Assembly: GCA_001513105.1 (NCBI GenBank)
Contig: LFSH01000090.1
Coordinates: 1-37,733 of the forward strand
DNA: 37,733 nucleotides
Direction of reading: 5' to 3'
DNA from: Clostridiales bacterium DTU070
GTDB lineage: Bacteria; Bacillota; Clostridia; DSM-8532
Positions 1-37,733 of this stretch are shown here, piece by piece. Within the stretch, counting starts at the first letter, position 1. Every line of letters starts with the position of its first letter. The translations under genes and the position numbers were made by a program. The notes below the pieces were generated by a model that ran no database searches, was not told the DNA's origin, and was given only the letters and a program-made list of their open reading frames with translations.

Positions 1-84
1 TTATATCAGAGGTCTTTCCTTTTTTCTTATCTTTTTGTCACATATGTATTATCTTATATCACGGCTTCCAAAGTTTGCTATAAA

Positions 85-129
85 AAAACAGCAATTATGC
101 GCTCATTTATCACACATAACTGCTGTTTT
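85..129. terminator. Bidirectional rho-independent terminator
   Basis: A 13-15 bp stem (left arm 85-99, right arm 115-129, one G-T pair) closes a 15-nt loop. On the minus strand it runs into a T tract (complement of the A run at 82-88), so it suits the minus-strand gene ending at 200. It also has a short T tract on the plus strand. Confidence 0.75.
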
Positions 130-158
130 ATTATTGTCCGCCTTTTAATAATATCGGT

Positions 159-181
159 ATCCGGCATTGAGCATGCCGGAT
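159..181. terminator. Short GC-rich hairpin after the YpmS-like gene
   Basis: A perfect 9-bp stem (ATCCGGCAT / ATGCCGGAT) with a 5-nt loop lies 18 bases past the stop codon of the minus-strand gene. The T tract on the minus strand is weak, so it may protect the mRNA end or act together with the stronger hairpin at 85-129. Confidence 0.5.
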
Positions 182-199
182 TCTTTTCTATATATTATG

Positions 200-1879
200 T
201 CAGTTTACAGACGCGCTCAGTTTCTGAGACTGCTTCTGAATAAACTTTTCTGCCTGGTCAAAACGGATCTTGTTAATTGCATCTCCAGCTTTTTCGAACT
301 GTTGAGCCCTTAACAGATCAAGCACGCGTACCATATCACTGTTGATATTCTTGATAATGTCTGCGCCTTCCCTGACAGCTGCAACATCTGCACTCTTGAT
401 TGCTGCAATAAGTTCTGCCTTAACTGTATCAAGGCTATCAACATAAGCCATGAAGATTTCATATGACTCAGGATCTATCATATCCAGCTGCTCCTTGATA
501 TACCCGTCATCTTCATTCAGGTAGTAAATCATATCCTGGATATACCTCGTGTCTACACCTGCAATGATATCAAGCAGATACTGCTGACCGTTTTCAATTT
601 CATATGCGTATTGGACAGCCTGATTCACATACTCGGTAATTTCATCGTCAGGTATTGAATCCAGCAATTCAGTGAAGGATCTGGTTATATCCGCATACAT
701 GTTGTAGTAACCCTGGATTGAATTGAGGTAATAATCTACAGAATCACTTGACATAACCATTGTAAGGGCCTGATACAGATCCCTGTCTGCAATAAGCTGC
801 CTGATTGCCCTTTCAATATCACCGCTCTGAAGAGCCACGCTAAGATTATTCAATGAACCTTCGGCCTTCTTGTAAATTGTGTAGTATGTATTTGCAGTGT
901 CTACGTATTCCGACAATGTTGCTGCAGGAATAAACCATGCAAGCATATCATGCAGTTCGTCATTATCTATAATGCTTGTAATAATTTCATCAATTGAGCC
1001 TTCCAGCTTAACGGTCTGAATAGGTTCTGCCCATTCAATAATTGCCTGCTGGTATTTCTCTATGCCCTTGGCATATTTATTGAGATCAGGAGCCAGAGCA
1101 AAGTTTATTGCACTGTTGACAAGTTCTTCATTGCTCAGAACCTGGTCAACATATTTTTCCACATTTGCATCTGACAAAAGTCCTTCTGCCAAAGCCCTGT
1201 CGATAAAGGTTGCCACTGATTCGGATGCTGTGCGCTTAAAGCTGTTTATTTCAACCTCAAGCTCGTTAACATAGCTCTTTGCCAGTTCCTTTATTGCATC
1301 GACATCAAGCTCGATAAATGCATTCATGTTACCAGTACCGAACTTGATTTCTTTAACTTTGAAAATCTGCGGCACGCCAAGATCAGAATAGTTGATTACA
1401 TATTTCAACTGATCAAGAGGTACGCGCTTGGCAACAAAATTAGGAGCCTTTTTCTTTCCTAAATTCAGTTCGCCTGCTGATATTGATATGCCTGTATCAC
1501 TTGGTTCAATATAAAGTTTTGCACTGATGGGAAGATTTATTGATCCGTATTTTGCATTTACATAGACACGCTGATCTGCTGTTTTAAATGCCACTTCCTG
1601 AATTGTCAGTTTGTCCGGTAAACCTAAGTCCACTTGCTGCAACTGGTCTTTAATAATAGAGTTGATTAAATCCTGGTTAATTTCGATTTCCACTGTTTTT
1701 GAGTCTGCATCATAGTATAGGTATCTTTTTGCAACCTCGGTCAGATCATCATACGGTACATAGTTAAAACCCAAATCGTCATAAACGGAATTGTTAAGTC
1801 TTATGATGGTTGACAGTGGCACAGCTATAAGAATTATAACTACCGCCACAATAACATAAAACCACCATTTTTTCAACAT
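200..1879 (-). CDS. Membrane-anchored YpmS-like (DUF2140-type) protein with long helical tail
   Basis: This encodes a protein of about 559 residues of unknown function. The N-terminus has a short basic stretch and one hydrophobic segment (about residues 5-25), giving a membrane anchor with the rest outside the cell. Residues about 50-190 resemble the YpmS/DUF2140 family, with short beta strands and an internal stretch predicting protein and ligand sites of the form VYVNAKYG and LPISAKLYIEP. The remaining 350 residues are acidic and helical, with many short amphipathic helices, and are not part of typical YpmS, which is only about 190 residues long. I chose the ATG at 1879 because AGGGGGTG lies 5-8 bases upstream; a GTG three codons earlier sits inside that ribosome binding site. 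The gene stands alone, followed by two terminator hairpins. The DUF2140 assignment is by pattern recall only. Confidence 0.7.
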   Translation of the reverse strand: MLKKWWFYVIVAVVIILIAVPLSTIIRLNNSVYDDLGFNYVPYDDLTEVAKRYLYYDADSKTVEIEINQDLINSIIKDQLQQVDLGLPDKLTIQEVAFKTADQRVYVNAKYGSINLPISAKLYIEPSDTGISISAGELNLGKKKAPNFVAKRVPLDQLKYVINYSDLGVPQIFKVKEIKFGTGNMNAFIELDVDAIKELAKSYVNELEVEINSFKRTASESVATFIDRALAEGLLSDANVEKYVDQVLSNEELVNSAINFALAPDLNKYAKGIEKYQQAIIEWAEPIQTVKLEGSIDEIITSIIDNDELHDMLAWFIPAATLSEYVDTANTYYTIYKKAEGSLNNLSVALQSGDIERAIRQLIADRDLYQALTMVMSSDSVDYYLNSIQGYYNMYADITRSFTELLDSIPDDEITEYVNQAVQYAYEIENGQQYLLDIIAGVDTRYIQDMIYYLNEDDGYIKEQLDMIDPESYEIFMAYVDSLDTVKAELIAAIKSADVAAVREGADIIKNINSDMVRVLDLLRAQQFEKAGDAINKIRFDQAEKFIQKQSQKLSASVN

Positions 1880-2619
1880 AACTGGCACCCCCTAAAAATT
1901 TTAAGCTTGTCCTTTAAGCCTTTGTATGGATATTTATTCTATAAATATATAAACATATAAATTTATATGTCTATATATTTATATGCCTGTTATTTACAAA
2001 AAATAATCCGTCCGGGTTTAATTTCCCCGTTATGTTTGGTAAACATCGCTAAAAACATTACATAAATTTGCTAACCGCTAGGTATAATATTACTATAAAA
2101 TAGTACCCCTGTCAATTACAGCTTAGCTGCTAAAATGAAAAAATAACTACTTTTCGCCCTTTTGGACAATAAATATTATAAAATTCAGTGCAACTTATCC
2201 ATTAAGTTCTTTAATGGCAATATTTTTATAACTTAAAACAATTTTACCATAGAACACATGGTGAAAAAAGTCAACATTATTTTGGGAAATGATTATTTTG
2301 CACTCTTAAAGGCCATGCTTTCAGCTGATCTTAAAGGCAGTGCATGGTTACCGGGAGGGCTCTGCGTTATGATATTTTGAAATACGGTGAAACCCGGCGC
2401 CTTTCGTGCATTGCACAGTTTCTGCATGGTATAGCCGATTAATATACTGTCGGTACTTTATGAACAATGTATCAAAGTCAGGGATAAAGCCGCTTTTGTG
2501 TCATTCCTTGCAACGATTTGAAAGATTAATGCACCTGTGATAGAATATTTCTTGTTTTTACTACATATTGCCGAAAGGATGGGAAAAGGCTGATTTTTGT
2601 TTCAGCCTCAGATTCAGAG
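1880..2619. other. 740-bp AT-rich intergenic region between divergent genes
   Basis: No gene or known RNA could be supported here. The part next to the minus-strand gene is almost pure A+T and contains an 18-bp perfect palindrome, ACATATAAATTTATATGT (1953-1970). A small hairpin CCATTAA/TTAATGG lies near 2200. The segment 2320-2420 is more GC rich and can fold, but matches no riboswitch I know. The start of the downstream plus-strand gene has no clear Shine-Dalgarno sequence. Confidence 0.4.
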
Positions 2620-4452
2620 ATGAGTAAAAAATTAACGAGAAAAAAAAGACTGAGAATAAGAAGGACACTGTGTTTATTGCTGTTTTTAACGGTTGCGGCA
2701 GGTGTTCTGCTGGTTTTGTTTTCAAAAAGGCAGTCGAATGCAAATGCCGACCCGGATGATATTGCTGCGGCGCCTACAACCACTCAAACAAGCCCCGCAG
2801 GAAATAATACCGCAACACCGACCCCTTCCCCAACCCCGGTACCGGTAATTGAAACGGTAACACCTGAATACCCGCCGTTCAACATTGACCCCAGGAATGT
2901 CAATCCCGACATTCTGCCGGTATTCAACGGGGATAATGCTTTCACAGAATATGCAAAAGAAAAGAAATTCGGTGATATCGTTCTGAAATACTGGCATTTT
3001 CTGAATAATGATATTGTAACTTCCGATGTGGAAAACCCAAACATATACTTTGGAGCACCCGAAAGCTACACCGATGTTGAAGGCATCACCACGTTCAGGG
3101 GAAATCATTACCGGAACAGCGCCGCTTACGGTACCAGAAAGGTAACCGAGAAAAAACTTGAGCTTGTCTGGACGAAGGATATCGGCTCCGTCAGTACCGG
3201 CAGTTCATACTGGCCCGGTGTGGGATGGACGGGTCAGCCGCTTATCATCCGCTGGGATGAGGATATAAGAAAACTTATGAATATTAAACCCGAGCTTAAG
3301 GAGACCGATCTTGTAGAGGTTATATATCCGACGCTGGACGGAAATATTTATTTTCTGAACCTTGACGACGGCAAACCTACAAGGGATCCGATTAATATAG
3401 GCTTTTCCACCAAAGGTACCGGCATGATTGACCCGAGGGGATACCCCATACTGTATACCGGACAGGGACTTAACCAGAACGGCGATAATTTTGCGCACCA
3501 CAAGTTCAGAATATTCAGCCTCATTGATCAGACAGAGCTGTTTTCGATAACCGGAACAACCCCCGAATCATTCCGGCTGTGGGGTGCCTTTGATCCCTCG
3601 CCGCTGTTGCACAGGGAAACCGACACGCTGATACAGCCGGGCGAAAACGGGATTTTATACAGGATTAAAATGAATACTGATTTCAACAGGGAAACCGGTG
3701 AGCTTTCTATAGATCCAGAAGTAACCAAGTACAGGTATGAAGGTGTGTTTGACCCGAACATAGGGTTTGAGAACTCCCCGGTATTCTATAAAAACTATCT
3801 GTATCTTGCCGATAACGGAGGCCTTTTGCAGTGCATTGACATAAACACCCTTGAGCCGGTGTGGATTGCAAATCTTGAAGACGATACCGATGCAACCATA
3901 GTGCTCGAGGAAACCGATGAAGGGGTTTTCCTTTACACTGGAAATGAAGTGGATCTGCGCTGTATCGGAAAGCCGCAGCCGGCGTATGCCGAGTGCCAGC
4001 TCCGTAAATTCAATGCCCTGACTGGTGAACTTATATGGGAAAGATCATACAGGTGCATATACCAGAACGGTGTAAACGGCGGCTTGCTGTCAACACCGGT
4101 GCTCGGTAAAAACGATATATCCGATATCTTTATTTTCAACATATGCAAGACAACCGACTGGAAAAGCGGCAAGATGGTGGCTCTTAACAAAAAAACAGGC
4201 GAGGAAGTGTGGGTTAAGGATCTTGCAAATTACAGCTGGAGCTCACCTGTTGACTTTTTGTCCGATGACGGAAAAACTTATATGATCTTTTGTGACTACG
4301 CAGGTGAAATGCACCTGATGGATCCTGTAAACGGGGAAATTCTATACACTATATCCGTTGGCCTTAATGTTGAGGCATCGCCTGCAATTTACAACGACAT
4401 GGTTGTTGTCGGAACATATGCCAAGAAAATTTACGGAATCAGGATAAAATAA
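2620..4452 (+). CDS. Membrane-anchored PQQ-type beta-propeller protein
   Basis: This encodes 610 residues of unknown physiological role. The N-terminus is very basic (residues 1-15), followed by one membrane segment (about 16-35). A Thr/Pro-rich linker (about 45-85) probably spans the cell wall. The rest is a beta-propeller domain with repeated blades of the PQQ/quinoprotein type, seen as recurring strand pairs such as LEPVWIANL, GELIWERSYR and GEEVWVKDL, each followed by a small-residue turn and a hydrophobic strand. Related bacterial proteins are extracellular scaffolds or binding proteins; I see no quinoprotein dehydrogenase active site. The start at 2620 has only a weak upstream GAG, so translation may be inefficient or the start may differ, but the basic N-terminus plus membrane segment supports it. 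A terminator follows directly. Confidence 0.8.
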   Translation: MSKKLTRKKRLRIRRTLCLLLFLTVAAGVLLVLFSKRQSNANADPDDIAAAPTTTQTSPAGNNTATPTPSPTPVPVIETVTPEYPPFNIDPRNVNPDILPVFNGDNAFTEYAKEKKFGDIVLKYWHFLNNDIVTSDVENPNIYFGAPESYTDVEGITTFRGNHYRNSAAYGTRKVTEKKLELVWTKDIGSVSTGSSYWPGVGWTGQPLIIRWDEDIRKLMNIKPELKETDLVEVIYPTLDGNIYFLNLDDGKPTRDPINIGFSTKGTGMIDPRGYPILYTGQGLNQNGDNFAHHKFRIFSLIDQTELFSITGTTPESFRLWGAFDPSPLLHRETDTLIQPGENGILYRIKMNTDFNRETGELSIDPEVTKYRYEGVFDPNIGFENSPVFYKNYLYLADNGGLLQCIDINTLEPVWIANLEDDTDATIVLEETDEGVFLYTGNEVDLRCIGKPQPAYAECQLRKFNALTGELIWERSYRCIYQNGVNGGLLSTPVLGKNDISDIFIFNICKTTDWKSGKMVALNKKTGEEVWVKDLANYSWSSPVDFLSDDGKTYMIFCDYAGEMHLMDPVNGEILYTISVGLNVEASPAIYNDMVVVGTYAKKIYGIRIK

Positions 4453-4467
4453 GAACCATTATACAGA

Positions 4468-4500
4468 AAACCGGGTTGGTGATCGTACCCGGTTTTTTTT
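4468..4500 (+). terminator. Rho-independent terminator
   Basis: A 9-bp stem (AAACCGGGT / ACCCGGTTT) with a 10-nt loop is followed by a run of eight T. It lies 16 bases after the beta-propeller gene. Confidence 0.9.
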
Positions 4501-4515
4501 CGGGAAAAATTATTG

Positions 4516-4544
4516 TTAACAAATTGACATATTTTCGCTATAAT
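4516..4544 (+). promoter_or_regulatory. Promoter of ychF
   Basis: TTAACA (4516-4521), a 17-bp spacer and a perfect TATAAT (4539-4544) lie about 50 bases ahead of the ychF start. The nearby TTGACA (4524-4529) is only 9 bp from the -10 element and cannot pair with it. Confidence 0.65.
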
Positions 4545-4592
4545 ACTTTTTTAGAGTCTGAATATCGCTTAACTGTTGAAAGGAAGAATAAA

Positions 4593-5687
4593 ATGAAACT
4601 TGGAATTGTCGGACTTCCGAATGTAGGAAAAAGTACTTTGTTCAATGCAATTACGAAGGCCGGTGCTGAAAGCGCCAATTACCCCTTTTGTACGATAGAT
4701 CCCAACGTAGGAATTGTAACCGTGCCTGATGAACGCCTTGACAGGCTGGCTGAAATGTACAGGCCGAAAAAAGTGACCCCTACCACAATTGAATTTGTAG
4801 ACATAGCCGGGCTGGTTAAGGGAGCAAGCAAGGGCGAAGGGCTTGGAAACAAGTTCCTTTCCCATATCCGCGAGGTTGATGCTATTGTTCATGTTGTAAG
4901 ATGCTTTGAAGATCCGAACATAGTGCACGTGGACGGTTCGGTCGGGCCCCGCCGCGATATTGAAACCATTAACCTCGAACTGATTTTTGCTGATATGGAA
5001 CTCCTCGAAAAGCGGATTGACAAGGTAAAGAAGCAGTCCAAATCGGGTGAGAAAAAGTACCAGGAAGAGCTTAAGTTTCTTGACAGCATCTATAAACACC
5101 TTGAGTCAGGTCAGCCCGTTCGTACAATGGAAATTGACCCTGAATGGGAAAAATACAGCGAACAGTTATTTTTACTGACGTCAAAATCCCTTCTTTACTG
5201 CGCGAACATTTCCGAGGACGACCTTAAGAATCCCGATGAAAACCCGTATGTGAAGGAGCTTAAGGCCTGTGCCGAAAGGGAGAACGCCGAGGTCCTTGTC
5301 ATCTGCGCGCGTATCGAGGAGGAAATAGCCCAGCTTGAAGACGATGAGAAAAAGGCATTTCTCTCCGAGCTCGGCATAGGAGAATCGGGCCTTGACCGTT
5401 TGATAAAGGCAAGCTACCGGCTTTTGGGGCTGATAAGTTTTCTGACCGCAGGTGAAACCGAAGTTAGAGCCTGGACAATAAAGAAAGGAACAAAAGCACC
5501 GCAGGCTGCAGGCAAAATACACAGTGATTTCGAACGCGGCTTCATCCGTGCAGAAATTGTGGCTTATGAAGATCTGATCAGGGCCGGTTCCTACAGTGCG
5601 GCAAGAGAACAGGGCCTTGTCCGCTCCGAAGGAAAGGATTACGTGATGCAGGACGGCGATGTAACCCTGTTCAGGTTTAATGTTTAG
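4593..5687 (+). CDS. ychF: Redox-regulated ATPase YchF (Obg-family)
   Basis: YchF is a universally conserved P-loop NTPase of the Obg group. It prefers ATP to GTP, binds ribosomes and acts in translation and oxidative-stress control. The protein has 364 residues, the normal length. Visible motifs are the P-loop GLPNVGKST near residue 8, the G3 motif [16 protein letters not shown] near residue 65, and the C-terminal TGS domain with the family's [10 protein letters not shown] signature. The ATG at 4593 is preceded by AAAGGAAG; the reading frame is open for another 39 codons upstream, but those lack family similarity and cover the promoter. The gene is monocistronic, with its own promoter and a strong bidirectional terminator. 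Confidence 0.97.
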
Positions 5688-5694
5688 AATATGT

Positions 5695-5729
5695 AAAAAA
5701 CCGGATCACCAGAGATGATCCGGTTTTTT
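5695..5729. terminator. Bidirectional terminator between ychF and the Crp/Fnr gene
   Basis: A perfect 14-bp stem (left 5695-5708, right 5716-5729) with a 7-nt loop carries A6 on one side and T6 on the other. It serves both convergent genes. Confidence 0.92.
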
Positions 5730-5742
5730 GCCGTCATCCGCA

Positions 5743-6444
5743 TTATTGAACGTATTCGGCTATTTTATCGGGCTTCAGTATTTTTACCGTTGAAAGGTGA
5801 AAATCAATCAGTCCCTCATCGCGCATTCTGCCCATTTCCCTCGACATTGAAGGTCTTGATACATTCAAAAAATCCGCAAGTTCATTGCGTTTCATCGGCA
5901 GGTGGATTATATTGCCGCCCTGTTTCCTATACAGCTCCCAGAAAAAGGTGCAGAGCTTTTCCCTCATTCCCCGGATGGACATATACTCTACTTTCCTGTT
6001 CAGTTTCATAGCCCTGTCCGAAAGTATCCTTAGCATGTTTACTGTAAGCTGGCGGTGGAACGAACATGCATTTGCACATCTTCCGACAATCTTGTCAGGA
6101 GATATAAACAAAACGGTCGAGTTCGTCAGTGCAGATATGCTTGCAGGCCAGACCCTCTCCTCCGAGAAAACTGCCATCTCCCCAAACAGCTCACCGGGTT
6201 TCAGTATATTCATTATTATCCGGCTGCCGTCCACATTTTCCTTCAGTACCGATACACTTCCTTGAAGAAGCAGGCCAAGCCCCTTCATCGGTTCACCGGC
6301 CTGGGCTATAAACTCACCCCTGCTGAAAGATTCCTCCTTCGGGTTAAGGCAGGTTATCATTTGAATAATATCCTTTCTGTCAATATCGGAAAACAGCAGT
6401 GAATCTGCCAGCACTTCAGTCCAGTTGTTTTTAATAAAAATCAC
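5743..6444 (-). CDS. Crp/Fnr-family regulator, probable HcpR-type control of hcp
   Basis: This encodes about 233 residues. Residues 15-135 form a cyclic-nucleotide-binding-type beta-roll, with the typical G-E-L-F-G-E-M-A-V core near 85-95. Residues about 150-230 form a winged helix whose recognition helix reads NVSRPSMSREMGRM. Two cysteines separated by few residues (CANAC) are not obviously an FNR [4Fe-4S] set. Divergent pairing with hcp matches HcpR-like regulators known in anaerobes, which activate hybrid-cluster-protein genes under nitrite/NO stress; that role is inferred. The start is uncertain: the annotated GTG is itself inside the only Shine-Dalgarno-like sequence (GAGGTGA), so initiation may be at a nearby non-standard codon. 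Confidence 0.85.
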   Translation of the reverse strand: MIFIKNNWTEVLADSLLFSDIDRKDIIQMITCLNPKEESFSRGEFIAQAGEPMKGLGLLLQGSVSVLKENVDGSRIIMNILKPGELFGEMAVFSEERVWPASISALTNSTVLFISPDKIVGRCANACSFHRQLTVNMLRILSDRAMKLNRKVEYMSIRGMREKLCTFFWELYRKQGGNIIHLPMKRNELADFLNVSRPSMSREMGRMRDEGLIDFHLSTVKILKPDKIAEYVQ

Positions 6445-6452
6445 CTCATTTT

Positions 6453-6494
6453 GTAGCCGCAGCTACCGATTTGCCATTTTAAATATATTACAAT
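6453..6494 (+). promoter_or_regulatory. hcp promoter with Crp/Fnr-type operator at -41.5
   Basis: A perfect inverted repeat GTAGC-CGCA-GCTAC lies at 6453-6466. A -10 element TACAAT lies at 6489-6494, giving a predicted start near 6501 and placing the palindrome centre exactly at -41.5, the class II activator position for Crp/Fnr proteins. There is no good -35 element, as expected for an activated promoter. The site is also only 9 bases from the regulator's own start, so autoregulation is likely. Confidence 0.6.
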
Positions 6495-6593
6495 TAACAT
6501 CGTAATTCAAGAAGAAATTCTTTTTATTCGGCAAACTCATGTGTCGAACCAGAGGTCGGATTGACCTTAAATTCGAAAAGGAGGATTATACTT

Positions 6594-8156
6594 ATGTCAA
6601 TGTTTTGTTTTCAGTGTGAGCAAACAGCAGGAGGAAAAGGATGCATAAAAACAGGTGTATGCGGCAAGAAACCCGAAGTTTCCAATGCCCAGGACGAATT
6701 AACCTGTGCACTGATCGGCCTTGCACGTGCATCGGGAGGAAAATGCCCGAACGCTAATGCTGCTGTTCTCATGATCAAATCACTTTTTGCAACGGTAACA
6801 AATGTGAATTTTGACGAAGCAAAAATCAACGAGCTTAAGGAACTGGTGGAAAAAGAAAAGAATTTGCTTGGCGGTGCCGAGGATTTCAACATGGCGGAAC
6901 TTTGGAACGGTGACATTGACATTGTATCTCTCCGCTCAACATTACTCCTTGGAATCCGTGGTATGGCCGCTTATGCCTACCATGCCCATGTATTGGGGAA
7001 GAATGATTTTGAAGTAACAGACTGGTTCTTTAAAGGAATGAAAGCCATCGGGGAAGAACATACTGTTGAAGAATGGCTGAACCTGCTTATGGAATTCGGC
7101 GGAATGAATTTAAAATGCATGGCATTGCTTGATGAAGCCAATACATCGGCTTATGGCCATCCGGTTCCTGTAAAAGTTACAACCAATGTTGAAAAAGGCC
7201 CTTTCATCGTTGTATCCGGCCACGATCTGCTCGATCTGAAGCAGCTCCTGGAACAGACATAGGGTAAGGGAATTAATATATATACTCACGGCGAGATGCT
7301 TCCGGCCCATGGATATCCCGAACTGAAGAAGCATCCGCACTTGAAGGGCAATTTCGGAACTGCATGGCAAAACCAGCAGAAAGAATTTGACGGGATTCCC
7401 GGGGCATTTTTGTTTACAACCAACTGCCTTATGCCTCCGAAGGCTTCATATGCCGACAGGGTATTTACAACCGCGGTTGTGGGCTATCCCGGCCTTAAGC
7501 ACATCCCTGACGGCGAAAACGGCGTTAAGGATTTTACTCCTGTAATTGAAAAGGCCCTTGAACTTGGCGGATATCCCGAGGACATGACTTTTACGGGCAT
7601 TAACGGCGGTTCCGAACTTACAACAGGTTTTGCAAGGAACACGGTATTAAGCGCAGCCGATAAGGTGGTCGAAGCGGTTAAGTCAGGAGCCATCAGGCAC
7701 TTCTTCCTTGTAGGAGGATGTGACGGAGCAAAACCGGGCAGAAACTACTACACCGATTTTGTCAGGAATTCACCGGAGGACACAATCATCCTTACTTTAG
7801 CCTGCGGCAAATACCGTTTCAACGATCTTGACCTGGGTACCATCGGCGGGCTTCCAAGGATCATGGACATGGGACAGTGCAATGACGCTTATTCGGCAAT
7901 ACAGGTTGCTTTGGCACTGGCAAAGGCCTTCGACTGCGATGTCAATGAACTGCCTTTGACACTGGTTCTGTCCTGGTATGAACAGAAAGCGGTATGCATA
8001 CTGCTTACATTACTGTCGCTCGGTATTAAAAATATATACCTTGGTCCGTCATTGCCGGCCTTCCTGTCTTCAAACGTTCTTAAGGTTCTTGTTGACAAGT
8101 TTGGCATAAAGCCTATTACTACACCCGAACAGGATCTTAAGGCAATACTCGGATAA
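6594..8156 (+). pseudogene. hcp: Hybrid cluster protein (hydroxylamine reductase / NO reductase) interrupted by an in-frame TAG
   Basis: Hcp carries a cubane Fe-S cluster and a hybrid Fe-S-O cluster; it reduces hydroxylamine and NO in anaerobes. The start at 6594 has AAAGGAGG 9 bases upstream. The N-terminus has the C-X2-C-X8-C-X5-C motif for the first cluster. The frame is stopped by TAG at 7260-7262, right where the family reads LLEQT(E/K)GKG; it then continues in the same frame with no further defect to 8156. The second part holds the hybrid-cluster ligands in [30 protein letters not shown] and WYEQKAV. Without the stop the product would be about 520 residues, a normal length. A single base change (GAG or AAG to TAG), sequencing error or suppression are all possible. 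TAG serves as an ordinary stop in ychF. Confidence 0.88.
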
Positions 8157-8159
8157 TGG

Positions 8160-8205
8160 AAAAAGTCCTGATTTGGTTTTATACCTCCAAATCAGGACTT
8201 TTTTT
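8160..8205. terminator. Bidirectional terminator between hcp and the DUF438 gene
   Basis: A perfect 17-bp stem (8160-8176 with 8187-8203), carrying A5 on the left and T7 on the right, closes a 10-nt loop. It ends transcription of both convergent genes and overlaps the end of the minus-strand reading frame. Confidence 0.93.
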
Positions 8206-9427
8206 ATTCTACAAGGCGTTTTTCCCCGGTAATCTCCTGTATCGGCTTAATATCCTGCGTAACTTCGACGGTACCGAGATATTTCCCTTCTTTGTCTCTC
8301 ACGGCAAAATAACGGATATATACATATTTCTCACCCATTTTAATCCAGAACTCTTCCTTGTCTTTCTTCCCGGATTTGAAGTCATTAACTATTCCTTCCA
8401 CAACATGAACACTGGCAGGGGGATGACAATTCTGAACATTGCGTCCGATAACTGTCTTCGGCCTGGCAAAAATCCTGTCCTTTGCCTGTGAAAAATATTT
8501 TACCGTATCATTCCTGTCTACAAACGTAATGTCAACAGGCAATGTGTTAAGCATCTGTTCCAGCTCTTCAATCTCCAGCAACCCGGTTTCAAAGCGTATA
8601 AACCCGTCTGCTTCCTTTTCGCCTTTTTTCTTTTCCTCTTTTTCGAGATCAACTCTTTCGGGTTTCCATTCCTCCATATCGTCACCGATAAAGCAAAAAC
8701 CTATTTCCCCGCTCTCCTTCTGTATTGTCAGCCATTCATCCTCGGTCAGAACGTCGGAGACCATCGGGAAAAGTATGTTTTCTTCCTTAAAAATCATATC
8801 CTTTACCCTGTTTATTACATTTTCGGTTTTGCTCAGGATATTGACCATGTCCTTTTTGTTTTTCAGATTATCAATGACTTCCTTTATGGCATCCCTGATT
8901 TCATCGTCCACTCCCCACATTACCTTCGGCGGGGTAGTGATTCCGTACTTTTCCATGTACGGGAACAGCAGGTTTTCCTTACGGCTGTAGTGCTTATCAA
9001 TCTCATAAAGATTGGTTACCGCCTTTAAAAGTTTTTCGGTGCTTTCATCGTTAACGCTTTTCCTGAACTCTTCCATCGCAGGTCTGAGCCGGTCTTCAAT
9101 AAAAGCCTCTATACCGCGGTTTTCCTGTTTGAACACATCAACCGGATGCCCCTCTTCCTCGGTTGGTTTTTTGAAATCGTGGATTTCTTCGACAGAACCG
9201 CCGAAAACTGCGGCATGAACGTCGCAAAGCCTTTGTATTTCTTCAACCGGCATGCCTTCCGCAACAAGCGAGTTTTCAAGCTCAACTATTTCCTCCGTTG
9301 TGATGCCCTTCAGTAGTCTCTGGAAATCCTTCTGAACCGCCTCAACCGGCTCACCGTCATGAAGCCGCATAATCAGTTTTTTCAGCGTCTCGCGCCTGTA
9401 TTCGCGATTATTGATTACTTCACTCAT
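8204..9427 (-). CDS. DUF438 / hemerythrin / PAS sensor-like protein
   Basis: This encodes 407 residues. Residues 1-80 are a DUF438 helical domain. Residues about 94-235 form a hemerythrin-like four-helix bundle with candidate di-iron ligands in GHPVD (His94), KHYSRKENLLFP (His146, Glu151) and KEENILFP (Glu215/216). After a charged linker, residues about 285-395 form a PAS domain with the motif NCHPP (His335). Proteins of this build are found in anaerobes and are thought to bind O2 or NO; the closest biochemical analogy is the RIC/YtfE di-iron repair family. Convergence with hcp and a Crp/Fnr gene supports a nitrosative or oxidative stress role, which remains inference. The ATG at 9427 follows GAGGGTGATTAT. 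Confidence 0.88.
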   Translation of the reverse strand: MSEVINNREYRRETLKKLIMRLHDGEPVEAVQKDFQRLLKGITTEEIVELENSLVAEGMPVEEIQRLCDVHAAVFGGSVEEIHDFKKPTEEEGHPVDVFKQENRGIEAFIEDRLRPAMEEFRKSVNDESTEKLLKAVTNLYEIDKHYSRKENLLFPYMEKYGITTPPKVMWGVDDEIRDAIKEVIDNLKNKKDMVNILSKTENVINRVKDMIFKEENILFPMVSDVLTEDEWLTIQKESGEIGFCFIGDDMEEWKPERVDLEKEEKKKGEKEADGFIRFETGLLEIEELEQMLNTLPVDITFVDRNDTVKYFSQAKDRIFARPKTVIGRNVQNCHPPASVHVVEGIVNDFKSGKKDKEEFWIKMGEKYVYIRYFAVRDKEGKYLGTVEVTQDIKPIQEITGEKRLVE

Positions 9428-9669
9428 ATAATCACCCTCATTGCAATATTCTTATTTTTTATTACCCGGTCCTTAACTTATCTAATCTTTTTTATTTTGC
9501 CCATTAAGCGGTTAAAACTGCATTCTTATGAGTTGGCAGTATATATCCGGTCTTATTTTTTCCACACCTTTCATGCAGAAAAACCAAGAATTAACGCAAA
9601 TTTACACAAGAATTCCAAATATCCGTCGATTATTGCCAGTTTTGGCGATCATTTTTTTCAATTATGTAC

Positions 9670-9698
9670 TTGTGTTTTTTTTGTTTCCATGTTATAGT
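9670..9698 (+). promoter_or_regulatory. Candidate promoter for the zinc-ribbon gene
   Basis: TTGTGT (9670-9675), a 17-bp spacer and TATAGT (9693-9698) are the best pair in the 400-bp gap between 9428 and 9828. This gives an untranslated leader of about 125 bases. Confidence 0.5.
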
Positions 9699-9731
9699 TT
9701 AATCTGCTAAGTCATTTTATAGATGAAGTAA

Positions 9732-9807
9732 TTGGATTAAATATGTTCCCTGAACCGGCCTCTTTAAATTATTTTGGAGCGTAGTGTCAAGAAATATTTA
9801 ATCCAAA
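9732..9807 (+). repeat. Long-range inverted repeat in the leader of the zinc-ribbon gene
   Basis: TTGGATTAAATAT (9732-9744, with one more pair) is the exact reverse complement of the segment at 9794-9807. The 49-nt interval between the arms would be looped out in the mRNA. The right arm ends 6 bases before AAGGAGG. The arms are A+T rich and might also be a duplicated operator. Confidence 0.5.
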
Positions 9808-9828
9808 ATAATTAAGGAGGTATGTAAA

Positions 9829-10017
9829 ATGGCTGATAAATATATAGTTTGCAAGGATTGCGGAACCGAATTTGTTTTCACCGAAGGAGAACAGGCTTTT
9901 TACAAGGAAAAGGGTTTTGAAAACGAGCCCCAGAGATGCCCCGAATGCAGAAGGGCAAGAAAAGCACAGAGAAACAACAGAACCAGCCATGGTCAGGGTG
10001 CAGGAAACAGATGGTAA
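9829..10017 (+). CDS. Small zinc-ribbon protein
   Basis: This encodes 62 residues with two CxxC pairs, CKDC near residue 9 and CPEC near residue 43, which together would bind one zinc ion. A basic C-terminal tail rich in Arg, Asn and Gly follows, suggesting nucleic-acid or ribosome contact. The family is known as a probable zinc-ribbon domain in Firmicutes and has no firm function. AAGGAGG lies 9 bases before the ATG, indicating efficient translation. It is a single-gene unit between a candidate promoter and a terminator. Confidence 0.88.
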   Translation: MADKYIVCKDCGTEFVFTEGEQAFYKEKGFENEPQRCPECRRARKAQRNNRTSHGQGAGNRW

Positions 10018-10022
10018 ACAAC

Positions 10023-10046
10023 AGGAGAGCAAATCGCTCTCCTTTT
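10023..10046 (+). terminator. Rho-independent terminator after the zinc-ribbon gene
   Basis: An 8-bp stem AGGAGAGC / GCTCTCCT with a 5-nt loop is followed by T4. The rest of the gap up to 10370 shows no gene. Confidence 0.8.
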
Positions 10047-10374
10047 CATTTTCCGGATTATACCCTTTTAATTTGAATATCGGCAGTATATTGATACCGG
10101 ATGGCATATAAACCCGGTATTTTTTAATGCGTTAAAACAGTACATTGGCAGAAGGTGTGCCGTTCATTCGGTGCAGGCCTGAATTTTAACATCTCATCAG
10201 CCCTTCCGAATTCATCGGCTTTTTTCATTCATTCCACGATATCTGTAAAACCTGACTGCAGCAAAAACTGAAACAGGAATAATAACATCATGGAATTGCC
10301 GAAAGGAACGCTTCCTTTTCAGATTGTGCAGTAAAGCCCGCGAAATCCAGCCCTGCAAAATTTACAGGTACCAA

Positions 10375-10403
10375 TTGATATCCCGGGAATAATACGGTAC
10401 AAT
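10375..10403 (+). promoter_or_regulatory. Promoter of the nuclease-helicase gene
   Basis: TTGATA (10375-10380), a 17-bp spacer and TACAAT (10398-10403) predict a start near 10410, about 40 bases ahead of the ATG. Confidence 0.65.
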
Positions 10404-10410
10404 ATTAAAG

Positions 10411-10422
10411 GAACGTTTGTTC
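10411..10422 (+). promoter_or_regulatory. LexA (SOS) box at the start site
   Basis: GAACGTTTGTTC fits the Gram-positive LexA core GAAC-N4-GTTC exactly and covers about +2 to +13 of the predicted transcript, a position where LexA would block transcription. Confidence 0.65.
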
Positions 10423-10450
10423 TGAATGTTCGATTCTATTTGGAGGAGCA

Positions 10451-12844
10451 ATGGAACCTATAAAAATAAACGTATCGGTGCGCGACCTGGTTTCCTTTTC
10501 TATTCCTGTTGACGACACGCGCACTTTTTCACTGGCTTCTGCTCATGAAGGCATCGAAGGCCATATGTTCATACACGGGCTCTTGAAACAGCGGATTGAA
10601 CCATTTGGTACATACCGGCAGGAGGTATCGGTATCCACAACCTTTTCCCATGACATTTTTCTGCTGCAGATTTCAGGAAGGCTGGACGGGCTAATTGAAA
10701 TGAACGGCGTTTTCACCCTTTGCGAGATCAAAACCACCGACAGGCAGCTGGACCTGCTGGATGATTCGTCCAATCCGGCTTATTGGGCCCAGGGGCGCTG
10801 TTACGCATATATTGTTGCAAAGGAAAAAGGTCTTAACAAAATCAATATCAACCTGTTGTATCTCCACCGCAAAACCAGGGAAATCCGAATGTTCGAGCAA
10901 ACGCTTACCTTTTCCGAACTTGAGAAATTCTTTCATTCACTTGTTTTCCCGTATATTAACAGCATTAAAAAGCATATTGAATGGCAGGATTTGCGCAACA
11001 ATTCGATCCATGAGCTGTCCTTCCCGTTTCCCGAATTCAGAAAAGGCCAACGGAAAATGAGCGCGGCAGTATTCAGGGCTATAAGGGACGGCAACAGGCA
11101 GTTTATTCAGGCACCTACGGGCATAGGCAAAACCCTTGGCGCAATGTTTCCGGCAATAAAAGCAATGGGCGAGGGCTTTGCTGATAAAATATTTTACCTT
11201 ACTGCACGGAACACCACCCAGGCTGTTGCCGTAAAAACATACGAAATGATGGCTGAAAAGGGGCTGCGCCTTAAAACATTGCAGATTACCGCAAAAGAGA
11301 AAGTGTGCTTTTCACCTGATACACAGTGCACCGAGGATGAATGCCCGTACCTGGCCGATTACCTTCAGAAATCAAGAAAAGTTATCTCAGGCATCCTGAA
11401 TGAAACCGATTTTTTCAACAGGGATTATATAGAACGCACGGCAAGGGAGAACGGACTTTGCCCTTTCGAACTGTCCCTTGATTTAAGCCTTTCTGCCGAT
11501 CTTATAATTTGCGACTACAACTATGTTTTTGATCCGCGTGTGTACCTGAAACGCTTTTTCCAGGACAAGCCTTCGGAAAAGGTCTGCCTTCTGATTGATG
11601 AAGCCCACAATCTTCCGGACAGGGCAAGGGAAATGTATTCCGCCGAATTAAGGCGCTCAATGATAAGAACGGTTTATCAGAAAATAAGGAAACCCCTGCC
11701 TCACCTTGCAAAATCACTTAAGAAGGTACGCAAAGCACTGTTATCGTATATTGATAAGACATCTGCCCGGTTTGCAGCCCGAAAACCCTTCCCATGGGTG
11801 ACGGATGATAACGCCCCGCCTTCTGAATTGATCAAGCCGGTTGAGAACTTCCTGTACCAGGCCGAAAGCGTGCTTAATGACGAAACACCATACCCGTTCA
11901 AGGACGAACTTGCGGCATTGTTTTTTGAACTTGTGCATTTTTCAAGGATTTATGATTTATACGGCGAAAACTATGCAACCGTTTACTGCCGGGAAAAAGG
12001 GGATTTTACCGTTAAGCTTCTCTGCATAGATCCTGCGCCGATGCTGAGGAAACGCATGGACAATTCTAAAGGCACGGTTTTTTTCTCGGCCACATTGTCA
12101 CCGCCTGCATATTTCAGGGAGGTCCTCGGCGGCAGTGAAGATGACGGTTTCCTGATACTCCCTTCCCCGTTCCCCCGTGAAAACCTGTATCTTTATATAG
12201 ACAACACCGTATCAACAAGGTACAGGCATCGTGACGATGCTCTTTCATACCTCGTTGAATGCATTCACAAATGTGTCAGCGCCAAAACAGGAAACTACAT
12301 GGTTTTCTTTCCTTCCTTCGAATATATGCAGAAAGCCGCAGGAGAATACATGAACAGGTATCCGGACGACATGCTGCTCATACAGGAGCAAAACATGGAC
12401 GAAAACCGGCGTGAAGAATTCCTGGCGCATTTTTCACAGTACGGTGAGAACACCCTCGTAGCTTTTGCAGTTATGGGTGGAATCTTTTCCGAAGGAATCG
12501 ACCTTAAGGGTGAATGCCTGTCGGGAGTGGTGGTTGTAGGTGTCGGACTGCCCAAAATATGCGAGGAAAGAGATATAATAAAAAGGTATTACCATAAAAA
12601 GAACGGTAAGGGCTTTGACTTTGCCTATACCTTCCCGGGGCTTAACAAGGTTCAGCAGGCAGCAGGACGGGTGATCCGGTCGGAGCATGACAGGGGTTTT
12701 GTCATACTGATCGATGACAGGTTTACAACGCCCAGATACAGGGAAATCATGCCATCTGAATGGTTTCCGCTGATAACTCCTAAACTGGGCAATAACCTGG
12801 CAGATGGCCTGAGAGATTTCTGGGGCGGTGAGAACTTCCGGTGA
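10451..12844 (+). CDS. PD-(D/E)XK nuclease fused to XPD/DinG-type DNA helicase
   Basis: This encodes 797 residues. Residues about 1-175 are a PD-(D/E)XK nuclease-like domain with GRLDG (Asp79) and EIK (92-94). The helicase part has Walker A APTGIGKT (221-228), a DEAD2-type iron-sulfur insertion with Cys286, Cys293, Cys298 and Cys337, a DEAH box (383-386) and the motif VI region QAAGRVIRSEHDRG near 740. It should unwind 5'-3' from single-stranded DNA and use an Fe-S cluster, as XPD and DinG do. A clean GGAGGAGC lies just before the ATG. A LexA box at the start site points to a role in DNA repair. A Cas4-like nuclease fused to DinG-like helicase is a known bacterial arrangement; no CRISPR or defence genes are nearby. 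Confidence 0.92.
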   Translation: MEPIKINVSVRDLVSFSIPVDDTRTFSLASAHEGIEGHMFIHGLLKQRIEPFGTYRQEVSVSTTFSHDIFLLQISGRLDGLIEMNGVFTLCEIKTTDRQLDLLDDSSNPAYWAQGRCYAYIVAKEKGLNKININLLYLHRKTREIRMFEQTLTFSELEKFFHSLVFPYINSIKKHIEWQDLRNNSIHELSFPFPEFRKGQRKMSAAVFRAIRDGNRQFIQAPTGIGKTLGAMFPAIKAMGEGFADKIFYLTARNTTQAVAVKTYEMMAEKGLRLKTLQITAKEKVCFSPDTQCTEDECPYLADYLQKSRKVISGILNETDFFNRDYIERTARENGLCPFELSLDLSLSADLIICDYNYVFDPRVYLKRFFQDKPSEKVCLLIDEAHNLPDRAREMYSAELRRSMIRTVYQKIRKPLPHLAKSLKKVRKALLSYIDKTSARFAARKPFPWVTDDNAPPSELIKPVENFLYQAESVLNDETPYPFKDELAALFFELVHFSRIYDLYGENYATVYCREKGDFTVKLLCIDPAPMLRKRMDNSKGTVFFSATLSPPAYFREVLGGSEDDGFLILPSPFPRENLYLYIDNTVSTRYRHRDDALSYLVECIHKCVSAKTGNYMVFFPSFEYMQKAAGEYMNRYPDDMLLIQEQNMDENRREEFLAHFSQYGENTLVAFAVMGGIFSEGIDLKGECLSGVVVVGVGLPKICEERDIIKRYYHKKNGKGFDFAYTFPGLNKVQQAAGRVIRSEHDRGFVILIDDRFTTPRYREIMPSEWFPLITPKLGNNLADGLRDFWGGENFR

Positions 12845-12848
12845 AATG

Positions 12849-12879
12849 AAAAAGCACCTGCAGTCAAATACAGGTGCTT
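12849..12879. terminator. Terminator between the helicase and lacI-type genes
   Basis: A 9-bp stem AAGCACCTG / CAGGTGCTT (12852-12860 and 12871-12879) closes a 10-nt loop. The minus strand has the better T tract, so it mainly ends the LacI-type gene. Confidence 0.75.
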
Positions 12880-12897
12880 CAGCTTTCTGACGCCCGT

Positions 12898-13917
12898 CTA
12901 TGTAATTGAGATAACACTGTCTCTTTCCACAAGGGTCACTCCAAGGGTGGTTTTGCAAAAGATTCTTTTTTCCCTTTCCATCATGTAAATGAGGTTTTCC
13001 ACCGCGAGCTGGCCAAGTGCATTTTTGTCAACGTTTATTGTGGTAAGTTTCGGATCGGTAATGGTGCAGAACGGCATATCGTCAAAGCCTACAACCGAAA
13101 CCTCTTCGGGAATCCTGACATTACTCTCTTTCAATGCTTTCATCGCACCAAAGGCTATTATATCATTATCGGCGACAAAGGCCGTCGGAAGGTGGGTCTT
13201 CTTCGACAACGCCTTCATCATATCAGCATAGGCCCCGTCCATAGTCGGAAGCAAATGTATTGTATGCCTGCTGTTCGGCACAAGACCTGCTTCAGCCATT
13301 GCCTTTAAATACCCTTCATATCTTTCCCTGAAATTCTGGATGGGTATCGAGCTCTTTAAATAGCCTATTTCCCTGTGTCCCCTGTCCAAAAGGTATTTCG
13401 TGGCCCTATAAAGGCCGCTTATATTATCTATTACAACGTAATTCGCGTTTATATTCATAAAATAGCTGTCAAGCAGCAGAACAGGCACTTCCAGTTCAGA
13501 ATACTTCAAAAAGTCCTGCTCTTCCATCTCGGTACCCAAAAGGAGCATTCCGTCTATCGAGTTATCCTTAATCTCCTTCTGAAGCGCATCAACATCCGAA
13601 GAGTCGGACAGGTATTTTATGATCAGCTGGTATGAATAGTGCCTGGACTTTGACTCTATTCCTTCTATCAGGGCATGGAAAAAAGGTGTGTCGGTGACCA
13701 CCTTCGAGTGTTTCCTGTATATCGCAAGCTGAAGTTTTCCATTGTTCCTGTAATTTGCTTTTTTCAACGGTGACAGGGAATAGCCCAGCTCTTTTGCTAT
13801 TTTAAAGACTTTCTCCCTTGTTGCCTCGCTGATACCGGGCTTGTTGTTCAAAACCATTGAAACCGTTGCTGTTGATACATTTGCTTTCTGTGCAATTTCG
13901 TGGATTGTAACGCCCAA
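12898..13917 (-). CDS. LacI-family transcriptional regulator of the sugar locus
   Basis: This encodes about 340 residues. The first 25 residues hold the LacI helix-turn-helix (VTIHEIAQKANVSTATVSMV), followed by the hinge region. A periplasmic-binding-protein-like effector domain occupies about 60-335, with the usual signatures VVIDN, PTAFVADNDIIAFGAMKAL and SVVGFDDMPF. I chose TTG at 13917 because AAAGGGTG is 8 bases upstream and the HTH starts right after it; the longer frame from 13959 has no binding site and overlaps the promoter. It is transcribed alone, downstream of the GH genes and ABC importer it probably represses. Its effector is likely a rhamnose- or apiose-containing sugar, by context only. 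Confidence 0.93.
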   Translation of the reverse strand: MGVTIHEIAQKANVSTATVSMVLNNKPGISEATREKVFKIAKELGYSLSPLKKANYRNNGKLQLAIYRKHSKVVTDTPFFHALIEGIESKSRHYSYQLIIKYLSDSSDVDALQKEIKDNSIDGMLLLGTEMEEQDFLKYSELEVPVLLLDSYFMNINANYVVIDNISGLYRATKYLLDRGHREIGYLKSSIPIQNFRERYEGYLKAMAEAGLVPNSRHTIHLLPTMDGAYADMMKALSKKTHLPTAFVADNDIIAFGAMKALKESNVRIPEEVSVVGFDDMPFCTITDPKLTTINVDKNALGQLAVENLIYMMEREKRIFCKTTLGVTLVERDSVISIT

Positions 13918-13949
13918 AAATGTACACCCTTTCGTAATTACTAACAGTA

Positions 13950-13978
13950 AGTTTACCATATTAACTCAGTTTTTGCAA
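13950..13978 (-). promoter_or_regulatory. Promoter of the LacI-type gene
   Basis: On the minus strand TTGCAA (13973-13978), a 17-bp spacer and TAAACT (13950-13955) with a preceding TGG. A short inverted pair TTAC-N5-GTAA lies just downstream and may be an autoregulatory site. Confidence 0.6.
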
Positions 13979-14025
13979 TAAAGGCTACTTTAACTGGTAT
14001 AGTGTTTTTTATTGTTATCATGTTG

Positions 14026-14082
14026 CTGAACTGCCCCGCTCCTGCAAACACAGCGGCTGTTTCCGGACATTCGTACGATATC
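14026..14082. repeat. 57-bp direct repeat, copy A
   Basis: This copy matches 14249-14305 at 45 of 57 positions. Both begin with CTGAACTGCCC and end with ACGATATC. It lies in the gap between the MGH1-like gene and the LacI-type gene. Confidence 0.75.
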
Positions 14083-14248
14083 TTCTCCTTATAGCCCAAG
14101 TGTTTTAAGATATCGTGCAATGCGAGGAAGCTCTTAGCGGAGTGCAGCTTAGAGATGGGCGAAAAGAAGCAAGGACAAGCAAGCCACCGGAGCAAAAATG
14201 CACCTGGTGTTTTTTCATAAACACTTTTCCTGTTTCGGCTTGCCCGAG

Positions 14249-14305
14249 CTGAACTGCCCAGCTCTTGCAAACGAAGCGTTCGCTTCTGAGCATTCGCACG
14301 ATATC
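14249..14305. repeat. 57-bp direct repeat, copy B
   Basis: This copy starts 12 bases past the stop codon of the minus-strand glycosidase. On the minus strand it contains small hairpins (GAAGC-GAAC-GCTTC and, with flanking bases, GAGCTG/CAGCTC). The 166-bp middle segment between the copies contains GATATCGTGC at 14109-14118, an inverted match to the end of this copy, so the element may be composite. No gene could be supported in 13979-14317. Confidence 0.75.
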
Positions 14306-14317
14306 CAATCTCATCAG

Positions 14318-15598
14318 TTACAGGTAATCAAACACGCTGAACCCTTCGGTAAGCTCCTGAATCATGTTCACCGCAAGCATGTTCCAGTTCAGAAAACCGG
14401 GATTCATAATCGGTTCACCTGTTTCCGGATTATAATATTCATGCAGCGAACCTGTTTTCCTGTAATCCTCACCCAAAAGCAGCAGTGTTTTGTCGCAAAG
14501 CTCGGCTGCTTCCTTCCTGTATCCGTAATTCAGAAGCCCGCGGAAAACAACATAGTTAACCACAAGCCAGACAGGCCCGAGCCAGTTCGACGGATTAATT
14601 GTGGGCTCAAGATTGTACATCTTTTCATCTTTCGCAAGGGCACGAATACCAAAATCAGAGCAAAACGTATCCCTGTTTTCCATATGCTTTCGGACAAGGT
14701 GTTCTGCCTGATTTTTGTCCGCGATTCCCGAATACATCGGAATAAAGCCTGTCCATGCCTGGATCTTTATGGGAAGTGTTTTCCAGAACACGCCCAATCC
14801 TTTATGGAACCAGTCGTAACTGCGGGTTTTAATGTCCACATCCACTGAATAGAAGAATTTATCCTTCGGATCATAACATTCCTTCTGAATTGCCTCGCAC
14901 AGTTTATCCGCCTTTTCGGTATAATAACCGGCTCTTTCGCTTTGCCCCGTGTTTTTGAGTATTTTCGCCATTGAACGCATTTCCTTTACCATGAACGCAT
15001 TAAGGTATATGCTTGCGGTGGAAAAGCGCGGACGGCCGAAAACCGCAGGATCGTTGTCCATTCCGATCATAACGTCATCAGCCCATACATATAATCCGCA
15101 GTTTTCGTTGAAATAATGCCTGTCATAACATTCAAAGTATTTCTCAAGGTTAACGATATATTTTTCAAGCCATGAAAAGGAGCCTGTCAAACCGCTTACA
15201 AGGCATGACTGCTGGCACAGGAAAGGCTTGTGCATGTTCAGGATAACGCCGTCCCTGTGCTTTTGTATCAAATAAGGTTCCTCGTTCTCACCCTGGTTGA
15301 ACTTGCTTACCATCATAGGGATGTAACCGTCTTCAAGCTGGAAGTCAAAGAAGTTCAGAACATTTCCCATGGCGCCTTCGGTCAGTTTTTTTCTGAATGC
15401 ACCGCCGTCATTAAGAGTCCTTTCATAGGCAATAAGCGCATAAACCGTCCAGAACGAATCCCAGTCCCATAGGTTTCCGTCATAAACCGAGCCCGGATCT
15501 ATAAACGGATATTTAAAAAGATCGTTCGGTGACTTAAACACCCTGTCTGCATTTTTTGATATATATTCAGTTATATTTTCATAGTATCCCCTGTTCAT
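14318..15598 (-). CDS. MGH1/GH63/trehalase-like (alpha/alpha)6-barrel glycosidase
   Basis: This encodes 426 residues, all one (alpha/alpha)6-barrel. It has the GH37/GH63-type signatures LWDWDSFW near residue 45 (candidate acid Asp), GPVWLVVNY near 355 and LHEYYNPETGEP near 400 (candidate base Glu). Proteins of this group act on alpha-glucosides, mannosylglycerate or other alpha-linked sugars; the substrate here cannot be read from sequence. No signal peptide is present, so it works in the cytoplasm on imported sugars. The ATG at 15598 follows GGAAGGTGG; a GTG three codons upstream lies inside that site. It is last in the binding-protein/permease/GH78 unit but is separated from GH78 by a hairpin. 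Confidence 0.85.
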   Translation of the reverse strand: MNRGYYENITEYISKNADRVFKSPNDLFKYPFIDPGSVYDGNLWDWDSFWTVYALIAYERTLNDGGAFRKKLTEGAMGNVLNFFDFQLEDGYIPMMVSKFNQGENEEPYLIQKHRDGVILNMHKPFLCQQSCLVSGLTGSFSWLEKYIVNLEKYFECYDRHYFNENCGLYVWADDVMIGMDNDPAVFGRPRFSTASIYLNAFMVKEMRSMAKILKNTGQSERAGYYTEKADKLCEAIQKECYDPKDKFFYSVDVDIKTRSYDWFHKGLGVFWKTLPIKIQAWTGFIPMYSGIADKNQAEHLVRKHMENRDTFCSDFGIRALAKDEKMYNLEPTINPSNWLGPVWLVVNYVVFRGLLNYGYRKEAAELCDKTLLLLGEDYRKTGSLHEYYNPETGEPIMNPGFLNWNMLAVNMIQELTEGFSVFDYL

Positions 15599-15653
15599 AT
15601 AATCCACCTTCCGATTATATAATTAAAGTTCCGGATTTTCGGAAACGCTGTTT

Positions 15654-15680
15654 AAAAGGCGGTGAGCCCTTCACCGCCTT
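15654..15680 (-). terminator. Intercistronic hairpin after GH78
   Basis: A perfect 10-bp stem AAGGCGGTGA / TCACCGCCTT with a 5-nt loop. The T tract on the minus strand is short, so it may be a partial terminator that lowers expression of the following glycosidase. Confidence 0.6.
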
Positions 15681-15697
15681 CTGACGCCTTATAAATA

Positions 15698-18481
15698 CTA
15701 ATAAGCCTGAATCCCGCTCAGTTTTTCGTCTATTTCTTTCAGCGTGTTTTCATCAATTTTTAAAAGGCCCTGCCTTATGAAGTCGCAAATACTGCGTTCT
15801 CCTGCCATCATCGTGAACAGCATCCAGTTTGTCATTTCAGGCAAATATGTTTTAACGATTTCAACAGCCTCACTGTTCTGATATATCTCGCTCATCGGGG
15901 TATCCGCGCCGAACATTTTCCTGTACGGTTTTTCAGGTTTGTACGTGAAGGTATACTCTCCGCATTCAAGTTCGTGGACGCCCTGTAGATCAGTCCCTTC
16001 TGTATCGGGCAGGACCAGTTCGGCCGTTGTATTGAACGGAACCCTGAAGTAGAACGAAACAGAACCGTCTTCGTTAATGTTCCACCTGCTGATTATTTTG
16101 CCTGCGGGCGACATAAACTCGGCATTCAGTGATTTCAAAAGGTAATTCGGCTGCGGCCTGAGCCTGAACCTCCTGAATCCCGGCGCATTTTCAACCGGTT
16201 GTATTCCCGCTGCATTTCTGTAGATCCATTCCACGATCGAACCATAGGCGTAGTGATTCAACGAATTCATGCCCGTGTCACTGATTTTTCCGTTGGGGAG
16301 TACTGAATTCCATCTTTCCCATATCGTTGTCGCTCCCATTGTAATGGGATACAGCCAGCCCGGATAATCAAGGTTTGTAAGAAGCCTGTATGAGATATCG
16401 TTGCTTCCGTGTTCCGAAAGAACCCGGCATAAATACGGAGTACCAAGAAAGCCCGTGCGCAGATGGTACCCGGTCTGCTTCAGTTTCATCCTTAAATCAA
16501 AGGCAATCCTTTCCTTCCATTCATCGGGTACCAAATCCATGTAAAGCGCAATAACATGGGCTGTCTGTGTATTCACTGCCAAACGCCCTGTCTCGGTAAA
16601 ATACTCTTTGCGTATGGCGCTTTTTATCTCCTCGGAAAGGTTACGGTAATACTCCGCGTCTTCATTCCTGTTCAAAACCCGGGCTGCCTTTGAAACGATG
16701 CCCGCTGAATAACTGTAAAATGCGCTGGCAAGGTATGCGGGTTCGGTTCCGCCGAAGCGGTTTAGCGGGTCCTCAACGTCAAGTGACAACCAGTCTCCAT
16801 AATGGAAATCATTCACCCACAGTCTTTTCCCGCCTGCAGCCTCGTCCCTGCTTTTAATATAGTCAACCCAGGCCTTCATGCTGTCATACTGCTGTTCCAG
16901 GATTGAAACATCGCCATAGTACAGGTACATGTTCCATGGGATTATAACCGCGGCATCACCCCATCCGCATGCCCCGTTCTGTTTTACGTCGTGGGCGGGC
17001 ACAACCACAGGAACATTCCCGCCGCGGGTTTTCTGTTCCTGTTTCAGGTCGTACAGGAACTTGTTGAAAAAGGCGTAAACGTCCATGTTAAACGCAGCTG
17101 TCCCTGAAAATACCTGGGCGTCTCCTGTCCAGCCCATTCTCTCGTCACGCTGCGGACAGTCTGTAGGAACATCAAGGAAATTCCCCTTCTGCCCCCACAG
17201 GGCATTTAAAAACAGCCTGTCAACCAGGGGATTGCTTGTTGTAATATTTCCTGTCTGCTCCATGTCGGAATAAAGGACAAGGCCTGTAAAATCATCTATG
17301 TTCACTTCGCCTTCCCATTTTGTAAGTTTTACGTACCTGAACCCGTAAAACGTGAAATGAGGCCTTACCTTCTTTTCTTTTCCGTCGGAAATATAATGAA
17401 ACTCACATTTGGCAGTCCTCAAATTATCCCTGTAAAAATTCCCGTCCTGCAGGACCTCGCCGAACTGCAGCATTATCTCGGATCCTTTCGGTGCCCGGTT
17501 CGCAAATTCAAGCCATCCCACCATGTTCTGACCCATGTCAATAACGGTTTCCCCGGCAGGAGTATGAATTATTTCCACAGGCTTTATACGTTCCTTTATT
17601 TTAATTACAGGGCTTCGCCTCGGCTCAAGTTTTTTCGTATCCAAATCAATAATGCTTACGGGATATACGGTATCGTCGCAAAAAGTGTCGTCATATATCT
17701 CGCCGTCAAAAATACTGCTGTCCAGGACCTTTGATTTCTTGGCCTTCCAGCTTGCATCGGTATAAAAGATCCCTGTGCTGCCGTCATCGTAAACCACGTG
17801 AATTTCACAGATAACGGCGAACCTGTCACCGTACCGGAACAATTCCTTCCTGTTCAGCCCGTAACGCCCCTTGTACCAGCCGTTGCCAAGCATAAACTCA
17901 ATACTGTTTACGCCTTTTTTAAGGCTGCCGGTTATATCATAAACCTGGTATGGTATCCACTTGTCGTATGCTACAAGCCCTGGGGACAGATAATCATCAC
18001 CGGTTTTTTCGCCGTTTACTGACATCTCGTACAAACCCAGGCCGCAGACATAGGCCCGTGCACTGGCAACGTTCTTCTCAAGTCTGATGTCAGAGAAAAC
18101 CACCGGGTGAAATGAGGGATCAAAGTCGGGAGTAATCCATTTGGCCTGCCACGGTTCATTCATTTTGGATGTTTCAAACCAGGCAGTTTCGCTTTCCGCA
18201 ACACTTCCGTCGTCGCCCCATACACAAACCCTCCAGTAATACCTTGTCCGAGGCTTAATCTCGATATCCGGCCGGTATGAAATACTGTCAATGTCTTCCC
18301 TTTTACCGCTGTCAAATATGATATTTCTGAACCCGTCATCGGTGGAAACCTCAACACGGGCAGCCGCCTGGCGTTTTGCACCTTCGGATTCAACAATCCA
18401 TGATAGCCCGGGTTTGTCCGTCATTGCAAAACCCAGCGGGTTCCTTAACCTGTTGGTTTTTAAACCAGTAATTCGCATCAT
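15698..18481 (-). CDS. GH78 alpha-L-rhamnosidase
   Basis: This encodes 927 residues and removes terminal alpha-L-rhamnose from oligosaccharides or glycosides. Domain order: an N-terminal beta-sandwich (about 1-105), the Bac_rhamnosid_N domain (about 130-300), a concanavalin-like linker domain (about 310-410), the (alpha/alpha)6 catalytic barrel (about 420-770) and a C-terminal beta-sandwich. The catalytic acid motif CPQRDERMGWTGD and the base motif TTIWERWN are both present. The last 70 residues form an extra helical tail beyond the beta-sandwich. There is no signal peptide. It lies 34 bases behind the second permease gene and so is co-transcribed with the importer, consistent with intracellular cleavage of imported rhamnogalacturonan or rhamnoside fragments. 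Two ATG codons occur in tandem at the start, preceded by AAGGGG. Confidence 0.95.
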   Translation of the reverse strand: MMRITGLKTNRLRNPLGFAMTDKPGLSWIVESEGAKRQAAARVEVSTDDGFRNIIFDSGKREDIDSISYRPDIEIKPRTRYYWRVCVWGDDGSVAESETAWFETSKMNEPWQAKWITPDFDPSFHPVVFSDIRLEKNVASARAYVCGLGLYEMSVNGEKTGDDYLSPGLVAYDKWIPYQVYDITGSLKKGVNSIEFMLGNGWYKGRYGLNRKELFRYGDRFAVICEIHVVYDDGSTGIFYTDASWKAKKSKVLDSSIFDGEIYDDTFCDDTVYPVSIIDLDTKKLEPRRSPVIKIKERIKPVEIIHTPAGETVIDMGQNMVGWLEFANRAPKGSEIMLQFGEVLQDGNFYRDNLRTAKCEFHYISDGKEKKVRPHFTFYGFRYVKLTKWEGEVNIDDFTGLVLYSDMEQTGNITTSNPLVDRLFLNALWGQKGNFLDVPTDCPQRDERMGWTGDAQVFSGTAAFNMDVYAFFNKFLYDLKQEQKTRGGNVPVVVPAHDVKQNGACGWGDAAVIIPWNMYLYYGDVSILEQQYDSMKAWVDYIKSRDEAAGGKRLWVNDFHYGDWLSLDVEDPLNRFGGTEPAYLASAFYSYSAGIVSKAARVLNRNEDAEYYRNLSEEIKSAIRKEYFTETGRLAVNTQTAHVIALYMDLVPDEWKERIAFDLRMKLKQTGYHLRTGFLGTPYLCRVLSEHGSNDISYRLLTNLDYPGWLYPITMGATTIWERWNSVLPNGKISDTGMNSLNHYAYGSIVEWIYRNAAGIQPVENAPGFRRFRLRPQPNYLLKSLNAEFMSPAGKIISRWNINEDGSVSFYFRVPFNTTAELVLPDTEGTDLQGVHELECGEYTFTYKPEKPYRKMFGADTPMSEIYQNSEAVEIVKTYLPEMTNWMLFTMMAGERSICDFIRQGLLKIDENTLKEIDEKLSGIQAY

Positions 18482-18515
18482 TCACATTACCCCTTGCTTT
18501 GTTTTTTAATCTTTT

Positions 18516-19361
18516 CTATCCCTTGATGGCTCCGCTTGTCATGCCTTCAATAACCATTTTGTTCATGAATATGTATATTATCAATGTAGGCAGAACACTT
18601 ATCGAAATGCAGGCAAAAATAGCACCCCAGTCCCTGTTACCGTACATATCCGAGAAATACAGAAGTCCTGTCTGCACGGTTTTCATCTCGGTACTTGATA
18701 TAAAGGTTGATGAAAATATCAAATCGTTCCAGCGGAAATAAAACTGGATAACGCCAACTGTAACTATTCCGGTTTTCATAAGCGGGAACATTATCCTGCC
18801 AAATACCTGGTAAATGTTTGCTCCGTCAATAATAGCCGCTTCTATCATATCATCAGGAAGCGAAACAAGGTAGCCCCTCAGAAGAAAAATAGTAAGAGGA
18901 AGGCCAAAGGCAATATAAGTCAGTATAAGACTTATTCTTGTGTTTAAAAGGTTGGTTCCTTTATACATCGAATACAGTGGTATCAGAACAACAGCCGTCG
19001 GAATCATTATACCGCTGAGAAAAATCTTCAGAACCTTATCCCTGAGTTTCCAGCGCATTTTCGTAAGCGCAAAGGCGCTTGTTGTTCCGAGCAGAATGAT
19101 AAAAAACAGGGACACTATCGTAACAATTGCGCTGTTTTTAAAGTAAATATTCATTTTCCCCTGGTACCACGCCTTAACGTAATTCTCAAGATGAATCTGT
19201 TTCGGTAACGCATATGACGGGGAAAGATTGAATTCCTGTGTATGCTTGAGGGAACTCATCAGTATCCAGAATATAGGGTATATCTCCACGAAAAGAAAAA
19301 TAACAATGAATATCTTTCCTATCACCGACAATACGTTTTTCATTCTTTTTTCCTTGTCCAT
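18516..19361 (-). CDS. CUT1-type sugar ABC transporter permease (MalG/ AraQ-like)
   Basis: This encodes 281 residues with six predicted membrane helices. The cytoplasmic EAA loop reads EAAIIDGANIYQVFGRIMFP, the contact site for the ATPase. The C-terminal ending with GMTSGAIKG is typical for this subfamily. It starts 12 bases after the first permease gene, with AAGGAG upstream of the ATG. It forms the import channel with the preceding permease for a sugar delivered by the lipoprotein. No ATPase gene lies in the window, as is common for CUT1 systems that share an MsmX-like ATPase encoded elsewhere. Confidence 0.95.
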   Translation of the reverse strand: MDKEKRMKNVLSVIGKIFIVIFLFVEIYPIFWILMSSLKHTQEFNLSPSYALPKQIHLENYVKAWYQGKMNIYFKNSAIVTIVSLFFIILLGTTSAFALTKMRWKLRDKVLKIFLSGIMIPTAVVLIPLYSMYKGTNLLNTRISLILTYIAFGLPLTIFLLRGYLVSLPDDMIEAAIIDGANIYQVFGRIMFPLMKTGIVTVGVIQFYFRWNDLIFSSTFISSTEMKTVQTGLLYFSDMYGNRDWGAIFACISISVLPTLIIYIFMNKMVIEGMTSGAIKG

Positions 19362-19373
19362 AACACCGACTCC

Positions 19374-20255
19374 TTAATATTTTTCCCTGCTCAGCTTATT
19401 GATTATAAACGTTACCAAAAGGCACTGAGCCAGGATCAGTATTGCAACCGCACTTGCATAACCGTACTGGTCAAACAGAAAAGCATTCTGATACATATTC
19501 ATCGTCATTGACGTAGTTGCAAAACCGGGGCCGCCTTTTGTAAGAGCCGTTGCCGATTCGTAGAGCTTGATCGTTCCTGTAAAGCTGAATACCAGGCAGG
19601 TTATCATAATCGTCCTTATCATTGGAAATACAATTTTCGTAAACAGCTTTACCCCGCTGGCTCCGTCAATACGTGCCGCTTCAAGCAGCTCATGGGGTAT
19701 GTCCACCAGCGCGCCGTAAATAATTACAGTATAAAAACCTATCGCTGTCCAGATATCCATCACTACAAGAGCTCCAAAAGACGTATTCGGCTGCCCCAAA
19801 AACGGCTGAATATACCTGTCAAGCCCGGCAAGATCCAGCAAAGCATTGATCAGTCCATAGTTCGGAACCATTTCATACATTTTCGCAAACATCTGTGCAA
19901 CTGCTACCGTCGGAAGTATTGTAGGTATAAATACAATGGTCCTGGACAGGGTTTTGAACTTTTTTATGCTGAAATACATCATCAATGATACAAGCAGACC
20001 AAACCCAACCTGACCGGGAGTTACAAAAAGTATATACTTCCAGTTCATTTTAATGGCTGCAACGGTCTGCTTGTTCGACCACATATTTATATAGTTTGAA
20101 AAGCCTACATATTCAAACTTAAACCCGGGCATACCCGAAAAAAGAGAGTAAATGAACGTCCATACTATCGGAACAAAAATAACGCCCACGAAAATTATCA
20201 GTGCCGGAAGTACCATTAAAGCAATTGCTTTCTTGTCACCCAATACCCGTTCCAA
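19374..20255 (-). CDS. CUT1-type sugar ABC transporter permease (MalF/ LplB-like)
   Basis: This encodes about 293 residues with six membrane helices and the EAA loop EAARIDGASGVKLFTKIVFP. I chose TTG at 20255, which follows GGGGGGAA by 7 bases and gives the normal short N-terminus ahead of helix 1. The longer frame from a GTG at 20303 would be translated through the hairpin at 20281-20309 and has no ribosome binding site. Together with the next gene it forms the membrane part of the importer. The hairpin upstream probably causes fewer permease than binding-protein transcripts. Confidence 0.93.
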   Translation of the reverse strand: MERVLGDKKAIALMVLPALIIFVGVIFVPIVWTFIYSLFSGMPGFKFEYVGFSNYINMWSNKQTVAAIKMNWKYILFVTPGQVGFGLLVSLMMYFSIKKFKTLSRTIVFIPTILPTVAVAQMFAKMYEMVPNYGLINALLDLAGLDRYIQPFLGQPNTSFGALVVMDIWTAIGFYTVIIYGALVDIPHELLEAARIDGASGVKLFTKIVFPMIRTIMITCLVFSFTGTIKLYESATALTKGGPGFATTSMTMNMYQNAFLFDQYGYASAVAILILAQCLLVTFIINKLSREKY

Positions 20256-20280
20256 AAAACTTCCCCCCTGTATAAATTTA

Positions 20281-20309
20281 AGAAAGGTGCCCGCTACGGA
20301 CACCTTTCT
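20281..20309 (-). terminator. Intercistronic hairpin between binding-protein and permease genes
   Basis: A perfect 9-bp stem AGAAAGGTG / CACCTTTCT with an 11-nt loop and only a weak T tract. It is placed 13 bases after the binding-protein stop codon, where such stems stabilise upstream mRNA and cause partial termination so that binding protein is made in excess. Confidence 0.7.
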
Positions 20310-20322
20310 CCGATAAACAGTT

Positions 20323-21666
20323 TTACCTGGATTTTGCCGCAGTCTCTTCGAGCAATCTCATATAATCTTCTGCAGTTATTTCTCCGGTGTAAAGCAGTGA
20401 GATACTTTGCTGGGCAATTGTTGACGTCTCGCTGTCCATCTTGGCTTCAAACCACAGGAATGCTCCCTGTGCCTTTGCAAGGTGTTCTGCTACCAGCTGG
20501 GTGTAGTACGTTGTATCCTCCGGCATTTTACTGATTGAGAAGCCCTTGAATGCTCCGGTTTCCTGCATTGCAAAGTCACCAAGTTTAGGGAATACGTATT
20601 TCATCCAGTCTGCTACCTTGTCGTCATATTTCTTCTTGGAGAACATTAGGATATTACCGCAGTTCATTGAATAGTCAAGTATAGTGCTGGAATCATTTAC
20701 CACGGGAACATTGAAGAAGCCGATTCCTTCAGGTCCTGCCGTATTGTCATCGGAGTTCAGGTTTGACACTTTCCATGAACCGTCGTAGTTCATTGCAGCC
20801 TGCCCGTTCATCAGCATTGAGGTTGCAGTACCGGGGTCAATGGTATTCATTCCTTCAGCAAAATAACCTTTTTTCGCCATATCCTGGAACATCTGAGCTG
20901 CAGCCACATATTCAGGATCTGTGAATTTTTTCTTTCCTGTAACTGCATCCTGTACCGCATTAGGTCCTACACTTCTTACAAGGTATGCATTCAGTACCCT
21001 GGTCATCGGCCAGTTGTCGCTTCCGCCCTGTACTATCGGTGTAATGCCTGCCGCCTTTAGCTTTTCACAAACTTCAAGAAACTCATCCCAGGTTTCAGGA
21101 GCCTTTTGTATTCCTGCCTTTTCGAACAGGGCCTTATTGTACCAGAATCCTTCCATGTTCAGGCCAAGAGGAACACAATACAGGCCTTTTCCGTCAACAA
21201 GTCTCTTCAACAGGCTGACAGCACCTTCATCAAGGCAGTCACGGATACCAAGCTCTGTGAAGGTTTCTTCAACATTAAGGATCAAACCTGCATCAATAAC
21301 CTGTTTCAGTCTTACTCCGGACTCGTATGTACAAACTTCGGGCAGATCGTCGCTTGACATCAGTATTTTTACCTTCTGGTCAAGCTGATCAATGGCAACA
21401 TACTCGTACTCCAATTTGAAACCATCAACTGTTTCGCCGTACTGCCTGGAGAGCTCGCTTACAATCCAGCCGTTTGAGTTTTTGTCGTCTTCAGGCCAAA
21501 TGGACAGAAACTTGATTGTCCGGGACTGGAACTTGTCCCCGGAAGAACCGGTATTGCTTCCGGTTGATGCGGATGGCGTCTTTGCTCCCTGGTTGCCTGC
21601 ACATCCTGCAAGCATTGAAACCAGCAGCACAAGTACCACACCAAGAATTAGCAGCTTCTTTTTCAT
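20323..21666 (-). CDS. Sugar-binding lipoprotein of a CUT1 ABC importer
   Basis: This encodes 447 residues. A signal peptide with lipobox LAGC (Cys22) is followed by a Ser/Thr/Gly-rich linker, so the protein is tethered to the outer membrane face of the cell. The rest is an extracellular solute-binding protein family 1 fold, with typical QAAMNYDGSWKVSNL and FWYNKALFEKAGI signatures. It likely captures oligosaccharides from pectin side chains, given the rhamnosidase and other enzymes in the same unit; the exact ligand is unknown. It is first in the unit, with a strong promoter about 210 bases upstream and AAAGGGG ahead of the ATG. Confidence 0.95.
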   Translation of the reverse strand: MKKKLLILGVVLVLLVSMLAGCAGNQGAKTPSASTGSNTGSSGDKFQSRTIKFLSIWPEDDKNSNGWIVSELSRQYGETVDGFKLEYEYVAIDQLDQKVKILMSSDDLPEVCTYESGVRLKQVIDAGLILNVEETFTELGIRDCLDEGAVSLLKRLVDGKGLYCVPLGLNMEGFWYNKALFEKAGIQKAPETWDEFLEVCEKLKAAGITPIVQGGSDNWPMTRVLNAYLVRSVGPNAVQDAVTGKKKFTDPEYVAAAQMFQDMAKKGYFAEGMNTIDPGTATSMLMNGQAAMNYDGSWKVSNLNSDDNTAGPEGIGFFNVPVVNDSSTILDYSMNCGNILMFSKKKYDDKVADWMKYVFPKLGDFAMQETGAFKGFSISKMPEDTTYYTQLVAEHLAKAQGAFLWFEAKMDSETSTIAQQSISLLYTGEITAEDYMRLLEETAAKSR

Positions 21667-21876
21667 TTCAATATTCCCCTTTCATATTTTCATTAAACAG
21701 ATGTGCTTTGTTAACTGAATAACAAAGACACATCTGATTAAGTGCCGGTAACCAAATAAGCAGTAAACATATGCACTGGATGATGACAGATATGGAACGG
21801 TTTATGATGATTTATCATTTTAATTAAATTTATTTATCTTTTTAATTTATTAGATAAATTGTTTTTCATTAATATC

Positions 21877-21905
21877 AATATATAATATAAACCATCATTT
21901 GTCAA
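21877..21905 (-). promoter_or_regulatory. Promoter of the ABC importer/GH78 unit
   Basis: On the minus strand a perfect TTGACA (21900-21905), a 17-bp spacer and TATATT (21877-21882). The leader of about 200 bases to the ATG is very A+T rich and holds an inverted pair ATTTATC/GATAAAT near 21830-21860. Confidence 0.7.
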
Positions 21906-21940
21906 CAATTAATAGTTAATTTGCTTTCTGATTCCGTCTA

Positions 21941-22001
21941 TTTGGACATTTTGGACAAAATACAGGTTAAAATATAAATTCTTTAGTTAAACTTAAGTTT
22001 A
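21941..22001. promoter_or_regulatory. Candidate operators upstream of the importer promoter
   Basis: Two direct copies of TTTGGACA (21941-21948 and 21950-21957), 9 bp apart, and a perfect 14-bp palindrome TAAACTTAAGTTTA (21988-22001) lie 35-100 bp upstream of the -35 element. No gene is seen in 21667-22076. The binding proteins are unknown; the LacI-type regulator is one candidate. Confidence 0.4.
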
Positions 22002-22076
22002 GTATAATCTTCAGTAGGCTGTTGTAAGTTTTATATAATCGAAATATGATAATACTAAATCTGAATAAATATTTAA

Positions 22077-23480
22077 TCAGCGGTGCCTGTATACTTCCCA
22101 GCCCAAATACTTGGTTAACGCTTCTTCAATTATATCTGCCACATGTCCGCGAACCATTGAAACGTGGTGTTCATATCCTTCTTCGCAAAGCATATGCATA
22201 AGCTCCTGCAAATTCGGTACGCTGCATACAGCAGGTCCGCCGAAGGTTTTGACATCTGCGTCGATGAATTCTCCTTCTCCTACATAGGCACGGATTTTAC
22301 CGTTTACATCATCCGTAGATATCTTGCAGAATGTCATCGGTCCGGGCTGAACCTTGCCCACGCAAGCGCCGAAACAGTTATCATAGCCGAGCTGCGTTCC
22401 CAGTATATCCAGGACACCAACCGAAGGCCTGCATCCCATGAAGGAAGCGGGATAATTTGAGCAGTGGAAGTTTATGCATTTGTCTCTGTCGTTCCCGTAA
22501 TTATTGTTCCAGTCAAGATATCCGGCAGCTGCACCCGATGCCGATGAAAGTGCATACATTGTAAGTGCGCCCATAACATCCATTTCGCATGCATGAGGAA
22601 TTCCTTTTTCACCCATCATGCTCATGGCCAGGCATGCTGCGCATCCAAAGTGGTTCTGAAGCACGTTCCAGCACTGGACCGCTGCACAGTCCGCATCATA
22701 GTTCTTAACGGCTTCTTCAAGAGCTGTCTTGAAACGCGCCAGTTTTTCAACCTTTTCCATTGGAGCATCTTCTGAAACAATTGCATATTCCTTTATTTCT
22801 GAAATTGCATTTTCAAGCACTTCCCGATCATTAATCTCATTTGCCCGGGATATTATGTTTCCGATATCCTCAACCAGCACGGATATTCCGTTTTTTTGAA
22901 GAAGTTTTTCAGAAAAACGTACCGTCTGGAAAGGACCAGGTCTTGTACCGACCGCAAGGATTCGCGCCTTCCTGAGATTATTGACGGTTTTGCACAGTTT
23001 TTCAAAACGCTTTATATCTTCTGTGAATTCTTCGCTTTCTATTTTGCAGGTATGCAGTTTTGTCAGCGAAAACGGAATGCCGTACTGTCTTAAGTTGTTG
23101 CATACCGAGAGTTTTCCGCAAAAAGCATCACGCCTGTGTTCAACGTCAAGCAGTTCCAGGTCGTCATCACATGCCTGTATAAGAACGGGTACGTTCAGCC
23201 CGGATTCATGAATTGCCGTAACGACACCGATTTCATCTCCGAAATTCGGAAGTATTACAATTATGCCTTCTATCCTGTCGCGGTTCTCCCTGAACAGTTC
23301 TGCACATACCTTTGCCTGTTCGTAAGTCTGAACGGCACCATAAGGCATTGAGTCTTCATCCACGATAACATATTCATGCCCCATGCCGGTGAGTTTCTCT
23401 GTGATCTGTTTTCTTGCCTCCTGTGCAAGCCAGCCGGGGAAAAAACCTCTTGATGTAATTATCACACCAAATACAGCCAT
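22077..23480 (-). CDS. L-fucose/L-arabinose-isomerase-family protein, candidate aldose-ketose isomerase
   Basis: This encodes 467 residues of the FucI/AraA-like fold: two Rossmann-like N-terminal domains (about 1-165 and 165-285) and a C-terminal catalytic domain. Likely metal ligands lie in CEMDVMGALTMYAL (Glu and Asp near 298-300) and the histidine in NFHCSNYP near 340. The end reads HHVSMVRGHVADIIEEA, as in the family. It is much shorter than true FucI (about 590) and belongs to a general isomerase-like subgroup with open substrate. It starts 22 bases after the kinase gene with AAAGGTGG upstream. Context with a kinase and split transketolase suggests isomerisation of an aldose to a ketose; D-apiose to D-apulose is the inferred reaction. 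Confidence 0.85.
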   Translation of the reverse strand: MAVFGVIITSRGFFPGWLAQEARKQITEKLTGMGHEYVIVDEDSMPYGAVQTYEQAKVCAELFRENRDRIEGIIVILPNFGDEIGVVTAIHESGLNVPVLIQACDDDLELLDVEHRRDAFCGKLSVCNNLRQYGIPFSLTKLHTCKIESEEFTEDIKRFEKLCKTVNNLRKARILAVGTRPGPFQTVRFSEKLLQKNGISVLVEDIGNIISRANEINDREVLENAISEIKEYAIVSEDAPMEKVEKLARFKTALEEAVKNYDADCAAVQCWNVLQNHFGCAACLAMSMMGEKGIPHACEMDVMGALTMYALSSASGAAAGYLDWNNNYGNDRDKCINFHCSNYPASFMGCRPSVGVLDILGTQLGYDNCFGACVGKVQPGPMTFCKISTDDVNGKIRAYVGEGEFIDADVKTFGGPAVCSVPNLQELMHMLCEEGYEHHVSMVRGHVADIIEEALTKYLGWEVYRHR

Positions 23481-23502
23481 AAATACTTAACCACCTTTCA
23501 AG

Positions 23503-24996
23503 CTATTTATTCGAAAGAGCCCGCCTGACAGCATCATGCCAGCCCTTCTTGTACATAATTCTTTTTTCTTCATCCATCTGCGGTACAAACTCTGCGATAA
23601 CCGAACGTTTTTGCTCCAGTTCACTCAGCCCGCTCCAGAATCCTGTCGCAAGGCCTGCCATGTTTGCACTTCCCAGCGCTGACAGTTCTTCAACCCTGGG
23701 CACAACTACCTTCGTATTTGCAATGTCAGCCTGGAACTGCATAAGAAATGTATCACCGGTTGCACCGCCGTCAACCCTCAATTCCGACAGGACCACGTTT
23801 GAGTCTTTCTGCATCAGATCCAGGATATCGGTAATCTGGTATACGATTGATTCCTCCGCAGCTCGCACGATATTCTCAAGTTTCGCACCAAGTGTAAGAC
23901 CTGTAATAACTGCTTTTGCGGAATTATCCCAGTATGGGGCTCCAAGCCCGGTAAATGCAGGAACGAAATAAACTCCCCCGTTATCAGCCATTGACGAGGC
24001 AATTCTTCCCGATTCCTTCGGGTTTTTGATAAACCCTGCGTCAACAAGCCACGCTATGGTCTTTCCGCTGCAATTCACATTCCCTTCAAGGACATACACC
24101 TTTTCCCCTGATGTAACCCAGCCTACCGAGGTGACAATTCCGCTTTCCGAGTACACCGGTTTTTCACCTATATTCATCATTACCGATGATCCTGTTCCGT
24201 ATGTTGCTTTTGTCATTCCTATGCTGAAACAGTTCTGGCCGAAAAGAGCTGCGTGGGAATCGCCCATTACACCGCTTACCGGTATACCCTTCGGAATAAA
24301 GGCATCCCCTTCGGTATAGCCGAAAATACTGTCCGAAGGCATTATTTCCGGCATCATTTGAACCGGTATTTCAAAAATATCCATAAGGTTCCGATCCCAT
24401 TCAAGTTTCCCGAGACCCATCAAAAGAGTCCGGCTGGCATTGGAAAAGTCCGTGGCATGAACTTTGCCGCCGGTAAGATTCCATATAACCCAGGAATCCA
24501 TCGTACCGAACTTTAAACGGCCTGATTCCGCGTTTTCCTTAACTCCGGGTACATTATTCAGAATCCATTGAATCTTCGGCGCGGTAAAATACGGTGACAG
24601 ATGAAGCCCTGTCTTTTTTCGTATGTATTCTGCCGTTTCAGGGTCTTCTGCCAGCTTTGCGCACTGTTCCCTTGCCCTCGGGCATTGCCATACAACAGCA
24701 TTATAGACAGGTTTTCCCGTTTCACCGTCCCAGACCATTCCCGTTTCTCTCTGGTTCGTAACGGCAATGGCCGCTATTTCCTTCCAGAATACGTTTCCTT
24801 CCTGCATAACCCTTGAAATTGCCAGCCGTACATTCTGATAAATCTCTTCAGGATCATGTTCAACCCATTCGGGCTTCGGGTAATGCTGGACATGAGGAAC
24901 TGTAACCCTGTGATACACGGTGCAGTCCCTTGTGAACAATATCGCTTTTGTTCCTGATGTGGATTGGTCTATAGCAAGAATATACTTTTCCTCCAC
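23503..24996 (-). CDS. FGGY kinase, glycerol-kinase-like, candidate apulose kinase
   Basis: This encodes about 497 residues and phosphorylates a sugar or polyol with ATP. It is very close to GlpK: DQSTSGTKA at the phosphate site, NQRETG (Arg and Glu that bind glycerol), SPYFTAPKIQW (Tyr), and YGTGSSVMMN. But the GlpK site GDQQ reads GDSH here, so the conserved Gln next to the catalytic Asp is a Ser and the next a His. No glycerol-uptake gene is nearby; instead it lies between a transketolase and an isomerase gene. The GTG at 24996 is preferred, giving a VEEKYILAIDQ start; the GTG three codons earlier overlaps the transketolase stop and abuts its weak binding site. A true glycerol kinase remains possible. 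Confidence 0.85.
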   Translation of the reverse strand: MEEKYILAIDQSTSGTKAILFTRDCTVYHRVTVPHVQHYPKPEWVEHDPEEIYQNVRLAISRVMQEGNVFWKEIAAIAVTNQRETGMVWDGETGKPVYNAVVWQCPRAREQCAKLAEDPETAEYIRKKTGLHLSPYFTAPKIQWILNNVPGVKENAESGRLKFGTMDSWVIWNLTGGKVHATDFSNASRTLLMGLGKLEWDRNLMDIFEIPVQMMPEIMPSDSIFGYTEGDAFIPKGIPVSGVMGDSHAALFGQNCFSIGMTKATYGTGSSVMMNIGEKPVYSESGIVTSVGWVTSGEKVYVLEGNVNCSGKTIAWLVDAGFIKNPKESGRIASSMADNGGVYFVPAFTGLGAPYWDNSAKAVITGLTLGAKLENIVRAAEESIVYQITDILDLMQKDSNVVLSELRVDGGATGDTFLMQFQADIANTKVVVPRVEELSALGSANMAGLATGFWSGLSELEQKRSVIAEFVPQMDEEKRIMYKKGWHDAVRRALSNK

Positions 24997-24998
24997 TG

Positions 24999-25952
24999 CT
25001 AACACCCGCCGTTTCTTTTCATGTTTATAAGTTTCTCAGCTTCGACGCACAGGTTTTCGGGACTGATACCGTAATGGGCAAACACTTCTTTCGACTTCCC
25101 GGGTATTGCAGGTTCATCGGGAATGCCCATTATTTTCATTGGAACAGGATGATTCTGTACCACAACTTCAGCCACCGCTGCTCCAAAACCTCCTAAAACG
25201 CTGTGTTCTTCAATTGTCAGTATTGCGCCTGTTTCCTTTGCAGCCTTTATTATGCAATCCCTGTCAAGGGGTTTTATTGTGTGCATATTAATTACCCTGC
25301 AGTCAATCCCCCGGGCCGACATCAGTTCAGCCGCATCCAGTGCCGTTTTCACCGTTTCGCCGAATGTAATTATTGATACAGAATTACCATTCCTGAGGGT
25401 AATTGCACGGCCAAGCTGAAAATCATAATCATGGGATGAATAAACATCTTCAACAGGGTTTCTTCCAAGGCGCATATACACAGGCCCGTTGTATCCTGCG
25501 ATTGCCTCGGTCGCAAGCCTGGTTTCAAACCTGTCTGCAGGAACTACAATAAGAATACCGGGAACGGCTCTTAAAAAGGCTATATCCTGGAGTGAGTGAT
25601 GGGACATTCCAAGAGCACCATAGCTTATTCCGGCGCTTATTCCAAGAAGTTTTACATTCGTATTCGAGTACGAAACATCAACTTTTATCTGTTCTGCCGA
25701 ACGGGTGGTTAAGAAACAGGCCGGCGAAGCAACAAAGGGTTTCTTGCCGGATGCCGCAAGGCCTGCCGCAATCCCGACAATGTTCTGTTCAGCTATTCCT
25801 GTTTCAATAAACTGTTCGGGATACTCCTCGGCAAAGGGTTTCATCGAAGCAGAACCCCTTGAATCACTGCACAGCACCACTATATCCCGATCTTCTTTTG
25901 CAAGTTTCATCAGGGTTTCACAAACAACCTGCCTGTTATGTATCTTATTCAT
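24999..25952 (-). CDS. Transketolase-like C-terminal subunit (split transketolase)
   Basis: This encodes 317 residues: the pyrimidine-binding domain (about 1-180), with the catalytic Glu in TGIAEQNIVGIAAG, and the C-terminal transketolase domain (about 190-310) with EEHSVLGGFGAAVAEV. It works with the next subunit as a heterotetramer using thiamine diphosphate to transfer two-carbon units. Its ATG overlaps the stop of the N-subunit gene by one base (TAATG), with GGAGGTG upstream, so the two are translationally coupled. Split transketolases are common in Clostridia and include the apulose-4-phosphate transketolase AptA/AptB; here the flanking genes support that role, but a general pentose enzyme is not excluded. 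Confidence 0.92.
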   Translation of the reverse strand: MNKIHNRQVVCETLMKLAKEDRDIVVLCSDSRGSASMKPFAEEYPEQFIETGIAEQNIVGIAAGLAASGKKPFVASPACFLTTRSAEQIKVDVSYSNTNVKLLGISAGISYGALGMSHHSLQDIAFLRAVPGILIVVPADRFETRLATEAIAGYNGPVYMRLGRNPVEDVYSSHDYDFQLGRAITLRNGNSVSIITFGETVKTALDAAELMSARGIDCRVINMHTIKPLDRDCIIKAAKETGAILTIEEHSVLGGFGAAVAEVVVQNHPVPMKIMGIPDEPAIPGKSKEVFAHYGISPENLCVEAEKLINMKRNGGC

Positions 25953-26779
25953 TAAAGCACCTCCAGCAACCGGTCCAGTTCTTCACAGGCCTTTTTGTAT
26001 TCCTCGGGAGTCATTACCCCATGGTGCCATTTCGGTTCATTTTCCATAAACGAAATACCTTTTCCCTTCACCGTTTCAGCTATTACCAGCGAAGGCATGT
26101 TCCGCACCTTCCTGTCCTCCGAAAGGGCACTGCAGATCGAAGAAAAATCGTGGCCGTCTATTACCGAAACATTCCACCCGAAGCTCTTCCACTTTTCCCC
26201 GAGAGGTTCTATTGCCATTACCTCTTCTGTTTTTCCGCTTATTTGCAGGCCGTTCCTGTCTATAATCGCCACAAGGTTGTCCAGCCTGTAGTTGGACGCG
26301 GCCATTGCGGCTTCCCAGACAGAGCCTTCGGCCAGTTCCCCGTCTCCCATCAGGACGAATACCCGGTAATCCTTTTTATCCATTTTAGCTGCAAGAGCCA
26401 TTCCTACACCAATGGAAAGACCGTGTCCCAATGCTCCCGTGTTCATTTCCACTCCGGGTATCTGCCTGTTTGGATGGCCGATTAGCTTCGATCCAAACTG
26501 TGAATATGTCAGAAGCTCCTTCCTGTCAAAAAAACCCCTGTCGGCAAGCACGCAATAATAAGCGTCAATTGAATGCCCCTTGCTGAGTATGAACCTGTCA
26601 CGATCAGCCCAACCGGGATTTTCAGGATCAATTCTCATTACTTCGTAATAAAGAGCGACAAGGATATCGGTTTCGGAAAGTGAACCGCCTATATGCCCAG
26701 CACTTGACCGGTAGACTATGTCAACTATATCCCTTCGTATAAGTGCCGCTTTTTTCATCAGGTGTTTATATTTACTCAT
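25952..26779 (-). CDS. Transketolase-like N-terminal subunit (split transketolase)
   Basis: This encodes 275 residues covering the thiamine-diphosphate-binding domain. The TPP motif GDGELAEGSVWEAAMAASNY with the following N (IIDRNGLQ) is intact, as are GHIGGSLSETDIL and LSKGHSIDAYY. It has no pyrimidine or C-terminal domain, which are supplied by the coupled gene downstream. The 72-base gap to the preceding glycosidase gene has no terminator, so all five genes from 28366 down to 22077 appear to form one operon. The reaction is inferred to be two-carbon transfer from a branched or straight-chain ketose phosphate to glyceraldehyde 3-phosphate. Confidence 0.92.
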   Translation of the reverse strand: MSKYKHLMKKAALIRRDIVDIVYRSSAGHIGGSLSETDILVALYYEVMRIDPENPGWADRDRFILSKGHSIDAYYCVLADRGFFDRKELLTYSQFGSKLIGHPNRQIPGVEMNTGALGHGLSIGVGMALAAKMDKKDYRVFVLMGDGELAEGSVWEAAMAASNYRLDNLVAIIDRNGLQISGKTEEVMAIEPLGEKWKSFGWNVSVIDGHDFSSICSALSEDRKVRNMPSLVIAETVKGKGISFMENEPKWHHGVMTPEEYKKACEELDRLLEVL

Positions 26780-26851
26780 AATTTTCTTCCATGCCCCCCT
26801 GCAGAAAAGACCGAAAACAGCAAAATCTGAAAACTGAAATCAGTAAAAACA

Positions 26852-28366
26852 TCATTCAGCAAGTTTCATTGTGACTGCTGTCCAGCCCGTAATTTCAATC
26901 TTGTCGGTTCTTGGATTTATTCTGCATGATTTTATTACCTTGCAATTTTTTACATCATAAAATACCGCATCATACAGATTCCCATCCGGTGAACCTTCCC
27001 TAAAGCCAATCCAAAGGGTTTTCCCCTTCATTTCGTTTTTGAAGAACAACAGGTAAAACTCATTTCCCTTGGACAGTGAGAAATAATTGTGGCCGTCGGT
27101 GTTAATGTAGTCCCTTTTCATCTCCTGCCACGGGCATGTCATTACAATTTCCTTCAGAAACTTAAGGCACGGCGCACTGCCGCCAATCATATCCCCGCCA
27201 TAGGACCAGAATATATCGCGGGTATTGCCGTCAGTTATGAAACACTCTCCATGGGTTGCATAACCGCCCGCCATTACCGAGAGCCAGTGGCGCAGCAGCG
27301 TTAATTCGGCAGACGAATTTCCCCAGCAGTCCGGAAGATTTCCTTCGTACTGGTATTCATCATTGATAACCGGCTTTTTATATTCCCTTTTAAGTTCAAG
27401 CATAAGGGTATAAGTATCGGGATGCTGATATGATACATGGGTCATCCACGGACGATCGGGATATATCCATCCAAAGGAAATATTGTGGCATGACCTTGGG
27501 TGGCCGTACGGATCATTCGCTTTTATATATTCACCGATAACATCCCAGCTCCTGTGCGTTTTGCCTAATGTGAGCCTTCCCGGATTATCTTCGTCATAAC
27601 CTATATCATATTCGTTCGCAAGGCTCCACCAGACATTCCTGAATGCCGACAGCCTGTTTATAATATATCCCAGGTAAAGAAGCGCATCCTCTTCGTCCAT
27701 TCTGTCGATATCCCAGTGACCATAGTCATACGGATGGAACAGGATTACATCAGCCTCTATACCGAGCTCACCCAGTTCTTTTACCCGTTCTTCAAACAAA
27801 CGGAAATATTCCGGATTCGGACGTGTAAAATCAAATTTCTTCGGTTCTCCTTCAAACGGATAACAAGGAGGTTCATAGCTTACATCCACTGCATTGAACT
27901 TGCCTGTATAATGCTTCGGGAAGAAAAGCATTCTTATTTTGTTGAAACCATACTCCGAGAAACTGCGCAGCGTTCTTTCCCGTACTTCTGCAGGCCGGTA
28001 ATGCCATGCATACGCAGTCGTTCCCATGACAAAAAACGGCGTACCGTCAGCGTATGTAAAATGTTCACCCGTTGCTTTTACAGGACCGTGATTGTTTTCT
28101 GAAGGCGGAGTAACGGTAAATGTGCCTGAAATATTATTCATGTCCGGATCATTTGAAAAAACCGTATAACTGTATTCACCTTCAAATTCAGGCATAAAGC
28201 GTATTTTGTAAATTCCGTCCCCGTCATAAAAGCCATGCACGACTTTCTTACAGCCAGAATTATAAAAACATGCCTTAAGTTTGACATCGGTAAACGGGTT
28301 GTTATAATTTATTTTTGAACACAGCTGAAGCTCAAAGATTCCCCATTTTTCAACAGTTGAATTCAA
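26852..28366 (-). CDS. DUF5060-DUF4038-like TIM-barrel glycosidase
   Basis: This encodes 504 residues of a poorly studied glycosidase type. Residues about 3-88 form a DUF5060 Ig-like domain; about 95-400 form a DUF4038-type TIM barrel; the last 80 form a beta-sandwich (DUF5605-like). Candidate catalytic residues are Glu252 in SLANEYDIG (acid/base) and Glu337 in NDEYQYEG (nucleophile), an arrangement of clan A glycosidases with retaining mechanism. There is no signal peptide. TTG at 28366 is the start, 8 bases after GGGGGTGA. It is the first gene of the isomerase/kinase/transketolase operon, which suggests it releases the sugar that those enzymes consume. The DUF5060 domain closely resembles an insert in the neighbouring DUF1593 protein. 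Confidence 0.85.
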   Translation of the reverse strand: MNSTVEKWGIFELQLCSKINYNNPFTDVKLKACFYNSGCKKVVHGFYDGDGIYKIRFMPEFEGEYSYTVFSNDPDMNNISGTFTVTPPSENNHGPVKATGEHFTYADGTPFFVMGTTAYAWHYRPAEVRERTLRSFSEYGFNKIRMLFFPKHYTGKFNAVDVSYEPPCYPFEGEPKKFDFTRPNPEYFRLFEERVKELGELGIEADVILFHPYDYGHWDIDRMDEEDALLYLGYIINRLSAFRNVWWSLANEYDIGYDEDNPGRLTLGKTHRSWDVIGEYIKANDPYGHPRSCHNISFGWIYPDRPWMTHVSYQHPDTYTLMLELKREYKKPVINDEYQYEGNLPDCWGNSSAELTLLRHWLSVMAGGYATHGECFITDGNTRDIFWSYGGDMIGGSAPCLKFLKEIVMTCPWQEMKRDYINTDGHNYFSLSKGNEFYLLFFKNEMKGKTLWIGFREGSPDGNLYDAVFYDVKNCKVIKSCRINPRTDKIEITGWTAVTMKLAE

Positions 28367-28435
28367 ACCAGGCTCACCCCCGTTAAGTAAAAAGATGTGA
28401 TAAAAGCTGAAATTTTTAACTAAAAATATAATTTA

Positions 28436-28464
28436 ATTATATAATGTTTTTTTAATTGCGTCAA
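28436..28464 (-). promoter_or_regulatory. Promoter of the glycosidase-transketolase-kinase-isomerase operon
   Basis: On the minus strand TTGACG (28459-28464), a 17-bp spacer and a perfect TATAAT (28436-28441). The predicted leader is about 65 bases. TTTTTAACTAAAAA around 28412-28426 lies just downstream of the start site; a similar CTGAAATTTTTAAC-CAAAA sequence recurs near 28641. Confidence 0.75.
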
Positions 28465-28473
28465 TGAATTTCA

Positions 28474-28509
28474 TTAAATTATTTAAGTCTTGTTAAGTAA
28501 GTTTTAAGT
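28474..28509 (-). promoter_or_regulatory. Phased array of TTAAGT hexamers
   Basis: TTAAGT occurs at 28483-28488, 28493-28498 and 28504-28509, with a weaker TTAAAT at 28474-28479. The starts are 9-11 bp apart, one helical turn, on the upstream side of the -35 element. It is a likely binding site for an activator, possibly of the response-regulator or AraC type; no such gene is in the window. Confidence 0.5.
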
Positions 28510-28707
28510 ACGTGCGGATATGATACTGTACATTGCCATGAACAGGTTTTACATGTCCTTTTCTTTGATTTCAGGAAAAACTGCACCCTGGTTCAGTTTA
28601 TATTAACAGTCCTGTATTTATATTTTCTCAAACCCGTATACTGAAATTTTTAACCAAAATATAAATTTATGATTAAGCCGGTATAAAATACAGGGATAGG
28701 CTGTTAA

Positions 28708-28744
28708 ATAAAAAGCCCCGAAAACCTTCACTATGGCTCAGGGC
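28708..28744 (-). terminator. Terminator of the GH140-like/DUF1593 unit
   Basis: On the minus strand GCCCTGA / TCGGGGC (7 bp, one G-T) with a 16-nt loop is followed by TTTTTATTT, 80 bases after the DUF1593 gene. It separates this unit from the next operon. Confidence 0.75.
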
Positions 28745-28823
28745 AAAAACAACTCGCTATCCCGTTAATCCATGACACAAAATATTGCTTCCATATGATA
28801 ATCCTTATATAATGCGATTACTG

Positions 28824-30059
28824 CTATAAGCACCGGTCAAGCCTTGCCTGAAAATCACGCAGAAACTCTTCCCTCCATATATTCACGGTTTTGGCACCCT
28901 TATGTTCCTGTTCAGCATAATCTGCATCAATTATGTCGGACCACCAGTTCGGATAACGGTCCTCGTTCCCTCTGCGTCCTTCCCGGGTTTCTTCCGTGCA
29001 TGTAAACATACCTGATAATCCGTTCAGTTCAGGGATATCACTCGTTGTTGAATAATTCCACAAACCGGTTGCCTTCGGCATGAAACGAACCCTGTATTCA
29101 CCGTTCCCGCAGTAGTATCCATAGAACTCCTGTTCCTGGACAACAAGGGAAAAAGCAGGTTCATCAGGATCCATTTCAATATGCGGGCCGCTGAAAATCA
29201 GCTCCAGTACGCCATACACCTCTACCGTGTCTTTAGGACCTGTAATTCCCCGGTATATTGACTTCGGCCTGTTCCCAACCCGTACAAAAGAGCCGCCCCA
29301 TGACGGTTTTTCAGGACATTCAGGAGTTCCTTTAAGCAGGTATGCAACTGACGGTGTATCTCCCATTTTAATGACTCCGTCCAGGTGCTCGGCAAAAAAA
29401 TTCCCCAATGCGCCATGCCCTGAAACATGGTTGCTTACGAATGATTTGTTGCCCAAATCATGCAACTGGTTACCACCGACAAACCAACCCCTGTATGTTG
29501 AGTTGTTTTCAATTATCCACAGATCGGGAAAATTTTCATGGATGTATTCATAAGCATTCAGACCCCATTTTTTGTTCGGCCCTGCAATATAATAAACCCT
29601 TAATTTATCCTTGATATCCGGCGCATCATGCAATGCCTGGGCAAGATCTTCCAGCAGTCCCCATATAAGTATATACAAAGGGCGCGGATCATCTTTTCGC
29701 GCACACCGGATGATCCAGTCCGAACCTTCGGTTGCATTACTGTACCCTTTGAACGGTGCAAAATCTATGATTCCCTGTTTTGTAACCGATCTCAGGTAAC
29801 CCGGAGCCGGATAACGGGAAGAAAAGGCACGCAGTTTCGGGTAATCCGCTTCATACTGTTCGATTACTTTCAGGATATCTTTTACAGTGCCTTCTCCCCA
29901 TGGTGAAGAAATCAGTCCTTCGGTATCGAACAGGTCGGAATAAAGCAGATAGTGCACCATTGACTGAAAATCATCAGGATCGCTTCCGCCTATATCTGTT
30001 GAAACTATAACCCGGTAACGCTCTCCCGCCAAAGCCCCTTTTGTCATATGATCTGACAT
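28824..30059 (-). CDS. Sde182-type (DUF1593) nucleoside-hydrolase-like protein with inserted DUF5060 domain
   Basis: This encodes 411 residues. Residues about 14-275 form a nucleoside-hydrolase-like fold with the metal/ligand loop STDIGGSDPDD (21-30). A DUF5060-like Ig domain follows at about 278-356, and the nucleoside-hydrolase-like fold then resumes with the family's closing segment NWWSDIIDADYA...WREEFLRDFQARLDRC (371-410). So the Ig domain is placed inside the parent domain rather than at its end. The typical separate C-terminal domain of this family is missing. There is no signal peptide. Function is unknown; relatives were named cellulose-binding, but a glycosidase-like or ribosyl/apiosyl hydrolase role is conceivable. 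It lies 88 bases behind the apiosidase-like gene, with GGAGGATG before its ATG. Confidence 0.85.
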   Translation of the reverse strand: MSDHMTKGALAGERYRVIVSTDIGGSDPDDFQSMVHYLLYSDLFDTEGLISSPWGEGTVKDILKVIEQYEADYPKLRAFSSRYPAPGYLRSVTKQGIIDFAPFKGYSNATEGSDWIIRCARKDDPRPLYILIWGLLEDLAQALHDAPDIKDKLRVYYIAGPNKKWGLNAYEYIHENFPDLWIIENNSTYRGWFVGGNQLHDLGNKSFVSNHVSGHGALGNFFAEHLDGVIKMGDTPSVAYLLKGTPECPEKPSWGGSFVRVGNRPKSIYRGITGPKDTVEVYGVLELIFSGPHIEMDPDEPAFSLVVQEQEFYGYYCGNGEYRVRFMPKATGLWNYSTTSDIPELNGLSGMFTCTEETREGRRGNEDRYPNWWSDIIDADYAEQEHKGAKTVNIWREEFLRDFQARLDRCL

Positions 30060-30147
30060 TTCTTCATCCTCCGTTCAAATCAATTCTTATATATTTCCAT
30101 TACGCCTTCGGACAACCGGCGATGGTTTCACAGCAGTCAATTTCCTG

Positions 30148-31488
30148 TCAAAAATAGTCCTTCCCGCTGTCGGTAATGATTAATACATAATCGGTCCCGG
30201 AGTTGTTCTTTTCGGGGGGTGTAAATTCCATTATCCCTTTGTTTTCATATACTCCTGCCTTTTGTATTTCTCCGGTCTCAGGATCAAACCACGATGCGCA
30301 CACCCTGTCGCCTGTTATTTTCCCCATTTTCACACGGATGCTCAGTCGGGTACAGGTATAAACAAAAATATAGTCCGATCCTCTTGTTGCGAGCAGGCGG
30401 TCATATTTCTCTCCGCAATCTCCGTCAATCACCGACTGATCAGGCACCCTTTCAAAATACGGAACCGACAGCATCAGTTTCTTCAAATAACGCATCTGCC
30501 CGCCACCTGCGGCATCCAAAGCATCATACCAGTATTCGCGCACACCGTAGCTGCCTTTACTGCCGTCGGGTTTATGCATCTGCATTACAGCATTATGGCC
30601 ATATGTATGCCCGCAGGAGCCTGCGAAAACAGACCAGTACGCGTACCTGCGCACATCATTAGCATCCCAGTACGGCTGTGTCGGATCGTGTAATCCATGA
30701 GGAATGCTCTCATAGGAGGGCTCACCGTCCAGAACGGGTTTAACCGGAGTTTTCCGGTAATCATTAACAACATAGCGCCAGTTATCCTGCCCAATCCATA
30801 ATCTTTCATCATCTTCCTCTTCAGCTTTCACTTTCTGGTCATAGCGCCTGTGCCCGGACTGAAACATGTTGAAATCAAGCCAGGAAACTTCATGAAACCA
30901 TTCCGAAGACTGCGTTCTTCCGAACGGGTGAAATGTCATTAATGAATCCGGGTTATGGGTTTTAATTGTTTTCCCCAGTGTATCCCATACGTCGTAATGC
31001 CTGTCCCCCCTGGTGTCTCCGCCGAGAATCCAGATGATGTTCTTCCTGTTTTTGAAATGTTCTGCAAGCCATCTTCCGTATTGAACAACATTATCCATAT
31101 TCAGGATCCCATTCTCAGCTATGCTTCCCCAGACAGGAAGAAGACCCACGTACAGGCCTGCTGATTCGGCCATGTCCAAAACCCTGTCAATATGGTTCCA
31201 GTAACTGTCCGGCTTTTTCAAATCAGGACTTCCGGATACAAATGTTTTCGTAATGCTCCCGTCATATAATGCCGGTTCACCGTAAACATTCCTGTCGGTG
31301 GCCTGATGTATAATCACTGACTGAATAACATTAAAACCTTTGCCCTGCCTGTCCTTTATGTACTTTCCGGCTTCTTCAGTGCTCAGTTTCTGAAACAGAA
31401 GCCACGCAGTATCCCCAAGCCAGAAGAATGGTTGTCCGCTTTCATACATAAGGAATCTTTTGTTTTCCGACACTATTATTCTTTCCAT
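30148..31488 (-). CDS. GH140-like (DUF4038) glycosidase, candidate apiosidase
   Basis: This encodes about 446 residues. Residues about 5-345 form a DUF4038 TIM barrel starting with RFLMYESGQPFFWLGDTAWL, followed by a C-terminal beta-sandwich of the putative collagen-binding type (about 355-446). This is the architecture of GH140, whose founding member BT1012 cleaves D-apiose from rhamnogalacturonan II. Candidate catalytic residues are Asp158 in ILGGDTRGD (acid/base) and Glu256 in VLDGEPSYE (nucleophile), matching the Asp/Glu pair reported for that family. There is no signal peptide, unlike the Bacteroides enzyme, so it would act inside the cell. The ATG at 31488 follows GGGGTGACC; a start seven codons upstream is less likely. 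Family membership is a recall-based call. Confidence 0.85.
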   Translation of the reverse strand: MERIIVSENKRFLMYESGQPFFWLGDTAWLLFQKLSTEEAGKYIKDRQGKGFNVIQSVIIHQATDRNVYGEPALYDGSITKTFVSGSPDLKKPDSYWNHIDRVLDMAESAGLYVGLLPVWGSIAENGILNMDNVVQYGRWLAEHFKNRKNIIWILGGDTRGDRHYDVWDTLGKTIKTHNPDSLMTFHPFGRTQSSEWFHEVSWLDFNMFQSGHRRYDQKVKAEEEDDERLWIGQDNWRYVVNDYRKTPVKPVLDGEPSYESIPHGLHDPTQPYWDANDVRRYAYWSVFAGSCGHTYGHNAVMQMHKPDGSKGSYGVREYWYDALDAAGGGQMRYLKKLMLSVPYFERVPDQSVIDGDCGEKYDRLLATRGSDYIFVYTCTRLSIRVKMGKITGDRVCASWFDPETGEIQKAGVYENKGIMEFTPPEKNNSGTDYVLIITDSGKDYF

Positions 31489-31591
31489 ATGGTCACCCCG
31501 TATTTGCATTGTGTTTTCACCAGGAATTCAGCAAGAAGTGTTGAACAGATCAACGCCGATCCTCAGAAAATACTGAAAACTTGATAATCAT

Positions 31592-31620
31592 ATTGTAATT
31601 GATACTGCTGAATAAGTCAA
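31592..31620 (-). promoter_or_regulatory. Promoter of the GH140-like/DUF1593 unit
   Basis: On the minus strand TTGACT (31615-31620), a 17-bp spacer and TACAAT (31592-31597). The predicted start is near 31585, about 95 bases ahead of the gene. Confidence 0.7.
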
Positions 31621-31628
31621 TTATACCG

Positions 31629-31665
31629 TTAAGTGATTTACTTAAATTATTAAGCTGTCTTAACT
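31629..31665 (-). promoter_or_regulatory. Phased array of TTAAGT-type hexamers
   Basis: TTAAGT (31629-31634), its inverse ACTTAA (31640-31645), TTAAGC (31650-31655) and TTAACT (31660-31665) start 11, 10 and 10 bp apart. The array begins 8 bp upstream of the -35 element. It resembles the array at 28474-28509. Nothing further is seen in 31671-31845. Confidence 0.5.
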
Positions 31666-31846
31666 AAAACATTGCTTCGATAAGTCATATATGGGTTTAA
31701 AAAATGAATCTGCACATTATCCATCGGACTTTTGCATAATCCCTTTCGCAGCATAAGATTAAACGAATTGCCTGCCAGGGTCGATAAATGCTGGCAGAGT
31801 GTTTATGTTTTCAGTTCTTTCAGCGAAGAATTAATTCGCGCGTTAA

Positions 31847-31891
31847 ATGAATAAAGCCCGAAAACCGGTGATGCTATACGGTTTTCAGGCT
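31847..31891 (-). terminator. Terminator of the superoxide dismutase gene
   Basis: A 13-bp stem (31855-31867 with 31879-31891, one G-T) and an 11-nt loop. On the minus strand it is followed by TTTATTC. It lies 98 bases after the stop codon. Confidence 0.75.
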
Positions 31892-31988
31892 CGTGCATCC
31901 GCTGCCTGGTTATGGACACATTGAACCGGACCTGAAGGGGGCCATCAGTGCAATACCTTGAAACATGGGCGTAAATAAACATTACACC

Positions 31989-32639
31989 TCAGAAAACTGC
32001 CTGTTCCATAACAAGGGAAACCCTTCCGTTCATGGCGTCTATAAGTCTTCTTTCAACCTCGTTCCAGTTTATCAGCTGCCACCATGAATTTACATAGTCC
32101 GCCCGCCTGTTCTGGTAGTCCAGGTAATATGCATGCTCCCATACATCGCATACAAGAACGGGAATCCCGCTCCATTCGGTAAGGTTCTGGTGCTTTTCGG
32201 CCTGTAATATTTCAAGCCTTCCCCATGAAGGCTGCCAGGTCAGTATACACCATCCCGACGCCTCAACATTTACGGCGGCAAGAATGAACTGGTTTTTCAT
32301 GGCTTCAAGACTGCCGAAGTATTGGTTTACATGGTAAACCGTCCTTGGCCCCGGCTGGCCTCCCCTGCCCAAAGGCGCCATAACAGTCCAGTATATACTG
32401 TGCAGTATGTGACCCGAACCGTTGAAGGCCAGTTCATTTTCCCAGTACTTGATATACTCAATATCGTTTGTCTTTCGTGCCTCTGCAAGATACAGTTCCG
32501 CCCTGTTCAATCCGTCCACATAGCTTTTATGGTGCCTGTCGTGATGTATCCTTAATGTTTCCTCACCAATTACCGGTTCAAGGGCATCATACGGGTACGG
32601 CAGAGGCGGCAGCCTGTGCATTCCCGGCAAAACATACAT
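31989..32639 (-). CDS. Iron/manganese superoxide dismutase
   Basis: This encodes 216 residues. It converts superoxide to O2 and H2O2 in the cytoplasm. The N-terminal helical hairpin has LPPLPYPYDALEP and the first ligand His in RIHHDRHHKSYV; the second His is in GHILHSIYW. The C-terminal domain supplies Asp and His in DVWEHAYYLDYQNRRADYV. All four metal ligands are present; whether Fe or Mn is used cannot be decided here. The ATG at 32639 follows AGGAAAGGA by 8 bases. The gene is an outsider among pectin enzymes, with its own terminator, a likely own promoter and a large leader hairpin. Confidence 0.93.
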   Translation of the reverse strand: MYVLPGMHRLPPLPYPYDALEPVIGEETLRIHHDRHHKSYVDGLNRAELYLAEARKTNDIEYIKYWENELAFNGSGHILHSIYWTVMAPLGRGGQPGPRTVYHVNQYFGSLEAMKNQFILAAVNVEASGWCILTWQPSWGRLEILQAEKHQNLTEWSGIPVLVCDVWEHAYYLDYQNRRADYVNSWWQLINWNEVERRLIDAMNGRVSLVMEQAVF

Positions 32640-32699
32640 ATGCAGCATCCTTTCCTGGATAAAATACAAAGTCTCATATTTTATCCTATGATGCTGCAT
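32640..32699 (-). promoter_or_regulatory. 60-nt leader hairpin abutting the SOD start codon
   Basis: Two perfect 10-bp stems stack: ATGCAGCATC (32640-32649) with GATGCTGCAT (32690-32699), and GGATAAAATA (32657-32666) with TATTTTATCC (32677-32686). They are joined by an asymmetric internal loop (7 and 3 nt) and capped by a 10-nt loop. In the mRNA the Shine-Dalgarno AGGAAAGGA lies in the internal loop and lower stem, and the start codon is the next base after the stem. It would hide the ribosome binding site when folded. Confidence 0.75.
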
Positions 32700-32714
32700 A
32701 CTTTTGGTTCGTCG

Positions 32715-32743
32715 TTTTTACATATCAGAACAAAAACAGGCAA
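32715..32743 (-). promoter_or_regulatory. Weak candidate promoter for SOD
   Basis: On the minus strand TTGCCT (32738-32743), a 17-bp spacer and TAAAAA (32715-32720) preceded by TG. The transcript would begin about 8 bases before the leader hairpin. Confidence 0.3.
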
Positions 32744-32762
32744 TACCCGGATAATCGGGGTG

Positions 32763-33803
32763 TTATATCAGTTCGGTAAGCATCATGAAGGTTAAGCCCT
32801 GGCCATAAGCCGTAGGAGCAATGGGTATTTTTTTATAGTGCTCCAAATCCTTCCCCATGCCCGTTCCATACGAAACACCATGAACCATACCGTTTTCATC
32901 TATCTTTGAAATGACGGCGCGGGCTGCTTTTCTTCCGTACTCGAGGTATTCGTCACCTATTATTCCAAGACGCACACCCTTTAATATTCCGTAAGCAATG
33001 CCTGCAGTTGCAGATGTTTCGTAGTAAGTCTCCTCAATATCCAAAAGAGTGTTGAAAAGGCCGTTCTCGCCCTGGTATTTAACCAGTTCCTTAACCTGGT
33101 CAATCCATGCGTTTATAACAAACCTTGATACCGCGTCATTAGTTCCGTAAAGTTCTATAAATTCCATGGCGCCCGAAGTAAACCAGCTGTTTCCCCTTGC
33201 CCAGAAAGCATCTGCGTAATTGTGCCTGCCGTCGAAAGTCCAGCCGTGATAAAACAGGCCGGTTTTCTTGTCCTGCAGGTATTTAATATGGAACAGGAAC
33301 TGGTATTTTGCTTCATCTATATACTCTTCCCTGCTGAACACTTTTCCTGCTTTCAAAAGGAACAATACGGTCATGAACAGTGTATCGGCCCAAAGCTGCT
33401 CATAATGGCGGTTCAGAACAGTCATATGCTGCATTCCGCCATACTGCGTGCGGGGCATTTCCTTCATCGCCCAGTCGGCCCACATATCTATATACGGGAG
33501 ATATTTCTCATTTTTCGTCTCTTCATAAAGGCATACCATGGTGAGGGCCGGGCATACCGTATTTACATTTTTATGCGGCACTGGTTTTGAAAGCTGGTAA
33601 TCATACCAGTTAATCAGGTAGTCAAGATACTTCTTATTGCCTGTTTTTTTGTATACCTTGAACATACTGTATAAGGCCACGCCTGTGGGCCACTCCCAGT
33701 TATCCATATGAAGGTGGTCATACAGCCCTTCCCTTTCCTTGTTGTTAATAAGCAAACCAACAACCTTATCAGCAAGTTCAAGCATTTCAACATTAAATGA
33801 CAT
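32763..33803 (-). CDS. GH105 unsaturated rhamnogalacturonyl hydrolase (YteR/YesR-like)
   Basis: This encodes 346 residues forming one (alpha/alpha)6 barrel. It removes the unsaturated galacturonic acid left at the non-reducing end after rhamnogalacturonan lyase action. The family motifs WPTGVALYSMF near residue 39, QLWADTLFMTV near 138 (catalytic Asp) and FWARGNSWFTSGA near 203 are present. It is cytoplasmic and single-domain, the size of Bacillus subtilis YteR/YesR. AAAGGTGG is placed 7 bases before the ATG. It follows the acetylesterase gene with a hairpin in the 105-base gap. Confidence 0.93.
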   Translation of the reverse strand: MSFNVEMLELADKVVGLLINNKEREGLYDHLHMDNWEWPTGVALYSMFKVYKKTGNKKYLDYLINWYDYQLSKPVPHKNVNTVCPALTMVCLYEETKNEKYLPYIDMWADWAMKEMPRTQYGGMQHMTVLNRHYEQLWADTLFMTVLFLLKAGKVFSREEYIDEAKYQFLFHIKYLQDKKTGLFYHGWTFDGRHNYADAFWARGNSWFTSGAMEFIELYGTNDAVSRFVINAWIDQVKELVKYQGENGLFNTLLDIEETYYETSATAGIAYGILKGVRLGIIGDEYLEYGRKAARAVISKIDENGMVHGVSYGTGMGKDLEHYKKIPIAPTAYGQGLTFMMLTELI

Positions 33804-33852
33804 TTAACATCCACCTTTCCTTTTTATCCTGATTAAATTGCCTGGAAACCAG

Positions 33853-33902
33853 GAAAACTGCCTGTTCCCGGAGTTTCAACCCGACACTCCGGGGAAGACA
33901 GG
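33853..33902 (-). terminator. Imperfect intercistronic hairpin
   Basis: The arms 33861-33874 and 33886-33902 pair with small bulges around the core CCCGGAGT/ACTCCGGG; the minus strand then reads CAGTTTTCC. It may partly stop transcription or protect the acetylesterase mRNA. Confidence 0.5.
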
Positions 33903-33908
33903 ATTACG

Positions 33909-34589
33909 CTATTTCAAGTGTTCAGCCAGGGGCAGGTTAACCTGTTTTATTCCCTGAACCACAAGCCCCGCAATTTCATACGCGCCGGTTTCGTTAAAAT
34001 GCGTGTTGTCTTCGGAGCCCTCAGGATAATTCGGCGACTCCCCAGGCTTTAAAAACAGGAACAGTCTTTTTGACTCCTCTTCGCCAAGCTTCTTGTAGTA
34101 TTCCTCGCTTAATGCAGTGAGATCAATGAAAGGAACATCCAGTTCCTCGCAAAGCTCCTTTACAGCTTTCGGATACGCGCCATGGGTTGGATAAAACTCG
34201 CCGAAAAGATTGAATCTCCTCCTGTTAACCGGAGAAATCAAAACAGGCAAGGCTCCCTTTTCCCTGGCCCCGTCAACATACCGCTTCAAATATGCCTGGT
34301 AAGTACCGAAGGGATCGGCATACGCGCCATGAAGTTTTTCATCATTATGGCCGAACTGCACAAGCAGTGTATCTCCCGGCTCTATTTGTCCCAGGATTTT
34401 GTCAAGAAGTCCTTCGTCAATGAAACTCTTAGTGCTTCTTCCTCCCAGCGCATAGTTGTAAACATGCACATAATCCTTAAAATAACGCGGAAGCATTTTA
34501 CCCCATCCTTCCTGGGGTTTGTAGCCGCTTGCACAGTTTTGAACCGTTGAATCTCCTGCAATATATATTTTAACCGTTTTTTCAGACAT
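33909..34589 (-). CDS. Rhamnogalacturonan acetylesterase, SGNH hydrolase (YesT/RhgT-like)
   Basis: This encodes 226 residues and removes acetyl groups from the galacturonate of rhamnogalacturonan I. The four SGNH blocks are visible: AGDSTVQN with the catalytic Ser near residue 12, ALGGRSTKSF with the oxyanion Gly, FGHNDEK with Asn, and the DNTHFNETGA block with Asp and His. The ATG at 34589 directly follows the stop of the large GH105 gene, with GGAGG inside that gene's last codons, so translation is coupled. The longer frame to 34610 would overlap the upstream gene and lacks a binding site. There is no signal peptide, so the substrate is an imported oligosaccharide. Confidence 0.93.
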   Translation of the reverse strand: MSEKTVKIYIAGDSTVQNCASGYKPQEGWGKMLPRYFKDYVHVYNYALGGRSTKSFIDEGLLDKILGQIEPGDTLLVQFGHNDEKLHGAYADPFGTYQAYLKRYVDGAREKGALPVLISPVNRRRFNLFGEFYPTHGAYPKAVKELCEELDVPFIDLTALSEEYYKKLGEEESKRLFLFLKPGESPNYPEGSEDNTHFNETGAYEIAGLVVQGIKQVNLPLAEHLK

Positions 34590-34590
34590 A

Positions 34591-36762
34591 TTATCTGCCT
34601 CCGTTGCCAAGCCATTCCAAAAGTTTTCCGTATTCCACGCCTGCCAGCAAAACGATGCCGGTGCCGTGGGTATCGTTCAGCAGCCAGCCAAGGTCGTTTG
34701 TGTAATAATCTTCGGAGAAGGAAAAACCCGAGCCCCTGCAGATTCCATATACATTTCCGTTCATGTCTATTGCCTCGTTGCAAAGCCCATTCCAGGCTTT
34801 AAGCACCGCTTCGGCATATTTCCCGGGTTCTTTCAGCCATGAATTGCGTACACCCCGGGCAAAAGCACAGGCAAACATTGAAGTACACGATGATTCAGGG
34901 TAAGAGTCGTGATCGGTCAAAACCTGGTGCCAGAATCCCTTTTCGTCCTGAAGCGAAAAGTAACCCTCGCAGAGCTCATTGAAATTATTAATGAGCTCTT
35001 CCCTTAACTCATGATTTTCGGGAAGATAACTTAAAAGCTCGGAATATGAAAATGCAACCCAGCCGTTACCGCGGCCCCATGAAACCTCGGTAGCTTTTCT
35101 GTGTTTTACATCATAAACATGGGACATTATTTTCCTGTCGGGCCTGAACAGGTATTTATGGTACAGTAACAGCTGTTTTGCCGCATCATCTATAATTTCC
35201 TGTCTTCCTGTCAGCCTGTAATACCTGCACAGGAAAGGAACACTCATATAAAGGTCGTCGGCCCAGAGTGTTTCATCCATCAGCAGGTGTTCAGGGTTAA
35301 CACGGTAGAAGGCCCCGTCGGGAAGCCTGTGCAGCCTGTTTATAATAAAATCCGCTATATAATCGGCTATTTTTACATAATCGTCCTCGTCGAGTTCGCC
35401 CGAGGCTTCAAGCATCAGGGAACCGAATGAACCGCAGTCATCAAGGGTGCTTATCGTGGAAAGAAGGTTATGCATGCTTGCAGCGCCGTAATTCTCCTTA
35501 TCCCACAACGCATATTCAAAGAAACGCGTACACATTTCAACATGTTTTGCCGTATAGTCCACAAGCGCACTGTCATTAATGAACCTGCCGGCTTCAATAA
35601 TACCGTACAGCGTAACGCCAAGGGGATAGTTCCAGTGTCCGAATAACCTGTTATCGTTATATGGTCTTACAAAAGTATGGGGTCTGTCAAGCCTCCAGAA
35701 CACCTTTCTTCCTGCCCCGTCCATTGGTCTGTCGGCTGAGTAGGCCTTATCCGGTTCAATGCTTACAGGCAGTGAAAACGGCCCGGCATAAACCCATTTT
35801 TCATCCGTTCCTTTTACATTCAGCGGGTTTATGAAAGGAATAATTTCATCCCCATAAAAGCAATCGGCTTTAAAACCCCAGTCGGTATCGCCGCACTGGT
35901 TTATAACCAGTATATTGTGACAGCCATAGCTAATATTGACTTTGAACTCGTATTCACCCGATTTATCAGAATCAAAAACCGGCCTGTCATCTATAATAAA
36001 CCGGATATTCCCGGTATTTATGCCCTTAACAGTGTATTCGCCGCTTTTTTCCGCGAAAATCCTTGTCCATGCAATCGCATAGCAGCCTTTTCTCAGGGAA
36101 TACATTCTTTTCATCTGCCCCATGCTCTCCTCTTCGGGCAGCCAGTTCTTCAGCGGATACCAGGTTACTCCGGTCTCTTCCTCTGTCATTCCCGGCTCGG
36201 GAAGAATTTCCAACGGTTCCTTAAGCGGAAGAGTATACAGCCATCCTCTCTGCCCTTCCCTGTCTGCAGACGGGATGATGAAACTCTGAGGCCGGTTCCT
36301 TGATGAAACGGCACCCAAAACTCCGCCGCAGCCTGTATTGGTACGGATAAATCTTAAAACAAAACTGTTCCAGCCCTTTTTCAGTTTTACCGAAAAGGAC
36401 GAAGAAAGATCTCTTATTCTTTCAGCTAAAACATTTGGTTTGAAAACTCTTTCTCCATTGCAGTAAATTATAACCGGCCCGAAACAGTGTATTTCAAATA
36501 CCATTGTAATATCGTCATCGCTCCAGAGCTTGCTCCATGCATAGACATTGCTTTCCAGGTCAGCCAGCGGATACAGGTTATGGAAGTCAAAAACAAACCT
36601 GTAGTGTTTATCCTGCCTTATACCGTTCTTCTGGTACGCATAATAGGAAACTCCGAAAGGCGGATTCTGACCGATATACCGGTTTGCCACCGTTTTCAGC
36701 ACTGTTCTGATGTCCTGTGTCTTCATGGAAATGGCCTGCTCGTTCTGAAAGTAATAACCCAT
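34591..36762 (-). CDS. Large GH105-type hydrolase with N-terminal beta domains
   Basis: This encodes about 723 residues. The first about 340 residues are beta-rich, probably two jelly-roll domains (for example FEIHCFGPVIIYCNGERVF and EYTVKGINTGNIRFIIDDRPVF), not known to me as part of GH105. The rest is an (alpha/alpha)6 barrel of the GH105/GH88 type with FGHWNYPLGVTLYGI near 375, LWADDLYMSVPFL near 500 (catalytic Asp) and SWGRGNGWVAFS near 570. It should cleave an unsaturated uronyl residue from a pectin fragment, perhaps a branched one recognised by the front domains. AAGGAGG lies 8 bases ahead of the ATG at 36762. It opens a unit with the acetylesterase and the small GH105. Confidence 0.88.
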   Translation of the reverse strand: MGYYFQNEQAISMKTQDIRTVLKTVANRYIGQNPPFGVSYYAYQKNGIRQDKHYRFVFDFHNLYPLADLESNVYAWSKLWSDDDITMVFEIHCFGPVIIYCNGERVFKPNVLAERIRDLSSSFSVKLKKGWNSFVLRFIRTNTGCGGVLGAVSSRNRPQSFIIPSADREGQRGWLYTLPLKEPLEILPEPGMTEEETGVTWYPLKNWLPEEESMGQMKRMYSLRKGCYAIAWTRIFAEKSGEYTVKGINTGNIRFIIDDRPVFDSDKSGEYEFKVNISYGCHNILVINQCGDTDWGFKADCFYGDEIIPFINPLNVKGTDEKWVYAGPFSLPVSIEPDKAYSADRPMDGAGRKVFWRLDRPHTFVRPYNDNRLFGHWNYPLGVTLYGIIEAGRFINDSALVDYTAKHVEMCTRFFEYALWDKENYGAASMHNLLSTISTLDDCGSFGSLMLEASGELDEDDYVKIADYIADFIINRLHRLPDGAFYRVNPEHLLMDETLWADDLYMSVPFLCRYYRLTGRQEIIDDAAKQLLLYHKYLFRPDRKIMSHVYDVKHRKATEVSWGRGNGWVAFSYSELLSYLPENHELREELINNFNELCEGYFSLQDEKGFWHQVLTDHDSYPESSCTSMFACAFARGVRNSWLKEPGKYAEAVLKAWNGLCNEAIDMNGNVYGICRGSGFSFSEDYYTNDLGWLLNDTHGTGIVLLAGVEYGKLLEWLGNGGR

Positions 36763-36845
36763 GGATAAATCCTCCTTATTGAAAACAGCATAAATCATCA
36801 AAGGTGAAAACACAGATATTAAAAGAATTCTTCAGCTACCTAAAT

Positions 36846-36890
36846 ATTATAGGAAAAAATGCTGCCGTTCAATGGTAAATCAACACCATT
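36846..36890 (-). promoter_or_regulatory. Promoter and inverted repeat before the GH105/acetylesterase unit
   Basis: On the minus strand a perfect TATAAT (36846-36851) is preceded by TTGAAC (36867-36872) with a short 15-bp spacer. A perfect inverted repeat AATGGT-N8-ACCATT (36871-36890) overlaps the -35 region and is a candidate operator. No TTAAGT array is found here. Confidence 0.5.
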
Positions 36891-36946
36891 TTTTAGGGTT
36901 TTCTGTTTTTTGCGGCAGTATACGGATTTGAAACAAAAAGCGAAGA

Positions 36947-36979
36947 ACAAAAAAGCCGGAAAATAAAACTTTAACCGGC
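36947..36979 (-). terminator. Terminator of the DUF4097-type gene
   Basis: On the minus strand GCCGG / CCGGC (36975-36979 and 36955-36959) with a 15-nt loop is followed by TTTTTTG. The stem is short; it lies 44 bases past the stop codon. Confidence 0.6.
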
Positions 36980-37023
36980 CAGTTCAAAAAAATACATATT
37001 CACACTGTGGGGTATAATTGCCA

Positions 37024-37733
37024 TTATCTTATTAAAATATTACCAGATGTCGTATTGATTGTTACCTTGCCGCTGCCGTCTCCTATGGTGCATACCAGTC
37101 TTTTTTCATCGAAGGAAGCAATATTCAGCGGAGTATGACTGCATTTGATACGGCCCGAGAAAGTTTTTGCCTCAACAGAAAACTGGCTGTTTTCGGGCAG
37201 AGTAAGATCTACGTTTCCCGAACCGCTTTCCGCCCTAATCATGCTGAAATCATCCTCGAACTCCGCCTTAATATTGCCCGATGATGTTTTTGCCTCAAGG
37301 GAACCTGTTCTCATTTTCAGTATTATGTTACCCGAAGCCGCTGCTGCTTTCACGTTTTCAGCCACGGTTTCCTTAATGACAATATCTCCCGAGGTTGTTT
37401 CGATTTTTGCTTCGCTGCATTCAAGTTTCTCAATAAAGCATTCACCTGAAGCATCAGATAATTCAAATTTTCCCGAAAAGACTGCCTCCCTTGCCCGGAA
37501 AGTCCCTGATGAAGATTTGAAGGATCCGTCCTCTCCGTTAATGGCATCCATAACAATTTCACCTGAAGCAGTTTCCGCTTCGATATTTTTTCCGGTTACG
37601 TTCTCAATGCTGATATCTCCTGAGCTGCTTCCAATGACAATATTTCCGCACGACAGTTCCTGTGCCGTAATTTCACCCGATGCTGTACTGATATTCAAAT
37701 CATTCATCCACAATTCCGGTATAAAAACGTCCA
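37024..37733 (-). CDS. DUF4097-type beta-helix repeat protein, N-terminus outside the window
   Basis: At least 236 residues are visible; the frame stays open to the window edge (VFIPELWMNDL), so the start is outside. The sequence is a chain of about ten repeats of 18-20 residues, each with a SGEI, SGDI or SGNI turn, forming a beta-solenoid of the DUF4097 (putative adhesin) family. Members often follow a short helical domain and are encoded next to PspC or anti-sigma-like membrane genes in Firmicutes; that side is not visible here. It is unlikely to be part of the pectin locus, since a terminator and a new promoter separate them. Confidence 0.85.
   Translation of the reverse strand, partial: DVFIPELWMNDLNISTASGEITAQELSCGNIVIGSSSGDISIENVTGKNIEAETASGEIVMDAINGEDGSFKSSSGTFRAREAVFSGKFELSDASGECFIEKLECSEAKIETTSGDIVIKETVAENVKAAAASGNIILKMRTGSLEAKTSSGNIKAEFEDDFSMIRAESGSGNVDLTLPENSQFSVEAKTFSGRIKCSHTPLNIASFDEKRLVCTIGDGSGKVTINTTSGNILIR

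Follow-up and report, generated by a model that had tools for sequence, protein, structure and literature searches.

TTAA box arrays and candidate LacI-type operators at the promoters of a probable apiose gene cluster in a Clostridiales bacterium

Two glycosidase-headed units of a clostridial plant-cell-wall cluster carry a string of TTAA boxes just upstream of their -35 hexamers and, judged from sequence, this array appears to be a real promoter element, conserved and local to the cluster. We propose, with confidence evenly balanced, that the boxes would serve as an upstream element of the two promoters and that repression by the cluster's LacI-type protein would form a separate layer. The most likely arrangement would combine LacI-type repression near +1 with an upstream element whose reader is either RNA polymerase or an activator not linked to the cluster. 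Its parts would be of known kinds, conventional LacI-type control standing beside the element.

The gene cluster

The window, meaning the whole stretch of 37,733 nucleotides analysed here, is part of a genome of 2.89 Mb in 107 contigs, labelled G000 in all comparisons. Its minus-strand genes from 12898 to 36813 form a plant-cell-wall cluster that includes a bacterial rhamnosidase and a LacI-type gene, and no AraC-type or response-regulator gene was seen in it. Both TTAA sites are promoters of this apiose-type cluster, reading on the minus strand. Behind site 1, the first gene encodes a DUF5060 plus apiosidase-like protein (26852-28366, minus strand), and the remainder of the unit a split transketolase, an FGGY kinase and an isomerase-like protein (22077-26779, minus strand). 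Behind site 2 come an apiosidase-type glycosidase assigned by domain match (PF13204; 30148-31509, minus strand), which we take to be of the GH140 type, and then an Sde182/nucleoside-hydrolase-like protein with DUF5060 (28824-30059, minus strand). A sugar ABC importer lies at 18516-21666, also on the minus strand.

An isomerase, a kinase and a split transketolase, the set by which we recognise an apiose cluster, are all present by Pfam and NCBIfam matches and would make apiose the substrate; the isomerase-like protein matches the sulfoquinovose isomerase model with a score far under the cut-off, and the top-scoring model for the FGGY kinase is glycerol kinase. On these gene contents, the cluster probably digests the plant sugar apiose (rhamnogalacturonan II). 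The D-apiose pathway genes are named apsI, aplK, aptA and aptB in the accessible part of PMC13001218. The apiose-use papers that our searches covered, that accessible part included, describe pathway genes; we found no regulator or operator in them, and regulation seems little described.

Two arrays of unequal regularity

At site 1, the promoter of the DUF5060/transketolase unit (28436-28464, minus strand) consists of TTGACG (28464-28459), a 17 bp spacer and TATAAT. Four TTAA cores begin 43, 32, 22 and 13 bases 5' of the -35, in steps of 11, 10 and 9, and lie on the minus strand at 28504-28507, 28493-28496, 28483-28486 and 28474-28477 respectively; the first three stand in exact TTAAGT words (28504-28509, 28493-28498 and 28483-28488). 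An earlier note on this DNA had judged three such words within 27 bp unlikely by chance, and in fact only 1 of 20,000 dinucleotide shuffles of the intergenic stretch equalled them. It had also placed the nearest copy 8-9 bp from the -35, and at site 1 we measured 9 bp.

Site 2 is less orderly. Upstream of the apiosidase unit's promoter (TTGACT, 17 bp, TACAAT; 31592-31620, minus strand), TTAA occurs at 31660, 31650, 31642 and 31629 (31629-31663, minus strand), beginning 43, 33, 25 and 12 bases before the -35 in steps of 10, 8 and 13. There is one TTAAGT per strand plus two degenerate copies, and by the same shuffle measure the clustering of TTAAGT is ordinary here (observed 1). Matching arrays with 9-11 bp spacing at both promoters had been described; four TTAA are indeed found at each, and the steps of site 1 bear the spacing out, but site 2 is irregular, consists partly of operator-like sequence, and shows that spacing only when both hexamer orientations are pooled. 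As a side observation on these core promoters, promoters this strong need no activator, a point against the activation part of our proposal.

TTAAGT does not survive as the unit of the array, since relatives keep the TTAA core and read TTAACA, TTAAAT, TTAAGC and so on. With 24 copies in the window where 22.6 are expected, the word shows no enrichment there and, tried as a genome-wide motif, it was rejected on the same ground. A genome search for paired copies, which the note had suggested, gave three matches to TTAAGT-N3-6-TTAAGT in 2.89 Mb, two of them overlapping at site 1 and the third within a coding frame.

Conservation of the boxes in relatives

We compared the promoters of the GH140-type and DUF5060 units in G000, G024, G025 and G026, which belong to one genus, and in G017, from another genus of the same family; counting one extra promoter in G026, this makes nine promoters in five genomes. 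A TTAA begins at -12 or -13 in all nine, and each carries three to five TTAA between -50 and -8. Because the nine are orthologs and paralogs related to one another, their counts are not independent and the following statistics overstate independence: the 50 bp upstream hold 39 TTAA against 18.3 (sd 3.1) in shuffles, and the phase concentration of TTAA is 0.63 at a period of 10.25-10.5 bp, a value as high in 0.25% of shuffles. Neighbouring boxes are spaced variably, from 4 to 18 bp. When the DUF5060 promoters of G000 and G017 are set side by side, the four boxes line up, while the spacers match at 11 of 26 positions and the upstream flank at 9 of 32; the 16/16 identity of the cores is there by construction, the cores having been picked as TTAA.

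The array is thus kept, as its TTAA core, at the orthologous promoters of related genomes, and the earlier note's reading is supported in so far as the boxes lie near helical spacing there. No such promoter precedes any of five distant homologs of the lead genes, a G025 paralog among them, and a class-level search over 391 genomes found the DUF5060 gene in 3 at E <= 1e-140.

Restriction of the array to this locus

As background we took 35 intergenic sigma-70-like promoters from an 800 kb sample of G026 plus G000. These carry 0.54 TTAA on average and two at most, with a TTAA at -11 to -14 in 4 of the 35; nine of them match the cluster promoters in A+T content and likewise hold no more than two TTAA each. 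The anchored pattern TTAA-N5-7-TTAA-N4-7-TTAA-N9-TTGAC, drawn up after the locus had been seen, has four matches in four genomes, three at the cluster locus (G000, G024 and G025) and one in a G025 coding frame, and its reversed control has none. Three-box arrays without the anchor stay at control level (matches against controls: G000 6 vs 9, G024 25 vs 25, G025 34 vs 34, G026 13 vs 17, G017 14 vs 13), and the four other unanchored arrays of G000 fall twice in reading frames and twice between genes. A looser pattern of two boxes plus the -35 gives 38 matches in seven genomes against 19 in the reversed control. Nine of the 38 are at the apiose-type cluster; outside it, the counts are 15 vs 15 in the genus and, for the second genus with its three genomes, 14 vs 4.

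With the anchored array at no other promoter of the genus and unanchored arrays at control level, the boxes do not mark a genome-wide regulon. Equal abundance upstream of unrelated genes and lack of conservation at orthologous loci had been named in advance as findings that would speak against the array; we observed the opposite of both, boxes that are conserved at orthologous loci and uncommon upstream of unrelated genes. It is this conservation in nine promoters, together with the anchored-pattern counts, that leads us to regard the array as a conserved local promoter element.

A candidate operator outside the array

Aligned at the -35, the nine promoters have a second word in common, a TTTAGTAAA-like sequence 3' of the -10, which in the relatives lies 12 bp past it. 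This word was picked out in the alignment before it was compared with the operator of PMC2329647. In the site 1 promoter, the candidate LacI-type operator is TTTAGTTAA (28416-28424, minus strand), about 12 bp 3' of the -10. Sequences within one mismatch of TTTA(G/C)TAAA, at +28 to +62 from the -35, are present at 8 of the 12 cluster promoters and at 3 of the 35 background ones; shuffles gave 1.4 of 12 and reached eight in none of 1000 trials, and five of the sites stand exactly at +40/+41. A de novo palindrome search 3' of the -10 returned a suggestive 11-base aTTTAgTAAAc at a modest score (70.9, six shuffles giving 60.3-68.4). Scores above the nulls were also obtained for longer palindromes with AcATCT at their centre (81.3 vs 65.5-72.2 at width 14), which were set aside for their unrelated positions.

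Within the window there are three copies of TTTAGTTAA, one each in the importer, DUF5060 and GH140-type promoter regions; three copies anywhere in the window were reached by 3 of 100 whole-window shuffles, and the 2.89 Mb genome holds 19 against 59 for the reversed control. At the GH140-type promoter, the copy lies at -48 (31660-31668, minus strand) and overlaps the outermost site 2 box; the second box is overlapped by TTTACTTAA (31637-31645, plus strand), which differs from the operator core at one position; 3' of the -10 of this G000 promoter, an operator-like site is absent. Upstream of the importer, TTTAGTTAA (21982-21990) and TTTAGTATA (21998-22006), together spanning 21982-22006 on the plus strand, overlap the two ends of the palindrome at 21988-22001 (TAAACTTAAGTTTA), with the TTTAGTTAA copy well upstream of the nearest -35-like word. 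That palindrome with its TTAAGT, already pointed out ahead of the importer, is present in G000 but not conserved in the G025 importer promoter.

The centre of the core is 2 bp wide in G000 and 1 bp wide at the G024, G025 and G026 apiosidase promoters, which weakens the operator assignment because in LacI-type operators the distance between half-sites is usually constant within an orthologous group (accessible part of PMC4052901). TTTAGTTAA is the likely operator of the LacI-type protein, a word separate from the TTAA array. As far as their sequences tell, the two elements are distinct: at the G024 transketolase promoter, an exact operator-like site stands at +41 with no box array, and 88 bp upstream of this promoter lies a three-box relic (-31, -22 and -13 from a decayed -35).

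The LacI-type regulator

The regulator gene (12898-13959, minus strand) encodes a LacI-family protein, with the LacI HTH (PF00356) and the periplasmic-binding-protein-like sensor domain (PF13377) above cut-off and a nearly full-length alignment to PurR, and it is the only regulator gene linked to the cluster in all genomes. Among 32 genomes of the family, orthologs of at least 73% identity occur in exactly the five that bear the boxes; in G022, a 43% identical relative adjoins the DUF5060 and transketolase genes there, and an order-level search added one further genome only. The co-occurrence of this gene with the boxes is no proof of binding, because the cluster is inherited together.

At the hinge positions Ala-51 and Leu-54, in GalR numbering, the alignment places Lys and Asn in this protein, and none of the six orthologs and relatives has the leucine there. 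In canonical LacI operator binding the hinge alanine and leucine have known roles (PMC2978694). With the hinge leucine absent, the usual CG-centred operator is not expected, and the candidate operator has no CG; the canonical pairing of hinge Ala/Leu with a CG-centred even palindrome is thus not found here. LacI-family proteins that lack both hinge residues use TTTAGTAAA/TTTACTAAA, with no central CG, according to the accessible part of PMC2329647.

What reads the boxes

According to our proposal, the TTAA boxes, set at close to helical intervals directly ahead of strong sigma-A-type promoters, would be touched either by the C-terminal domains of RNA polymerase alpha or by an activator of several subunits whose gene lies elsewhere in the genome, and this contact would give high transcription once repression is lifted. 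The cluster's LacI-type protein would bind the TTTAGTTAA/TTTAGTAAA sites, which as a rule lie some 12 bp beyond the -10, and may be released from them by a cluster sugar.

That the boxes are the site of an unlinked activator is a tentative reading, to which we give somewhat less than an even chance. A more specific version, possible but already on the doubtful side, makes them half-sites of a cluster-specific AraC-type or response-regulator activator, whose footprint would fit four boxes of about 10-11 bp upstream of a -35. The conserved phase and position of the boxes agree with it, and G000 has 19 matches at E <= 1e-10 to a membrane-bound AraC-type protein of G025, whose intact gene lies, together with an importer, in the stretch separating the two units. 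However, the best G000 relative of that protein is 24% identical and no ortholog, and in G026 (one contig) the gene has lost its C-terminal part with the HTH. As the boxes persist in G000, G025 and G026 alike, the G025-type gene is not needed for them, and these comparisons brought to light no AraC-type or two-component activator of the kind suggested in the earlier note. With no other promoter of the genus carrying an anchored array, a regulator with further targets is unlikely. We also consider it unlikely that the boxes are the target of a novel activator dedicated to the use of apiose and rhamnogalacturonan II, acting alongside a LacI-type repressor that lacks the hinge leucine and whose operator may have a centre of 1 or 2 bp.

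The polymerase might itself read the boxes as an A+T-rich UP-type element, through its alpha C-terminal domains and with no dedicated protein, a reading that we hold to be rather improbable though worth weighing. Near-consensus core promoters, an upstream A+T content of 76-94% and near-helical spacing next to the -35 all suit it. UP elements, however, are made of A-tracts and T-tracts contacted by the alpha C-terminal domain, whereas TTAA holds a TpA step; the nine equally A+T-rich background promoters have no more than two TTAA; and a wedge model predicts no bend over background (mean 24 vs 34 degrees), so that DNA curvature was rejected.

That the cluster's own LacI-type protein uses the boxes as auxiliary contacts is distinctly unlikely. 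This protein is the sole linked regulator, its hinge does not lead one to expect a CG-centred site, and TTTAGTTAA and TTTACTTAA overlap boxes 1 and 2 of site 2. Yet operator-like words on the array side are not significantly enriched (4 of 12 promoters vs 1.9 in shuffles, P 0.10), site 1, the best array, has none within it, and at the G024 transketolase promoter an exact operator-like site stands where no array is present. The claim that no LacI dimer is at work here therefore holds for the array, which contains no recognisable LacI operator, but not for the cluster, whose only constantly linked regulator is of the LacI type and which has operator-like sites in all three promoter regions (outside the site 1 array, overlapping the outermost site 2 box). 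Finally, functionless boxes, clustered by chance in A+T-rich spacer DNA, are very improbable: site 2 alone is unremarkable for TTAAGT and unanchored arrays are at control level genome-wide, but position and phase are conserved in nine promoters.

The predicted operator and the box array give two short, testable cis elements together with a candidate repressor.

Comparison with known systems

In B. subtilis, PhoP boxes are TTAACA-like hexamers that recur about every 11 bp upstream of a promoter, and the G017 array (TTAACA-N5-TTAACA-N4-TTAATA) resembles them; the boxes here, in contrast, are confined to one sugar cluster, stand before a strong -35 and have no phosphate link. The UP elements of clostridial promoters and their phased A-tracts are likewise A+T-rich, helically phased and upstream of the -35, but the boxes here are TTAA, not A-tracts, and the model predicts no bend for them. 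XydR of Clostridium cellulolyticum, an AraC-family activator of plant cell wall genes, has repeats near the -35 as the array does; according to the accessible part of PMC3572039, its gene adjoins its targets, whereas none such is present here and no common consensus is seen. The apsI/aplK/aptA/aptB clusters, in the part of PMC13001218 available, similarly group an isomerase, a kinase and two transketolase halves; the present cluster adds glycosidases and a LacI-type gene, and its substrate would be the same by gene content.

The nearest parallel for the operator is found in the odd-centred EbgR-like LacI operators (LacR, GalR), which, in the accessible part of PMC2329647, resemble the candidate sites in the TTTAGTAAA core, the lack of a central CG and a regulator without hinge Ala/Leu, this last being part of the subfamily's definition and found here as well. 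Unlike them, our regulator lacks the subfamily's conserved insertion before helix 3 (the region aligns to PurR with no gap), and the G000 core is TTTAGTTAA, with a 2 bp centre. Because the insertion is missing and the centre varies between 1 and 2 bp, we do not file the protein as an EbgR-like member. The two predicted elements suggest that hinge-leucine-less LacI-type proteins read TTTA-TAAA sites beyond the lactobacilli and streptococci.

In G025, a membrane-bound AraC-type regulator and an importer (L102, 2823-5129; G025:C132:32823-35129) are inserted between the two glycosidase-headed units; the regulator is truncated in G026 and absent from G000, the genome of the window. In G024, a three-box TTAA relic (L159, G024:C174, near 20395, minus strand) lies upstream of the present transketolase promoter, its own core promoter decayed.

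Ahead of the LacI-type gene, the sequence at 13960-14317 appears by eye to hold two diverged copies, both starting GATATCGT.CGAATG. The isomerase-like protein encoded at 22077-23480 found no match when solved structures were searched by sequence, and scored 106/700 bits against the sulfoquinovose isomerase model, far under the cut-off.

The hybrid-cluster-protein-like gene at 6561-8156 is broken into two frames (233 and 286 aa), reflecting either a frameshift or an assembly error; its counterpart is a single frame of 520-539 aa in G025, G026 and G024. The iron/manganese superoxide dismutase gene at 31989-32699 lies within the cell-wall cluster, and these three genomes retain it there too.

Follow-up and report, generated by a model that had tools for sequence, protein, structure and literature searches.

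A hairpin over the ribosome binding site of a clostridial superoxide dismutase gene, with a predicted sigma-K-type promoter embedded in it

On the minus strand of a 37,733-nucleotide stretch of Clostridiales bacterium DTU070 (contig LFSH01000090.1; this whole stretch is called the window), directly ahead of the ATG of a superoxide dismutase (SOD) gene, we find by computation a large hairpin over the ribosome binding site (RBS), its partial conservation within the genus, a match to a sigma-K-type promoter, and a difference in RBS accessibility between RNAs that hold the whole hairpin and those that do not. The hairpin is probably a translational insulator against read-through in which the gene's own sporulation promoter is embedded, and it is of an already known kind, the RBS-sequestering read-through hairpin with an embedded promoter (sigG, T4 gene e). 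RNA polymerase arriving from the upstream GH88 gene would copy the whole hairpin, and in this read-through RNA the outer stem would cover the end of the Shine-Dalgarno (SD) sequence and the start codon, leaving SOD untranslated; late in sporulation, polymerase with sigma-K would initiate at ~32675, inside the hairpin, and in the resulting short mRNA, with both 5' arms missing, the RBS would be free and SOD would be made.

The hairpin and its predicted promoter

The initial annotation had described a large leader hairpin at this site, and folding together with the pairing of the repeats confirmed it (stems of 11 and 10 pairs; Table 1). The 72-nt leader folds at -28.9 kcal/mol (z -7.6) and 0 of 300 shuffles were equally stable; a 161-nt fold around the hairpin gave z -3.8 against shuffles. 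When the RBS/start region was held fixed and the sequence upstream was shuffled, helices of 11 or more Watson-Crick pairs with it arose in 0.02% of cases, and helices of 12 bp or more, G-U pairs allowed, in 0.2%. The hairpin is far from what chance would give, and it is most likely functional. The SD had been placed in the internal loop and lower stem, and this held: it lies mostly in the internal loop, while the outer stem takes its last two bases along with most of the start codon, so that by folding the SD and/or the start codon is paired in the long transcript. A role as transcription terminator was rejected since no T-run follows the hairpin. As for the start itself, homologs align from 32639 (MYVLPGMH...), with the ATG at 32639-32637; a start at 32699, that of the longest ORF and inside the hairpin, was rejected because the added stretch is interrupted by in-frame stops in the homologs.

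Table 1. Coordinates of the SOD gene, its leader and the upstream gene in the window
Feature	Sequence	Position	Strand	Remarks
Fe/Mn superoxide dismutase CDS, 216 aa		31989..32639	(-)	Pfam Sod_Fe_N + Sod_Fe_C; start by homology
Outer stem 3' arm	GATGCTGCATAT	32638..32649	(-)	SD end into start codon
Outer stem, Watson-Crick part	TATGCAGCATC x GATGCTGCATA	32700-32690 x 32649-32639	(-)	11 pairs; 12 with one G.U
Shine-Dalgarno	AGGAAAGGA	32648..32656	(-)	GAAAGG invariant in 4 genomes
Inner stem 3' arm	TATTTTATCC	32657..32666	(-)	pairs with 32686-32677
Inner stem 5' arm	GGATAAAATA	32677..32686	(-)	10 pairs with 32666-32657; overlaps -10 region
-10 element	CATAGGATA	32682..32690	(-)	predicted sigma-K promoter; predicted mRNA start ~32675
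Outer stem 5' arm	GTATGCAGCATC	32690..32701	(-)	pairs with 32649-32638; sits in promoter spacer
-35 element	GAACC (AC at 32708-32707)	32706..32710	(-)	predicted sigma-K promoter; perfect in 4/4 genomes of the genus
GH88-family glycoside hydrolase gene		32763..33803	(-)	Pfam PF07470, E 7e-94

The predicted promoter has the sigma-K form, a -35 AC and a -10 CATANNNTA at 16–17 nt; the C. difficile sigma-K consensus has a -35 AC and a CATA-type -10 (PMC3789822). The site AC-N16-CATANNNTA (GAAC-N16-CATANNNTA) is perfect in the window's genome (G000) and in the other three genomes of its genus, g1 (G001, G002 and G003, the last of which has no hairpin), with shuffle P values of 0.002–0.008 per genome that are not independent of one another, and three genomes of genus g4 have perfect AC-N17 sites as well. 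Sigma-K is encoded in the window's genome (346.6 bits vs a cut-off of 298.65); an AC-N17-CATAGAATA site stands 36 nt ahead of the ATG of sigK itself, the cotJ operon has a near match, AC-N17-CATAGGATG, and YabG, sought as a sigma-K control gene, was not found. The bare pattern was rejected as evidence, the genome as a whole showing no enrichment of it (88 sites, the reversed control having 148), and because of this the weight of the match at SOD comes entirely from its position and its conservation. A sigma-A promoter for SOD was also considered and rejected, none being found on this strand. Elsewhere, a gene for a rubrerythrin-like ferritin-domain protein (195 aa; L129:1474-2141) is preceded, at 26 nt from its start, by a perfect AC-N16-CATANNNTA site, which makes it a candidate late sporulation gene.

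The outer 5' arm falls within the -35/-10 spacer. As the promoter lies in the 5' arm, the gene's own mRNA is predicted to start at ~32675 without either 5' arm, and for that reason the full hairpin would occur only in read-through transcripts; on this arrangement SOD would be transcribed by sigma-K from ~32675. The proposal that the hairpin hides the RBS thus stands for transcripts with the whole hairpin and falls for the predicted own-promoter mRNA, which lacks the 5' arms. We computed accessibility as the predicted cost, for naked RNA, of exposing the SD to start codon region in the read-through and in the short mRNA. At 60 C the two costs were 10.1 and 2.9 kcal/mol in G000, 7.8 and 2.7 in G002, and 9.9 and 3.3 in G001, and in hairpin-less G003 they were 4.1 and 4.2.

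Conservation and gene neighbourhood

The GH88 gene is upstream and co-directional in all four genomes of the genus, its stop codon lying 123 nt before the SOD ATG in G000, and the distance being 99 nt in G002, 91 nt in G001 and 252 nt in G003; read-through transcripts are presumed to come from it. The GH88–SOD intergenic regions of G001 and G002 yielded no terminator, nor did that of G000 beyond one weak hairpin, so that at 123, 99 and 91 nt the SOD gene follows a co-directional gene without an effective terminator. G003 has an intrinsic terminator after GH88 (AAGGGTCATTTTCTTGGCCCTT then TTATTTTTT) and is the sole genome of the genus without the hairpin (z +0.86). We infer that read-through from GH88 occurs and that translation of SOD from the long RNA is blocked.

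In the window, the SOD gene, probably encoding a spore enzyme, stands among polysaccharide-degradation genes (26852-36813; two GH88, an apiosidase-like gene and a GDSL esterase), all on the same strand, and at 37024-37713 the minus strand has an ORF whose 229 aa consist of short repeats of the SGEI/SGDI type. In C. difficile, SodA has been reported at the spore surface, and sodA (CD1631) is in the sigma-G list, its promoter not assigned in the table (PMC3789822); the main text of PMC3738446 does not mention sodA. In genus g2, 14 of 14 genomes have no SOD match yet nearly all have sigK above the cut-off; SOD is therefore not tied to sporulation throughout the family.

The outer stem of 12 pairs is kept in G000, G001 and G002 and absent in G003, and the leader fold of the three hairpin genomes has z -7.6, -4.4 and -2.9. 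Among these three the outer stem differs at two places, both one-sided changes from A-U to G-U, and no double compensatory change was found; the outer 5' arm is nearly invariant, whereas the sequences have diverged between the -10 and the SD. As G003 keeps the promoter without the arm, the arm is not needed for the promoter alone. Conservation does not extend to the inner stem, which G001 has lost and G002 retains in part, and in G002 the arms are 3 nt closer together. The look at relatives that the initial annotation had proposed as a check thus bore out the outer stem in three of the four genomes, but neither the inner stem nor any double compensation.

For a wider view we tested 31 SOD leaders, 19 from whole genomes and 12 from other contigs, and found a helix of at least 12 bp over the RBS/start region at P ≤0.0025 in six, those of G000, G001 and G002 and of three genomes of genus g6 (G008, G013 and G017). 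The g6 helices, of 12–14 bp, lie over the SOD start codon (P 0–0.0025), and in sequence (TTGCATAAAATCAA / TTGATTTTATGCAA in G013) are unrelated to the g1 hairpin. An ABC-transporter-like gene on the same strand ends 90–102 nt upstream of SOD in g6, and no terminator was found between the two. The opening costs at 60 C for read-through and short mRNA were 5.0 and 2.3 kcal/mol in G017, 5.2 and 2.3 in G008, and 8.1 and 1.6 in G013. The g6 promoter is less canonical (CATANNATG, with AC missing at the right spacing), and no canonical promoter could be assigned to these leaders. On the SOD tree the presence of a hairpin needs two changes. In seven of the 19 leaders from whole genomes a co-directional gene lies within 125 nt, and six of these carry the hairpin (the exception is G009, with its gene at 111 nt), as against 0 of the remaining 12; this association was noticed post hoc and represents about two independent lineages. 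G006 has an 11-pair hairpin between the upstream gene and SOD, which the scan called a terminator for the opposite strand only and which was left out of the terminator count. A different large hairpin (GCCGTTCGGGAAA...TTTTCCGGGCGGC) is present in two SOD leaders of genus g4 (L085 and L087, of G016 and G012); the whole of it falls between the predicted sigma-K start and the SD, and it would for this reason belong to the SOD mRNA.

Other explanations of the repeats

That the promoter is real and the hairpin a repeat without function seems unlikely to us: only three related genomes of the genus carry it, double compensation is absent, and many SOD leaders have no hairpin, but its stability stands out from shuffles in all three genomes, its 5' arm is conserved amid diverged surroundings, and the same architecture recurs in g6 with other sequence.

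The initial annotation had suggested, as one of two possibilities, a translational switch, in which ordinary SOD mRNA would contain the hairpin and heat, metal or a bound protein would open it. Folding of the leader does sequester the SD and start codon, but we consider this reading quite improbable, and the hairpin is probably not a switch of any of these three sorts. Since the 5' arm is overlapped by the conserved promoter, the transcript of that promoter would lack the arm; in G003 promoter and gene are present but the hairpin is not, and the inner stem shows no conservation. No family of Rfam 15, thermometers and riboswitches included, matched the window at the gathering score of its curated covariance model. 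Nor does the folding suggest a thermometer, the cost of opening the read-through RNA of G000 falling only from 10.1 kcal/mol at 60 C to 9.1 at 65 C. A start site downstream of the hairpin had been named as grounds for giving up the switch; the start that we predict, from sequence only, lies inside it.

Nested operators, with a protein bound to the inverted repeats repressing the promoter, would profit from symmetric arms and from an outer 5' arm well placed for a repressor between -35 and -10, yet are very improbable, as the inner repeat is not conserved, the arm change in G002 to G.U is tolerated by RNA but breaks DNA symmetry, species differ by 3 nt in the spacing of the arms, a search of the genome with the leader as probe found no second copy, and the g6 repeats, unrelated in sequence, again cover the start codon.

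Comparison with known systems

The insulator with an embedded promoter would bring a stress enzyme, probably one of the spore, under a form of control known from some phage late genes and a single sporulation sigma factor, and it suggests that such hairpins can stand in for terminators. Before a leader fold is read as a riboswitch or thermometer, one should first ask where transcription from the gene's own promoter begins. A genome-wide search can be made for the pattern of a promoter in the 5' arm, a 3' arm that holds the RBS and a co-directional gene close by. More tentatively, spore-formers may have repeatedly evolved promoter-embedded RBS hairpins as insulators replacing terminators where a late sporulation gene has come to sit a short way downstream of a co-directional vegetative gene; the g1 and g6 SOD leaders, unrelated in sequence, would then represent two separate origins.

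The statement in the initial annotation that no element of this form had been described holds for SOD genes in the open-licence literature that we searched, where we found no such description, but not for the form itself, which is known from B. subtilis sigG and from T4 e and I-TevI. In B. subtilis a hairpin of 20+ bp before sigG (spoIIIG) has been proposed to prevent translation when the gene is transcribed by read-through from spoIIGA-sigE (spoIIG), and it cannot form in RNA from sigG's own promoter (PMC5942855). The SOD hairpin is like it in belonging to a spore-former and in its predicted exclusion from own-promoter RNA; it differs in that sigG encodes a sigma factor and lies behind another sporulation operon, whereas here a superoxide dismutase with a sigma-K-type promoter lies behind a polysaccharide-degradation gene. 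The window's genome has a sigG of its own (L136, minus strand, ~2287-2345 of the reverse complement) with a TTG start, a 13-bp helix of TGGCACCTTCCCG against the RBS whose 5' arm comes directly after the GTATA -35 element, and a co-directional sigE 200 nt upstream. This predicted geometry matches that of the B. subtilis sigG read-through hairpin, and it shares with the SOD leader an RBS helix with its 5' arm at the promoter and a co-directional neighbour, in another gene and with another promoter class.

In phage T4 gene e, I-TevI and Aeh1 mobE, a late promoter is embedded in an RBS hairpin; the RBS is sequestered in long early transcripts, and late transcripts, which start within the 5' arm, are translated, effects that have been measured by experiment for gene e and I-TevI (PMC3014915, PMC2988022). 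At SOD, judging by the sequence, the position of the promoter likewise leaves the 5' arm out of its transcript, as in sigG and T4 gene e, and as in the phage genes the promoter lies in the 5' arm and the RBS of the long transcript is covered. The phage hairpins differ in serving early/late timing, in having T4 late promoters and in bearing no sequence relation to the SOD hairpin, and what is experimental there is computed here.
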